Virus record (IMG/VR): IMGVR_UViG_3300042560_002642
Location: 1 to 49,946 of that record
Source: a virus
Reading direction: 5' to 3' (one strand)
DNA: 49,946 nt
Under the pieces are notes generated by a model. That model was not told where the DNA came from and made no database searches. It saw only the letters and a list, made by a program, of their open reading frames with translations. The position numbers and the translations under genes were made by a program. The number at the start of each line of letters is the position of its first letter. The stretch's first letter is position 1. Shown one piece after another: positions 1-49,946 of the stretch.

Positions 1-127
1 TTCGGTTGGAACGGAAAACAAGCACATCGCAACTTTCCAAACCTCGGCCAGCGGAACGAGCTACAGGCTCATTCTGCACGTTTCCTCAACCAGCGCGCTA
101 GATTATGCCCTGGCAATCGACAATGTT
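1..127. repeat. Terminal direct repeat, left copy (circular assembly overlap)
   Basis: These 127 bases are identical to positions 49820-49946. The length 127 is a common assembler k-mer size and the reading frame of the fibre gene continues across the join, so this is best read as the overlap of a circular contig, not a biological terminal repeat. A circularly permuted or circular genome is implied. Confidence 0.95.
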
Positions 128-1513
128 GTTGTTGGTCCGCAGACCGTTCAGTACGGAGCGGCCTTAACGGACTGGGTATCGTTTACCCCAACTGGCTCTC
201 TTTCTACTAACACCACCTACAGCGCTGGACGATGGAGAAGAGTGGGCGACTCGGCAGAGATTCAGTACCTCATTACCTTCTCTGGCGACCCAGGAACCGG
301 GTACTCAACTCCAACCGTAAATATGCCTTCGGGAATGGTGATAGACACCAGCAAACTGACTGACCCAGCTGGCAGAATTGTAAATCTTGGAACCTGTTTC
401 TACAGACGAGCATCGGATACCTACAACGGTATTGCGGGATATGACTCAACAACTACTTTAATTCTGTACGGACTCAGATCAAGAGCCTCCGGAACCGGGG
501 TTGACGTCGCAGCTATCGCAGACGGATTCCCATCGGTAACTGATTTCGCTAGCGGAGACTGGATTTATGTAAGCGCAAAGGTTCCAGTAGCCGGATGGTC
601 CTCAACCGTTCAAATGAGCAGCGATACCGACACCAGGGTGGTTGTTTTTACTGGCGCTCTGATAACAACAAGCATCTCGTCAGGAACTATTGACGTCCCA
701 AAAATAATTGTTCCCGCAGTGTCCTTGGACACTCACGGGGCATACAACGCATCTACTGGAGTTTATACCGTTCCGGTGCCTGGTTTCTATAGACTAACAC
801 ATAGAAACACTATGGCTATGGAAGCAGGAAAGCTTCTCCGTGTAGGGGTGGCAATAAACGGAACAAGCAATTTCTCTAAAATGACCCAGCTTACAAACGG
901 GTCATCTTCTAGCTACAATTTAAACCCAACTTTCTCAGATGTTTTCTTTTTGAACGCTGGAGACCTGGTTCGGTTTTGTGTTTCTCACGACAACTCATCC
1001 GCCACGAGTCTTTTTTCAGACTCAAGAATGCAGTGCTACTCAATAGAAAGAGTATCTGGTCCATCTGCGATTGCGGCCACGGAAACCGTAAACGAAATCT
1101 GGACCAACAGCGCAGGAACCGCTCTCGGAGCAACGGGCGTAGTTGTTACAACCCCGTACGCAACGAAAGTGGCCTCTACTCACGGCGCTTGGAACGGAAC
1201 AACTTTTACGGCTCCTGTTTCAGGAACGTACATGGTGACTGCTAACGTAGCTATGTTTGTTCCGACGACCTCAACTTTGGGAGGAACAGGGGATTTGTTT
1301 TTGAACAAAAGTGGTTCGGCCTTTGCTTGGTCTAGGTTCGTTCAGTCCACAGCTAACACAATCAACTCTCTTTCCGCTTCAAGGGCTGTTCAGCTCCTCG
1401 CGGGAGAGCAGGTTGTTGTGACTATGCGTATGTACTACAACGGAGCGACAACGCCCACGCTGTACAACGATGCCGCAATCAATACTTTAACAATAACAAG
1501 AGTTGGTAACTAA
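1..1513 (+). CDS. Tail fibre protein, C-terminal part (gene continues from 49371 across the contig join)
   Basis: This is the 3' part of a gene that starts at ATG 49371. Joined, it encodes about 653 aa, of which the last 503 lie here; the frame is kept exactly across the 127-bp overlap. The first part of the protein looks like a jelly-roll carbohydrate-binding-type domain. The C-terminal half holds two C1q/TNF-like beta-sandwich modules, recognisable by THGAYNASTGVYTVPVPGFY (encoded near 730-790) and STHGAWNGTTFTAPVSGTYM (near 1175-1235). C1q-like modules trimerise and bind ligands at the tips of many phage fibres. The gene follows two other fibre genes in the same direction and precedes the lysis genes. 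Receptor binding is inferred from domain type and position. Confidence 0.85.
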   Translation, partial: SVGTENKHIATFQTSASGTSYRLILHVSSTSALDYALAIDNVVVGPQTVQYGAALTDWVSFTPTGSLSTNTTYSAGRWRRVGDSAEIQYLITFSGDPGTGYSTPTVNMPSGMVIDTSKLTDPAGRIVNLGTCFYRRASDTYNGIAGYDSTTTLILYGLRSRASGTGVDVAAIADGFPSVTDFASGDWIYVSAKVPVAGWSSTVQMSSDTDTRVVVFTGALITTSISSGTIDVPKIIVPAVSLDTHGAYNASTGVYTVPVPGFYRLTHRNTMAMEAGKLLRVGVAINGTSNFSKMTQLTNGSSSSYNLNPTFSDVFFLNAGDLVRFCVSHDNSSATSLFSDSRMQCYSIERVSGPSAIAATETVNEIWTNSAGTALGATGVVVTTPYATKVASTHGAWNGTTFTAPVSGTYMVTANVAMFVPTTSTLGGTGDLFLNKSGSAFAWSRFVQSTANTINSLSASRAVQLLAGEQVVVTMRMYYNGATTPTLYNDAAINTLTITRVGN

Positions 1514-1527
1514 CAAAGGGGAAAACA

Positions 1528-1671
1528 ATGAAGATGATGAGCAAAAAAGAAATCCAAGAAAGACTACACATGCTAGCCAAGAAAAGACTGGTTCTTCTTC
1601 GCGGCCTTAGATTGCGACGCTTGATGCTTCGATTGAAAGCGCTTGAAGGCCCTTGCGAGTGCTGTAAGTGA
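1528..1671 (+). CDS. Small basic protein of unknown function (47 aa)
   Basis: An ATG at 1528 follows an AAAGGGG Shine-Dalgarno and the frame stays open to TGA 1669-1671. The product is very basic, rich in Leu, Arg and Lys, probably helical, and ends in a cysteine cluster (CECCK). The next gene starts at a GTG overlapping this stop (GTGA), so the two are translationally coupled. It lies between the fibre and endolysin genes. I do not recognise a family; an amphipathic lysis or membrane-active role is possible but unproven. Confidence 0.6.
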   Translation: MKMMSKKEIQERLHMLAKKRLVLLRGLRLRRLMLRLKALEGPCECCK

Positions 1672-1922
1672 GCAAAGGCGACATCGAAAAAGATGCGCGA
1701 GAGGTAATGGAAAGCCTCAAGGCTCCATGCTGGTCGGGCTATGAGCCCGTACCCGGGAAAAAGCCTTACTCTCCCGGCTCTTGTAGGCCGATGAGCAAAT
1801 CAATAACAGAGAGAAGACTGGAAATGCTCGATAACGAGAATACAGTCGGAGGTCGGACAGAAGATGAGCCCAAAAAAAACATCGTCACCGAAGTCCACTC
1901 TCAAAGAACCGAAAAAGCATAG
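1668..1922 (+). CDS. Small protein of unknown function before the endolysin (84 aa)
   Basis: It starts at GTG 1668, overlapping the stop of the preceding 47-aa gene by four bases, and overlaps the endolysin start (1864) by 59 bases in another frame. The product is hydrophilic and charged, with two Cys in Pro-rich stretches (APCWSGYEPVPG, SPGSCRP). No signal peptide or membrane segment is visible. The coupling at both ends supports it as a gene; the function is unknown. Confidence 0.5.
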   Translation: MSKGDIEKDAREVMESLKAPCWSGYEPVPGKKPYSPGSCRPMSKSITERRLEMLDNENTVGGRTEDEPKKNIVTEVHSQRTEKA

Positions 1923-2625
1923 ACCCCTCGAATCGGAGTCAGGCCACCTTTTCCTTTGGCACCCGGACGCGGTTATCTTCCCCGAGAGGATGCCGACGAT
2001 GGGCGTGTACAGAGAAGGGTACCCCGAAGGCGCTCTAATCCACTACACGGCAGCTAGGAGCTCAAAAGGGCTTAATGATGCCTTTGCAGCGATGGACTGG
2101 GGCAAAAAAGAGGGTTATGCGTTTTTGACCATTGCCTCGAACGGGCAGCTTGTACAAGGCCACCCCATAAACGAATGGGGGTATCACGCCGGTCAATCGT
2201 TTTGGCCCGGCCTAGGGAAAAGCCTATCCTCCAGACTTATCGGAATAGAAATTTGTAGCGCGGGGAAACTTGAACCTCAAAAAGACGGGACTTATATGTC
2301 TTGGTATGGGGAAAAGTTTACTGACCAAGACGTTCGTTATGTTGGGAAAAGCTACGGATGCGACGAGGGATTTTACCACAAATTTACTTTGGAACAGGAG
2401 CAAGCGCTCTGGGCTCTCCTTGTATTCCTCAAGGAAAACGACCCCAAAGGCCGTTTCAAATTTGAGAACGTTCTTGGACACCATGAAGTCACGAACAGTT
2501 CGACAGGAAGAAGAAAACTCGACCCTGGAGGCTCTTTCTCAATACCAATGGAACTATTGCGACGAGCCCTGAAGTTCCACCGAGAGATCGACAGCCTTGA
2601 GGGATTCACCGGCTGGGACTTGTGA
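1864..2625 (+). CDS. Endolysin, N-acetylmuramoyl-L-alanine amidase (Amidase_2 type)
   Basis: A 253-aa protein of the zinc amidase_2 / T7 lysozyme-like fold, which cuts the amide bond between muramic acid and L-alanine in peptidoglycan at the end of infection. The zinc-site pattern is visible: His60 in ALIHYTAA, His206/207 in VLGHHEV, and Asp220 in KLDPGG. WGYHAG and IGIEICS are typical core strands. The first 25 residues are a basic tail with no clear signal peptide, so export probably depends on a holin. GGAGG lies 11 bases before the ATG. Its last 72 bases overlap the 3' end of a gene on the other strand (2554-3477). Confidence 0.9.
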   Translation: MSPKKTSSPKSTLKEPKKHRPLESESGHLFLWHPDAVIFPERMPTMGVYREGYPEGALIHYTAARSSKGLNDAFAAMDWGKKEGYAFLTIASNGQLVQGHPINEWGYHAGQSFWPGLGKSLSSRLIGIEICSAGKLEPQKDGTYMSWYGEKFTDQDVRYVGKSYGCDEGFYHKFTLEQEQALWALLVFLKENDPKGRFKFENVLGHHEVTNSSTGRRKLDPGGSFSIPMELLRRALKFHREIDSLEGFTGWDL

Positions 2626-3477
2626 TTTTTTCATGTAGTGTTCGCGCTTAAAGTAGATATTCCAAAGTTCATACCAGTGGTGAACCGCAGTAAACGAGCA
2701 ACCAAGAGCCGAAAAAGGCGGGCGCTCCTCGTCTATCCGGCAATCGTCCCGGGCGACGTCCCTTAAATCCCGAACCCCATCAAGAACCAATCTACCCCAT
2801 TCCGCAACCGTCACGTTTCCGTTGGGAGCGCAATGGTGAATGAGCGTTTTCTTCTCGCAGAGAAGGGCGTTTAGGTTTTGAGACAGAACCGATGCCAGCC
2901 ACCGAGTAGGGGTTGGGGTCACTCGATTAACAGGCAGCACAATCTTGTCGAAACGATTGGTGAAATTCCTTAGGATTTTTCCAGGGAAAGTCTTCTCTGG
3001 TTTGTGAATACCGTAAAGTGAAGTAACCCGGACAATCGCGCGGTTTGGCTTGTTGGCCTCGAGTATTGTTTTTTCCATCCTGATTTTTTGCTTGGCGTAT
3101 TCGCTGCGAGGGTTTTCGGATTGTAGCAACGGATTGCCTGGTTCTGTTTCGTTTGCGGCGTAGTCGGTGGAGAAGAAAACGATTCGGCAAGCGGTCGGAA
3201 CGTCCTCGTTTAATGCTATCGGCAGGTGTTCGTTGAGGTAGAGGGATTTTTGTCTATAAACGGATGGTGCCTTCGATTCCTGAACGCTCCCGCCGCCGAC
3301 CGGAACCCAGAGAACCGAAGGAGCCCGGCTCTTTATTTCCGCGAACAGGTTTTTGTACTCGGAGAAAGACGTCCCCCTCGACTGGGATAGTATCTCTGGA
3401 CACGCTCCCGGAATCTTGTTCAGCTCCAAGAGCAGGTCTTTGCCTAGATTGCCAGCGCCTAAGATAACGTGTTTCAT
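2554..3477 (-). CDS. RmlD-like NAD(P)-dependent sugar-nucleotide reductase/epimerase
   Basis: An extended short-chain dehydrogenase of 307 aa. The start at 3477 puts the Rossmann glycine motif (VILGAGNLGKD) at the N-terminus; an in-frame upstream extension is possible. The catalytic YxxxK is present as YAKQK after FFSTDYA, and RVTSLYG follows as in RmlD proteins. RmlD reduces dTDP-4-keto-L-rhamnose to dTDP-L-rhamnose. The phage also carries rmlB (40335) and rmlC (41299) elsewhere, so a dTDP-sugar role is likely, but the exact substrate cannot be read. It is last in a minus-strand group with a membrane protein and a methyltransferase, and its 3' end overlaps the endolysin gene tail to tail. 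Confidence 0.75.
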   Translation of the reverse strand: MKHVILGAGNLGKDLLLELNKIPGACPEILSQSRGTSFSEYKNLFAEIKSRAPSVLWVPVGGGSVQESKAPSVYRQKSLYLNEHLPIALNEDVPTACRIVFFSTDYAANETEPGNPLLQSENPRSEYAKQKIRMEKTILEANKPNRAIVRVTSLYGIHKPEKTFPGKILRNFTNRFDKIVLPVNRVTPTPTRWLASVLSQNLNALLCEKKTLIHHCAPNGNVTVAEWGRLVLDGVRDLRDVARDDCRIDEERPPFSALGCSFTAVHHWYELWNIYFKREHYMKKSQVPAGESLKAVDLSVELQGSSQ

Positions 3478-3561
3478 GCTTGTGCCCATAGTAGTACAGA
3501 ACCCCCATGTAGAACAAAAAAAAGACGCTCTCAAAAAGAACGTCCAGAAACAGCCGCTCTA

Positions 3562-3888
3562 TCATTTTAAGACCCTAGACAAAACAAACAGAAAAGGCCC
3601 AATCACCCGGGAAAGAAGGTCAGTAAGAAAATCTTTGAACTCTTCGGCGGATTCTTGGCCTTTTATTAAACGAACAAGATGCCCGTCTTCTCCAAGTTCT
3701 TTTACAACGCTATAGATAATCCAAATCCAACCCGCCTTCACGAGATGGGCGTCTCCCGCTAGGCAATAACAAATAAACATAAACCCCAAAGACCAACCGA
3801 TATGAGAGGCGAATTCCGCCAACAGCTGAGGGGAGCCTATGTTTAAAAACCGAATCTTTCCCAAAATCTTTTCAAGCAATGTTTCCAT
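3562..3888 (-). CDS. Small membrane protein, unknown (108 aa)
   Basis: Two hydrophobic segments are visible, roughly residues 28-45 (IGWSLGFMFICYCLAG) and 50-65 (KAGWIWIIYSVVKEL), followed by a charged stretch and a C-terminal hydrophobic part (VIGPFLFVLSRVLK). It lies two bases after the methyltransferase gene and before the RmlD-like gene on the same strand. Holin and small accessory membrane protein of a sugar cassette are both possible. Its stop overlaps a possible further start (ATGA at 3562-3565). Confidence 0.6.
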   Translation of the reverse strand: METLLEKILGKIRFLNIGSPQLLAEFASHIGWSLGFMFICYCLAGDAHLVKAGWIWIIYSVVKELGEDGHLVRLIKGQESAEEFKDFLTDLLSRVIGPFLFVLSRVLK

Positions 3889-3890
3889 TT

Positions 3891-4412
3891 CTACTTTTCT
3901 ATCTCCACGATCAAATCCTCCATGAAGGGCCTACGTTCAAGTTGTCTAAGTTCTGGGTGCAGTGAGTGGCCGTAAGAAACGTAAGTGATGACCCGGAACC
4001 CAACCTCCTGACAAAGCAGCTCGAAGTCTTCTTTGTCGTAAACGTGCTGATGCCCCCAGAAACGCATACCATCGTTAAGCATCTGACAGGCGTTTTTCGG
4101 ATTCCAAGTTGAAGCCCAGCGGTCGAGTTTTTTCTTTCGGTAGTCGTTTACCAGAACCTCAAGGTTCGGCGTGGAGATGCGAAGCACCCCGTTCTCAGCG
4201 AGTACCCGGTAACACTCGGTCAAAAACCGAAAGGCCTCTCGTCTGGTTAGGTGTTCGATAAAATGTTCGGTGAAGATAAATTGAACTGAGCGAGATTTGT
4301 AAGGAAAGGGTTGCCTTAGGTCGCGCTTGACTCCCCCGATTGCTGGTTCCAAATCTACGTTTTCCCAACCCGCAAGCAGGTGCGGACCACACCCCAAATG
4401 TAGTTTAAGCAT
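3891..4412 (-). CDS. Class I SAM-dependent methyltransferase
   Basis: A 173-aa Rossmann methyltransferase of the Methyltransf_11-like group. Motif I is LHLGCGPHLLAGWENVDLE near residues 4-22; later strands are seen in FIFTEHFIEHL and VLRISTPNLE. This subgroup with GWxNVDL is common in cell-surface polysaccharide clusters. The start at 4412 is chosen because GGGGGAAAGT sits just upstream and motif I follows at once; the frame is open further upstream but without family features. It is first in the minus-strand trio with the RmlD-like gene, suggesting O- or N-methylation of a sugar. The substrate is inferred. Confidence 0.75.
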   Translation of the reverse strand: MLKLHLGCGPHLLAGWENVDLEPAIGGVKRDLRQPFPYKSRSVQFIFTEHFIEHLTRREAFRFLTECYRVLAENGVLRISTPNLEVLVNDYRKKKLDRWASTWNPKNACQMLNDGMRFWGHQHVYDKEDFELLCQEVGFRVITYVSYGHSLHPELRQLERRPFMEDLIVEIEK

Positions 4413-4423
4413 ACTTTCCCCCG

Positions 4424-4432
4424 TGGTATAAG
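4424..4432 (+). promoter_or_regulatory. Extended -10 promoter candidate before the MuF gene
   Basis: TGGTATAAG matches TGN plus TATAAT (5 of 6). The predicted start would be only about 3 bases before the ATG at 4442, where no Shine-Dalgarno is visible, so the transcript could be leaderless. The site lies between divergent genes. Confidence 0.4.
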
Positions 4433-4441
4433 AAACTACAA

Positions 4442-5284
4442 ATGCCACAAGACTTAATTTCTCACCTTTTCGGCAAAGATGACAGGGAATTGATTTATCG
4501 CATGGCAAAGCGGGCCCAGAAGGTAGAGCGCGATTGGAAGAAAAAATACAAGAAGCATATCGAAGAGCTAACCAACTCAATTTTAAATAACGCTGAAAAA
4601 ACAGGGCGTTTGAATCTCTCCGACGTAGAGTTCGAAAGCCTTGTCATGAAGCATCGGCTGGAGGTTGTCGAGGCCGCGACACGGGACGCTAAGAAGGCTA
4701 AACCAAAAAGCAATCTCGCAGCAAAAAAATTGTCTTTCTTGGAGGTTGTCCGAAGGCAATACGATATTTGGAGAACCAAGGGCAAGCTGCCAAAGACCGA
4801 AAAGAAAATCGCAGACGGATTGAAAAACGAATACATTAAACGAATCCAGAATGCCTACAAAAAACACGGAGAAGAGTTCCGTTCCGGGAAAACATACAAC
4901 CAGACACAGGCAAGGATAAAAATTCAGAACGCAGCAAACGTTAGCTACGCCAGAGCCCAAACGATAGTGAACACGGAAACAACCCGATACTACAACGAAG
5001 CAAGGGTCAAGTTCTACGAAGAAGAAGAGGGGGTCACGCACTATTTGTTTATGTGTATTCGAGACTTAAGGACAACCAAGTGGTGCAATACAAGATACCG
5101 GGTGGTTTACAAAAAAGATTCGGCTATCCTCAGAAAAGAAACCCCGCCAATCCACTGGAACTGCCGTTCTGAGCTGCTCCCGCTTACACCATCGAATCCG
5201 CGACACAAAAAAATGATCGACGACAAATCTTCTTTGAGAGAAAACAGGAGCCCTGAAAAGCTGCCTCCCGGGTGGAATAAGTGA
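4442..5284 (+). CDS. Mu F-like head morphogenesis protein (minor capsid)
   Basis: A 280-aa protein with the phage Mu gpF / SPP1 gp7 domain in its C-terminal half. Diagnostic stretches are IVNTETTRYYNEAR (residues 175-188), DLRTTKWCNTRYR (208-220) and PPIHWNCRSE (235-244), with the conserved Cys, His and Arg. The N-terminal half is charged and helical. Family members bind the portal and are packaged with or delivered alongside DNA. It starts the head gene run, but the portal gene is about 12 kb away across the fibre and lysis genes, which is unusual. The stop is immediately followed by a tRNA gene. Confidence 0.85.
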   Translation: MPQDLISHLFGKDDRELIYRMAKRAQKVERDWKKKYKKHIEELTNSILNNAEKTGRLNLSDVEFESLVMKHRLEVVEAATRDAKKAKPKSNLAAKKLSFLEVVRRQYDIWRTKGKLPKTEKKIADGLKNEYIKRIQNAYKKHGEEFRSGKTYNQTQARIKIQNAANVSYARAQTIVNTETTRYYNEARVKFYEEEEGVTHYLFMCIRDLRTTKWCNTRYRVVYKKDSAILRKETPPIHWNCRSELLPLTPSNPRHKKMIDDKSSLRENRSPEKLPPGWNK

Positions 5285-5358
5285 TGGGACTTAGCAATCA
5301 TGGTGAATGCACGGAGCTGTTAACTCCGACCAGGGAGGTTCGATTCCTCCAGTCCCAG
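5285..5358 (+). tRNA. tRNA-Asn (anticodon GTT)
   Basis: A full cloverleaf is seen: acceptor TGGGACT with AGTCCCA (7 pairs), D arm GCA/TGC, anticodon stem CGGAG/CTCCG around loop CTGTTAA (anticodon GTT), T stem GGAGG/CCTCC around TTCGATT, and discriminator G as usual for Asn. The U1-A72 pair also matches bacterial tRNA-Asn. CCA is not encoded, so the host CCA-adding enzyme is needed. Position 14 is T instead of the usual A. The gene starts on the base after the MuF stop codon. Confidence 0.88.
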
Positions 5359-5386
5359 CTTAACGCCCGAAGTTACAAATCATGTT

Positions 5387-5395
5387 TGATATACT
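5387..5395 (+). promoter_or_regulatory. Extended -10 promoter candidate before the protease-scaffold gene
   Basis: TGATATACT fits TGN plus TATAAT (5 of 6), with no good -35. It lies in the 99-base gap between tRNA-Asn and the head protease gene and would give a leader of about 55 bases with no clear Shine-Dalgarno. Confidence 0.4.
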
Positions 5396-5457
5396 AAATC
5401 TTTACCACTATTCTGCACATGGACTTAAGCTGAATCAACGTTTAGACTAATTAGCAC

Positions 5458-7506
5458 ATGGCAACCGTACACCTACAATCAGGTTTGTTAGAACAGGTTT
5501 CAGATAATGAACAAGGTTCATCTATCCCGAATTCGCTGACCCGAAGAGCCCTTCTCGTTTACGAGGGGGAGTTTGAATCTATGGACGGGGTGGTGAATGT
5601 TGGCCGTGACGAGCTGACTACCCTAGCAACGAATCACAACGGGCACATCGAGAGCGCGTCGAGGCTTGCTGAGGGAAAGGAATCCATGAAGGATTATCCC
5701 CCGGTTCAGCTAGACCACTCTACAAGCGCTAAAGACACCGTTGGTAGGCTTATCGGAAAGCTAGAGCTGGGCCCTTACAAAACAAAAGACGGTCGCGAAG
5801 TAATGGCAGCCTACGGAAACGTAAAGATTCTTGGCGAAGAGAACGTTGTGAAAGTAATGGACGGACGCTGGACGCACCTGAGCGTGGGCGTGGATTTTGA
5901 GAGGGGCAAGTTTTCGGAACTCACCATTACCCCGTTTCCAGCAGCGCCTGAGGCAAGCCTACTGAAAAACAATTTAGCAGCAAGAAAATCGGTGGTTAAA
6001 ACATCAGACCATAATGGAAGAAAATTTAGGATAGTTAAGCACGAGACAGAAGACGATACTGAGTTTGTTACTGAAGTTTACCTTGAGAAGAGCGGATTTG
6101 TTGATGTTGCTACTAGCTCAACACAGAGCGAGGCCGAACAAGAGGCCGTATCTTATATTAAAGACTTGGAAAGCGAAGACGACGAACTTTCTTCAGTGGG
6201 TAACGAAATGAACAAAATTAAATTAGCAAGGTGGCACAAAGATAGCGGAGAGGCCTTCGGCTACGCTGAAGAGGCCTACGTTGCAGAATCTTCCGATGGT
6301 GAGGCCTATGCTTTAGTGGCATACTTCGATAGCGAAGGATGGGTCTGGGAAATTGTGAAAGACGGGGGAGTCAAGCCAATCGTTCATGGAGACGGTAGCT
6401 CGGAAAGCGATTGCAAAGCAAAGGCTGAAGCAGCCGCAAAACAAAAAGGCATTAAACTTTTAAGTAGCAAACAACTTTGGAGGCGACTAATGGACAAAGA
6501 AAAAATGAAAAAGCACGCGATGGGAAAAGATTCCATTCCGCAGGATATTTGTAAAGTTTGCAAAAAACCACAATCGGATTGTGAGTGTACAGATGAAGAT
6601 GTTTTGAGTTTAAATAAAGAGGAAACGAAAAAGATGGCAGCCGAAGTGGAAGAACACGAAAAGAAGATGGCAGCCGAAAAAGACGAGAAGAAAGAAGAAA
6701 TGTCCAAAACCGAGGATTCCGAAAAGAAAGAAATGTCGGAGGAAAAGCCTGATGAGAAAAAGGAAATGTCTGAGAAAGAGGACGAAGAGAAGAAAGAGCT
6801 CTCAGAAAAGGACAAAGACGAAAAAAAGGACGAGCCCTCTGAAAAAGATAAAAAGATGGCAGCCGCTAGAGAGCAGATTGTTCGCTTGTCTTCGGATTTC
6901 CGAAAGGCCTTTGACGGCGCTCAGCTTGCAGCTCGAAAGGGTAAAATCCTGTCTAGGCTCAGTGCGCTCCGCTCAAGCGCGAAGATTACTCCAGCTGAAA
7001 TCAAAAAAATCGACGTCTCCAAATTGGCAGGTCAAGGCGACGAGACTGTGGAGCTAGTGCTAAAAACATACGAAGATCGCGAGCCTGTAATAATGACCGG
7101 CGCGCTCGGTTCGATTAAGGCCCACGACCTTCACGAGTTGTCCAAAGAAATTCGGATGACCAAGCTGGAAGCAGAAACCCGAAAGAACATGAGCCTGTTA
7201 AAAAACACGGTAAAGGCAAAGAAACTAGCCGAAGGCCCAGAAGAGGTTAGCATCCACGTTGACACAACGCCTCACGTTCATCAGGAGATGGCACAATGCT
7301 ATGGAGATGCCTGTAAGTTGATGGACGAAGGAAAGCTTGCTGAAGCGAAAGAGTTGCTTAAAAAGTACATGATGAAACCATCTTCTGAGGGTAGAATGGA
7401 CATGGTTGAACAGGACAAGCAATTGTCTGCGCTTGCAGAAGAATCAATTAAGATGCAAAATAAGTTCGATGAGCTACAAAAGTTAGCCGTTTCACTCGTC
7501 GGATAA
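5458..7506 (+). CDS. Prohead protease-scaffold fusion protein
   Basis: A 682-aa protein. Residues about 30-175 resemble Mu protein I / U35-type head maturation proteases, with likely catalytic His87 (PVQLDHST) and Ser142 (THLSVGVD) and the strand ELTITPFPAAPEA. A middle part (180-340) is of unknown fold. The C-terminal half is a Lys/Glu-rich helical scaffold (about 390-480) and has a CxxC...CxC group (CKVCKKPQSDCEC, about 361-373) that could bind zinc. The protease trims head proteins and the scaffold directs capsid assembly. It is followed by decoration and capsid genes. The ATG at 5458 lacks a clear Shine-Dalgarno, so the start is less sure. Confidence 0.8.
   Translation: MATVHLQSGLLEQVSDNEQGSSIPNSLTRRALLVYEGEFESMDGVVNVGRDELTTLATNHNGHIESASRLAEGKESMKDYPPVQLDHSTSAKDTVGRLIGKLELGPYKTKDGREVMAAYGNVKILGEENVVKVMDGRWTHLSVGVDFERGKFSELTITPFPAAPEASLLKNNLAARKSVVKTSDHNGRKFRIVKHETEDDTEFVTEVYLEKSGFVDVATSSTQSEAEQEAVSYIKDLESEDDELSSVGNEMNKIKLARWHKDSGEAFGYAEEAYVAESSDGEAYALVAYFDSEGWVWEIVKDGGVKPIVHGDGSSESDCKAKAEAAAKQKGIKLLSSKQLWRRLMDKEKMKKHAMGKDSIPQDICKVCKKPQSDCECTDEDVLSLNKEETKKMAAEVEEHEKKMAAEKDEKKEEMSKTEDSEKKEMSEEKPDEKKEMSEKEDEEKKELSEKDKDEKKDEPSEKDKKMAAAREQIVRLSSDFRKAFDGAQLAARKGKILSRLSALRSSAKITPAEIKKIDVSKLAGQGDETVELVLKTYEDREPVIMTGALGSIKAHDLHELSKEIRMTKLEAETRKNMSLLKNTVKAKKLAEGPEEVSIHVDTTPHVHQEMAQCYGDACKLMDEGKLAEAKELLKKYMMKPSSEGRMDMVEQDKQLSALAEESIKMQNKFDELQKLAVSLVG
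6490..7506 (+). CDS. Scaffold protein from an in-frame internal start
   Basis: An ATG at 6490 is exactly in frame with the protease gene (residue 345). It is preceded by a perfect GGAGG six bases upstream, far better than the site of the full-length start. Its product would be the 338-aa scaffold part alone, as in lambda C/Nu3 and Mu I/Z. The expression is inferred from the ribosome site and the domain boundary. Confidence 0.65.
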   Translation: MDKEKMKKHAMGKDSIPQDICKVCKKPQSDCECTDEDVLSLNKEETKKMAAEVEEHEKKMAAEKDEKKEEMSKTEDSEKKEMSEEKPDEKKEMSEKEDEEKKELSEKDKDEKKDEPSEKDKKMAAAREQIVRLSSDFRKAFDGAQLAARKGKILSRLSALRSSAKITPAEIKKIDVSKLAGQGDETVELVLKTYEDREPVIMTGALGSIKAHDLHELSKEIRMTKLEAETRKNMSLLKNTVKAKKLAEGPEEVSIHVDTTPHVHQEMAQCYGDACKLMDEGKLAEAKELLKKYMMKPSSEGRMDMVEQDKQLSALAEESIKMQNKFDELQKLAVSLVG

Positions 7507-7524
7507 ATTTAAGGAGACACTAGA

Positions 7525-7935
7525 ATGGCAAGTTTAGATGTGAAATTTAATTCAGAAGTTTTCAGAAAAGATCATCCAATGGTCATTGCTACCAATCGGC
7601 AATCAGCCGTTCTACTTCCTGTCAGAGTGAAGTGGAAATCTGGTGGCTATGCCGCTGGAACTGTATTGGCTCGTAACACCACTAACGGCGTATATGAGAC
7701 ATATGTAGACGGAACTGGTAGCGGAATCGGAACCGCAGCTTGTGTTTTGTTTGAACAACTAGCAGCTGAGGACTTCGATGCTCAAAGCGCCGCAGGTTCT
7801 ACCACAGCAGTCGGCATTTTCGGTGGATGCACCGTTTATGTAGATAAGCTGGTCGGTTTAGACGCTGCTGCAAAAACAGATTTAGGTGCTAGAGAAATCG
7901 TGGACGCAACGGGCGTTGCAACTCTCAAGTTTTAA
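7525..7935 (+). CDS. Head decoration protein (lambda gpD-like)
   Basis: A 136-aa protein with a strong AAGGAG site. It resembles lambda D-like stabilising proteins: a short N-terminal arm, then a beta-rich body with GGYAAGTVLARNTTNGVYE (about residues 40-58) and a Gly/Ala-rich centre. Such proteins bind as trimers on the expanded capsid. It sits between the protease-scaffold gene and the major capsid gene, the classical order. Length fits the family. Confidence 0.8.
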   Translation: MASLDVKFNSEVFRKDHPMVIATNRQSAVLLPVRVKWKSGGYAAGTVLARNTTNGVYETYVDGTGSGIGTAACVLFEQLAAEDFDAQSAAGSTTAVGIFGGCTVYVDKLVGLDAAAKTDLGAREIVDATGVATLKF

Positions 7936-7952
7936 TTGAAAGGAACTAATCA

Positions 7953-9044
7953 ATGAGCATGAACCAGTTTTTAACGAATGAATATACCGAGGTCATCCAG
8001 AAGTTGGTTCGGGAGATTGTAAACGATCCCTCGACCTACATGGGTTCCAAATATTTACCAAGCGTGGCCTTGCCAGTGAGCAAAGTTCGCACCGAAGTCA
8101 TCGAGGCTTCAGGCGGTCTTACTCAAGAGCATCGTCCCGGCACCGAGCCTAAATTGATTCAATCTTTCGGAACAAGGGTTCAGGAATACCAACCCCCGTT
8201 CTACAAAGAATCAATCATGTACGGCGAAGAAAAGATTTTGTACCTCAGACAGCTTGGCGACAATGGTCGCAATGTTCGAGGCGTTCAACAATACATCGAT
8301 ATCGACGTAGACCGCTTAAATCGACGAGTTGAAGCCCGAATCGAAAAACAACGCTGGGATACAATCTTCAACGGCGGATTCGCTTGGCAAGGAAAAACGG
8401 TTTCCTTCGGAATCCCCGCTCAAAACACAGCTCTCCCAACCGGAGCAGACTGGTCAGCCGATGGACAGCAAGCTAATAACTCTGCTAACCCAATCGTCGA
8501 CCTTCGCTATTGGTTAATGGGCGGCCTCGATTCTTTCCGTAAGTATCGAGTTACAAAGATTGTCATGAACCCCAACACCTCACGATGGTTGTTGGATAAC
8601 AGCAATACCCGCGCGTATCTGACCAGCTATGGTGCTAACCCCACCATCGGCAGCTATGACGTAAACCGCGTATTGAACTTCTTGGTCCCAGGACTTCCAG
8701 AAGTTGAAGTGTACGCAGGTTGGTACCAGACCGAATCCCTAGACGGAAACGGCAAACTGGTTGTCAGCGATGCTGTTTACATGATCCCAGACGGAAAAAT
8801 TTACTTCGAATGCGCTCTCCCCGGAGGAGACAGAATCGGAGAATTCGTACAAACCGTTCACTTAGCCTCTGGCTCTATCGACAGCCCTGGCTTTGGAAAG
8901 TTCCTCGTAATCGAGGACAACACCCAGCCCGGTACAAAAGGCGGGCCTCAAAACCCATACTTGGTGCTAACTGGCGGCGTGTACGGCGGAGTGAAATTGG
9001 ACCGTGCATTTGATGTGCTGACCGCATCGGTGTATAACCCCTAA
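7953..9044 (+). CDS. Major capsid protein (lambda gpE-like superfamily)
   Basis: A 363-aa protein of the phage major capsid E family. Typical features are the N-terminal YLPSVALPVSKVRTEVIE stretch (about residues 35-52), the central helix region with ARIEKQRWDTIFNG, and the C-terminal strands PDGKIYFECALPG. It forms the icosahedral shell. It follows the decoration gene with a good AAAGGA site and precedes head completion genes. Family is assigned by pattern and position. Confidence 0.88.
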   Translation: MSMNQFLTNEYTEVIQKLVREIVNDPSTYMGSKYLPSVALPVSKVRTEVIEASGGLTQEHRPGTEPKLIQSFGTRVQEYQPPFYKESIMYGEEKILYLRQLGDNGRNVRGVQQYIDIDVDRLNRRVEARIEKQRWDTIFNGGFAWQGKTVSFGIPAQNTALPTGADWSADGQQANNSANPIVDLRYWLMGGLDSFRKYRVTKIVMNPNTSRWLLDNSNTRAYLTSYGANPTIGSYDVNRVLNFLVPGLPEVEVYAGWYQTESLDGNGKLVVSDAVYMIPDGKIYFECALPGGDRIGEFVQTVHLASGSIDSPGFGKFLVIEDNTQPGTKGGPQNPYLVLTGGVYGGVKLDRAFDVLTASVYNP

Positions 9045-9062
9045 TAAAAGGGAGAATACAAC

Positions 9063-9299
9063 ATGTCTAAAACAGAAATGGTGGCACCCAAAAACAGCTC
9101 TCGAATGGTGACGATTGAAGCAATCTTGCCCGTGAAAGTGGGCGAGGAAATGCTGACAAAGGGCCAACGCGCTCAGGTTTCTGAGGATGAAGCGAAGGTT
9201 CTTTGTAAAAAAATCAAAACCGTTTTTGCCTTCGGTGGCGAAAGAGCTGAAACGGACAGTCCGAGGCACGAGGTTCAAAGAGCTCGGATTGTAGAGTAA
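9063..9299 (+). CDS. Small protein after the capsid gene, unknown (78 aa)
   Basis: A 78-aa protein with an AGGGAG site, 18 bases after the major capsid gene. It has a short beta-rich core (MVTIEAILPVKVGEEMLTKG) and a charged C-terminus. Its place between capsid and connector genes matches small head-completion proteins, but no family can be named from the sequence alone. Confidence 0.6.
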   Translation: MSKTEMVAPKNSSRMVTIEAILPVKVGEEMLTKGQRAQVSEDEAKVLCKKIKTVFAFGGERAETDSPRHEVQRARIVE

Positions 9300-9326
9300 T
9301 TCTTTATTCATGCAAGGTGCGCTTGC

Positions 9327-9359
9327 GAGGGGGTAGCCTGTAAAAAGGGTTATCCCCTC
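9327..9359 (+). terminator. Stable hairpin after the capsid genes (attenuator-like)
   Basis: GAGGGGGTAGCC (9327-9338) pairs with GGTTATCCCCTC (9348-9359), 12 pairs including two wobbles, with a 9-base loop. The following TTGTGTT is a poor U tract, so it may attenuate transcription or protect the abundant capsid mRNA 3' end more than terminate fully. Confidence 0.55.
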
Positions 9360-9380
9360 TTGTGTTAGAAGGGGACATCA

Positions 9381-9953
9381 ATGCCAGCCTATACGACTTT
9401 TGATGACGTGGCAGTTCGATTGGTCGGAAAGGTTCGATTCACCGAGGAATCGGACAACGAAAACAGGATGAGCAAGGTTCTCGCAGAGCGCTTGATTGAC
9501 GAGGCCGAAGGACAAGTCGAACTTGACCTCTCCCCTCGTTACGCAGCCCCATTTCAAACGGACGAAGGCGGCGCTTTCTCGACCCTCCCGGAAAGACCAA
9601 CAAAAAACATTCTTAGAACTCTCTGCGAGCTCATGAGTTGTATCAGAATACTCGAAACCGACTTCGGCTCCGGGACGATTGTGGATTCTGAAAAATACAC
9701 CGAAAAACTCAGAGCCCGTTACGATTCCGTTGTAAAAGACCTTCTTTCTAAACGAATGGACGGAGGAGTTGAGGCCCAAGGGTTTTCCAAGCCACCACTA
9801 CCATCGTTGAAATTAAATTACATGAATGAAAGCGCAGACGATGGGTTTATGGGCTCGGTTCTCGTCAGCGGTCAAGGCGACGGCTCTTACCCGAAAACAC
9901 AAATCAACGACCCAAGCGAGAATTTCTGGAACGGCTCTTTAGATGACCTATGA
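9381..9953 (+). CDS. Head-tail connector protein (Mu gp36 / DUF1320-like)
   Basis: A 190-aa protein. The N-terminal 110 residues fit DUF1320/Mu gp36-like connectors: short helices starting with FDDVAVRLVG, then LIDEAEGQVELDLSPRYAAPF and a helix RTLCELMSCIRILET. Such proteins form rings under the portal. The C-terminal tail is extended and Gly/Ser-rich. AAGGGGAC precedes the ATG, and the stop overlaps the next start (ATGA). Confidence 0.65.
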   Translation: MPAYTTFDDVAVRLVGKVRFTEESDNENRMSKVLAERLIDEAEGQVELDLSPRYAAPFQTDEGGAFSTLPERPTKNILRTLCELMSCIRILETDFGSGTIVDSEKYTEKLRARYDSVVKDLLSKRMDGGVEAQGFSKPPLPSLKLNYMNESADDGFMGSVLVSGQGDGSYPKTQINDPSENFWNGSLDDL

Positions 9954-10621
9954 TTAAAGTTCAAATCACAGGGAAAACCCTCAAAGACATCCTGAGAGAA
10001 CACAAAAACGAAATTTACAAATTCATTGTAGCTAACATCCACGAAAACCGAGGCGAACTCTTCGACAAGAGCGGGAATATGCCAGGACACGAACCCTGGG
10101 CTCCTCTCTGGGAACTCGGGAGACAAGGGCAACCGCTTTTAAATCGCGGAACTCTTAGAAAATCATTGGGGCCAAACGGCCCGGGTGGTTTTACATACAT
10201 TCAGGGAAGCAAAATAATCGTCGGAACCAAACTAAAATACGCCAAGCTTATGAACTTCGGAACAACTCAGATGCCAGACGGAAAACTCAGGGCGAAACGC
10301 GCGAAGGCGCTCATGATACCAGTAAACAAAGACGTAGAAGCACCTCTGAAGCTAACAAAAAAAACTCACGAAAAAAGACTGTTACAGCTTCAGCAGCAGC
10401 TCAAGTCTGCCAAAAACAGACAGAAAAAAAGAATTTCTGAGAAAATACAGCGTATCAAGCTTCAGCTACAAAACAGAACCTACAAGACGGGAAAGTTTAT
10501 TTTCAGAAAATGGGTTAGAATCCCTGCAAGGCGCTTTGATATTTGGAATGAACAAGACAACGCCGAGCTCATGCAAGCCCTACAAACAGAGCTGGTCAGG
10601 ATTTTAAATGGAAAGAATTGA
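9950..10621 (+). CDS. Virion morphogenesis protein (Mu gpG / P2 gpS-like)
   Basis: A 223-aa tail completion protein of the phage virion morphogenesis family. Typical features are GHEPWAPLWELGRQGQPLLN (about residues 45-64), a TLRKS stretch, YAKLMNFGTTQ (about 97-107) and the C-terminal KWVRIPARRFDIW. Between these is an inserted Lys/Gln-rich coiled coil of about 50 residues (KKTHEKRLLQLQQQL onward), longer than usual. It acts at the head-tail or tail terminator stage. It is coupled to the gene before and overlaps the next by 14 bases. Confidence 0.7.
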   Translation: MIKVQITGKTLKDILREHKNEIYKFIVANIHENRGELFDKSGNMPGHEPWAPLWELGRQGQPLLNRGTLRKSLGPNGPGGFTYIQGSKIIVGTKLKYAKLMNFGTTQMPDGKLRAKRAKALMIPVNKDVEAPLKLTKKTHEKRLLQLQQQLKSAKNRQKKRISEKIQRIKLQLQNRTYKTGKFIFRKWVRIPARRFDIWNEQDNAELMQALQTELVRILNGKN

Positions 10622-11300
10622 TAAATTACAATACACGACTTCTGTTTCCTCGACCGTAGCAGAGGGACGAGCAACGAACCTGTTCTATACCGGGCCAGCC
10701 GAATTCCTCTGCCGAGAAGTCGCTGCTTACTTCGGAGCAACGAACCCCTGGACAATTCTTTTTGGGGAGTACGTTGACGGCTACAAGCGAATGGACTACC
10801 CGCAGAGAGCGCTCCCGGCTATGCGGATATACAACACCTCGTTCACTAAAAGCTTTGATTCCTGGTTCATTGAGGGCGATATTATCTGCGACGTAATGTT
10901 CCCCCCGAACCTGCGGCGACAAGAAACACAACAGCTCCCAGATACCGTTTGCGCTGCCATATTGCAGCAATTCCGCGACCCGAACTTTTTCTTGGCTATC
11001 TGCGACAAGGTGCCCGGCTTAAACGAGTTGGGGAAAACCGTTTCCGTCGACAAGGGCCTAGCTTTTGACTGGAATGACGATCTGGCTCCGTTGACCGAAA
11101 TCACTCTAAACTTTAGAATAGACTTGAGACAGTGGGACGAATATTTGGAGTCAGACAACAGAACAAAATCAAGTCCATTCGAGAGAACGCTAGAGGATTT
11201 GCAGCAAATAGCTGTTACAATAAAAGCCTTGAGAGAACAGGACTTATATGACTCTGAGGCTGTGACTGTTCAACTCGATGTAAACACGACAGGAGAATAA
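10608..11300 (+). CDS. Tail terminator/completion-like protein, unassigned (230 aa)
   Basis: A 230-aa protein that lies between the virion morphogenesis and sheath genes, where tail terminator proteins (Mu gp37 position) are found. It is acidic and mixed alpha/beta. No motif gives a sure family; the role is inferred from gene order alone. Confidence 0.55.
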   Translation: MERIDKLQYTTSVSSTVAEGRATNLFYTGPAEFLCREVAAYFGATNPWTILFGEYVDGYKRMDYPQRALPAMRIYNTSFTKSFDSWFIEGDIICDVMFPPNLRRQETQQLPDTVCAAILQQFRDPNFFLAICDKVPGLNELGKTVSVDKGLAFDWNDDLAPLTEITLNFRIDLRQWDEYLESDNRTKSSPFERTLEDLQQIAVTIKALREQDLYDSEAVTVQLDVNTTGE

Positions 11301-11302
11301 AA

Positions 11303-12484
11303 ATGGCTTTAACATCTATCGGACAACAAAAGACCCCGGGTAGACCAATCGAAATCACTTTTGCACCTGAACTGGGACTTCCAAGCGATTCTCAACAAAT
11401 TTTGTTAATCGGACACGCAGCCAGCGGAGCTACGGGTACCAATACAATCGTACAAGTAAATAACGTTGCTGACGTAGCCGCAGCTGAAGCAGAGGCCGAA
11501 GAAAAATTCGGAGCTGGCAGCGAACTAGCCAAGATGGTAGTCGCTGCTGTTTCCGCAAACGAAGGCGGTTCGACTTTCCCTGCCATTAAATGCTGCCCGC
11601 TTTCTTCGACGGAAACCTCTATTCCGACCGCTGCCCAGAACGCTATCAAAGCAGCGCAACTAGGAGTTTCTTTCCTTGTTTCTCCCTACGCAATGGAAAG
11701 CGCAGGACAAAGAACAATTCTTAAAAACTTGGCCCAAACAATGAGCGGCGCTCAACGGGTTGAAAATCAACAGTTCGGCTCTTTCGGGGTAGCAGCAGAA
11801 GTAGAAACTGAAGACCCAGCCGACCTTACAGCTTTCGATACTCAATTTTTAATCGGAATTTACAAAAGAGATTCCGACCCACAATGTTCCGTTGGGGAAA
11901 CCGCTGCTCGTGCAGCCGCTAAGCTTGCCGCAAACGGCGTTCCGTTCAACCCGCTCGATGACGTTACCGTTACAAACGAGCCCGCGCCAGCAGATCAGGC
12001 CGATTGGATTACCGTTGGTGCTGGTTTGGAATCCGAAGCAGTATTGAACAAGGGTTACACTCCTCTCTGGGTGAAGCCTAACGGAGAAGTGGCTTTTGTA
12101 AGAACCGTTACAGGCCGAATTTCAACGGACGGTTCGGGCGACGCTCCCGTGACCGCTTACTACGACGTTCAGGATTTCCAAGTTCTGTACTTCTGGAGAA
12201 AGACCCTCTATACCCGTTTTTCTCAACCAGACTTTAAACAAAGAAAAGCTTCAACCGCAGCCGCTCAAGACGTAAAGAGTGAGGCGATTCGATTGGCAGC
12301 AGCCTTTGAAGACCAGAACATGTTCCAGGCGGTTGCTCTTCTCGCTAAGAAGTTTAAGGTTGAGAGAAACATTTCTGACCGGCACCGATTCGACGTTCTG
12401 ACTCCTGTAAACGTAATCCCAGGACTGCACGTAATCGCCACAAACGTCAGAGCAACAACAGAATTCGACACTGTGACCATTTAA
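11303..12484 (+). CDS. Contractile tail sheath protein (Mu gpL-like)
   Basis: A 393-aa sheath protein. The N-terminus PGRPIEITFAPELGLPSDSQQILLIGHA and the C-terminal PVNVIPGLHVIATNV stretch are typical of Mu L-type sheaths; the core (residues 60-330) has the Ala-rich protease-like fold. It shows that this phage is a myovirus. AGGAG precedes the ATG. It is directly followed by the tube gene, as usual. Confidence 0.88.
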   Translation: MALTSIGQQKTPGRPIEITFAPELGLPSDSQQILLIGHAASGATGTNTIVQVNNVADVAAAEAEAEEKFGAGSELAKMVVAAVSANEGGSTFPAIKCCPLSSTETSIPTAAQNAIKAAQLGVSFLVSPYAMESAGQRTILKNLAQTMSGAQRVENQQFGSFGVAAEVETEDPADLTAFDTQFLIGIYKRDSDPQCSVGETAARAAAKLAANGVPFNPLDDVTVTNEPAPADQADWITVGAGLESEAVLNKGYTPLWVKPNGEVAFVRTVTGRISTDGSGDAPVTAYYDVQDFQVLYFWRKTLYTRFSQPDFKQRKASTAAAQDVKSEAIRLAAAFEDQNMFQAVALLAKKFKVERNISDRHRFDVLTPVNVIPGLHVIATNVRATTEFDTVTI

Positions 12485-12499
12485 AAGGGAGAGTAAACA

Positions 12500-12916
12500 A
12501 TGGCAGTCAAATACGCTGATAGAGCATTTATTTCGATTAACGGAGCTCGCTTGGCAGACGTACAAAGCGCGTCCTTAAAACAAAATCTCAATGCCAGAGT
12601 TGTTCCTTCCATGACTCAGGACGGATTCAATCGCGGTTACGTTCAGGGGAACAGAGACATCGATGTAACTCTGACTCTAGCCGTACAAAATCAACTTTCC
12701 CGGCCCAAGCTTGAGGGAATTGACTACGAAAACAATGACGTTCAACTCACTTTTATCGTGGGCGCTGAGCAGTTCATTGCTACCGGGCTTTTCCTGAAAG
12801 ACGTTGACGATTCAGCTGGAGGCGTGGGCGACGAAGTAAAGTCTACCTTCAACTTCTCGGCTCTCAAGCTTCAAGACGCTGTCGGAAATTCTTCGCTTTT
12901 CAATCTATCTTTGTAA
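12500..12916 (+). CDS. Tail tube protein
   Basis: A 138-aa beta-rich protein right after the sheath gene. It begins with YADRAFISINGARLADVQSA and contains DIDVTLTLAVQNQ, like tube proteins of Mu-type myophages. The tube forms the inner channel of the contractile tail. Its stop overlaps the start of a small membrane protein gene (TAATG). Confidence 0.82.
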   Translation: MAVKYADRAFISINGARLADVQSASLKQNLNARVVPSMTQDGFNRGYVQGNRDIDVTLTLAVQNQLSRPKLEGIDYENNDVQLTFIVGAEQFIATGLFLKDVDDSAGGVGDEVKSTFNFSALKLQDAVGNSSLFNLSL

Positions 12917-13152
12917 TGGAATCTCTGGCACTCGTTGCTGCGCTGGTTCTGTTAAGTTTATTTGCGTTGTCGGTCCTTTCTTTGGTATTAAGTTTTTGCG
13001 GGTGGAGAGCCCTTGGAGCCCTGTGCGGCACGGGAGCAATCCTAGCCGGTCTTTGGCTTGCTAAAACTCTCCCGGCGAACCCCTGGCTTGGCCTCCTAAA
13101 CGTGGCAGCCGGAGCGGTCTCCGTGGTAAGATTATTTACAAAGAAGGGTTGA
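12916..13152 (+). CDS. Small hydrophobic membrane protein between tube and chaperone genes
   Basis: A 78-aa protein with two or three membrane segments (about residues 5-28, 30-48 and 58-72) and a short basic tail FTKKG. It starts in the stop codon of the tube gene (TAATG), so it is translationally coupled. A membrane protein in the middle of a tail operon is unusual. It could be a holin-like, exclusion or assembly factor; nothing in the sequence decides. Confidence 0.6.
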   Translation: MESLALVAALVLLSLFALSVLSLVLSFCGWRALGALCGTGAILAGLWLAKTLPANPWLGLLNVAAGAVSVVRLFTKKG

Positions 13153-13155
13153 TCC

Positions 13156-13656
13156 GTGAATGATTTAGACAGAATTGAACAGCTCGATGCGATGAGAATG
13201 GGGACTGATTACAGGTTCCTAGTCAAAATCAGAGGGTTTGAGATGTACGTTAGACCCCTGTCAATTTCTGAAACTATTCAGGTTACGGCAAGCGCTCAAG
13301 AAAAGATGAGCCTTCTCCCTCCCCAATCAAGAAACGTCCTTACAGAGCATACTATTTTGGCGAAAGAAACTCTCAAGCTTGCTTCCACCAGCGACGTAGG
13401 GCGAGACGACATTCGAATCACTGATTTGATTTTGGACCGGATGACCAACGACGAGGTTCACTATCTTTTTAAACAATACATTGCTGCCACAGACAGGGTA
13501 AACCCGGCGCTTGAGCTCATGAAGCCGGACGACGTAAACAACCTTGTGTCCGAGATAAAAAAAAACAAAACCGAGGATGTGGTATCAGCACTGACCGAGC
13601 TATCTTTTACTCAACTGGTGAGTCTGGCTCACCATTGCGTCACTCAAGGCGACTGA
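13156..13656 (+). CDS. Tail assembly chaperone, short form
   Basis: A 166-aa mostly helical protein with GTG start at 13156, placed between tube and tape measure genes, the standard location of the tail assembly chaperone pair. FEMYVRPLSISETIQV near the N-terminus is typical. Chaperones of this type coat the tape measure protein before tube polymerisation. A classical slippery site lies 90 bases before its stop and permits a longer frameshifted form. Confidence 0.75.
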   Translation: MNDLDRIEQLDAMRMGTDYRFLVKIRGFEMYVRPLSISETIQVTASAQEKMSLLPPQSRNVLTEHTILAKETLKLASTSDVGRDDIRITDLILDRMTNDEVHYLFKQYIAATDRVNPALELMKPDDVNNLVSEIKKNKTEDVVSALTELSFTQLVSLAHHCVTQGD

Positions 13657-13742
13657 CTGCCGGACAAGTGTCCTGGTGGGTCGCTCATGCCATAGCGTCA
13701 GGCAAACTGACTTGGCAATCGAAAGAGAAAAAGCATGAGTGA
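13156..13742 (+). CDS. Tail assembly chaperone, long form via -1 frameshift
   Basis: At 13557-13566 the 0-frame reads ATA AAA AAA AAC, giving overlapping slippery heptamers A AAA AAA and A AAA AAC in the right phase. The -1 frame is open from there to TGA 13740-13742 and adds 58 residues, making a 195-aa product. Its end (LTAGQVSWWVAHAIASGKLT) looks like real protein, and no own start is evident for it. This matches the gpG-GT arrangement of lambda and E/E' of P2. It overlaps the tape measure start by eight bases. The efficiency is unknown. Confidence 0.7.
13557..13566 (+). promoter_or_regulatory. Programmed -1 ribosomal frameshift site
   Basis: The run of eight or more A followed by AAC in phase ATA AAA AAA AAC allows tandem tRNA-Lys slippage. 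It lies in the chaperone gene and leads to a 58-codon open extension. Confidence 0.65.
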
Positions 13743-15480
13743 TGTAAAAATCTCCGTTGATGCGCGACTGGATAAAATTGAGGCCGCGCTTGGCGACCTT
13801 AATAAACTCATTTCCGATATCGGGAAGAATATCCAAGGCCAAGGCAAGCAGATAGAAAAAACCTATCAAGAGGGTTTTGGAAAGTCTGCTAAACAAGCGG
13901 AAAATTTCATGGCCCGCCTTAGCGGTCTCGGGCGAAAAACCCTCAAAAACTTGGGGGATGATTTCAAGGCCCTGTTTTCTCTCAACGCAATCAAAGAATC
14001 CCTCAAACTGTCAGACAAGTTCCGCGACAGAGCCGTACAGGTAATGACCCTAAACGATGCTATCAGAAAAATGGGAGCTAGTTTCGGGATTGCTCAATCT
14101 CAGTTCGGTAAATTTCAACAAGACTTACAAAAACGCCTTGGTGACGTTGGGGTCAGCAGCGAGGCAGCTGCCAACGCACTCGAGGGGTTGATGGGAACTC
14201 AGGTCAAGGGCGAAAAGAACCTCATAGATTTTGCTAAACAGGCCGGTATGGTTGCGGCGTTGAGTGGCGAAGGGGGTAGTGAGGGTCAGATAGCGAAAGG
14301 CATGGCAGAGGTTGCTTTAAGAGGATTTACGCCAGAGCAAATCGGGACAGCAGTGTCGAGAATTCAGATGGGCTCCGGTTTAAAAGCCACCGAAAGCCTT
14401 TCGTTGATGAAAGACGTGATGAGCTCAATGACTCCCGAACAGGTCACTCAGATGGGCGGCCTAAAAGGGGTCGAAGATTTGGCTATCATCATGAAAACGT
14501 CCGGAAAAGAAAGCGCCGACTTTCTTAAGCGCCTTGTACAGGGAGACGAGAACACTCGAGCGGTTTTTGAGAGCCTAGGCGCAAAAAACGTGTTCAACGA
14601 AAAGGGTTTTGATCCAAACGCGTTCAAGGGTTTTGTGGATAACATGAGACGAATGCACAAAGACCCCAAGATAGCCTTGAAAATAGCTGGCATGAGCGAT
14701 GAAAATACTGTGGCTTTTCTCAAGCTATATGACTCTTTAGACCAAGTTAAAAACCAAGCCGACATGGTAAATAAGAGTTTCGTGACCACCGAAGAGGCCC
14801 TTAAAAACAACAGAGGGTTCGCAGAAAGCTTTGGAGCTGCTGTCAATAAGGTGTTCGGTAACATTCCTTTGTCCAGAATAACTCAACCGTTGACTAATCT
14901 TGCTTCTGATATGGCAGAATCGGATGTCGGTTCGGCTGCGATGGTTGGCGGTTCTGCGGTTTTAGCCGCTATGCTGGCTGGTGGTGGTTTGAGGGGGGTT
15001 GGTTCCGCTCTTGGCTTGGGAGGCGGAATGGGGGGAGTGCTCGGCGGGGTTGCTAAGGGGAAAGCTCTAGAGACAGCCGGTGTTCAATCCGTTTACGTTG
15101 TCAACGCTAGCGAAATTGGGGGTGGCGGCGTGGGCGGGTTGGCCGGTGCTGGCCTGGGGGGGATGCTTGGCAAGGCCGGTCTGGTTGGCGCTGCTGGGGT
15201 TGCGGGGTACGCCGTTGGTCAGATGATAGAGCCTTATGTAGCGAGCGCTCTCGACAAATACACCCTAGCACCTTCTTCAGAAGGAATTGGCGACATGAAC
15301 GTTGTCGAAAGGGCAATGCTCAAGTTTTCCCGGATGACAGGGCTCGGGCTTGACGAACAAACTCTTTCAAATCTCAATCGTAGCGAAGCAATGACCAAAA
15401 GCGGGCAAGTCAAAGTAGTAATCGCAGACCCGCGACTCAAGGAGGTTCATTCTCCTACCAGAGGGGGGAGTTTTGAATGA
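13735..15480 (+). CDS. Tape measure protein
   Basis: A 581-aa protein directly after the chaperone pair. The N-terminal part is coiled coil (residues 5-70), the middle is helical, and residues about 395-500 are very rich in Gly/Ala with hydrophobic membrane-like segments (GSAAMVGGSAVLAAMLAGGG). It sets tail length and may enter the membrane during injection. The short length suggests a short tail, if the usual relation of residues to length holds. Its stop overlaps the next start (ATGA). Confidence 0.82.
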   Translation: MSDVKISVDARLDKIEAALGDLNKLISDIGKNIQGQGKQIEKTYQEGFGKSAKQAENFMARLSGLGRKTLKNLGDDFKALFSLNAIKESLKLSDKFRDRAVQVMTLNDAIRKMGASFGIAQSQFGKFQQDLQKRLGDVGVSSEAAANALEGLMGTQVKGEKNLIDFAKQAGMVAALSGEGGSEGQIAKGMAEVALRGFTPEQIGTAVSRIQMGSGLKATESLSLMKDVMSSMTPEQVTQMGGLKGVEDLAIIMKTSGKESADFLKRLVQGDENTRAVFESLGAKNVFNEKGFDPNAFKGFVDNMRRMHKDPKIALKIAGMSDENTVAFLKLYDSLDQVKNQADMVNKSFVTTEEALKNNRGFAESFGAAVNKVFGNIPLSRITQPLTNLASDMAESDVGSAAMVGGSAVLAAMLAGGGLRGVGSALGLGGGMGGVLGGVAKGKALETAGVQSVYVVNASEIGGGGVGGLAGAGLGGMLGKAGLVGAAGVAGYAVGQMIEPYVASALDKYTLAPSSEGIGDMNVVERAMLKFSRMTGLGLDEQTLSNLNRSEAMTKSGQVKVVIADPRLKEVHSPTRGGSFE

Positions 15481-16682
15481 GCAGATTTGATTTATCCAAC
15501 GCGGGGGATTTCTCCAGGCTCACCAGTCAATCTCTTGGAGAGGCCGTAAGTGTTATAGACGGGAGAGACATTTCCCAGTGGGACATTCAAGAAGCATCTT
15601 ACAACGGGGTTGTGTTTCACGTTTTCCGTTCTAAACAACCGTGGCAGGGAGCGGTCGCCAGAATCAACGACGTGGCCGGACGCCGGAAAGTCAAATATCA
15701 GTTCCCCTATGAAGACGGACAAACAACCGACGACTTGGGACGTAGACCATCAAGCTTTTCGATGGAGATTGTTCTTTTTGGCAGAAATTATTTTAAGGGT
15801 CTTCAAAGACTGTTGACGGAATTTAATAAACCCCAGCCGGGAGATTTGGTTCATCCGGTTCGTGGGCTAAGTAAGGTTGCCGTCGAAGACGTTCAGATAA
15901 TACATCAGAGCGACCAAAGAAAAGCTGTTCTTTTAAACGTAACATTCATTGAGCACACGTTTACGGTAAGCACAGTCGGAATCGTTGCCGACAAAAACCT
16001 GAACAAAACTCTTTCGGATGCTCTCGGGTATGTTTCCACTCTTAATGCAGCTATTAAACGGATTGAATCTTCTCTCATAGCAAGCCAGGCACTAAAAAAT
16101 CGGCTGAACAATTTCATAAGCATTTTTTCGGGAGAAACAGCAGCAATCCTTTCGGAAATAAACAGATCCTACAACGACGCTGAAGCGGTAAACGATTATC
16201 CCAGTTTGGTTCCGACAAACGAAGGGGGGAACAGACTTCCAGACGGAACTTTGGCCGATGACACTTTTCTTACCGTTGCTTCTCCCAACGATCCGTTTCA
16301 AAACGCTCCGTTGCTTGAAGCCAGCACGACAACTGCGTTGGCCTCGATGGATATTCAGAAAAAAATATCGAACAGCCGAGACACAGCGACAAACATTATC
16401 AAAGAAATAAACGAAAACGGGCTCGGATTGGAACAGTTCGAAACCGTACTGGGACTTCGAGAGGTTACAGTCCTGGTTCAAAAAGCTTTCGAGAGCGGAG
16501 TTTCTTCTTCGAACGCTCAGGTGGTTGATTACAACACCCCGCGCCTGATGAGTTTGAGAGAAGTCGCGTTTGCGAACGGCCTAGACGTAAACAGGGTCAG
16601 AGAGATCGACTTGCTCAACCCGAATTTGACCTCGGTGAATTTTATCGAAAAGGGCACTGTTGTGAGAGTTCCCGTAGTATGA
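15477..16682 (+). CDS. LysM-bearing baseplate/DNA circularisation-like protein
   Basis: A 401-aa protein. The N-terminal 130 residues resemble the DNA circularisation protein N-terminal family of Mu gp43-type baseplate proteins (GVVFHVFRSKQPWQGAV, FLYKGLQ-like strand NYFKGLQRLLTEFNKPQPG, LVHPVRG). The C-terminus is a LysM-like module (LREVAFANGLDVNRVREIDL then NPNLTSVNFIEKGTVVRVP). It probably links tube and baseplate hub. It overlaps both neighbours by four bases. Confidence 0.75.
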   Translation: MSRFDLSNAGDFSRLTSQSLGEAVSVIDGRDISQWDIQEASYNGVVFHVFRSKQPWQGAVARINDVAGRRKVKYQFPYEDGQTTDDLGRRPSSFSMEIVLFGRNYFKGLQRLLTEFNKPQPGDLVHPVRGLSKVAVEDVQIIHQSDQRKAVLLNVTFIEHTFTVSTVGIVADKNLNKTLSDALGYVSTLNAAIKRIESSLIASQALKNRLNNFISIFSGETAAILSEINRSYNDAEAVNDYPSLVPTNEGGNRLPDGTLADDTFLTVASPNDPFQNAPLLEASTTTALASMDIQKKISNSRDTATNIIKEINENGLGLEQFETVLGLREVTVLVQKAFESGVSSSNAQVVDYNTPRLMSLREVAFANGLDVNRVREIDLLNPNLTSVNFIEKGTVVRVPVV

Positions 16683-17893
16683 GCACGATAACATCAAACA
16701 AGGTGGCTCAGTTTTCCGGCGTTGCCCCGGGAGGCCTGAGAAAACATTTAGAGATTACGGGCCAGATGCCCAAAATCGAAATGTTCGTTTTCAGCCGGGA
16801 GGACCGGGTTACTCGCAAAATAAACCGATTTCTAAATTACAATTTTTCTTCGAATATGATGGTTCCGTCCGATTCTTTCTCTTTTGGATTCGTCGCAACC
16901 GATGGCCCCCCTCTTAACGAACAAATCCGAGAAGGGGACATAGTCACCATCAAAGCAAACAATGTTCAGCTTTTTGTCGGGCACGTAGATCAAACTGACG
17001 TTGAAACCGATGCAAATTACGGCGAAAAATCTCAAATCAGCGGTAGGGATTTTGTCGGACAACTCGAAGACCAAGACGCGGTTTCCATCGATTCAACTTT
17101 TAAAAAAGCAGACAATGTTTCCGTTGAGACAGCGGTGAAGTTTTATCTTGAAAACACCCAGCTTACCAAAGTTGTGATGAAGGACGCTCCGAGGGGCAGC
17201 TATTTGATTTCTGTAGAGCCCGGCGAAACAAAATTGGCCGTGATTCAAAGGTTCCTGGATTCGGTGAACTGCCTTCTTTGGCAAGATAGGCTAGGCAGAC
17301 TTTGTGTTGGTCGTCCTAATATGGCACAACAATCAAAAGGAACTTTTATTGTTTCCAGAGACAGAAGAAAGTCTAACGTCATCAGTATTAAGGTGACCCG
17401 CAGCTCAACTCAAATCCCAAACATCATGGTTCCGGTTTGGTCTGGTCAAGAAGTGGTCGCGGACAGAGTTCCGAAAGAGCAGAGGTTTCATAATTCCGCT
17501 TACGGCCCGGCAAGATTGTTGAAATTGGGCTATCGACTTCCTAAGTGTTATGTAACCTCAGCTCCAAACGCAGATTCACCCCAGGGACTTTCCGAAGTAA
17601 ACACTTTTCAAGTAGCAAAAGGCAGAGTTCTTGAGGCTTACGCAAAAAGAGAGCTCGCGCGAGCAAATATCAAAGAAATAACTGTTCAGGTTGTTGTTCC
17701 GGGGCACTTTAACGAGCTCGGCGAACCTTATCAGCCAGACACTATGTATTTTATTGATTACGACCGGGGTTCGATTAAGCGACTTATGTATTGTTACGCT
17801 GTTGAATTCTCAATGGACGAAAACGGCGGACAAATAAGCACCCTAACTTTTTGCAGACCGGGAGCAATCGTTTCCGATATCAAGGCACCATGA
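16679..17893 (+). CDS. Baseplate hub protein (Mu gp44 / gpD-like)
   Basis: A 404-aa protein in the position of Mu gp44, of the late control D / gp27-like hub family. Beta-rich hub features include DRVTRKINRFLNYNFSSNM near residue 40, REGDIVTIKANNVQLFVGHV (about 80-99) and SQISGRDFVGQLEDQDAV (about 119-136). The hub trimer connects the tube to the spike. It overlaps the next gene, the spike, by four bases. Confidence 0.8.
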   Translation: MSTITSNKVAQFSGVAPGGLRKHLEITGQMPKIEMFVFSREDRVTRKINRFLNYNFSSNMMVPSDSFSFGFVATDGPPLNEQIREGDIVTIKANNVQLFVGHVDQTDVETDANYGEKSQISGRDFVGQLEDQDAVSIDSTFKKADNVSVETAVKFYLENTQLTKVVMKDAPRGSYLISVEPGETKLAVIQRFLDSVNCLLWQDRLGRLCVGRPNMAQQSKGTFIVSRDRRKSNVISIKVTRSSTQIPNIMVPVWSGQEVVADRVPKEQRFHNSAYGPARLLKLGYRLPKCYVTSAPNADSPQGLSEVNTFQVAKGRVLEAYAKRELARANIKEITVQVVVPGHFNELGEPYQPDTMYFIDYDRGSIKRLMYCYAVEFSMDENGGQISTLTFCRPGAIVSDIKAP

Positions 17894-18453
17894 CAGACCC
17901 AAAAATTATAAAAATTATCAGGGACGAGGTGAAAAAGCAGGTGAATGTCATTCTGTCTGGGAGCGCGGGAGCGAATTCCGTTTCAGCAGAAACGATTGAC
18001 GACTTATATCCCGGATATCCTCCAATGCAGAACAGACCAATAATGCACCCATTCGGTTTGTCCTCAAGGGCTCCCCGGGGAACCATCAGCGTTACCGCCA
18101 GACAGGGAGAACACCCGGCTAACAGACTTGTTTTGGGGCACAGAGATTCGGCAAGACCAAACGTAGAATCTGGCGAAGTTCAATTATACAACCAGTACGG
18201 GCAAGCGATTTATTTGAAAAACGGAACGGTTCATGTAGGAACAGCTTCGGCAAATAATCCGGCTGTCGTCGGAAACGAATTGAAGGCGATGTTAGAAAGC
18301 TTGATTGATGCTATTGCGAATCACACCCATATAGGGAATTTGGGGATTCCAACGGCTCCCCCTATTCAGGCGGGAACTTTTAGCAGCATTAAGAGCTCGA
18401 ATGTCAGCAACGACAAAATTCTTTCTCAAAAAGTTTTTTTGATTAAGGGGTAA
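17890..18453 (+). CDS. Baseplate spike protein (Mu gp45-like)
   Basis: A 187-aa protein resembling Mu gp45 / P2 V puncturing spikes: an N-terminal OB-like part with YPPMQNRPIMHPFGLSSRAP, then GEVQLYNQYGQAIYLKNGT and a C-terminal helix ending NHTHIGNLGIPTAPP. NHTH resembles the metal-binding motif common in such proteins. The start at 17890 is chosen because it overlaps the hub stop (ATGA). It punctures the outer membrane at the tail tip. Confidence 0.8.
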   Translation: MTDPKIIKIIRDEVKKQVNVILSGSAGANSVSAETIDDLYPGYPPMQNRPIMHPFGLSSRAPRGTISVTARQGEHPANRLVLGHRDSARPNVESGEVQLYNQYGQAIYLKNGTVHVGTASANNPAVVGNELKAMLESLIDAIANHTHIGNLGIPTAPPIQAGTFSSIKSSNVSNDKILSQKVFLIKG

Positions 18454-18455
18454 TT

Positions 18456-18626
18456 ATGCCAGCAAGCGAACAACAACTTGCACAACAACTTAAAGCAGAA
18501 ATTATCACCCAGATGAACATAAAGTTTGAGGTTGCCGATGGTGATAAAATGGACAAGTACGCGGAGGCTATGGCAAAGGCTATAGCGAAAATCTTGGTTC
18601 AAAATCAAAGCCAGGGAGGCGGATGA
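18456..18626 (+). CDS. Small baseplate-region protein (56 aa)
   Basis: ATG 18456 follows AAGGGG, and the frame runs to TGA 18624-18626, overlapping the next start (ATGA). The product is helical and rich in Gln, Ala and Lys (MPASEQQLAQQLKAEIITQM). Similar short genes between gp45-like and gp46-like genes occur in other phages, but I cannot name a family. Confidence 0.65.
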   Translation: MPASEQQLAQQLKAEIITQMNIKFEVADGDKMDKYAEAMAKAIAKILVQNQSQGGG

Positions 18627-18997
18627 TGGCTCAGAATTGGCTCATTAACCCAGCGACTGGAGATTATGTTATTGAAAACGGAAAGCCGGTCGAAACAGAT
18701 TCTCTACAGGTTCCGGCCTATTTTAGACTTAAAACTCCCCGGGGAAAGTGGTTGTACGCTCCCGATGACAAATTCGGCTCCACGTTTTACACTTTGAAAA
18801 AAAGAACCAGCCAGGACGCGTCAGCTATTGAGCGAATCGCCGAAAACGCGGTTCAGCCCATTTTAGACGATGGGCGCGCTCGCGAGGCGGTAATCGAAAC
18901 AACCGTATCAAGCAGAAGTGAAGTTGGTTTGAGCACCACCCTTCAGTCCGAAAGCGGTTCCCTCGATACATTAATTTTGCCCAAACTAGGAGCATGA
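18623..18997 (+). CDS. Baseplate protein, gp25/Mu gp46-like
   Basis: A 124-aa protein in the Mu gp46 (GPW/gp25-like wedge) position. It contains FRLKTPRGKWLYAPDDKFGS (about residues 34-53), the substrate-like motif of Mu gp46 proteins, then a helix with EAVIETTVSS and a strand. Wedges join the spike-hub to the gp47-like protein, whose gene follows five bases later. Confidence 0.8.
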   Translation: MMAQNWLINPATGDYVIENGKPVETDSLQVPAYFRLKTPRGKWLYAPDDKFGSTFYTLKKRTSQDASAIERIAENAVQPILDDGRAREAVIETTVSSRSEVGLSTTLQSESGSLDTLILPKLGA

Positions 18998-19001
18998 AAA
19001 T

Positions 19002-20201
19002 ATGGCACTAGAATATAAAACGCCTGAAGAAATAGCAGATCAATACCTTCTTTGGCTAAAAACTCTCAAACCCGAAGTAAATATCGACCAAACGGATTCG
19101 GACTGGTGGATTCGAGCTCAGGTAATCGGCGGGGTTTTTTCGGGAATATATGCGGATCAATTCCGAATCGCTGACGACGCCTTTCCTCAGAGCGCGCGAA
19201 GAGAGGCCCTTGAAAGGCACCTGTTTCTTTATTTCAACGAAGGGTTCACGCAGCCAACAAGAGCGGTTGGAAATTTAATTTTGACCGGGCAACCGAATTC
19301 GACGGTTCCGATTTCAACTCTTTTCACTTACGAACCCAACGGTAACACCTACCTGTCAACCGAGGCGGTGAGTTTCGGTGCTGCGACAAGCGCGGTTGTT
19401 CCTGTTCAATCTGTAAACGTAGGACAAGCACAAAATTTGTTGGAGGGTGCGGAATTGACCTTAGCGACCCCTCCTGCCGGAGTCGATCCGACCGCGACTG
19501 TTTACGGAGCTGCTCTTTCGGACGCTCGTGACGTCGAAACCAACGAACAAGCAGCCGCTAGGATTCTGACTCAGGTAAGAACCCCTCTCGCTGGAGGGAA
19601 AGAATCGGATTATGTTCAGTTTGCTTTAAGCGCCGACGATTCGGTGGTTAGTGCAAACGTAATTAAACACCCGTTCGGTTTTGGTAGCGTTGGGGTGGTG
19701 ATTACCGCCGGGACAACAGACATTGATTACGCCTTAGACAACAACGAGCCGATTGTTTTGATTCCTTCTCAATTTTTGATTGATAAAGTTCAGGCCTATA
19801 TTGACACCCAAAGACCGCTCACAGATTGCGCGACTGTTTTTGCCCCGGTTAGCGTTCCGATCGACGTCACTGTTTCTGTTAAATATTCTCAAGGCACCGG
19901 CAGCACAGTTTTGTCGAACCAAACTCTTACTCAAGAAGAACTCGTCAAAAGAGAAGTTAGCCGAGCCATTTACAAAACTCCTCCCGGAGGCCGACAAATT
20001 GGCGGTTCTGGTTTTGTGGTCGCGGCTGAAATAGAGAAGGTTCTTGATTCTTCTCTTGGGGACGCTCCCTATACCGCCGGAACTTACGCGCAGATGTTGG
20101 TGGATCGTCGAGTTTCAGATTTGTCCATTGCTGATGCAAATTATCAGTTGCTCGGAAACGAAATCGCAATTCCGGGAACTATCACGGTGGTTGAGCTCTA
20201 A
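19002..20201 (+). CDS. Baseplate wedge protein J (gp47-like)
   Basis: A 399-aa protein of the baseplate J / Mu gp47 family. Recognisable parts are an N-terminal helix bundle ending SARREALERHLFLYF, the strand region with GNLILTGQPNSTVPI (about residues 88-102), ARILTQVRTPLAGGKESDYV (about 185-204) and the PIDVTVSVKYSQG domain (about 286-298). It forms the wedge together with the gp46- and gp48-like proteins next to it. Its stop overlaps the next start (TAATG). Confidence 0.88.
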   Translation: MALEYKTPEEIADQYLLWLKTLKPEVNIDQTDSDWWIRAQVIGGVFSGIYADQFRIADDAFPQSARREALERHLFLYFNEGFTQPTRAVGNLILTGQPNSTVPISTLFTYEPNGNTYLSTEAVSFGAATSAVVPVQSVNVGQAQNLLEGAELTLATPPAGVDPTATVYGAALSDARDVETNEQAAARILTQVRTPLAGGKESDYVQFALSADDSVVSANVIKHPFGFGSVGVVITAGTTDIDYALDNNEPIVLIPSQFLIDKVQAYIDTQRPLTDCATVFAPVSVPIDVTVSVKYSQGTGSTVLSNQTLTQEELVKREVSRAIYKTPPGGRQIGGSGFVVAAEIEKVLDSSLGDAPYTAGTYAQMLVDRRVSDLSIADANYQLLGNEIAIPGTITVVEL

Positions 20202-20971
20202 TGGCAAAATTTCTTACAAAAGAAGAACTGTATCGACTGTTACAAAGAGAACTCCCGCCGGGCGTTTATCCGGACGGCTCTCCCGAAAAAAGTTATTCCA
20301 CCGCTGACATGGATTCGGTGGCCGATGTCGTTGCGAGCGGATACGCGAACGCCAAAAAAATCTATGACAATTATTGGCCCAGAACCGCTGACGAGCAGCT
20401 AGATAAGTGGGAAATTCTCGCCTTCGGTAAGTTGCTCGACAAGAGCCTTAGCCTTTCCGAGAGAAGAGATCGAACCGAACAGAAATTACGAACAAAAAAA
20501 GGCATTACCAAGACTGACGTTTTAAACACTGTTCTAGCCACCATTGGCACCGACAAACTTGTCGATATTGTAGAGCTGTCTAACGAAACCGGAACTTGGC
20601 TTTTGAATTTTTCGGAGCTGGGAATCAACAGCATACTGAACAACACAAACGGGGTCGACGTTGTTGGATTTGGCCCTTGTGAACAAGATTACGCTGCTTA
20701 CGGAAAAACCGCCGAAGAGTGGGCGCAGATGCGATATGAAGCCTATACATACGAAATTCGCGTTTATGGATATTATCTAACAGAAAATGATGTTTTTAAT
20801 CTTGATTCGGCTCTAAAAACCGCCGAACCGATGCGCTGCAACAGGGTAGTGATTGACGGGCTGAATCCAGAGACTATGCTAGGGTCTAACTACGCAGGTT
20901 TTGTTTCTTTTTTGACCGAGAGCGGTGATACACTAATCACTGAATCTCAAGATAATTTAGGACTTGGATAA
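20201..20971 (+). CDS. Baseplate wedge/tail protein (Mu gp48-like)
   Basis: A 256-aa protein in the Mu gp48 (DUF2313 / tail protein I) position. The N-terminal region LLQRELPPGVYPD, a heptad-like helix LDKWEILAFGKLLDKSLSLS and the repeat-like REQKLRTKKG-type helix fit the family. The C-terminal part is unlike the usual and includes a short fibre-docking-like stretch. It lies between gp47-like and two fibre-like genes, and overlaps its neighbours by one base (TAATG). Confidence 0.7.
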   Translation: MAKFLTKEELYRLLQRELPPGVYPDGSPEKSYSTADMDSVADVVASGYANAKKIYDNYWPRTADEQLDKWEILAFGKLLDKSLSLSERRDRTEQKLRTKKGITKTDVLNTVLATIGTDKLVDIVELSNETGTWLLNFSELGINSILNNTNGVDVVGFGPCEQDYAAYGKTAEEWAQMRYEAYTYEIRVYGYYLTENDVFNLDSALKTAEPMRCNRVVIDGLNPETMLGSNYAGFVSFLTESGDTLITESQDNLGLG

Positions 20972-21546
20972 TGGCTAATATAAAAATCACAGGGCTGAAC
21001 GAGTTGTTAAATTCTGGTTTGGCGACCAATGACGTTCTACCCGTTGTTGACGTTAGCGTTCCAGAAACAAAAAAAATTGCTGTCTCTGAGCTCGACAAGA
21101 GATACAAAGAACCCACCGAAACCCTTTCCGAGCAGGTCACAGTTAACACGCTTGATATCGATGCTTTAAAACAAGGTAACACTTTTGTCGTCGCTCCTCC
21201 GGTCGGTTCCGAATCGACAACCACAACAACGACCGCAACCGCGACCACCCTTGCTACCGCGCCTATTGCTTTAGGAAAGGCTAGTTTACTTACGGCCAAG
21301 GTCACGGCTCGGCGAACCGCCGGAGCCGGTTCCTCGGGTGATTCCTGCTGTTTTTTGCTCAGAACAAAAGCGAAGAATGTCGGAGGAACGGTGACGGTTC
21401 TCAGCACTGTTTGTGAACAATGGAAAGACGTTGATGCTTGGGATGCTTATTTAGAGGTTGTTGGTGCGAGCGTTGCTGTAAAAGTCGTCGGAGCGGCCTC
21501 GACCACGATTGACTGGAAATCAAACGTAGAACTTCAAACGGTATAA
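20971..21546 (+). CDS. Tail fibre-associated protein with a shared C-terminal domain
   Basis: A 191-aa protein. The N-terminus (NIKITGLNELLNSGLATNDV) resembles fibre-attachment segments of the form found in many phage tail proteins. A Thr-rich linker (ESTTTTTTATATTLAT) leads to a C-terminal beta domain of about 90 residues, which is repeated in the next gene (GSSGDS then LRTKAKNVGGTV here, LKTKAKNISGTA there). It likely forms part of a short fibre or its tip. Coupled to the gp48-like gene. Confidence 0.65.
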   Translation: MANIKITGLNELLNSGLATNDVLPVVDVSVPETKKIAVSELDKRYKEPTETLSEQVTVNTLDIDALKQGNTFVVAPPVGSESTTTTTTATATTLATAPIALGKASLLTAKVTARRTAGAGSSGDSCCFLLRTKAKNVGGTVTVLSTVCEQWKDVDAWDAYLEVVGASVAVKVVGAASTTIDWKSNVELQTV

Positions 21547-21548
21547 AA

Positions 21549-22961
21549 ATGGACGATCAAACCCAAATATTTAATTTTTACAGACGGTATAAATGGACAG
21601 CCGAAGACTTCGAGGATTTACAGTCTGCGCTTTTAAATTTGCCGAGAAACACTATTCAGGGTTTGGCTGGAGCTGCCGTTTTCGAGGGTTTTACAATAGT
21701 TCCGAACGGCGCGAATCTTGAATTAACTGCCAGCTCCGGGGTTGCCGTTTCCCCTACCGGGTATCTTTGCGTTAAAACAGTTTCAACCGCAAATTCCATT
21801 TCTGAAGTAGACGGACCATCCGGGGACGTCCGGAAAGATTTGATTGTCGTTAGGCCTCTTGAGGTTGAGGATACGGAAATCACCAACCCTTCGAACGCGT
21901 TTGAACAAGTAAATTTAAAAACTAAGCTTCAATGTGAAGTCGTTGTTCTTGAGGGAGAAGAATCGAACGCTCCGGAATACCCTTCGGTTGGCCCCAACGA
22001 CGTTGTTCTTTGCGGGGTTCGAGTTCAGGGCGGACAAACCGCTCTAAATGAACATGATGTTGATTTTTCTGTTCGAGACATCATCGGAAAAAATTCGCTG
22101 ATAAAAAAGAATCACCAACGATTTGACGACCGGCTCCTGCCAACCAAAGCAGACCGAAAAACCGTCACGATTAAGCCTTCGCAGCTAGAAGGACCATCCC
22201 CAAGGATGTTCAGCTACGTTTCCGAAAGCCCAAGCATTTTCCCGAAAAACAGTTTGGGTGAATACAATCCCTATGAAACTAATATCAATCTTGAAACAGG
22301 AGAAATCACCGGAGGCGACCAAGTTTCTCCAGACTTTACGCCAACAATTCCCGGGAGCGGTTCTTTTGTCGTTGCTTGCATCTCTTTAAGCCCAGAAGAC
22401 GAGCTCGTTGTTACATACGGAGAAGAGGGCACCAGGACAGAATGTTTTGACGGGATAAAAAATCAGCTAGACGAAGGCCCGGGCAGCGTTTTGATCGAAG
22501 GCGGAACAAAGCCCATCGCGTTTTGCGTAATCGGTTCTTACAATTCTGCGGAAATTTCTGAGCTTGATATCATTGATGCCAGAAGCACAGGCGGCGGAGG
22601 AGGAGCCGGAGGGTTTAAGGTTTCTCAGTATTCTAAAGACACTACAAACGACAGCCCGCAAGCGATTGCCACGATTCCAATTCAATCAGGCAAAGTGATG
22701 TCTGTTGTCGCTAAAATAACCGGAAAGAGAATATCCGGAACTGGTTCAAGCGGCGATTCCGCGTTTTATGTTTTAAAAACCAAAGCGAAAAACATTTCCG
22801 GGACTGCTTCGGTCGCTTCAATCACCGCCGAGGAATTCGAAGACGTCGCCGGGTGGGACGCGAGAATTATCACCAGCGCCGACAATTTGATTGTTCAGGT
22901 CGTGGGCGCAGTCGGAACAAATATCGAATGGAGGGCTGCGATAGAGACGCAATCCTTCTAA
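21549..22961 (+). CDS. Tail fibre protein (470 aa)
   Basis: The N-terminal 200 residues resemble baseplate-attached fibre proteins: FNFYRRYKWTAEDFEDLQ, a beta part with GFTIVPNGANLELTASSGVAV, and DLIVVRPLE. A helix-poor shaft follows, then a Gly linker (RSTGGGGGAGGFK), and a C-terminal domain homologous to the one in the preceding gene. It probably extends from the baseplate as receptor-binding fibre. The stop is two bases before the aminotransferase start. Confidence 0.7.
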   Translation: MDDQTQIFNFYRRYKWTAEDFEDLQSALLNLPRNTIQGLAGAAVFEGFTIVPNGANLELTASSGVAVSPTGYLCVKTVSTANSISEVDGPSGDVRKDLIVVRPLEVEDTEITNPSNAFEQVNLKTKLQCEVVVLEGEESNAPEYPSVGPNDVVLCGVRVQGGQTALNEHDVDFSVRDIIGKNSLIKKNHQRFDDRLLPTKADRKTVTIKPSQLEGPSPRMFSYVSESPSIFPKNSLGEYNPYETNINLETGEITGGDQVSPDFTPTIPGSGSFVVACISLSPEDELVVTYGEEGTRTECFDGIKNQLDEGPGSVLIEGGTKPIAFCVIGSYNSAEISELDIIDARSTGGGGGAGGFKVSQYSKDTTNDSPQAIATIPIQSGKVMSVVAKITGKRISGTGSSGDSAFYVLKTKAKNISGTASVASITAEEFEDVAGWDARIITSADNLIVQVVGAVGTNIEWRAAIETQSF

Positions 22962-22963
22962 TC

Positions 22964-24001
22964 ATGATACCTCTATTAAAACCAGAGTTTCCCAACTTAA
23001 AGGCCGTTGAAAAAATTTTCAGCACCGCCTATCGAAAAAGAGTATTCACAAATTTTGGTGATTTGTTTTATGAGTGCGTAAAGCAGCTTTCCAATTTAAT
23101 GAATGGAGAGGCTCTCCCGGTTACTTCTGGAACTACGGCTATCAGCGCCGCTCTTGCGACGATGAACGCCAAAGGAAAAAGAGTGGCGATGCCAGACTAC
23201 ACTCACTCTGGAACTCTTCTCGGAATCATACAAGCTCAGGCCAACCCGGTTCTATTCGGCGTCGAAACCGATTCTTGGATCATTTCTCTCAATGACCTGA
23301 AAAAACATTCTGACAAATATGACATGGTTGTTGTGGTTTCTCCGTTCGGATACGAAGTAAATTTTGATGAATTTGAGGAATTTTCCGTAAAACACAAAAA
23401 GCCGATTGTTTACGACCTGGCCGGATGCTTTGGGAATTTCCGAGAAACAATAAACCCCCGTTGTTATTCTTTTCACGCCACCAAAAATTTTTCTGTCGGC
23501 GAAGGCGGTTGCGTTGTTCTGCCGGACACGAAAATGTGGTTCCAGGCCCAAAAAATAATCAACTTCGGGACGAACTTAGACAGGTCTCTGATTGGCGACA
23601 CCGGAGCAAACTGGAAAGTGGACGAGCTGCGCTGCGCTCTCATATTGGCAATGCTTCAGCCGGAATCGTTTGCCAGGGTGGAAAGAAAAGTAAATGTCAA
23701 AAACGCGCTGTTGGACTTTTACGAATCAGAAACAAAAAAATATGTGCCCCCGGGCGCTAAACATACCAGCCTTTGTGTGCTTGGTGGGTTTACTCAAAAA
23801 AAGATTGAAGAACAGATGTTTAAAAAGGGAATTCAGGTCAAGCCCTATTACCCCCTTCTTTCAAAGATGCCAAGCCTTGCTCATATAGACCGGGTGACAA
23901 CCTCCCCCCCGGACATGGAAACTTGCGTAGCCTTACCAAGCGACGTGTTAATCCATGAAGCTTATTCAGTGGTACAATCTCTCAATGATCTCACTCCCTA
24001 G
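22964..24001 (+). CDS. DegT/DnrJ/EryC1/StrS-family sugar aminotransferase
   Basis: A 345-aa PLP-dependent enzyme. The start at 22964 is chosen because IPLLKPEFPNL is the family N-terminus; upstream sequence belongs to the fibre gene. Visible features are TSGTTAISAAL (cofactor phosphate site, about residues 55-65), YDLAGCFGNF (about 155-164) and the Lys of SFHATKNFSVGEGG that binds PLP. These enzymes transfer an amino group to 3- or 4-keto dTDP/UDP sugars. With rmlB and the acetyltransferase (24518) it suggests an N-acetylated aminodeoxy sugar. It sits just after fibre genes. Confidence 0.85.
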   Translation: MIPLLKPEFPNLKAVEKIFSTAYRKRVFTNFGDLFYECVKQLSNLMNGEALPVTSGTTAISAALATMNAKGKRVAMPDYTHSGTLLGIIQAQANPVLFGVETDSWIISLNDLKKHSDKYDMVVVVSPFGYEVNFDEFEEFSVKHKKPIVYDLAGCFGNFRETINPRCYSFHATKNFSVGEGGCVVLPDTKMWFQAQKIINFGTNLDRSLIGDTGANWKVDELRCALILAMLQPESFARVERKVNVKNALLDFYESETKKYVPPGAKHTSLCVLGGFTQKKIEEQMFKKGIQVKPYYPLLSKMPSLAHIDRVTTSPPDMETCVALPSDVLIHEAYSVVQSLNDLTP

Positions 24002-24257
24002 TCACACAGTTCTTTTGGCTGTAACTGGTTTTTGTTTTTCTGGTTTGATTTATGTAAACATTTTTTTCATTAAAAAATTGATTGAAAAAATTGACACCGC
24101 GTCTTCTCGCGCGGCCCGGGCGCTAGACAACATTACGATGATTTCCGGTCAGCTTGGAGAAATTAAGTCTGAAATAAAAGAACTTCGGCACGTTGCAGTT
24201 GAAGTGGCAGTGTTAAAGGCAACCCTTGATCTCACCGATACTGTGGGTGAAGCTTAA
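23985..24257 (+). CDS. Small membrane protein with coiled coil (90 aa)
   Basis: The ATG at 23985 lies 17 bases inside the aminotransferase 3' end. The product has one membrane segment (about residues 7-28, VLLAVTGFCFSGLIYVNIFF) followed by a long charged helix with heptads (GQLGEIKSEIKELRH). This form occurs in small phage membrane proteins near lysis genes, including i-spanin-like or holin-associated proteins. Its end overlaps the HNH gene on the other strand by 45 bases. Confidence 0.6.
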   Translation: MISLPSHTVLLAVTGFCFSGLIYVNIFFIKKLIEKIDTASSRAARALDNITMISGQLGEIKSEIKELRHVAVEVAVLKATLDLTDTVGEA

Positions 24258-24521
24258 CTTTCCCCTTTCCCAACCCCACCCCATTGCTTTCAGTTTCATT
24301 GCGAAGTGAGGATATTTGTAGAAAAACCGGCTCCAGCCGATCGTGTGCCATTCGGTGTGATGTTCTCTGCACTTGGCTACGACATTCCAAATTCTGTCGT
24401 CCCCACCGGCTCCTCTGCTTGTAATGTGCGAAGGGTCGGCTGGTCTTTTTCCGCACACCCAACAGGCCTCTTTTCGTCTTGTTTCAAGAACGGCGTTGTC
24501 TTTTTTTCTTTTTGGTTTCAC
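24213..24521 (-). CDS. HNH-like endonuclease
   Basis: A zinc HNH-type protein of about 102 aa when started at GTG 24521, which overlaps the upstream acetyltransferase stop (GTGA); a TTG at 24593 would add 24 residues. Cys20 and Cys23 in CWVCG, His32 in DPSHIT, Cys51, His54/His55 and His59 in CREHHTEWH form a metal and active site pattern. Phage HNH proteins act in packaging, recombination or homing. It is far from terminase and is paired with a sugar gene, so the role is open. Confidence 0.65.
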   Translation of the reverse strand: MKPKRKKDNAVLETRRKEACWVCGKRPADPSHITSRGAGGDDRIWNVVAKCREHHTEWHTIGWSRFFYKYPHFAMKLKAMGWGWERGKLSFTHSIGEIKGCL

Positions 24522-25069
24522 TTTAGTAGTTTCAAGCAATTTTTTGTCCTCATTTTTTTTTCTACAGCCGGAGAACCCCAGGCCATAGTCCAAGGCGAAA
24601 TTGTTTGATTTGTTCTGGTGCAGCTCATAGCGCCGAGCACGCTACCTTCTCCCATGATTGTTCCTGGCATTACACAACAATGTGCTGTGATATGAGAGTG
24701 TTTCTTCATGAGAATCGGAGCATAAAAAACATTCGTTTTATCAACCCCGTTTTGTGGGCCAATCAAATAATCTCCAGTAAAGTCGTCGCTGGCAGAAATC
24801 AAAGTCGAACCGAAAGATATTGTGCAGTAATCCTCAATGTCAATTCCGCCGCCGCAGGAAAGAGTTACTCGCGATGCTATGTGGATATTGTTTCCCAGTT
24901 TCAAATATCCCTTCATCGACAAGATGATACACCCCGCATCAATCCTAACGTTGTCGCCTATTTCGATCTCTTCAGCGCCAACTATCACAACGCTGCGGTC
25001 TATCAAAACCCGCTCCCCCCTTTTTTTGAATCCGGCTTTTATCAATTCTTCGGTGGTAAAAAAAGGCAT
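24518..25069 (-). CDS. Left-handed beta-helix (hexapeptide) O- or N-acetyltransferase
   Basis: A 183-aa protein with hexapeptide repeats (IVGAEEIEIGDNVRIDAG, YLKLGNNIHIASRVTLSCGG, VMPGTIMGEGSVLGA) like WbbJ/maltose acetyltransferases. The probable catalytic His is in HSHITAHCCV. The start at 25069 has an AGAGAGG site; upstream in-frame extension is poor. The enzyme uses acetyl-CoA. With the aminotransferase gene nearby it could make an acetamido sugar (QdtC/FdtC-like step), but the substrate is inferred. It is coupled to the HNH gene. Confidence 0.8.
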   Translation of the reverse strand: MPFFTTEELIKAGFKKRGERVLIDRSVVIVGAEEIEIGDNVRIDAGCIILSMKGYLKLGNNIHIASRVTLSCGGGIDIEDYCTISFGSTLISASDDFTGDYLIGPQNGVDKTNVFYAPILMKKHSHITAHCCVMPGTIMGEGSVLGAMSCTRTNQTISPWTMAWGSPAVEKKMRTKNCLKLLK

Positions 25070-25095
25070 AGGCAACCTCTCTTTGAAATGTCCCA

Positions 25096-25104
25096 TGATA
25101 TAAT
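25096..25104 (+). promoter_or_regulatory. Extended -10 promoter for the holin cassette
   Basis: TGATATAAT is a perfect TATAAT with an upstream TGN. No good -35 is seen. Transcription would start near 25111, 25 bases before the ATG at 25136, which has AAGGAG. Confidence 0.6.
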
Positions 25105-25135
25105 GATACCCTAATCCCACAAGGAGACTTAAACA

Positions 25136-25552
25136 ATGACAATTAAAAACTTACGCACCACCGTTGTTTGTTTTTTGGTAATGATAGTTTCTGTTGTAGC
25201 TTTCGCTGAATTAGTCGAGCCAACCCCAGAAGAATGGGGCGCGATTTTGGTTCAAGTGACCGGAAATCAGCTTTCTGTTTTGGCAATCGTCGCAGCCGTT
25301 GTTCAGGTGCTGATGTTGTTGTTAAGAACCCGTCTCGGCGAATACACCGGGAAAGTTCGGTTGGTACTCGTTTCTCTTATGTCAGTTATCGGCGGTGTTC
25401 TTGCTCTGAAAGCAAAAGGGATGGAGTGGGGTTCTGCTTTGGTACATTCAAGTGTTCTTGCAGCCGCTCAGGTTTTTCTGTATGACTTGTTCAAATATTT
25501 AAAACCGGATCAAGTTGTTCCCGCAGAACCAAAACGTTCTAAAAAACGATGA
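25136..25552 (+). CDS. Holin-like membrane protein (138 aa)
   Basis: The product has an N-terminal hydrophobic, signal-like segment (residues 9-25), two further membrane segments (about 45-65 and 75-95), possibly a fourth near 103-115, and a charged basic tail (PAEPKRSKKR). Topology and tail resemble class I holins, which open the inner membrane for the endolysin. It has its own promoter and strong ribosome site and is followed by two overlapping genes with spanin-like features. Family not certain. Confidence 0.6.
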   Translation: MTIKNLRTTVVCFLVMIVSVVAFAELVEPTPEEWGAILVQVTGNQLSVLAIVAAVVQVLMLLLRTRLGEYTGKVRLVLVSLMSVIGGVLALKAKGMEWGSALVHSSVLAAAQVFLYDLFKYLKPDQVVPAEPKRSKKR

Positions 25553-25902
25553 ATGATGTTTTTAAAGAACTAGTTTTTGACATTATAGCGAGAGAGGTAA
25601 TCAAGCGATTGATTGCCTCAATCCCTATCCTTTCTTTCGGTCCGGTTGGTTTCGTAGTCACCGAACTGCTTTTAAAATTTGCAAAAATGTTTTATGACAC
25701 CCAGAAGGAGCTGCTCATTTTTTATAAGTTCCAGTTTGTAAACGAAATCAATCAAAAAGCGTTCGATAAAGAGTTTCAAAAACTCACAACGGTAAACAAT
25801 GACCCAAATGCAACCCCAGAACAAAAACAAAAAGCGCTCGAAGACGCCAAAACTAAAATGGCTTTTCTTGTTCGCCACTCTATCTCTAAACAGTTGCACT
25901 AA
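25549..25902 (+). CDS. Membrane-anchored protein, candidate i-spanin partner (117 aa)
   Basis: It starts in the stop of the holin-like gene (ATGA). One hydrophobic segment (about residues 23-45, IASIPILSFGPVGFVVTELLL) is followed by a charged helical part. The 3' third overlaps a lipoprotein gene in another frame, the arrangement of Rz/Rz1 pairs. The membrane segment is not at the very N-terminus, so an i-spanin role is only a candidate. Confidence 0.5.
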   Translation: MNDVFKELVFDIIAREVIKRLIASIPILSFGPVGFVVTELLLKFAKMFYDTQKELLIFYKFQFVNEINQKAFDKEFQKLTTVNNDPNATPEQKQKALEDAKTKMAFLVRHSISKQLH

Positions 25903-26215
25903 TCTGGTTCACGTTCCAGATGTAGAATGGTGCGCGTCTGCCGGGGACTTCGGAGCCCTTTGCCAAAATTCCATCTCTGAAAAAAATCGACAGTTGTCCA
26001 ACAAAGAGTGGATTGAATTTCTTGAAGCGAAGTCTGACAACCCAAACACCCCGGAAACCAATGAAGGAAAAGGGCCTGCGCTCTGTGCTTCTTCCGAAGA
26101 TTTTGCTAGGGTGAAAACCGTGATAGAGCAGTTGTGCGAGGCCAAAAATTCTCAGTGCAGATTTGAAGAAGTGAATCAGGTTTTTAAAAGATTAGAAAAA
26201 ATCAGAAGACGATGA
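25799..26215 (+). CDS. Lipoprotein, candidate o-spanin (138 aa)
   Basis: The N-terminus is basic (NKNKKRSKTPKLK), then hydrophobic (WLFLFATLSLNSC) with a lipobox ending in Cys33. The mature part of about 105 residues has several Cys and a C-terminal helix. The first 104 bases overlap the preceding gene in another frame, as in Rz/Rz1. Outer-membrane o-spanin is the favoured reading. The mature part is longer than Rz1, so a different phage lipoprotein, such as an exclusion factor, is possible. Starts at 25799 or 25808 cannot be told apart. Confidence 0.55.
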   Translation: MTQMQPQNKNKKRSKTPKLKWLFLFATLSLNSCTNLVHVPDVEWCASAGDFGALCQNSISEKNRQLSNKEWIEFLEAKSDNPNTPETNEGKGPALCASSEDFARVKTVIEQLCEAKNSQCRFEEVNQVFKRLEKIRRR

Positions 26216-26952
26216 ACAAAATAGCAGTGCTCACGTTGGGTTTTATGAAATGGCAAATCATTGCCAAGTCTTTTGAGCAGCTGTATCGGACCAAGTCTAT
26301 AGCCTGGGAACACCACGTTTTAGACCAACACTACCCTCTCAACGAAAAAGAAAACCGCGATTCCCTTCGGGATATTTGCCTTGATTACAAAGCCACCCTT
26401 CATGACGCTGGAAAAAACCTCGGCCTCCACGAGGGGGTAAATTACCTGATTCAAAAAACCCAGCCAAAAGTTGTTATTGGGTACGATCCGGATTCTTTTC
26501 CTCTTAGGGTCGGTTGGGACGATGCTATTACGAAGGTTTTATGCGATAAGGTGGTTTGGTCAACCCTCGGAAACCCGCGCAGCCTTTCAGAAGTGAAAGC
26601 CCGGGGTTATCAAGAAGTGAATTATAATTTTGTAAGATGCTGGGTAACAAAACAAGCTGTCGTAAATTCGGTTTGTGCTTGGTGGGTTCCTTGGCTAGAA
26701 GAGGTCAAACTCACAGAACCGCGACCGTTTTATGGACACCTAGAAACAGAAATGTTTTCAAAGCTTAAGGGTCGAGAGTGGGTTTTTCTCCCGGGGTTTG
26801 AGGAATCAGATCACCTAAGGTGGCAACACGACAAAGAATATACGTTGTATAAGTGGGCCCATGCCCACCTAAAATCTTGGGATGGAGACTTTAAGTCTTG
26901 GCTTGAAGCGGGGATGCCTCACGAAAGGCCCGCTCCGGAAAAACTCCCCTAG
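26212..26952 (+). CDS. Glycosyltransferase, GT-A fold (GT2-like)
   Basis: A 246-aa protein. The nucleotide-sugar part is seen in KIAVLTLGFMKWQ at the N-terminus, DAGKNLGLHEGVNYLI (about residues 66-81) and a DxD-like IGYDPDSFPL (about 89-98). It lacks a membrane segment. It overlaps the lipoprotein gene stop (ATGA). It may transfer one of the phage-made dTDP sugars to host glycan, to virion proteins or to modified DNA; the sequence does not say which. Confidence 0.65.
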   Translation: MNKIAVLTLGFMKWQIIAKSFEQLYRTKSIAWEHHVLDQHYPLNEKENRDSLRDICLDYKATLHDAGKNLGLHEGVNYLIQKTQPKVVIGYDPDSFPLRVGWDDAITKVLCDKVVWSTLGNPRSLSEVKARGYQEVNYNFVRCWVTKQAVVNSVCAWWVPWLEEVKLTEPRPFYGHLETEMFSKLKGREWVFLPGFEESDHLRWQHDKEYTLYKWAHAHLKSWDGDFKSWLEAGMPHERPAPEKLP

Positions 26953-26970
26953 GAACAGAAAGACAAAAAA

Positions 26971-27402
26971 TTGACTAACACCTCTCGCGGAAATCATGTT
27001 TTAAGGGTTCCGATCCAGGTCTTGAATTCCCCAGAAATTCTCAAGATAATGCGCCGCCTTTCGCTTAGTAAAGAGGAGGCTGTGGGTAGGCTTGTTTTGT
27101 TTTTAGAATTCCAATACGCCAGAAAACAAAGGCCTTTTTCGATTAAGTTTGTAGATTCCAAATTCGGCTCTGGATTTTGCGAGGCTCTAACAGAGGCGGG
27201 TTGGGGAACAGCTGCGGGCGGGTTTTTTCGGTACACCCCCCCTGAAAACCTGATTAATAGGCCCGCGCTCTCGCGAGCCGGGAAAAAGGCGGCCCAACAA
27301 AAAAGGGACAAAAAAGGGAGATGGAACGGGCACCCGCGAACCTACAAAACAACAAAAAAACTTTTGGTAGATGCAGAAGGAAACGAAAGAGTTTCGTTGT
27401 AA
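26971..27402 (+). CDS. Winged-helix-like DNA-binding protein, unknown (143 aa)
   Basis: The likely start is TTG 26971, since no ATG occurs before residue 27. The first 90 residues (LRVPIQVLNSPEILKIMRR, SLSKEEAVGRLVLFLEFQYA, FCEALTEAGWGT) resemble the N-terminal winged-helix segment of phage replication proteins, and the layout is like the start of the 32197 gene. The C-terminal part is very basic (SRAGKKAAQQKRDKKGRW). DNA binding is likely; a regulator or a replication accessory role are both possible. Confidence 0.55.
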   Translation: MTNTSRGNHVLRVPIQVLNSPEILKIMRRLSLSKEEAVGRLVLFLEFQYARKQRPFSIKFVDSKFGSGFCEALTEAGWGTAAGGFFRYTPPENLINRPALSRAGKKAAQQKRDKKGRWNGHPRTYKTTKKLLVDAEGNERVSL

Positions 27403-27408
27403 AAATTT

Positions 27409-27615
27409 TCAACCCTCGTACAAAAACTCAAAAACAGACCGGAAAATATTTTCTCCAGGAACAAGCTTCACAACAAACCAAAACTCTTGTCGCGGCTGGA
27501 TTTTTTGCTCGTCCACAAAACGAAAAAGGTCAGCAGTCGAATCGAAGGTTGCGTAGGTTGTTCTGGAATTAACGGCAGGCAATGTGGGGTCGATAAAAAG
27601 ATAGTCTTTGTTCAC
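27409..27615 (-). CDS. Small protein, unknown (68 aa)
   Basis: It starts at GTG 27615 with GGAG six bases upstream. The product is soluble and mixed alpha/beta (KDYLFIDPTLPAVNSRTTY, EFWFVVKLVPGENIFRS). It lies just beyond a terminator for the histone-like gene, so its expression needs read-through or processing. The 3' end is six bases from the converging gene at 26971-27402. No family recognised. Confidence 0.5.
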   Translation of the reverse strand: MNKDYLFIDPTLPAVNSRTTYATFDSTADLFRFVDEQKIQPRQEFWFVVKLVPGENIFRSVFEFLYEG

Positions 27616-27626
27616 TTGGTTCTCCG

Positions 27627-27660
27627 AAAAAAAAGAGAGCCCCAGTTTTTCCCCTGGGGC
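27627..27660 (-). terminator. Rho-independent terminator of the histone-like gene
   Basis: On the minus strand GCCCCAG (27660-27654) pairs with CTGGGGC (27645-27639) around an 8-base loop, followed by TCTC and eight T. The T tract directly precedes the ribosome site of the next minus gene. Confidence 0.8.
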
Positions 27661-27681
27661 ACGGGAGTTCTTTGTGCGAAC

Positions 27682-27972
27682 TTAAGCGGCCTTGTTTTTG
27701 TTTTTGGCTGCTAGTTTGTTTTTCTTGTATTTGCCGTAGCCCATCTTTTTAAAATAGGCCTCGCGAGCTGCGTTGAGTTTTTCCAGTTGTTCGGCTGTTG
27801 GCTGCTTGCGAGCGACTGGCTTTTTCTTGGCTGTCTTGGGTGTTTTTTCTGCGACTGGCTCGACGGCTACTGCTGGTTCTGCACTAACTTGCGCTGGCAT
27901 AAAACCCTGTTTAAGCATCTGTGTGAATAGTTGCTCAAAAGGAATTTTGCTTTGTTGTGTTTTGTTTTTCAT
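27682..27972 (-). CDS. Histone H1-like basic protein (96 aa)
   Basis: A Lys/Ala/Pro-rich protein with a low-complexity middle (EKTPKTAKKKPVARKQPTAE) and a basic end (KKNKLAAKNKNKAA), like histone H1-type or nucleoid-binding proteins. AAGGAG precedes its ATG. It has its own promoter with a palindrome (28007-28035) and its own terminator, so it is regulated apart from the modification operon. It may coat phage or host DNA; this is inferred from composition. Confidence 0.65.
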   Translation of the reverse strand: MKNKTQQSKIPFEQLFTQMLKQGFMPAQVSAEPAVAVEPVAEKTPKTAKKKPVARKQPTAEQLEKLNAAREAYFKKMGYGKYKKNKLAAKNKNKAA

Positions 27973-28006
27973 TTTTATTCTCCTTGCTAGGTTTGTTTCT
28001 AACTAC

Positions 28007-28035
28007 AGTATCTCGCGTTTTGACGCGACGGGCAA
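28007..28035 (-). promoter_or_regulatory. Promoter with palindromic operator for the histone-like gene
   Basis: On the minus strand TTGCCC (28035-28030) and GATACT (28012-28007) are 17 bases apart. The spacer contains the perfect inverted repeat TCGCG-TCAAAA-CGCGA (28028-28013). A repressor bound there would block polymerase. Transcription would begin near 28000, about 27 bases before the ATG. Confidence 0.6.
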
Positions 28036-28106
28036 ATTGCGCTAGCTGCAAGAAAGATGGTTTATGTTTTGGTAAGGCTGAAAAAAAGACAGATTGAAAA
28101 ATTTTT

Positions 28107-28631
28107 TTATAGAGCAGGAAAAATGAGATTAAGGATTTTGTTTTTGTTTTCTTGTAGGTCTTCTTCTGTTTCGTTCCGGAGTGTTTCGTGTTTGAAAGAT
28201 TTTTTGATGTTTTCTATTTTCGTTTTTCGACCGGCCAACCAAGATTCCGTTTGGGTGTCATTTCTTTTGATATGTCTGTACTTTTTTTCTTGCTCGGAAA
28301 CTTCCAAAACAAAAATCTTACAGTCCTTGTCTTTTTTCTCGAAAAGCTGGAGACAGCTCGAAGCAAAAAACCTATCCCCTTCAAACAGATAGTTCCCGCT
28401 GGTTTTTTTTAAAAACAAATCCAAATCCGCAGGCGCTGCCATGGAGAGCCTATCGGTACCCTGGAACGTTCCGGAATCATATATGCCCAACAAAAACAAA
28501 TTGTATTTTGAATAATAGCGTCCGCTGATTCTTAAAAACTTAAACGGCTGATAGGGCCCAAGAGGTTCTACTACCATTTTCATCAAGCTTGTTTTTCCGG
28601 TTGCGGGCTCCCCGCCTATGCAAATAATCAT
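28107..28631 (-). CDS. P-loop kinase, predicted 5-hydroxymethyl-pyrimidine DNA kinase
   Basis: A 174-aa P-loop kinase with Walker A GEPATGKT (residues 7-14) at the N-terminus, FQGTDRLSMAAPADLDLFL (about 55-73) and GNYLFEGDRFF (about 79-89) as acceptor and Walker B-like parts. It overlaps the amino acid:DNA transferase gene by four bases. In phages with hypermodified thymine such as ViI and M6, a small P-loop kinase phosphorylates 5-hydroxymethyl-dU in DNA and a partner transferase then displaces the phosphate. Gene pairing and motifs support that role here; substrate proof is lacking. Confidence 0.8.
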   Translation of the reverse strand: MIICIGGEPATGKTSLMKMVVEPLGPYQPFKFLRISGRYYSKYNLFLLGIYDSGTFQGTDRLSMAAPADLDLFLKKTSGNYLFEGDRFFASSCLQLFEKKDKDCKIFVLEVSEQEKKYRHIKRNDTQTESWLAGRKTKIENIKKSFKHETLRNETEEDLQENKNKILNLIFPAL

Positions 28632-29524
28632 GAACGCTCTTTCAGAAATTCTTTTTTGAACGTTTCCCTTCTAAAATCCCACAATACAGACCAATCAACC
28701 CCGCTTGTTACTCGGGACTGCAAAATTTTTATTTCATCGTGCTGTCTATCAAGATAATAACCAACGTACCTTCTTCCTTCTTTGTACTTTTTGAAAGCGC
28801 ACAAGCTTGTTTCCACGTTCCAAACAGTGTTTTGTTTGTTCTGGGCTTTCATGTGAACCATCAATTTAGAAAAAGCCGGTTGAAGAAGTCTCCAAGAGTT
28901 CGGGTTGCCGACTAGGTCATCCCGCCGAAGGGCGTAGGCGAGCCCGTCTTTACAAGTTGAGGCCTGACTTAAATCCAGATTGTCTGGCTCCATCGGAAAT
29001 CCGGTCACGACGTGAACTGCCTCTAAATACAAGAACATTGAAAATCTGCCAAAATTTTTGATTTTAGACATTTCTGCCCAAGCGGTTTTATATGTCTGTA
29101 TTTTGTCCGAGGAACAAAGAAGTGAAAATTTCTGGGCCTGATTTATTGGGTAAATTAACGACCGATAGGATTCGAACGTTTCGCTGAGCAAATTCATTGT
29201 CTGTATTCTGAGACGGTCTTTTTGGAAATAACAAAGTTTTTTGTTTTTATTCCACCACCTATTGAGGCGACCCAAATCCACGTTCTCGAAATCAGGAAAT
29301 TCGTTGTAGATGTAAAACACGGTCGGGCCGCAGTAACAACAAGCGTACAAAAAGGCCAGCCAATATCTCTGTTCTATGTTTAGCTCGTACCTGTCACAAA
29401 CATAACGGAGCATCGGGTAAGAAGGATCAATGTCTCCACAAGCGGCGGAATCGTTGTGGTATTTATTGTATTCCTCAATCAATTTGCCAAAACTTGTTTG
29501 GTGGTAATTCTGAGACTGAATCAA
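28628..29524 (-). CDS. Amino acid:DNA transferase (aGPT-Pplase2-like)
   Basis: A 298-aa protein resembling the alpha-glutamyl/putrescinyl-thymine pyrophosphorylase family (AADT), which replaces the (pyro)phosphate on hydroxymethylated thymine with an amino compound. Family-like stretches are YWLAFLYACCYCGPTVFYIY (residues 54-73), LYLEAVHVVTG (165-175), ASTCKDGLAYALRRDD (188-203) and ETSLCAFKKY then RRYVGYYLDRQHDEI (238-265). The start is TTG 29524 with GGAG six bases upstream and overlaps the amidotransferase by 50 bases; it is coupled to the kinase (ATGA). The amino donor cannot be read from sequence. Confidence 0.82.
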   Translation of the reverse strand: MIQSQNYHQTSFGKLIEEYNKYHNDSAACGDIDPSYPMLRYVCDRYELNIEQRYWLAFLYACCYCGPTVFYIYNEFPDFENVDLGRLNRWWNKNKKLCYFQKDRLRIQTMNLLSETFESYRSLIYPINQAQKFSLLCSSDKIQTYKTAWAEMSKIKNFGRFSMFLYLEAVHVVTGFPMEPDNLDLSQASTCKDGLAYALRRDDLVGNPNSWRLLQPAFSKLMVHMKAQNKQNTVWNVETSLCAFKKYKEGRRYVGYYLDRQHDEIKILQSRVTSGVDWSVLWDFRRETFKKEFLKERS

Positions 29525-30098
29525 AGGTTACTCCGGTTCTGTCAAAAATGTTTTTGGTGGAACAAATAAAAGTAGTGCCCCCCTTTTTTCCCAGCCAAGC
29601 CGGTCTTCTTGGGTTTCTGCCCGCGAAAAGCCTGTTGTTTAAAAAATACAGCCCGGCAAACGACCCTTTCATCTGTGACAAAAACTTTTCCGGCTGTTCG
29701 TTGTCTAAGATTTTACAAAGCATTATCTCGCCGTCATTTTCTGTTTCGTAAGTTCTGTTGTATTCGAGTTCGTACTCTTGCTTGGTTCCCATGTGTATCA
29801 CGCCGTTGAACACCAAGGCGGAATTGGGTTTAACTATGGGTTGGTTGTTTTCCGGGTTCAGGTAGTCGCCGCTGGTAGAATAGCGACAGTGAGCTATTAG
29901 AGAATCAAAATCGGTTTTTTCTACCGACTGTAAAAACAGCTCAAAATCCAAAAATTTTTTGGTTATGATTTCAGAACCGCAAAGAGCGGAAAAACCAAAA
30001 GCGTGAAGGCCTCTTATTTTGGATTCAATCAGCAGCCTTGTTAAAGTTTCTTTCTGCTGACGAACGTCTGTTCCAGTCATTCCTACGATAGCGCACAT
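29475..30098 (-). CDS. Class II glutamine amidotransferase domain protein (Ntn hydrolase)
   Basis: A 207-aa GATase II protein. The start at 30098 places Cys2 (MCAIVGMTG) as N-terminal nucleophile; a GTG nine bases upstream would bury it. Other family marks are RGLHAFGFS (near residues 33-41), LIAHCRYSTSG (near 66-76), NQPIV and LVFNGVIHMG (near 90-99), and a central DGEIMLC. It has no synthetase domain. In its operon it could release ammonia from glutamine for amidation of a DNA-linked carboxylate, or pass glutamine-derived groups to the transferase. It begins two bases after the GNAT stop. Confidence 0.8.
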   Translation of the reverse strand: MCAIVGMTGTDVRQQKETLTRLLIESKIRGLHAFGFSALCGSEIITKKFLDFELFLQSVEKTDFDSLIAHCRYSTSGDYLNPENNQPIVKPNSALVFNGVIHMGTKQEYELEYNRTYETENDGEIMLCKILDNEQPEKFLSQMKGSFAGLYFLNNRLFAGRNPRRPAWLGKKGGTTFICSTKNIFDRTGVTFDSVSELPPNKFWQID

Positions 30099-30100
30099 AT

Positions 30101-30517
30101 TTACCACTTTTTGTAAATTGCCAGCTTTTTCCCGGAGGAGGCGGTTTTATATCCGATTAAAACAAAGCCCAGCTTTTTGTAAAATTCATTAGATTCTGCG
30201 TGTTCGGCGTCTGTTTTGAGCTCTATGGCTCCGCTCAGGGTGTTAATCAGCTGCTTGCCGAGGCCCTTCTTTTTATGTTCTGGGTGAACTGCTATTTCAT
30301 AAATTACGCTGGTTCCGTCTTTGGCTCTCTGTAGCCAGTGCATAAATGCTATTTCTGGGATTACAAAAAAGTGTTCTCTCGGGTTGTTTCCTTGCAGCCA
30401 TCTCCAAAACACTAACCCGCCGCCGACTTTTCCCAAGATTTCTTTGTTCAGGTCAAATAGTTTGGCTACCCATTTTTGATCAGAGGCTACAGCCCTTCTA
30501 ACCTGATATTTTTCCAT
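30101..30517 (-). CDS. GNAT-family N-acetyltransferase
   Basis: A 138-aa GNAT protein. The acetyl-CoA site is seen in YEIAVHPEHKKKGLGKQLI (residues 73-91), with the usual basic-x-x-GxG loop, and the C-terminal NEFYKKLGF (110-118) is the usual strand-helix pair. It overlaps the dioxygenase gene by 20 bases. In this operon it may acetylate the amine put on DNA, as GNAT-fold enzymes (for example Mom-type) are known in phage base modification. A role on a free small molecule cannot be excluded. Confidence 0.75.
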   Translation of the reverse strand: MEKYQVRRAVASDQKWVAKLFDLNKEILGKVGGGLVFWRWLQGNNPREHFFVIPEIAFMHWLQRAKDGTSVIYEIAVHPEHKKKGLGKQLINTLSGAIELKTDAEHAESNEFYKKLGFVLIGYKTASSGKKLAIYKKW

Positions 30518-31406
30518 ATAAGCGGGTGCCTTTTAATCTTTGTTTAGCGAATTCCAATTCTTCAGCTGCTGTCCCGCAATCTATCATTCTCTCTCTGTAA
30601 TAACAAACACAACTAATCCGCAGAGAACTTCTGATCGAGCCTATCAGCGGAGTGTTTCCGTGAGCGTGATGAGAATCGAACAAAAGCAAATCTCCCTGCC
30701 GTAAATCAACAGCAATGCGGAACTTCGGGAACACTAAGTTGCAACCGCTAAAATCGCCAGACCTTAAAACCAATATGCTTGAAAGGCCGCTTTTCAAATC
30801 CCCTTGGTCAGTATGGACGGCCGTCGACCAATTTTTATTGACGGTAATGGTTGTAAAAACGGTGTTAGGAATTACAAAATCCTTGGAAGTTTTGTCGACT
30901 ACGTTTTTTTGTATGGCAAATTTCTCTGGTGCTATTTCAGAATAGGCCTGAGAAACCCTCTGGAAAAAAGGCATCAGGGCGTTCCATTTAGCTGTTTCCT
31001 GAGCGGTAAACGCGGTCTGTCTACAAAATGGGAATCGCGGGTAGCGGTCAAAATATCCAATGATGGCAGAGTTGACCGCGTATTTAGACGGGATTGAATT
31101 TGATTTGGAAACCGTACCGTCTTTTTTTATGAACGGTTTAGCAAGCCCTTTTCCGGTTGCCATTCCCCGGTTGTTGGTTGTCTGTTTTATCGTGTTTAAT
31201 AACATTTTGGCTCTTTCGCACAGAGCCGGGTCTAAAACGCTTTTCCGAAAACAAAGAATTATGTTTCCTTGCTCGTCAAAAACATCAACAGAATCTTGAA
31301 TCAGCTCGTCGTAATCGCTTTCTTTTAACTTGGAGCCGACTAGGTTTTCTACTTGCTCGTCAGACAGTCGCGACGACGCTCTTATATTGCGCACGGATTG
31401 TTTCAT
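30498..31406 (-). CDS. TET/JBP-type 2-oxoglutarate/Fe(II) DNA dioxygenase
   Basis: A 302-aa dioxygenase. The Fe site is His198 and Asp200 (VHTDQGD) with a distal His249 in HAHGNT; Arg263 in SSLRISCVCYYRE is the probable 2-oxoglutarate ligand. TVFTTITVNKNWSTAVHTDQ and NLVFPKFRIAVDLRQGDLL are typical of the TET/JBP clade of nucleic-acid base oxidases. Members oxidise the methyl group of 5-methylcytosine or thymine. No cytosine-5 methyltransferase is in the genome, so thymine (giving 5-hydroxymethyluracil) or host-methylated cytosine are the candidates. It overlaps the ParB-like gene by 47 bases. Confidence 0.85.
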   Translation of the reverse strand: MKQSVRNIRASSRLSDEQVENLVGSKLKESDYDELIQDSVDVFDEQGNIILCFRKSVLDPALCERAKMLLNTIKQTTNNRGMATGKGLAKPFIKKDGTVSKSNSIPSKYAVNSAIIGYFDRYPRFPFCRQTAFTAQETAKWNALMPFFQRVSQAYSEIAPEKFAIQKNVVDKTSKDFVIPNTVFTTITVNKNWSTAVHTDQGDLKSGLSSILVLRSGDFSGCNLVFPKFRIAVDLRQGDLLLFDSHHAHGNTPLIGSIRSSLRISCVCYYRERMIDCGTAAEELEFAKQRLKGTRLYGKISG

Positions 31407-32073
31407 AAACTGTGTCAGTTAAGTTCCCTGTTTGGAAGAATGATTGCAGTTTTTCTGTCATCTGCAAAAATTCTCCGATGTTGTCTTGCGAGAGAAATAG
31501 TTGAACCATCCTGACATGAGAAGAAGGAACGTGCAAAACACCGAGGTCGGTCGGTTTGTTTTCGATTGCTTCGGTAGCGGTGGGTTCTGGCAGCGCTACT
31601 TCTTGACCAAAACTTACCGGGGCAAGCTTTTTTTCCAGCTCCAGGAAATCAAACCCGGTAATTTCCATGTCAAACGTTCCGTTGTCCAGCTCGATTAACA
31701 GCTCGTCCAGTTTAGGAAAATCCCATTCCGACATTTCTTTAATTTTGTTGTCGGCAATCAAATCTGCAATTTCATGAGATTCGTCCTCGTACTGTTGATA
31801 TTCAACAGGGTACTTCGACAGACCAAGAGCCTTAGCCGCAAGAATTCTCCCGTGGCCTCTTGTTACTAAACCGCTCCGGGTAGAAACCGTCGCCGGTTGT
31901 CTGATTCCGTTTTCTTGAAAAATTTTTGTGAGAATTTCAATTTGTCTATTTGGGTGCTTGTTCGGGTTTTTGGGGTGAGCGATAAATTTGTCTATGTCCA
32001 ACAGCTCGGAAAAAGAACACCATACGTTTACGCCATCAATCTGATTTTTAGAAACTTCTTTATTATTATTCAT
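31360..32073 (-). CDS. ParB-like (sulfiredoxin-fold) protein, first gene of the modification operon
   Basis: A 237-aa protein. Residues about 22-115 form the ParB N-terminal domain: IAHPKNPNKHPNRQIEILTK, IRQPATV, GLVTRGHGRILAAKALG with the GHGR box (73-76), and HEIADLIADNKI. The C-terminal 120 residues have no known match. ParB-like domains accompany phage DNA methylases and base modification genes, where they may bind DNA and target or switch the enzymes using nucleotide. It opens the operon and is divergent from the replication genes. Confidence 0.8.
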   Translation of the reverse strand: MNNNKEVSKNQIDGVNVWCSFSELLDIDKFIAHPKNPNKHPNRQIEILTKIFQENGIRQPATVSTRSGLVTRGHGRILAAKALGLSKYPVEYQQYEDESHEIADLIADNKIKEMSEWDFPKLDELLIELDNGTFDMEITGFDFLELEKKLAPVSFGQEVALPEPTATEAIENKPTDLGVLHVPSSHVRMVQLFLSQDNIGEFLQMTEKLQSFFQTGNLTDTVYETIRAQYKSVVATV

Positions 32074-32108
32074 GGAAAAAATTAAACCACCTAATCTCTG
32101 AAAATCGC

Positions 32109-32128
32109 AAGCGAAAAAAAAATCGCTT
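32109..32128. other. Hairpin with an eight-A loop in the divergent intergenic region
   Basis: AAGCGA (32109-32114) and TCGCTT (32123-32128) pair around eight A. On the plus strand T-rich sequence follows, so it could stop incoming plus-strand transcription or act as an operator between the modification operon and replication genes. Confidence 0.4.
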
Positions 32129-32155
32129 TTCTTTTATACGAGCCCGAGGTTTAAG

Positions 32156-32188
32156 ACCCCCATCAAAAAAATTTATCAGCTGGGGGGT
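32156..32188 (+). promoter_or_regulatory. Possible ribosome-site-masking hairpin before the replication gene
   Basis: ACCCCC (32156-32161) can pair with GGGGGT (32183-32188), leaving a 21-base loop. The G run is the only strong ribosome-site candidate before ATG 32197, so folding could reduce translation. Confidence 0.4.
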
Positions 32189-32196
32189 TCGGGGGA

Positions 32197-33060
32197 ATGC
32201 CGAGGGTTAACATTGAGGATTCTTTGTACAGGGATCCAAACTTCTTAAAATTGTGCGTCGCTATCCAGTGTCAATACAAGGCCTTAGGGCTTTTAGTAAC
32301 CGCCTTTTCTTTAGCCCAGAAACATTTCTTATCGGTCGAACACGACCGTTTAATCCCGAAAGAAGAATTTCCTGAAGACCTAAAAATTTTGTGCAAACAC
32401 GGGTTTGTCGAAGAAAAAAGCAGCGGTTTTTATGTAAAAGGGAGCGAATCGCAGTTTTCCTGGTTAATTCAGAGGTCGAACGCTGGTAAGTCTCAGAAAA
32501 CAAAAAGAAAAGAGCCCAGGAAACGACCGAAAACGGACGATGAACGGAACCGAACGGAACCTAACGGGTCGGAACCTCTTTCTCTTACTCTTTCTCTTTC
32601 TCCTACTCTTTCTCCCTCTCCAGCTAATACTCTTTCTCAAAAAACTGATTTAGAAAATAGAGAAGAGAAGAACGATGTTCTATTCCCGCAAGCCCAAAAA
32701 ACGACCGTTTTACAACCAGACAAGGAAATAAACAGGCAGATTTGGGATTCTTACCGCTCTTCCTACAAAAACCGCTACGGGGTAGAACCCGTCAGAAATG
32801 CCACTATCAACGCTCAGGTTTCCCAGCTCGCTAAGCGGCTGGGGAAAGAGGCTGTTGAAATAGTTTCTTTTTATTTAAAACACAGCGATGGGTTCTATGT
32901 TTCTAAGTGTCACCCTGTAGGCCTTTGTCTGAGGGATGCAGAATCTTTAAGAACCCAGTGGCTCCGGGGAAAAGCCATAACTAGGAACGATGTGAAGCGT
33001 TTTGAACAGAACCAGGAAAGGTTGAATTTAATGCAAGCTATTGAACGAGGTGAAATATGA
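32197..33060 (+). CDS. Replication initiator-like protein (287 aa)
   Basis: The N-terminal 95 residues form a winged-helix-like domain (LYRDPNFLKLCVAIQCQYKALGLL-type start), followed by a basic linker (KTKRKEPRKRPK), a Ser/Leu/Thr/Pro low-complexity linker coded by a CT-rich run (32577-32627), and a C-terminal domain of about 100 residues (YGVEPVRNATINAQVSQL, SFYLKHSDGFYVSKCHPVG) like DnaT/phage primosomal proteins. It opens the plus-strand replication genes and overlaps the next by four bases. Origin binding and helicase recruitment are inferred. Confidence 0.6.
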   Translation: MPRVNIEDSLYRDPNFLKLCVAIQCQYKALGLLVTAFSLAQKHFLSVEHDRLIPKEEFPEDLKILCKHGFVEEKSSGFYVKGSESQFSWLIQRSNAGKSQKTKRKEPRKRPKTDDERNRTEPNGSEPLSLTLSLSPTLSPSPANTLSQKTDLENREEKNDVLFPQAQKTTVLQPDKEINRQIWDSYRSSYKNRYGVEPVRNATINAQVSQLAKRLGKEAVEIVSFYLKHSDGFYVSKCHPVGLCLRDAESLRTQWLRGKAITRNDVKRFEQNQERLNLMQAIERGEI

Positions 33061-33671
33061 ACCCTGAAGCCAGAAAAAAAATTGCTTACGAGTTAGAGGC
33101 TATGAGCGTTTATTATTCCAAACAGCTCAACCCCCAAGCGCTCAGCATGATGGTTTCTGACCTGGAGGATCTCCCGGCGGAACTTGTTTTGATGGCGATT
33201 AAAAAGTATCGGCAGAATCCCAAGAACCGAACCTTCCCTCTACCGGCACAGATTCGCGAGATAATCCATCCCTCTGCTGACGATAGGGCCGTTTCCATCG
33301 AACTCTCCAGGAAAATACTCAAAGCACTAGGAACGCACGGCTGGTCTTGGCAGCACGGCTATTACGAAAACGGAAAACCGTATTTTGAAGACGACAAGGG
33401 CAACAGGTTTGAAACTTTTCAACAAGCTGTTGTTTCGGAGCTAGGTTTAATCGGCTGGGAAATCGTGGAAAGTCGAGGCGGATGGCAGAACCTGGCGACC
33501 ATGGCAAACGAGCAGGAGGAGGGAATTTATCAGGCCCAGCTGAGAGACCAGATTGAGGCGGCTATTAAAAACAAAAAGTCTGGAGTGGATGTTTCTAAAC
33601 TTTCCCTCCCGAGCCCTGAGGCAGATGCTGTGAAGGCTCTTTTGTCTGGATTCGAGTTTAAAAGCCCATGA
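33057..33671 (+). CDS. Helicase loader-like replication protein (204 aa)
   Basis: A 204-aa helical protein. The first 70 residues (LEAMSVYYSKQLNPQALSMM, DLPAELVLMAIKKYRQNPKN, FPLPAQIREII) match the common loader/lambda P-like N-terminal pattern in phages. The rest is charged and helical. No replicative helicase is in the genome, so it may load host DnaB at the phage origin. It is coupled on both sides by ATGA overlaps. Confidence 0.6.
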   Translation: MNPEARKKIAYELEAMSVYYSKQLNPQALSMMVSDLEDLPAELVLMAIKKYRQNPKNRTFPLPAQIREIIHPSADDRAVSIELSRKILKALGTHGWSWQHGYYENGKPYFEDDKGNRFETFQQAVVSELGLIGWEIVESRGGWQNLATMANEQEEGIYQAQLRDQIEAAIKNKKSGVDVSKLSLPSPEADAVKALLSGFEFKSP

Positions 33672-33823
33672 GTTATTCGAAGGGGAAAATTGAGGTCAGA
33701 ACCGTGGATTGGCTGTTGTTGTTTATTTGTTTTGTTTTGTCTTCGGTTCTTATGTGTTTGGTTTACGAAAGCGAAATAGCAGAGATTGAACTTAAAACAA
33801 CGAACAAAAAGGAGAACAAATGA
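33668..33823 (+). CDS. Small single-pass membrane protein (51 aa)
   Basis: ATG 33668 overlaps the preceding stop and TGA 33821-33823 overlaps the next start. The product has a charged N-terminus, one membrane helix (about residues 15-33, DWLLLFICFVLSSVLMCLVY) and a charged end (KTTNKKENK). The double overlap supports a real gene. The function is unknown; exclusion or membrane anchoring of replication are options. Confidence 0.6.
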   Translation: MSYSKGKIEVRTVDWLLLFICFVLSSVLMCLVYESEIAEIELKTTNKKENK

Positions 33824-34026
33824 GCGTGCTGTTATTGGCTATATCCCTTTTCCCGTTTAGGCCGGGGTGGGATGCTTGTCAGGTTCAAACTGTCAGAACT
33901 TACTATGCTTACAACCAGTGCTTTAGGAATGATGTGGTTGTGGGAGCAAGAATAGAAGGGGGAGGGGTTTTGTTGACTTGCTCTAGCGTAAGCGTGATTT
34001 GCCCAAAACAAAATGAATCAGCCTAG
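33820..34026 (+). CDS. Small exported-looking protein with Cys pairs (68 aa)
   Basis: ATG 33820 has AAAAAGGAGAAC upstream. The N-terminus is hydrophobic (SVLLLAISLFPF) but has no clear cleavage site. Four Cys (DACQ, NQCF, LTCSS, VICPK) could form two disulphides outside the cytoplasm. It overlaps both neighbours. Unknown family. Confidence 0.5.
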   Translation: MSVLLLAISLFPFRPGWDACQVQTVRTYYAYNQCFRNDVVVGARIEGGGVLLTCSSVSVICPKQNESA

Positions 34027-34360
34027 TCACATAAAAAACGAAACATCAATCGTGTCTAAGGCGTTCAACTTGCCCTATTCCGACAAAATTATTATCGGCA
34101 GGTTGATTAAATTGGCTCAGAGGCATTCGCGCTTGATGGAAATATCTTTAATAAAGAAATTGTCGTTGTTGCAGACCGAGGAGCTCGAAACCATTGAGGG
34201 AGACATTCGGGCTATCGTTTCGAATTACGGCCTAAGGGTCAGTTTCGAGAGGAGAACCAACGGGTACACGGTCAGGTTGCACGACAAGAATAACTCAACA
34301 ACTAACACACTCGGAGGATCGAACAATGGATACGGTATCGGAAAACCAAAACAGTTGTGA
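34013..34360 (+). CDS. Unknown protein in the recombination operon (115 aa)
   Basis: A 115-aa soluble protein with a helical core (YSDKIIIGRLIKLAQRHSRL, ISLIKKLSLLQTEELETI) and a strand-rich end (RVSFERRTNGYTVRL). It overlaps the gene before by 14 bases and the gene after by 35 bases, so it belongs to one coupled unit leading to the RecE-like exonuclease. No family recognised. Confidence 0.55.
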   Translation: MNQPSHIKNETSIVSKAFNLPYSDKIIIGRLIKLAQRHSRLMEISLIKKLSLLQTEELETIEGDIRAIVSNYGLRVSFERRTNGYTVRLHDKNNSTTNTLGGSNNGYGIGKPKQL

Positions 34361-34604
34361 GCTCAAGGAACAGCTCAAAACTACAACAAACGAGTTCCTA
34401 TTGATGATACAGAGGTACGAGCATTTAACAGCCCAGCTTCTCAAGAAACTAGAGGCGATGACGAATAGGGCGCTCGCTGCCGAATACCAAAACAAACTGG
34501 TGGAAACTCTGCTGTTCTCCGGAACGGTTCTTACAGAATCAGAATACCATCGCTTAGTAACATTTACAGTTCGGGAGAATAAACCAAATGTCTCAGCTAA
34601 TTAA
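34326..34604 (+). CDS. Coiled-coil protein, unknown (92 aa)
   Basis: A 92-aa, mostly helical protein (LKEQLKTTTNEFLLMIQRYE, LTAQLLKKLEAMTNRALAAE). GGAGG lies eight bases before ATG 34326. It overlaps its neighbours, ending 17 bases inside the exonuclease gene. A small accessory factor of recombination is possible; nothing more can be said. Confidence 0.6.
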   Translation: MDTVSENQNSCELKEQLKTTTNEFLLMIQRYEHLTAQLLKKLEAMTNRALAAEYQNKLVETLLFSGTVLTESEYHRLVTFTVRENKPNVSAN

Positions 34605-35454
34605 TTGGAATTTAAAACCTCACTGGAAGGAAAACCTAAGCAACGAAGAGTACCACGCTGACAAATCGGCGGTCGGCTCCAGTACCCTTCGGAAAGTTCT
34701 TAAAAGCCCATTAAGTTTTCACGCTGATTTTTATGGGCAGAAAAAAGAGGAGCCAAACGAGGCTATGCGCTTTGGAAATCTGGTTCACGCAGCCGTTCTT
34801 GAGGGCCCTATGTTTCTGGAAAAAATGGTAGTGGCTCCCAAGTTTGTCGGCCTAACGAAAGACGGTAGGGAAAGCACCCAATCCGGGGAGGCCAAAAAGA
34901 AAAAGGCGGAATGGTATTCGGCGATGGAGGCAGAAAACCGAATTATAGTCACCGAAGAAGAGCAAGAAAAAATAGTGGGGATTATTAATTCGATAAACTC
35001 CCACGAAGGCGCTTTGAAGCTGTTGGCGAACGGCGCGAGAGAAGTTTCTGGGTACTTTTCCGACCCGGAGACCGGAATCGTAAACAAAATCAGGCCGGAC
35101 TTTGTGTCGTTTGATTTGGGCGCTCTAGTCGACCTAAAAACCACTCAGAGCGTGCTAAAACAAGACTTCCAGAAAACAATCTGGAACTATCGGTACGACT
35201 TTCAGCTGGCTATGTACTCCGAGGGGATTAAAGCAATCACTGGAAGGTACCCCAAGTATCAGGCCCTTATTGCCGTTGAAACCACAGCGCCGTACGAGGT
35301 AGCTGTTTACATCGCAGACGAGGGAATGATTTCCAAGGGGCAGGAAGACTACAGAAGGGCGCTGGACACTCTGTCGGAGTGTTTGTCGACCGATTCGTGG
35401 CCTAGATACCAGAGAGAAATCGAGGACATCTCATTGCCCGGCTGGGCGTTTTGA
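34588..35454 (+). CDS. RecE-like 5'-3' exonuclease (PD-(D/E)XK, DUF3799-like)
   Basis: A 288-aa PD-(D/E)XK nuclease like the C-terminal part of exonuclease VIII. Features are YHADKSAVGSSTLRKVLKSP (residues 22-41), MRFGNLVHAAVLE (61-73) and the catalytic set with REVSGYF, RPDFVS and VDLKTT (Asp and Asp-x-Lys near residues 171 and 184-187). YDFQLAMYSEGI is the conserved Gln-Tyr segment. Such enzymes resect double-strand ends to give 3' tails for annealing. The RecT-like protein follows two genes later. Confidence 0.85.
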   Translation: MSQLINWNLKPHWKENLSNEEYHADKSAVGSSTLRKVLKSPLSFHADFYGQKKEEPNEAMRFGNLVHAAVLEGPMFLEKMVVAPKFVGLTKDGRESTQSGEAKKKKAEWYSAMEAENRIIVTEEEQEKIVGIINSINSHEGALKLLANGAREVSGYFSDPETGIVNKIRPDFVSFDLGALVDLKTTQSVLKQDFQKTIWNYRYDFQLAMYSEGIKAITGRYPKYQALIAVETTAPYEVAVYIADEGMISKGQEDYRRALDTLSECLSTDSWPRYQREIEDISLPGWAF

Positions 35455-35465
35455 AAAGGAAAAAA

Positions 35466-35674
35466 ATGAAAACCAAAAAATACAGACAAAACGTTTGCGA
35501 CCTGTTGGAAGAAACAGAAATCATGGAGAAAAAATAGCAAAAGCCCTTAAACAAAGGGCGATTGAACTCGAAGCAGAAGAAGCACCTAACGATAATTTGT
35601 TCAACGCCATTTTTGATGTGGCCCGACAAGCGCACGTTATGCAATACAAACTTGTTTCACTTTTAGGAGAATAA
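35466..35674 (+). pseudogene. Small gene interrupted by a frameshift at a six-A run
   Basis: From ATG 35466 the frame gives 23 codons and stops at TAG 35535-35537, right after AAAAAA (35529-35534). In the -1 frame an open stretch continues to TAA 35674 with well-formed helical protein (AIAKALKQRAIELEAEE-type, FNAIFDVARQAHVMQ). One more A would give a continuous 69-aa protein. It lies between recE- and recT-like genes. It may be a real broken gene, a slippage-expressed gene, or a homopolymer sequencing error. Confidence 0.6.
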
Positions 35675-35675
35675 A

Positions 35676-36341
35676 ATGGAAAACGTAGAAACCCAGCAGC
35701 AAACAACAAAAGGGATTATCACAGTAAACGAAAACCAAGGCCTGGTCGCCAAGGACAACTCGGAACTTTTAAGAATGATTCAGGTCATGATGAAGGGTCA
35801 GGCGTTTCCCCGAACGCTCGACACCGAAGCAAAGGTGATTGCGGCCTGGCAAGTCGCGGCCTCGCTAAAAATTCCGCCAGCGGTTGCTATTCAAAATTTG
35901 GCAATCGTAAACGGTTCTATTTGTATGTGGGGTCAGCTGCCGAAGGCGCTCGCAGAGGCCACGGGAGAGCTCGAAGAGTTTAAGATCGTGGTAATTGACG
36001 AAACCCAGACCCCGATTTGTTTGGAAAATAAAAACCTTAACGCGGAACCCTGGGGAGCGGTCTGCACCATTAAACGAAAAAACCGCGACCGCAACGAATA
36101 CGCTTTTACAATAAGTGACATGAAGAAAGCCGGGCTCGACAAAAAACAAGGGCCTTGGCGGGACTATACCAAAATCATGCTTATGCGTAGAGCTATCGGC
36201 ACGGCTATCAAGTTTGAATTCCCGGACGCTGTTATGGGTGTTCCTATTGCGGAATACGATTTTCATCAAGCGCCGGACATAAAAGAGGTTTCGCCTTCGA
36301 AAAGCCGGGCTGACCTCTTGAAATCTGAACTTAGCCAATAA
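35676..36341 (+). CDS. RecT-like single-strand annealing protein
   Basis: A 221-aa protein. LDTEAKVIAAWQVAASLKIP, PAVAIQNLAIVNGSICMWGQ and LPKALAEATGELEEF (about residues 48-100) match the RecT/Redbeta-like pattern, as does KIMLMRRAIGTAIKFEFPDA (about 168-187). Paired with the RecE-like exonuclease it would anneal resected ends for recombination-driven replication or repair. The C-terminal tail is short. The family match is by pattern and position. Confidence 0.7.
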   Translation: MENVETQQQTTKGIITVNENQGLVAKDNSELLRMIQVMMKGQAFPRTLDTEAKVIAAWQVAASLKIPPAVAIQNLAIVNGSICMWGQLPKALAEATGELEEFKIVVIDETQTPICLENKNLNAEPWGAVCTIKRKNRDRNEYAFTISDMKKAGLDKKQGPWRDYTKIMLMRRAIGTAIKFEFPDAVMGVPIAEYDFHQAPDIKEVSPSKSRADLLKSELSQ

Positions 36342-36419
36342 CCGGAAAAAACAACGCAGAACAAACCGTTTGCAGTTACAAAGAAAAAATGGTTTATTCT
36401 GGTTTCCCCGAGCATAATA

Positions 36420-36455
36420 GAGGGGGGTTGAAGGTACCTCAATGCCCAACCCCTC
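36420..36455 (+). other. Hairpin between recT-like and glycosyltransferase genes
   Basis: GAGGGGGGTTG (36420-36430) pairs with CAACCCCTC (36447-36455), nine pairs with a two-base bulge. No T tract follows, so it is not a standard terminator. It lies 11 bases before the glycosyltransferase ATG, which has no ribosome site, so it may control that start. Confidence 0.45.
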
Positions 36456-36466
36456 TCGTCAAAAAC

Positions 36467-37522
36467 ATGAAGACACTACTAGCATTTTCACCAGCGTACA
36501 CCGATGCAACAAGTTTCTACCGCTCTTTTGGTCCTCTGGGAGAGCTGAAAAGACAATACCCAGAACTAAACATTTTAAAAGGCGAAGAAGTAAATTGGGC
36601 CACCCTAGCGATGGTTGACGGGCTCTTTCTTCAGAGGCCTTTTAGCGCTACCCACGCTCAGGTAATTGATATGGCCCAGAGCAACGGGAAAAAAATCTGG
36701 ATTGATTACGACGACGATTTATATTCTGTCCCGCTGGGGAACAGGGCCTACAAAATTTATCACAACCAACAAACTCAGAACAACATAACCACTTTGGTGG
36801 CGAAGGCTGACTTTGTTTCTGTTTCCACGCACCAGCTCAAGAGAAGGCTCTGCGAAATCCTGAACAAGATAAAAGAAAAAAATGTTCCGGGCGCGAAAAC
36901 AAATCATGACAAAGTCAGAGTCATACCGAACGCCTACAATCCAAATTTTTGTAAGTACAGAGGCCAGGTAAATCAGCAGAGGAAAATTATCACCTGGAGG
37001 GGCAGTGATACCCATGACAAGGATCTTCTCGTTTACACTAGCGCGCTAAAACAAGCTTTTTCCACTGACCTTTCCTGGACAATGAATTTAATAGGTCAGC
37101 CTTTTTGGTACACCATAGAGCAGATTGCTAGCATTCCTGAAATAAAAGAAAGCAACCTGATTGTTACCCCGGCCCTAGACCCGGCGGAATACTGGAAAAT
37201 GCTCTACCAAACTAACCCTTCTCTCGTGTTTGTTCCTCTGTGGGATTGTCCTTTCAACCGAGCCAAATCAAACATAGCTTGGATAGAGGGAGCCCACGCC
37301 GGAGCCGGTTGCCTCGGGCCCGACTGGGAAGAGTGGCGAAAGCCGGGCATTTTAAATTATAAAGACCCTAAAGATTTTTATGAAAAAATGCTGGCCGTTT
37401 TGAAGGGCGAAATTAACACCATGAAACTTTACGAGGACGGATGGCAATACATTCAAGAAAACTTGCTGTTAGAAAAAATAAATCCACTAAGAAAGCAGAT
37501 CCTAGACGAAATGTGGAGCTGA
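36467..37522 (+). CDS. Glycosyltransferase, GT-B fold (GT4-like)
   Basis: A 351-aa protein. Start 36467 is chosen from the N-terminal strand KTLLAFSPAYTDATSFYRS; a longer frame exists. KKIWIDYDDDLYSVP (about residues 71-85), VRVIPNAYNP (about 146-155) and ITWRGSDTHDKDLLVY are typical of phage and bacterial GT4-like enzymes that contain the DDD motif, and NIAWIEGAHAGAGCLGPDW is the donor site region. The acceptor is unknown. It is between recombination genes and the resolvase, away from the sugar genes. Confidence 0.75.
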   Translation: MKTLLAFSPAYTDATSFYRSFGPLGELKRQYPELNILKGEEVNWATLAMVDGLFLQRPFSATHAQVIDMAQSNGKKIWIDYDDDLYSVPLGNRAYKIYHNQQTQNNITTLVAKADFVSVSTHQLKRRLCEILNKIKEKNVPGAKTNHDKVRVIPNAYNPNFCKYRGQVNQQRKIITWRGSDTHDKDLLVYTSALKQAFSTDLSWTMNLIGQPFWYTIEQIASIPEIKESNLIVTPALDPAEYWKMLYQTNPSLVFVPLWDCPFNRAKSNIAWIEGAHAGAGCLGPDWEEWRKPGILNYKDPKDFYEKMLAVLKGEINTMKLYEDGWQYIQENLLLEKINPLRKQILDEMWS

Positions 37523-38007
37523 GAATCAGGCCTAGGCTCGTGGGGAATTTAATCGAGCACCTCCCCCCTTCGGCTTTGGCTATCATCAACAGCCTTAATC
37601 AGGACAAACAAAGACCAAGCCTTTCTTTTGCTTTGTCTATGCTCCCGCCTACAGTGAATCACGCCTACATTCATACCAGGTTTAATGCTCGACTAAGCGA
37701 AGAATATAAATTTTTTAAGTCGGTCGTTTCCGCGACAGTCAGGGTTACGAACCCGGCTTTTAAAATCTCCGGAACCGCTTGCGTGATGATTCTTCTCGAA
37801 AGCCCGCGATGGATTACAAAAAAGCACACGATTCGGGCTATGGATTTAGACAACAGGGTCAAGCCTATGCTGGACGCTATTAAAGAATCAATAAACTCCC
37901 CAGACGAAACTAACTGGGAACTTCACGTTTACAAGGTGGCATCTAAAAAAGAACAGACCACAGTTGCTATTTTTGACCTTGGCGACGTAATCAACTACCA
38001 CAATTAA
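37441..38007 (+). CDS. RusA-like Holliday junction resolvase
   Basis: The core of about 120 residues matches RusA: LPPTVNHAYIHTRFNARLS, then the acidic active site DLDNRVKPMLDAIKES (near residues 138-153) and NSPDETNWELHVYK. RusA cuts four-way junctions as a dimer. The given start overlaps the glycosyltransferase by 82 bases; the true start may be later, for example GTG 37540, so the N-terminus is unsure. It would clear junctions before packaging. Confidence 0.8.
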   Translation: MAIHSRKLAVRKNKSTKKADPRRNVELRIRPRLVGNLIEHLPPSALAIINSLNQDKQRPSLSFALSMLPPTVNHAYIHTRFNARLSEEYKFFKSVVSATVRVTNPAFKISGTACVMILLESPRWITKKHTIRAMDLDNRVKPMLDAIKESINSPDETNWELHVYKVASKKEQTTVAIFDLGDVINYHN

Positions 38008-38010
38008 GTA

Positions 38011-38038
38011 TTGCCCCTGGTATTCCTTTTGGTATTAT
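38011..38038 (+). promoter_or_regulatory. Promoter before the RHH regulator and packaging genes
   Basis: TTGCCC (38011-38016), 16 bases, then extended -10 TGGTATTAT (38030-38038). Transcription would start near 38045, and AAAGGAG lies before ATG 38059. The -35 TTGCCC is the same as in the minus-strand promoter at 28030-28035. Confidence 0.6.
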
Positions 38039-38058
38039 GAGGCCAAAGGAGACCAATA

Positions 38059-38262
38059 ATGGAACTATCAACGGTTCATACAGCTCTATCCAGGGCCCAG
38101 GAAAAATCAAAACAACAAACCCTTGTAACCTCAAGCTATAAGGTAGACCCGGAAAAGAAGGAACTCGCAGAAATGATTTGTCTCAAAAACGGGACAACTC
38201 TCAGCGAATTTGTCCGACAAGCTATCGAATGTTTGGTTGAGGACTACACTGGTAAAAAGTGA
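38059..38262 (+). CDS. Ribbon-helix-helix-like DNA-binding protein (67 aa)
   Basis: A 67-aa protein whose second half matches RHH/CopG regulators: a basic strand (SSYKVDPEKKELAEMI) then two helices (NGTTLSEFVRQAIECLVEDY). It has its own promoter and stands at the head of the packaging operon, so it could autoregulate or activate late genes. Its stop overlaps the small terminase start (GTGA). Confidence 0.65.
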   Translation: MELSTVHTALSRAQEKSKQQTLVTSSYKVDPEKKELAEMICLKNGTTLSEFVRQAIECLVEDYTGKK

Positions 38263-38939
38263 GTCCAGACAAAAAAAAACAGAAAGAGGAGATGCAGAGG
38301 GTTAAAGAACTCTACATGGCATCTCCGCATGTCGAGTGGCCCATGTTTGTCAAAAGCATGGGTTGGGATTTGACGTCTGCCAACAAACAATACAAGTCTT
38401 ACAAAAATTGGGTTGTTCAAAAAAAAGATATTCTCTCAAAAGAACACGCCGAAAAAATAGCTGAACTTGTTTTCGATTACAAAAGCAAGTGGCACCAAGA
38501 AGTTCTTCAAACACTCCGCGAATATCCAAAAGCCAGCGACGTAATGCTAAAAATTTTAAACGCAAGAATGACCCAGATTGTGCGTTTAATCAGGGAAGAC
38601 GAAGAGAACAACAAACTCCCGGCTGAACAGAGGCAAGAGAGTAAGTTCAAAAAAGTGACCACCGCAGAGCTGAGCTGTTTGGCAAACTCAATCAAAACAG
38701 TAACAGAAACGAAATACAAATCTCTGCTCATCGCAGACTGGAACGTGAAAATCGCGGAAAGCGTTTCGACACCAGAGACCATGTCTGCCGAACAAAACAA
38801 AAAAATGGAAACAGAGTGGAATATTCAGGTTATTGGTCACGAAAAAATGAAGGCCTCTGACCTTCAGAAGGCCCTGACTCAATGGTACGACCGACCAATT
38901 CTGCCTCATACGCCGAGGGATCTCGATGCCGACAGCTAA
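38259..38939 (+). CDS. Terminase small subunit candidate (226 aa)
   Basis: It starts at GTG 38259 and lies directly before the large terminase, overlapping it by 14 bases. The N-terminal 60 residues are a helix-turn-helix-like segment (VKELYMASPHVEWPMFVKSM, SANKQYKSYKNWV), followed by a long helical part and an acidic end. Small subunits recognise DNA and feed the motor. Assignment is by position and shape. Confidence 0.7.
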   Translation: MSPDKKKQKEEMQRVKELYMASPHVEWPMFVKSMGWDLTSANKQYKSYKNWVVQKKDILSKEHAEKIAELVFDYKSKWHQEVLQTLREYPKASDVMLKILNARMTQIVRLIREDEENNKLPAEQRQESKFKKVTTAELSCLANSIKTVTETKYKSLLIADWNVKIAESVSTPETMSAEQNKKMETEWNIQVIGHEKMKASDLQKALTQWYDRPILPHTPRDLDADS

Positions 38940-40338
38940 ACTAGCGCCTTGGCAAGCGGTGGCAATAAACAATCCATACGACCATTTTGCTTTTTTCGGT
39001 GGGGTGGCAGCCGGAAAGTCTTGCGCTGGTTCTCATTTTGTAATCAAGATGATAACTGAACACCCGGAAAAAACCGGATTTATCGGAGCCAATACATACG
39101 ACCAGCTTTCTCAGGCGACACTCAGAGAATTGTTTTATTGGTTAGAGCATTACAACCTTGATTTTGTGGTCGACAAAATGCCTCCCGCACATTGGAAATG
39201 TAAGCGGGCTCTAAAAAAATATTCAAACACTATCCACGTTAGGAACCCGGCCAACGAAACAGTCAGCCTGATTTTTGCCCGCGTTCTCTCTGACGAAAAC
39301 CCGCTCCGAGGTATTGAGTTTTCCTGGTATTGGCTAGACGAAACCCGCGACACCCCGGAAAGAACTCATGACGTTGTTTTGTCTCGTATGAGGGAATCAG
39401 AATTTATCAAAGGGATAATAACAACGACCACAAACGGAGAAGACTGGACTTTTAAACGATTCTGTATGGGCGACCCGAGGGTTTACGGTTCGATGCACGT
39501 TCCAACTTTTAAGAGCGTCGAATACGGAATCATTTCAGAAAAATACTATCAGACGCTCAGACAAACCTATTCGCCTTTGTTGGCTCAGCAAGAGTTAGAC
39601 GCTCTCCATGTAAACATTCTTGGTGGAAAAGCCTATTACGCCGCTTCAGACGTGAACAGAAAAAGAATTGCCCCCTGGGGAGACGAAGTTCCGGACAGAA
39701 ACAAACCCTTAATAATAGGATGTGATTTCAACTTCAACCCCTCTCCCTGTGTTTGGGTGGTTGGTCAGATTGGAGAAGGGGAGTTTTCGGAACATATACA
39801 TTGGTTTCACGAGATAGCTCTTTCGGAGGCCAGCACAGTAGAAATGACCTACCAGCTTTTAAACCAGTTTCCCGGGTTTTTTTATCGTGTCTTTGGCGAC
39901 GTTTCCGGCGGAGTGGGAACAACTTCAAACGCTGGAGAAACCGACTACCAACAAATCAGCAATATTTTAAATCAGGCCGGGGTGCCTTTTTCTATTGATT
40001 ACTTTCAGGAGGATTCAAAACAAAACCCGAAAGTCCGGAGCCGGGTGGAAAACATGAACGCCAGATTAAAAAATGCTGTGGGCGAAATCAGAATGACTTA
40101 CAATCCAGATAATTGTCCTTTGTTGGATGGTGACTTTAAAATGGTCGGGTGGAAACAAAACACGCAGACCGGCAGGGGAAAGCTGGATTCCGGTGGAGAT
40201 CCAATGAGAACCCACGCTTCAGACGCTGCCGGGTACGCCGTTTGGAAACTGTTTCCGCCAGTGTTTATCACTGAAATTGTTGATCCAGTCCCGAGCCAGG
40301 TTCGTGCTGAGTTTGGGCTGTTGGAAAGGCGAACATGA
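38926..40338 (+). CDS. terL: Terminase large subunit
   Basis: A 470-aa packaging ATPase-nuclease. Walker A is GGVAAGKS (residues 25-32), Walker B with catalytic Glu is WYWLDE (134-139), and the coupling motif region is GIITTTTNGEDW. The RNase H-like nuclease has GCDFNF (265-270), VFGDVSGG and a late Asp in HASDAAGY. Members cut and translocate DNA into the prohead. Its stop overlaps rmlB (ATGA), which is an odd partner. Confidence 0.93.
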   Translation: MPTAKLAPWQAVAINNPYDHFAFFGGVAAGKSCAGSHFVIKMITEHPEKTGFIGANTYDQLSQATLRELFYWLEHYNLDFVVDKMPPAHWKCKRALKKYSNTIHVRNPANETVSLIFARVLSDENPLRGIEFSWYWLDETRDTPERTHDVVLSRMRESEFIKGIITTTTNGEDWTFKRFCMGDPRVYGSMHVPTFKSVEYGIISEKYYQTLRQTYSPLLAQQELDALHVNILGGKAYYAASDVNRKRIAPWGDEVPDRNKPLIIGCDFNFNPSPCVWVVGQIGEGEFSEHIHWFHEIALSEASTVEMTYQLLNQFPGFFYRVFGDVSGGVGTTSNAGETDYQQISNILNQAGVPFSIDYFQEDSKQNPKVRSRVENMNARLKNAVGEIRMTYNPDNCPLLDGDFKMVGWKQNTQTGRGKLDSGGDPMRTHASDAAGYAVWKLFPPVFITEIVDPVPSQVRAEFGLLERRT

Positions 40339-41312
40339 TTTTAGTAACCGGCGGTTATGGGTTTATCGGTTCTCATCTTGTTAGGTATCTTCTTTCTTTG
40401 GGACACGAGGTGGTGGTGGTGGATTCCATAACCTACGCCGCCAACCCAGAGTTCGTTAAAAAATTTTGCAGAGAGAAAAACAAAAAATATATTGAGGAAA
40501 TTGTCGATATCCGGGACCACCTGGCCGTCGCGAGGCTAATGAACAAATACAGGCCGGATGTCGTTTATCATCTGGCAGCCGAAAGCCACGTTTGTCGAAG
40601 TCTCGCCGGACCGAAAGATTTTGTTTACACGAACGTTCTTGGAACTTTTCACCTGATAGAAGAATTTAAACAGCTGCACGGAGGCGACAAATCCAAAAGG
40701 TTCGTGCACGTTTCTACTGACGAGGTTTTTGGGGAGCTAAATTTGTCTGACCCCCCTTTTTCCGAAAAAACGCCGGTTGTCCCCAGAAGTCCCTATGCTG
40801 CGACCAAGGCCTCGAGTGATCATATTGTCCAGGCCTATCATCACAGCTACGGAATAAATACAATCATCACGAACTGCTCAAATAACTTTGGACCAAACCA
40901 GCATTCAGAAAAATTGATACCGGCAACGATCTTGCGACTTAAACAAAACAAACCGATTCGACTTTATGGTTCTGGACTAAACATCAGGGACTGGCTTTGG
41001 GTTGAGGATCACGCGAAAGGCCTTGTTTTGCTCGCCGAAAAAGGAAAGGCCGGGGAGAGGTATTGTATTGGCGGAGAAAACGAGCTCACCAACCTAGAGA
41101 TAGCTCACAGAGTTCACTCCGCAATGGAAACGATATGGGGAACTATTCAGCTGGACATTGAATTTACAAACGACCGACCAACGGACGACAAACGTTATGC
41201 GATTGACTGTTCTAAACTTAAAGCACTAGGCTGGGAGCCGAGCAAAAATTTTGCAGAACAATTATTTAAAACAATAGATTTTTACACGATTACCAAAAAT
41301 GGAAAAAATTGA
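40335..41312 (+). CDS. rmlB: dTDP-glucose 4,6-dehydratase
   Basis: A 325-aa extended SDR. The NAD site is GGYGFIGSHL (residues 6-15), the catalytic set is STDEVFG (near 132-138) with YAATK (near 158-162), and NCSNNFGPNQHSEKLIP plus YGSGLNIRDWLWVEDH are RmlB signatures. It makes dTDP-4-keto-6-deoxyglucose. It is translationally coupled to terL before and overlaps rmlC after. No rmlA is in the phage, so the host must supply dTDP-glucose. Confidence 0.9.
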   Translation: MILVTGGYGFIGSHLVRYLLSLGHEVVVVDSITYAANPEFVKKFCREKNKKYIEEIVDIRDHLAVARLMNKYRPDVVYHLAAESHVCRSLAGPKDFVYTNVLGTFHLIEEFKQLHGGDKSKRFVHVSTDEVFGELNLSDPPFSEKTPVVPRSPYAATKASSDHIVQAYHHSYGINTIITNCSNNFGPNQHSEKLIPATILRLKQNKPIRLYGSGLNIRDWLWVEDHAKGLVLLAEKGKAGERYCIGGENELTNLEIAHRVHSAMETIWGTIQLDIEFTNDRPTDDKRYAIDCSKLKALGWEPSKNFAEQLFKTIDFYTITKNGKN

Positions 41313-41835
41313 AATAAACGAAATTATAAACGCCTACATGATAAGGCGAACCGAACCCCACAGAGACGCGCGAGGATTCTTCTCCGAGGTTTATAGAGCG
41401 TGCGACATTGAAGGAAAGTTCGTTCAAAGAAACGTGAGCGCATCAAAAAAGAACGTTCTTCGCGGTATGCACTCTCTCTGGAGCAAGCCCCAAGGAAAGC
41501 TCATTACCTGTTTGTACGGAAAAATCTGGGACGTGATTTATGACGCTAGGCCACGGAGCCCAACTTTTGGAAGGGGCTATGCGTTAGAGCTCAGTCACGA
41601 TAAAATGAACTCTCTGTTTGCTCCCCCCGGGTGCTTGCACGGGTTTCTTGTTCTTTCAGACTTGGCGATAGTGGAGTACGATTGCACAAGTTACTTTGAA
41701 CCCAGATACGACGGAGGTGTAAAATGGTCAGATCCACAAATAAAGAAATTTTTTCCTCAAGGGATCAGTCCGGTTTTGAGTTCTAAAGACGAAAAGCTGG
41801 GCTCTTTGAGTGAATTTATCAGGCTAAAGAGTTAA
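41299..41835 (+). CDS. rmlC: dTDP-4-dehydrorhamnose 3,5-epimerase
   Basis: A 178-aa cupin. RmlC marks are DARGFFSEVYRA, the catalytic His in LRGMHSLW, QGKLITCLYGKIWDVIYDAR, LFAPPGCLHGFLVLSD and EYDCTSYFEPRYDGGVKW. It converts the RmlB product to the L-configured 4-keto sugar. With the RmlD-like reductase (2554) the route to dTDP-L-rhamnose would be complete. A 3,4-ketoisomerase variant is less likely because length and motifs fit the epimerase. It precedes the portal by nine bases. Confidence 0.87.
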   Translation: MEKIEINEIINAYMIRRTEPHRDARGFFSEVYRACDIEGKFVQRNVSASKKNVLRGMHSLWSKPQGKLITCLYGKIWDVIYDARPRSPTFGRGYALELSHDKMNSLFAPPGCLHGFLVLSDLAIVEYDCTSYFEPRYDGGVKWSDPQIKKFFPQGISPVLSSKDEKLGSLSEFIRLKS

Positions 41836-41844
41836 GATAACATA

Positions 41845-43416
41845 ATGCCACAGGACAACTACAACGGCTATCCGAGCCAGTCTAACCCGCAAGATCAGAG
41901 TGAGCTGGAGCAGATGCTCTATGCCCGACACGCTGAAATTAAAACCTTGCAGGATTTAGAGGCTCAACGGGGAACTCCAATCCCCGCACTTTTTAACCAG
42001 TTCTATAAGTTTATCCAAAACCCCTCCACCGTTTCAGTGGAGACTTTTAAGCGGATGGTCGACACGGACGACACCATTGGTTCTGGGGTAGACTTTTTAA
42101 CGACCTGTTTGGCTGCTCGTCTTGGTAGATACACTCACCCTTCGGAGGAAATCACCAAGTTTATTAACGATGCTTTGAACAAAATTCAGGGTGGTTTTCA
42201 CAACGCTGTTAAGGAATTGTTGGGAGCGTCCTGGGCGGGGTTTTCAATTCAAGAGAAGGTTTGGGCTAACGACGATCTTGGATTTGTAGTTAAAAAGCTT
42301 GTTTCCCTCCCGCCCGGGACCATTCTTTTAGAGACCGAAAGAACCGGAGAGCTGACCCCAGACGGAATTCTTCAGTATCAAAGGAATTACAATCCAGCGA
42401 ATCTAGCCTACGGTACAAATTTTTTATTTGGGTTTACTGGAATTTCTTACACGGCAGCTTTGGGCGGAACGGCCTCGAGGCCCGACCCGTTTGCAAAGCT
42501 GGGGGATATGCCGTTCCCGCTCAGAACAGCAAACACTTACAACTATTTATCTATTAGAATTCCTGTTCAAAAATGTATTCATTATTCATTCGACGCCCAG
42601 GGAAAGTTCGGCAACCCATACGGACGCTCTTTGTTGAGAAGGGCCTATAAGTGGTATGTCACTAAAGACGCTTTTATTCAGATGCTGTCAATAGCCTTGG
42701 ACAGAAAAGGAACCCCTCTGACGATTGTTTTCGCTGACCCGAACACAACTTTGAGAGACCCCTCTAAGGCAACCTCGTCAAACATGAAGGGGCAATCGAA
42801 CGTGGGCGAAAGAGCCGACGTGGCAGCGCAAAGAGCGTTTAAAAACATACACAACGATTCGACCATTATTTTGCCCGGGAAAAAGGGTCAAGTTTTTGAC
42901 ACCGACTTTGTACCACAGGCCTCCAATGCTCAAGACTTCATGGCCGCGATAGATATGTGTAACAAGTCAATCATGAGAGCTCTACTCATTCCGAGCCTGA
43001 TATTCGGGAACGGGGACGGTTCTGGCAGTTACTCTTTAGGGCAGGAACACGCTAAAACTTTTGACAAAATTTTGGATGGTATCTTGTCCGGCCTGAGAGA
43101 CACTTTAGTACAACAACTTGTGGCAGAACTTATCAAATACAACTTTCCGGAATCAGCCTGGAAAAAAGACGGGTATGGGGATTTTTCAAAAAGAGAAGTT
43201 TCCCAAGAAGAAATTGCGAAAGAAATCGACGTTCTGGAGAAGGCAGTAAGCATAGGCGCTGTAGACATGAATGATTTAAATGACCTTAACGCTGTCAGAG
43301 ATAAACTGGGAATGGAGCCGGTTGAGAAAGTAATCAAGCAAGACTCTATCGCTGACGATACTGAATTAGAAGGAGATGACGAGAATGAGCTCATCAATGC
43401 ACCAAGTGAAGTTTAA
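41845..43416 (+). CDS. Portal protein (Mu gp29 / DUF935-like)
   Basis: A 523-aa protein. Features of DUF935 portals are VDTDDTIGSGVDFLTTCLAAR (near residues 72-92), KELLGASWAGFSIQEKVW (near 123-140), RSLLRRAYKWYVTKDAFI (near 257-274), and MRALLIPSLIFGNGDGSGSY. The portal is the dodecameric DNA gate. It comes after rmlC, and is followed by surface and fibre proteins, not by the MuF gene, which lies at 4442. The C-terminus is acidic. Confidence 0.85.
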   Translation: MPQDNYNGYPSQSNPQDQSELEQMLYARHAEIKTLQDLEAQRGTPIPALFNQFYKFIQNPSTVSVETFKRMVDTDDTIGSGVDFLTTCLAARLGRYTHPSEEITKFINDALNKIQGGFHNAVKELLGASWAGFSIQEKVWANDDLGFVVKKLVSLPPGTILLETERTGELTPDGILQYQRNYNPANLAYGTNFLFGFTGISYTAALGGTASRPDPFAKLGDMPFPLRTANTYNYLSIRIPVQKCIHYSFDAQGKFGNPYGRSLLRRAYKWYVTKDAFIQMLSIALDRKGTPLTIVFADPNTTLRDPSKATSSNMKGQSNVGERADVAAQRAFKNIHNDSTIILPGKKGQVFDTDFVPQASNAQDFMAAIDMCNKSIMRALLIPSLIFGNGDGSGSYSLGQEHAKTFDKILDGILSGLRDTLVQQLVAELIKYNFPESAWKKDGYGDFSKREVSQEEIAKEIDVLEKAVSIGAVDMNDLNDLNAVRDKLGMEPVEKVIKQDSIADDTELEGDDENELINAPSEV

Positions 43417-43714
43417 TCAAACCTTGGGAACCGGAACGGTTTACTCTGACCCCATTCTTGTGGACATTTCAGAAATTGTAACCATACAAGTTGTTACAAG
43501 CGCTGAAGGCTCCGCAATAATTCAAGTCAGTAACGACGAAAAAAACCCCGTTAATTGGTTTGACGTTCCTACGGCTGTTCAACCGGCGGTGACTTTGTCT
43601 GCCCCGGGAGGTTATTGGAACATTGGTAATCTCGGTTCTCGCTATCTTCGACTGAAGTTCACTTTATCAACAGGTGGACAGGCTCAAATAATAGCTCTGC
43701 TTAAAGACACATAA
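43385..43714 (+). CDS. Small beta-rich virion protein (109 aa)
   Basis: It starts at ATG 43385 (or 43376) inside the portal 3' end, after GAAGGAG. The product is almost all beta (GTVYSDPILVDISEIVTIQV, GSAIIQVSNDEKNPVNWFDV, SRYLRLKFTLSTG), like small capsid- or fibre-decorating sandwiches. It heads the group of surface proteins. No family can be named. Confidence 0.6.
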   Translation: MSSSMHQVKFNQTLGTGTVYSDPILVDISEIVTIQVVTSAEGSAIIQVSNDEKNPVNWFDVPTAVQPAVTLSAPGGYWNIGNLGSRYLRLKFTLSTGGQAQIIALLKDT

Positions 43715-43727
43715 TTAAGGGGGATGA

Positions 43728-44150
43728 ATGTCAAACAGCTCATTCGGAGATTTCACCAATCCATTCTTGGCTCCGGGAACAGTTTCTTGGGGAGATATTG
43801 GCGGATCGATTTCCAGCCAAAGTGATTTGTTTTCCACGTTCTTAGCCGTTGGCGGCACACTTAAACTCACTGCGCGATCAATTTCCGCTAATGCAAATAT
43901 TCTTTCAACCGATTATTATATCGGATGTAACTCCTCGTCTGGACCAATCACCGTGACACTACCAAACATTGCAGCAGTTCCTTCGGGACAAGAATTTGTC
44001 ATTAAGGATGAATCCGGTAGCGCTGGGGTTAATTACATCACCATCAACGGGAATGGTTCCTTGGTTGATGGAAGCTCAACATTCGTCCTGAAAGCGCCTT
44101 ACGAAGGCGTTCGATGCGTTTCTCGTGGTTCTTTCTGGGCGATCATCTAA
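43728..44150 (+). CDS. Virion surface protein with a C-terminal beta domain (140 aa)
   Basis: A short N-terminal attachment part (SNSSFGDFTNPFLAPGTVSW) is followed by a beta domain of about 80 residues (ITVTLPNIAAVPSGQEFVIK, then YEGVRCVSRGSFWAII). The same domain ends the next gene (ITLTLPAASGCADGRRYIIK, YESVTVFTDQSNWYII), so the two are paralogous at the tip. Likely trimeric fibre or head-fibre material. Confidence 0.65.
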   Translation: MSNSSFGDFTNPFLAPGTVSWGDIGGSISSQSDLFSTFLAVGGTLKLTARSISANANILSTDYYIGCNSSSGPITVTLPNIAAVPSGQEFVIKDESGSAGVNYITINGNGSLVDGSSTFVLKAPYEGVRCVSRGSFWAII

Positions 44151-44162
44151 CAAGGTGAGTCC

Positions 44163-45512
44163 ATGTCATTTATTAAAAATACGGACGTCCTCGTCGAGGG
44201 CTCTAGTAATTTGTTCTTCAGTGAAGAACGCGCACAGAACGCGGTTGTTGAAAATTCAATCGCGTCTGGCACAACAGACAAAGCGCCTGCGCAACAGGCT
44301 GTTTATAATGCTCTAAGCTTAAAACTTGATACTTCTTTAAAAGGAGCTTCAGGTGGTTTGGCAGAGTTAGACGGCTCGGGGAAAATTCCTTCCAGCCAAT
44401 TACCAGCAATCGCAATCACTGACGTATCAGTCGTTGCCGACAACGCTGCCAGAGATGCTCTGACAGTCGAAGAAGGTGACGTGGCAATCACAACCGATTC
44501 CGGAAAAAGCTGGATTTTTGACGGAACAGGCTGGCAAGAGCTAAAAGCTGACGGAAAAGTTGTTTCCGTAAACGGAGAAACTGGAGCAGTCACTCTCGAT
44601 ACCGATGATATCGACGAGGGAATGAGCCCAACCAACAAGTGGTTCACTGAACAAAGAGCCAAAGATGCTGCTGTCGTAAACTCGAGCTCTGGTTCTGAAA
44701 CTGACCAAGCGATGTCGGTCAGCGCTGCTAAACTGTACTCCGAAGGACAGGCTGCTGCTGCTAGCGGTGCTGCTCTAAGCGGTGCAGAAGCATACACCGA
44801 TTTAAAAATCGGAAACCTGGAAGGTTACGAAGACGTTGCTGGCCTAGTCGGTGCAGCAGTTTCCGGAGCCAATTCTTACACAGACCAAGCTGTCAGCGGA
44901 CTTGCTTCAGAGCAGTACGTTGATGAGGCTGTTTCCGGTCTGGCCTCTGAATCGTATGTCAATACTGCTGTTTCTGGTCTTGCCAGCGAACAGTACGTTG
45001 ACCAGGCCGTATCTGGTTTGGCATCTGAGAGCTATGTCAACACCGCCGTTTCGGGTCTTGCATCTGAAAGCTACGTTGACCAAGCTGTTAGTGGACTTGC
45101 AAGCGAATCCTATGTGGATTTGGCTGTGTCGGGTCTTGCTTCAGAAAGCTATGTCAATAGTGCTGTAAGCGGCCTGGCCTCCGAAACATATGTGGACAAC
45201 GCTGAGTTTGCTGCCAAAACAGAAGTTGGCCCAATCTCAACCGCGTCTTCAAATGCAAGTCTCGGCGACGAGATTCTTGTATTGTGCAATGTTTCCGGCG
45301 GAACGATTACACTGACACTTCCAGCCGCAAGCGGATGTGCAGATGGTCGTCGCTACATCATTAAAGACAATGGTAGCGCTGCGTCGGGACAGTATGTCCG
45401 TATCCAACGAAGTGGTTCAAACCTAATCGACGGACAACAGTACTACGACATCAAAGTGCCATACGAATCGGTGACCGTGTTCACTGATCAAAGCAACTGG
45501 TACATCATCTAA
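44163..45512 (+). CDS. Repeat-bearing fibre protein (449 aa)
   Basis: The N-terminal 200 residues hold segments common in phage fibres (LDTSLKGASGGLAELDGSGK, GKVVSVNGETGAVTLDTDDI). Then come eight 13-residue repeats (AVSGLASExYVDx; 44889-45200), probably a trimeric shaft, and a C-terminal beta domain shared with the preceding gene. The gene ends in a strong terminator. Fibre or head-fibre is likely; whether it is on tail or capsid is not shown. Confidence 0.75.
   Translation: MSFIKNTDVLVEGSSNLFFSEERAQNAVVENSIASGTTDKAPAQQAVYNALSLKLDTSLKGASGGLAELDGSGKIPSSQLPAIAITDVSVVADNAARDALTVEEGDVAITTDSGKSWIFDGTGWQELKADGKVVSVNGETGAVTLDTDDIDEGMSPTNKWFTEQRAKDAAVVNSSSGSETDQAMSVSAAKLYSEGQAAAASGAALSGAEAYTDLKIGNLEGYEDVAGLVGAAVSGANSYTDQAVSGLASEQYVDEAVSGLASESYVNTAVSGLASEQYVDQAVSGLASESYVNTAVSGLASESYVDQAVSGLASESYVDLAVSGLASESYVNSAVSGLASETYVDNAEFAAKTEVGPISTASSNASLGDEILVLCNVSGGTITLTLPAASGCADGRRYIIKDNGSAASGQYVRIQRSGSNLIDGQQYYDIKVPYESVTVFTDQSNWYII
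44889..45200 (+). repeat. Eight tandem 39-bp coding repeats
   Basis: Eight units of 13 codons encode AVSGLASE followed by S, Q or T and then YV(D/N)x. Protein identity is much higher than DNA identity, because codons vary from unit to unit (GCTTCAGAG, GCCTCTGAA, GCCAGCGAA), so the repeat is old or kept under selection against recombination. Confidence 0.9.
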
Positions 45513-45518
45513 TAAAAA

Positions 45519-45556
45519 TCCCCCCGCGTTTTTCGGGACGTGGGGGGGTGTTTTTT
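45519..45556 (+). terminator. Strong rho-independent terminator
   Basis: CCCCCCGCG (45520-45528) pairs with CGTGGGGGG (45539-45547), followed by GGTGTTTTTT. It ends the packaging-portal-fibre transcript. Confidence 0.9.
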
Positions 45557-45582
45557 GACCTTAGGTTGTCTTAAGATAAACT
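45555..45582 (+). promoter_or_regulatory. Promoter candidate after the terminator
   Basis: TTGACC (45555-45560), 16 bases, TAAACT (45577-45582). It overlaps the T tract of the terminator and would restart transcription for the long fibre genes. TTAAGATA motifs lie at 45571 and 45629. Confidence 0.45.
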
Positions 45583-45589
45583 ATAAGTT

Positions 45590-45620
45590 CCCCTGCAAAG
45601 ACCTGATCGCCTTTGTGGGG
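45590..45620 (+). promoter_or_regulatory. 5' leader hairpin of the long fibre gene
   Basis: CCCC-TG-CAAAG (45590-45600) pairs with CTTTG-T-GGGG (45611-45620). If transcription starts near 45589, the mRNA would begin with this hairpin, which may protect its 5' end. Confidence 0.45.
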
Positions 45621-45654
45621 GAATGGGTTTAAGATAGAAAAAAGGAATTTTTTC

Positions 45655-48051
45655 ATGGCCTATAAACCACCCAGCCAAACTGTTACAGACGATGACATTT
45701 ACGGGCAGCCTTCTAGCGAGGCGGTTTTTGAATTAGCAAAAGAAAAAGCAGACGTTGACCTTGGCAATCTTTCTGTAACTGGAACAACCGGACAAGTTCT
45801 TACCTGGGGTGCTAGCGGCCCAACTTGGGATGATGTCACGGCTAGCGGTGGCGGAGCCGAATATCCAACCCAAACCGGCAACGCAGGAAAGTTTTTACAA
45901 ACAAACGGAACGGACGTTTCCTGGCAAGCCGTTACGGGTTTTGAGCCAGAAATAAATCTTACAGCCGGAAGAGTTGTTGTTTCAAACGCAAGCGGAGACT
46001 TAAGCGTTTCAACTGTAACTTCTACCACCCTTGGATATCTAGACGTTTCTAGCTCTGTTTCTGGACAGCTCGCCGGAAAACAAAACACAATCACTGGCGC
46101 GGCCTCCACAGTAACCTCTAGCGACCTCACGGCAAGCAGAGTAGTTGTTTCCGATGCCTCAGGAAAAATTTCTGCATCAACAGTAACAAGCACCACTCTG
46201 GGCTACTTAGACGTTTCAAGTTCTGTTAGCGGCGCTCTTGATTCCAAACTTACCAACCCGATGAACTCTGCTGGAGACTTAATCGTTGGAGGGGCAAGCG
46301 GAACGGCTACTCGATTGGGAATCGGAACTTCTGAATACGCTCTGATATCAAACGGCAGCACGGCTGGATGGGCTGTTCTTGGCACTGGTCCTTCTGGAGC
46401 GTCTTACCCGAGCTCCTCTTTAATTTTAGGCAGAACAAAACCAACAGGAATGACTGGTGGGGAAAGCTGCATTCTTGGCGCTGGTGCCGGGGATGCGGTG
46501 ACATCCGGAACAAGAAACGTTCTGTGCGGAATTTACTCAGCTGGAAACCTAACGACTGGCGGGAGCGTAATAGCCATCGGCTATGGAGCCGGTTATTCCT
46601 CAGGTTTTTCCTTTCTTACAACTGGCAGCAGAGACATTTTAATCGGAACAAGCGCCAGTACAGCTGCGGCCTCAACTAGTGACGCTGTCGCTATTGGCGA
46701 TTCTTCGGTTGCAGCTCAAAACTCGGTTTCTATCGGAACTTCTGCTGGAAGATATATTACCGGAACTAACAGCGTTTCTATCGGGCACCAGTCTATGCTC
46801 AGCGTTTCAGCATCTGGAACGGGAGCAAACAACTGCGCTATCGGATCACAAGCTTTGTACTCGCTTACCTCGGGTAGCTCAAATGTCGCCATCGGAACTC
46901 AAGCAGCTAGCGGCCTAACCAGCGTTTCAAACACCGTTACAGTCGGAGCTAGCGCATCCTGCGGAGAAACAAACAGCGTTGCAATCGGAACTTCTGCTGC
47001 TGCCGGAGGGGGAAATTCGAACGTTGTCGTGGGGGCTAGCGCGGGACGATCAGCCGGAACCGGTCAAGCAAACTGTGTCGTGGGTTATTTAGCAGGATCA
47101 GCACTTACGACGGGAAATAAAAACGTATTCATCGGTTCCAATTTACCATCTTTCAATTCAGCCGCTGGACAAGCTTGCACATCCGGACAGGACGATATTT
47201 TTATTGGAGTTGGCGCGGGAGCGAACGTAACAACCGGCTCTCAGCTGACCTTAATTGGCAGAGGCGCAGTTACATCGGCGGTTGGCGACAACCGAGCTGT
47301 TGGCGTTGGTTTTGGATTGACAGTAGCAGACAGCTCAACTGCTTTAGGAGCTGACACTACAGCAAACGGAACGTCCTCAATAGCTATTGGAAGAGCAGCA
47401 AGCACTAACTCCACAGCAAATATTTGTGCGATTGGTAGCGCGAGCTATCAGATAAACACTGTTTATTTAGGGCGAGGAGCCGCAACTCAAACAACTGGGA
47501 ACGCTGTAAAAATAATGACCATGCAAGCATCGGGAACAAACACCTCGATGACTGCTGGAACATTAACGCTTTCTGGGGCACAGGGAACAGGAACTGGTGC
47601 TGGTGGTGACGTAATTGTTTCTACCGCTCCATCTGGTGCTTCTGGAACCTCTCTCAACGCTCATGTTGAAAGACTTCGAGTTACCTCGGCTGGAGACGTA
47701 AAGACAAATCTGTACTACACGGTGAGCCCACAGCGATTCGCCGGAGGAGCCCAGACTTCTTCTTTTAATATTGACTGGAACAACGGGGCAGTTCAGGAAT
47801 TTACGCTCAACGTAAGCGGCGGAACGGTAAGTTTGTCGGGAGCCACCTGGAGCAATCCTGTCACCGGCGGATGCTACATGCTTAAACTTATTCAAGGTGC
47901 TACACCCACTTCGGTAAGTGCTTGGCCGTCTTCTGTAAAGTGGGGATTGGCTGGAGCACCGGCCCTTTCTTCAACCAGTGGCTTGATTGATATCGTAAAT
48001 TTGTTCTACGATGGTACCAATTATTACGGAACATACGCTCTTGGCTACTGA
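45655..48051 (+). CDS. Long tail fibre with YadA-head-like repeats (798 aa)
   Basis: ATG 45655 has AAAGGA upstream. After an attachment region (residues 1-110) come two copies of ASRVVVSDASGKISASTVTS-type sequence with TTLGYLDVSSSVSG, then from about 230 to 590 many short repeats with NxVAIG, SVSIGTSAG and NVFIGSN, like the beta-roll of trimeric autotransporter heads. A C-terminal beta domain (EFTLNVSGGTVSLSGATW) ends the chain. It is likely a trimeric long tail fibre. Its stop overlaps the next start (TGATG). Confidence 0.8.
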   Translation: MAYKPPSQTVTDDDIYGQPSSEAVFELAKEKADVDLGNLSVTGTTGQVLTWGASGPTWDDVTASGGGAEYPTQTGNAGKFLQTNGTDVSWQAVTGFEPEINLTAGRVVVSNASGDLSVSTVTSTTLGYLDVSSSVSGQLAGKQNTITGAASTVTSSDLTASRVVVSDASGKISASTVTSTTLGYLDVSSSVSGALDSKLTNPMNSAGDLIVGGASGTATRLGIGTSEYALISNGSTAGWAVLGTGPSGASYPSSSLILGRTKPTGMTGGESCILGAGAGDAVTSGTRNVLCGIYSAGNLTTGGSVIAIGYGAGYSSGFSFLTTGSRDILIGTSASTAAASTSDAVAIGDSSVAAQNSVSIGTSAGRYITGTNSVSIGHQSMLSVSASGTGANNCAIGSQALYSLTSGSSNVAIGTQAASGLTSVSNTVTVGASASCGETNSVAIGTSAAAGGGNSNVVVGASAGRSAGTGQANCVVGYLAGSALTTGNKNVFIGSNLPSFNSAAGQACTSGQDDIFIGVGAGANVTTGSQLTLIGRGAVTSAVGDNRAVGVGFGLTVADSSTALGADTTANGTSSIAIGRAASTNSTANICAIGSASYQINTVYLGRGAATQTTGNAVKIMTMQASGTNTSMTAGTLTLSGAQGTGTGAGGDVIVSTAPSGASGTSLNAHVERLRVTSAGDVKTNLYYTVSPQRFAGGAQTSSFNIDWNNGAVQEFTLNVSGGTVSLSGATWSNPVTGGCYMLKLIQGATPTSVSAWPSSVKWGLAGAPALSSTSGLIDIVNLFYDGTNYYGTYALGY

Positions 48052-49355
48052 TGAATATTTTAAGAAACATAGCCGCTAATGCACAGAAACCCACAATCAC
48101 GATTTCTGGGCAGCCAGCCGCTTTTACAACAACCGAAGACGGAACAACGGCAAGCTATTCAGTAACTGCTTCTGCAAGCTTGGGAGCTACTCCCGCTTAT
48201 CAATGGCAAGTTAGCACAGATTCTGGCTCTACTTATAACAACATTGCTGGTCAAACATCTAGCTCGCTTTCTTTGAGCGGCCTAACAGCCGCCAGCAACG
48301 GATATCTCTATCGTTGCGCCGTAACCGCTGGGGCAAACCAGACAAAAAGCAACGGAGCCATCTTAAACACCGCAATTTCTGCGAATACTATGGTTTCAAA
48401 TTGGTCCAGCATTACTGGCGGCGGAGTAATAGCATCGAGTACTGCTGCATCAGTTTGGTCAGCCGAAAAGAGTTTGTTTGTAGTAGGAAGACAAACACCC
48501 ACCGGCACATCAACAACTCCATTCTATCGCTCCTCTGACGGTGGTAGCTGGTCTGCCAATACTGCAATCACTGGAATTCAAACGGGAGTTGGATCTGGTC
48601 AAATTGAGTATGCTCCGAGCCTTGGAATTTTTGTCGCAGGAAACTCCAGCTCTACATCCTTTTATTCAGCTACCTCAAGCGATGGTATAAACTGGACTGT
48701 TGCCGCATCCGCAGCACCACAAAGATTATTAAGAATAGTTTGGTCTCCAGGCGCTAGTATTTTTGTTTCAACCGCCGGAGGCTCTGCGGCCTCTGCGAAC
48801 GTTCTTTCGTCTACGGACGGAGTAACATGGACAAGCAGAAGCACCGGAACTTCCGCCGGATATCAGGCCGTGGTATGGAATCCAACCGCTGGAGAGTTTT
48901 TGGTTTTGGCCGCGACGTCAAATCGGTACGCGAAATCCAGCAACGGCACATCCTGGTCTGGAGGCACGACTAACATTGGGCCTGTAACGGCTGTCACCTG
49001 GTCTGCGTCTCTTGGAATTTATGTGGCCGTTTCAAACGCTGGGACAGCAGCAAAAAGAGCATTTACTTCTTCTGATGGAATCACCTGGACATCAAGAGAC
49101 ACGCCACAGAACGCGGGCGTTGACCCTGCTTGGGCACAGGTAAGATGGGCCCCAGAGCTGGGCCTTTTCGTGGCCGTAGCTACTTCACAAAACCCAAACA
49201 ATATTATGACCTCTCCAGATGGAGCAACGTGGACGATGAGAACAATGTCCGGCTCATATCCACTGGCAGATGTGCAGTGGTCGTCATCTTTGAAAAGATT
49301 AATTTTGTGCGGAACCAGCGGAAACAATATAACTACTTACAAATATCCATACTGA
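48051..49355 (+). CDS. Ig-like and propeller-type tail protein (434 aa)
   Basis: Residues about 14-108 form an Ig-like domain with AYQWQVSTDSGSTYNNIAG and GYLYRCAVTAG. The rest (about 115-434) has six or seven repeats of the type SSDGxTWTxR followed by VxWxPxxGxFVAV, as in BNR/sialidase-like beta-propellers. Such modules bind or cleave glycans. It sits between two fibre genes, so it is likely part of the adsorption apparatus, perhaps a fibre tip. Catalytic residues cannot be assigned. Confidence 0.75.
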   Translation: MNILRNIAANAQKPTITISGQPAAFTTTEDGTTASYSVTASASLGATPAYQWQVSTDSGSTYNNIAGQTSSSLSLSGLTAASNGYLYRCAVTAGANQTKSNGAILNTAISANTMVSNWSSITGGGVIASSTAASVWSAEKSLFVVGRQTPTGTSTTPFYRSSDGGSWSANTAITGIQTGVGSGQIEYAPSLGIFVAGNSSSTSFYSATSSDGINWTVAASAAPQRLLRIVWSPGASIFVSTAGGSAASANVLSSTDGVTWTSRSTGTSAGYQAVVWNPTAGEFLVLAATSNRYAKSSNGTSWSGGTTNIGPVTAVTWSASLGIYVAVSNAGTAAKRAFTSSDGITWTSRDTPQNAGVDPAWAQVRWAPELGLFVAVATSQNPNNIMTSPDGATWTMRTMSGSYPLADVQWSSSLKRLILCGTSGNNITTYKYPY

Positions 49356-49370
49356 TAAAAAGGAAGAGCT

Positions 49371-49946
49371 ATGCCAAAAGATTTAGTCATCAATAATGGA
49401 AAGCTAGAAACAACAAAACTTGTTGGCGCGCCGAACGTTCGGCAAATCAACTACATTCTTAATCCAGACGCAGAGGTGGATACAACCGGATGGGCGACAT
49501 ACGCAGACGCAGCCGGAACCTCCCCGGTCGACGGAACGGGAGGAACGGCACAAACAAATTTGTGGACAAGAACTACCAGCTCTCCAGTCCGAGGTTCCTC
49601 AAGTTTTAAGCTGGACAAGACCGGAACAGCAAGCAGACAAGGCCAAGGCGTTTCCTACGATTTCACAATCGACAAGGCTGACCAAGCCAAGGTTCTTACA
49701 ATAAGTTTTGATTACGAAGTTCTTTCCGGAACATACGCCAACGGGGATTTACAGGTTTGGATCTACGACGTTTCAAACTCAACCATGATTCAACCAGCTG
49801 GATATACACTTCAGAGTGTTTCGGTTGGAACGGAAAACAAGCACATCGCAACTTTCCAAACCTCGGCCAGCGGAACGAGCTACAGGCTCATTCTGCACGT
49901 TTCCTCAACCAGCGCGCTAGATTATGCCCTGGCAATCGACAATGTT
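49371..49946 (+). CDS. Tail fibre protein, N-terminal part (continues at 1-1513)
   Basis: ATG 49371 follows AAGGAAGAG. The first 190 residues are seen here: a short leader (MPKDLVINNGKLETTKLVG), then a jelly-roll domain like carbohydrate-binding modules, with NYILNPDAEVDTTGWATYAD, SSPVRGSSSFKLDKTG and DLQVWIYDVSN. The frame carries across the 127-base overlap to the stop at 1513, for about 653 aa in all. It is the last of three large adsorption proteins. Confidence 0.85.
   Translation, partial: MPKDLVINNGKLETTKLVGAPNVRQINYILNPDAEVDTTGWATYADAAGTSPVDGTGGTAQTNLWTRTTSSPVRGSSSFKLDKTGTASRQGQGVSYDFTIDKADQAKVLTISFDYEVLSGTYANGDLQVWIYDVSNSTMIQPAGYTLQSVSVGTENKHIATFQTSASGTSYRLILHVSSTSALDYALAIDNV
49820..49946. 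repeat. Terminal direct repeat, right copy (circular assembly overlap)
   Basis: Identical to positions 1-127. It should be removed once to obtain the 49,819-base circle. Confidence 0.95.

Follow-up and report, generated by a model that had tools for sequence, protein, structure and literature searches.

What base would be made by a phage operon that sets a TET/JBP dioxygenase beside a glutamine amidotransferase and an amino acid:DNA transferase, and at what stage would its hydroxymethyl group arise? The window analyzed here is the whole 49,946-nucleotide IMG/VR virus record IMGVR_UViG_3300042560_002642; an exact terminal repeat of 127 bp indicates that the 49.9-kb genome of this virus of bacteria is probably closed. 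A six-gene operon on the minus strand (32073–28107) encodes, in order, a ParB-like protein, the TET/JBP dioxygenase (TET), a GNAT acetyltransferase, a class II glutamine amidotransferase (GAT), an amino acid:DNA transferase (ADDT), and a P-loop kinase (Table 1). Gene calls together with Pfam and PHROG matches agree with the original prediction as to the place, order, and strand of these six genes.

Table 1. Genes of the operon, with positions in the window and the matches that support each assignment
Feature	Position	Strand	Basis
ParB-like protein, 237 aa	31360..32073	-	operon gene 1; PHROG 498 E 2e-32, PHROG 620 5e-27
TET/JBP 2OG-Fe(II) dioxygenase, 302 aa	30498..31406	-	Pfam Tet_JBP PF12851 7.6e-28; AF2 fold
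GNAT acetyltransferase, 138 aa	30101..30517	-	Pfam PF13508 5.6e-12
Stand-alone class II glutamine amidotransferase (GAT)	29475..30098	-	Pfam GATase_6 PF13522 7e-8
ADDT amino acid:DNA transferase, 284 aa, TTG start	28628..29482	-	Pfam PF18724 1.9e-19; fold
P-loop kinase, 174 aa	28107..28631	-	weak Pfam AAA matches; PHROG 800 2e-11; homologues

The genes had been described as joined throughout by overlaps or a two-base gap. The gap, between GNAT and GAT, holds when the GAT start is refined by homology to ATG 30098 (MCAIVG...), which leaves Cys1 as the nucleophile once Met is removed. The ADDT start needed correction: because homologues begin at that point, TTG 29482 is most likely used rather than 29524, giving an 8-bp overlap with GAT. 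The remaining overlaps are 4 bp (ADDT-kinase), 20 bp (TET-GNAT), and 35–47 bp (ParB-TET, depending on whether TET starts at GTG 31394 or ATG 31406). A scan for promoters and terminators returned sites no more numerous than in shuffled sequence.

The TET catalytic residues H198, D200, H249, and R263 are intact and the HxD...H...R motif is invariant. The AF2 model (pLDDT 91.9) has TET-family proteins as all of its best 26 PDB matches in Foldseek (NgTet1, CcTet, TET2, and CMD1), and sequence profile and fold together make membership of the TET/JBP family secure; that its substrate is thymine is a prediction. The PHROG label "queuine tRNA-ribosyltransferase" for this protein was taken as annotation carry-over.

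The source of the hydroxymethyl group is indicated by what the genome does not encode. In agreement with the original prediction that neither a dUMP hydroxymethylase nor a C5-methyltransferase (C5-MTase) is present, there is no match anywhere in the genome to PF00303 (thymidylate synthase [TS] family) or PF00145, nor to HMUDK-type 5-hmdU kinases (PF18748/PF18723) or family-A DNA polymerase profiles; TS-family proteins are likewise found in 0/32 records related to the window type. The genome does encode an O-like replication initiator, which suggests that the phage uses the host replisome. With these four functions lacking, the best reading is that oxidation takes place inside finished DNA: if replication relies on the host and no nucleotide-level hydroxymethylase is available, we infer that hydroxymethyluracil would have to arise there.

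The transferase points to what would follow. Only chains of PaMx11 gp46/PUGT (8z2m/8z2n), a 5-phosphomethyl-2'-deoxyuridine (5-PmdU) glycinyltransferase, match the ADDT model (pLDDT 96.4) significantly, three in all, with TM-scores of 0.57–0.59 that denote a related fold and not a close copy. A PDB profile search returned 25qc at 1.6e-8, and direct hhalign comparison with gp46 was weak (probability 3.6%), so the relation to gp46 is drawn from the fold, the Pfam match, and the search of PDB profiles. The assignment by Pfam and fold is secure, and the phosphate of 5-phosphomethyl-dU is the group that the enzyme is predicted to replace. Profile searches and folds thus place both the dioxygenase and the transferase in the families originally proposed and not in unrelated ones. 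The absence of the amino-acid-binding Lys of FAD-linked glycinyltransferases from GAT-linked ADDTs was considered as a mark of ammonia use and dropped, as ViI-type and actinophage ADDTs likewise lack it; among the residues compared, none separates ammonia from an amino acid as the nucleophile.

The proposed P-loop kinase assignment stands, through PHROG 800 and homologues, with less support than the other two, the Pfam AAA matches being weak. The protein contains a GGxPAxGK motif, its P-loop and an FEGxR motif are conserved in 49 sequences, and hhalign relates it at 98% to actinophage kinases (Ploopntkinase3 related), two of which match PF18751. It is predicted, less firmly than the TET and ADDT are assigned, to be a 5hmU DNA kinase from another P-loop group than HMUDK (PF18748). 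Its PHROG label "terminase small subunit" was taken as annotation carry-over.

The ParB-like protein matches Pfam ParB_N only at E 0.1, and its PHROG matches are strong; its C-terminal segment (MVQLF...NLTDT) is conserved and its gene directly precedes that of TET in almost every related locus that is not truncated. It is likely a DNA-binding or targeting subunit. The GNAT, which gives a profile match to the PaMx11 gp48 acetyltransferase, is lacking in some related operons and would be an optional tailoring enzyme.

The wider distribution of the operon was followed with a query of the window TET and two relatives, the alignment of all TETs being too divergent for scanning. This identified 214 relatives, from which 80 loci were kept; these counts are of contigs, some overlapping or near-identical, and not of independent events. 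The same six-gene operon occurs in dozens of IMG/VR contigs, a recurrence of gene order that rules out chance. Most of the 80 loci have ParB-TET-GAT-(GNAT)-ADDT-kinase, in one order on one strand, usually followed by two genes of ∼115 and ∼385 aa that by size and order look like a terminase pair. The TET-GNAT-GAT-ADDT order of the window is common to five loci of the wider set. Other arrangements are ParB-TET-ADDT (240 aa)-FAD enzyme-kinase, ParB-TET-FkbM methyltransferase, and ParB-TET with other genes. P0005 as a lone query matched nothing in viral or genome contigs, and a scan of genome contigs with the ADDT alignment was also negative, so that neither a prophage copy nor a hint of the host was found. 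The operon DNA has no match among 50,697 phage records; the nearest proteins in that collection (ADDT, 28% identity; GAT, 27%) are not close copies.

The glutamine-site residues of the GAT (Cys1, the Arg of HxRYxTSGD, Asn-Gly, and Asp) are all kept and are invariant in 43 sequences. The protein has no fused synthase domain, and its invariable partner is the ADDT gene: independent scans with GAT and ADDT found the two adjoining in every locus bar three truncated by contig ends. An FAD oxidoreductase homologous to PaMx11 gp47 occupies the equivalent slot in 15 loci, none of which contains a GAT; such mutual exclusion would be expected of two routes to one amine. Since the GAT is inseparable from ADDT and excludes the oxidoreductase that follows the PaMx11 glycinyltransferase, its more probable role is as the source of the nitrogen installed by ADDT, rather than in later amidation of the product. 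The original prediction of a hydroxymethyluracil pathway acting on finished DNA is supported, whereas its proposal of amidation after transfer is not favored. One record (L218) encodes GAT-ADDT with a TS-family protein, assumed to be a hydroxymethylase, both 5-hmdU DNA kinase domains, and a DNA polymerase A, and has no TET; its gene content implies that GAT-ADDT belongs in a hydroxymethyluracil pathway.

Very probably, the operon oxidizes thymines that are already part of the DNA and exchanges the new hydroxyl for a nitrogen group. To the following full scheme for such post-replicative modification of phage DNA to a thymine that bears nitrogen, we give about an even chance. The ParB-like protein would bring the enzymes to DNA, where the TET/JBP enzyme would hydroxylate the thymine methyl group to give 5-hydroxymethyluracil, and the kinase, judging from its family and context, would convert this to 5-phosphomethyluracil. 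ADDT, whose fold is that of a 5-PmdU glycinyltransferase, would then displace the phosphate; in this clade GAT would hydrolyze glutamine and pass ammonia to ADDT, yielding 5-aminomethyluracil directly, a base reported to occur naturally in phages (PMC11550810). Where present, GNAT would acetylate the amine to 5-acetamidomethyluracil, and the outcome would be resistance of the DNA to host nucleases. More specifically, and more tentatively, GAT and ADDT may form a two-subunit glutamine-dependent DNA amidotransferase that channels ammonia to the TET-made, kinase-activated 5-phosphomethyluracil in finished DNA, reaching 5-aminomethyluracil in one step and bypassing both glycine transfer and the FAD oxidoreductase. 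Some records count against the scheme: a 99.6-kb contig with GAT-ADDT-kinase has neither PF12851 nor PF00303, and 14 TETs encoded after ADDT have other pocket residues (Asn/Leu), several of these records having no detectable kinase of the window-kinase family.

The identity of the base bears on an improbable alternative: that cytosine is the modified base, TET converting host-made 5-methylcytosine to 5hmC for the kinase and ADDT to act on. Many phage TETs do adjoin C5-MTases, as in the Methylophilales phage Melnitz type, which shares the TET/JBP family with the window and sometimes a related kinase; the kinase family is present in 23/71 loci of this clade and is therefore not diagnostic for uracil. 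However, the same clade, with a C5-MTase in 66/71 loci, has ParB, ADDT, or GAT in 0/71, while a C5-MTase above the cut-off occurs in only two of the 32 window-type relatives, and the window genome itself has no such enzyme. The pocket also differs. The residue eight positions after the 2OG-binding Arg, R271 in the window TET, by spacing aligns with the base-contact His of TET2. In the first scan every ParB-linked TET has Arg at this position; it is Arg or Leu, never Asp, in GAT-linked TETs of the wider set, but Asp in 47/50 C5-MTase-linked TETs; this contrast is only suggestive, fitting another base than that of the MTase-linked enzymes and giving no proof of thymine. That the enzyme matched by the ADDT fold acts on uracil, and that GAT-ADDT is found together with a 5-hmdU kinase, likewise argue against cytosine. 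The rarity of C5-MTases beside ParB-linked TETs and this kinase association in another contig strengthen the thymine inference of the original prediction.

For the nucleophile, a serious though less probable alternative is that the route to 5-phosphomethyluracil is the same and that ADDT installs an intact amino acid (e.g., serine, glutamate, or glutamine), with GAT acting elsewhere, for instance in carboxylate amidation or glutamate supply. Amino acid transfer gives the ADDT family its name, and glycine is what the nearest solved relative transfers. At the examined motif, GAT-linked ADDTs look like the ViI-type enzymes, and an amidoligase-like gene (a weak match) is found in some GAT-ADDT loci. 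The window operon, however, has no ATP-dependent synthetase or ligase for carboxylate activation, GNAT needs an accessible amine, and the exclusion between GAT and the FAD oxidoreductase is the pattern expected if the same amine results. A target other than phage DNA, such as tRNA, where 5-aminomethyluridine chemistry occurs, is very unlikely: GAT and GNAT are generic families, but TET/JBP and ADDT are by fold DNA-directed families, and in related phages the core is annotated as DNA modification.

In actinophages, the ParB-TET-ADDT-kinase core has been published before as a putative system for modifying nucleotides or thymine. ParB, TET/JBP, pyrophosphorylase/aGPT-Pplase2, and kinase genes are given as a probable modification system in Gordonia CaiB (PMC9302106) and Rhodococcus Tonitrus (PMC11955845), and Mycobacterium Coopervirus has ParB-TET-ADDT-kinase in the same order. 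These phages share with the window a compact one-strand operon of the four core genes (aGPT-Pplase2 being the ADDT), but in the window TET and ADDT are separated by GNAT and GAT; these two genes are unreported in the actinophage operons, whose sequence identity to the window is low, and the TET pocket is Asn/Leu in Coopervirus and Mementomorivirus versus Asp/Arg in window-type TETs. The PaMx11/M6 type shares the transferase fold, a kinase step, and an acetyltransferase. The PaMx11 row comprises a glycinyltransferase (gp46), FAD oxidoreductase (gp47), acetyltransferase (gp48), kinase pair (gp49/50, assigned from size and from the homology that the L296 proteins show to PF18748/PF18723), and a thymidylate synthase-like protein (gp51). 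There a TS-family enzyme supplies the hydroxymethyl group at the nucleotide level, whereas in the window TET/JBP would supply it; GAT takes the place of the FAD oxidoreductase, the kinase is of another family, and the TS-family dUMP hydroxymethylase and HMUDK-type kinase of M6, ViI, and PaMx11 are lacking. The window operon would be an equivalent of the PaMx11 gene set that acts in DNA and is fed by glutamine. In Pelagibacter phage HTVC112P (ParB-TET-FkbM) and Nonlabens phage P12024L (TET and TAGT), whose TETs are 44% and 34% identical to that of the window, TET oxidation also comes first, but the second step is an FkbM-type methyltransferase or a glycosyltransferase, with no neighboring kinase or ADDT. 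Iyer reportedly predicted in 2013 that hydroxymethyl pyrimidines made by TET/JBP enzymes are starting points for such pathways, and Lee is said to have described flavin-dependent lyases and acetyltransferases in 2022. What goes beyond these systems is the fixed GAT-ADDT pair, which points to a chemical shortcut and for which, in ParB-TET-ADDT operons, we found no report in the open papers searched.

Because GAT and ADDT strictly co-occur and the FAD enzyme is excluded, a few purified proteins would suffice to test the mechanism directly. If it is correct, DNA copied by an ordinary replisome can enter thymine hypermodification through a TET/JBP enzyme, the nucleotide pool not being taken over, and alternative second modules (kinase-ADDT-GAT, kinase-ADDT-FAD enzyme, or FkbM methyltransferase) would be built on one ParB-TET base. 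The GAT-ADDT pair would then also offer a compact means of attaching primary amines to DNA at thymine positions.

Modules resembling parts of the six-gene operon recur at other loci. Nonlabens phage P12024L encodes a TET protein adjoining a TET-associated glycosyltransferase; the base-pocket position of this TET, the eighth residue after the 2OG-binding arginine, is itself an arginine, and no gene near it is annotated as a C5-methyltransferase. The pair is a candidate for a base-J-like phage modification. At four further loci (L064, L067, L069 and L070), ParB-TET is followed by genes for two proteins, one of 204 residues, whose GCGRSGTKY motif is P-loop-like, and a weakly glycosyltransferase-like one of 306 residues; the two possibly constitute a further tailoring module. 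A 99.6-kb contig (L263) carries the GAT-ADDT-kinase set together with genes for GNAT, radical SAM and amidoligase-like proteins, and neither TET/JBP nor thymidylate synthase was detectable in it.

Features of the window and of the Nonlabens phage locus
Source	Coordinates	Strand	Product	Match
P12024L (L003)	6920-8548		TET and TET-associated glycosyltransferase	PF20691 (glycosyltransferase)
Window	36389-37522	+	Glycosyltransferase-like protein	PHROG 7162, E 5e-21
Window	26212-26952	+	DPD-type-motif protein, resembling glycosyltransferases	None (Pfam, PHROG)
Window	27682-27972	-	Lysine-rich protein, 96 aa	None (Pfam, PHROG)
Window	40335-41835; 2554-3534	+; -	dTDP-sugar genes (RmlB-like dehydratase, RmlC-like epimerase, RmlD-like reductase)
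Window	3891-4580		SAM methyltransferase

Within the window, the DPD-type-motif gene lies near the operon on the opposite strand, and the small lysine-rich gene, which shares the operon's strand, comes downstream of the kinase gene, with a gap between the two. The PHROG 7162 gene sits within the replication/recombination block and may encode either a DNA glycosyltransferase or a surface glycosyltransferase. The dTDP-sugar genes and the accompanying methyltransferase suggest that the phage uses a dTDP-rhamnose-type sugar.
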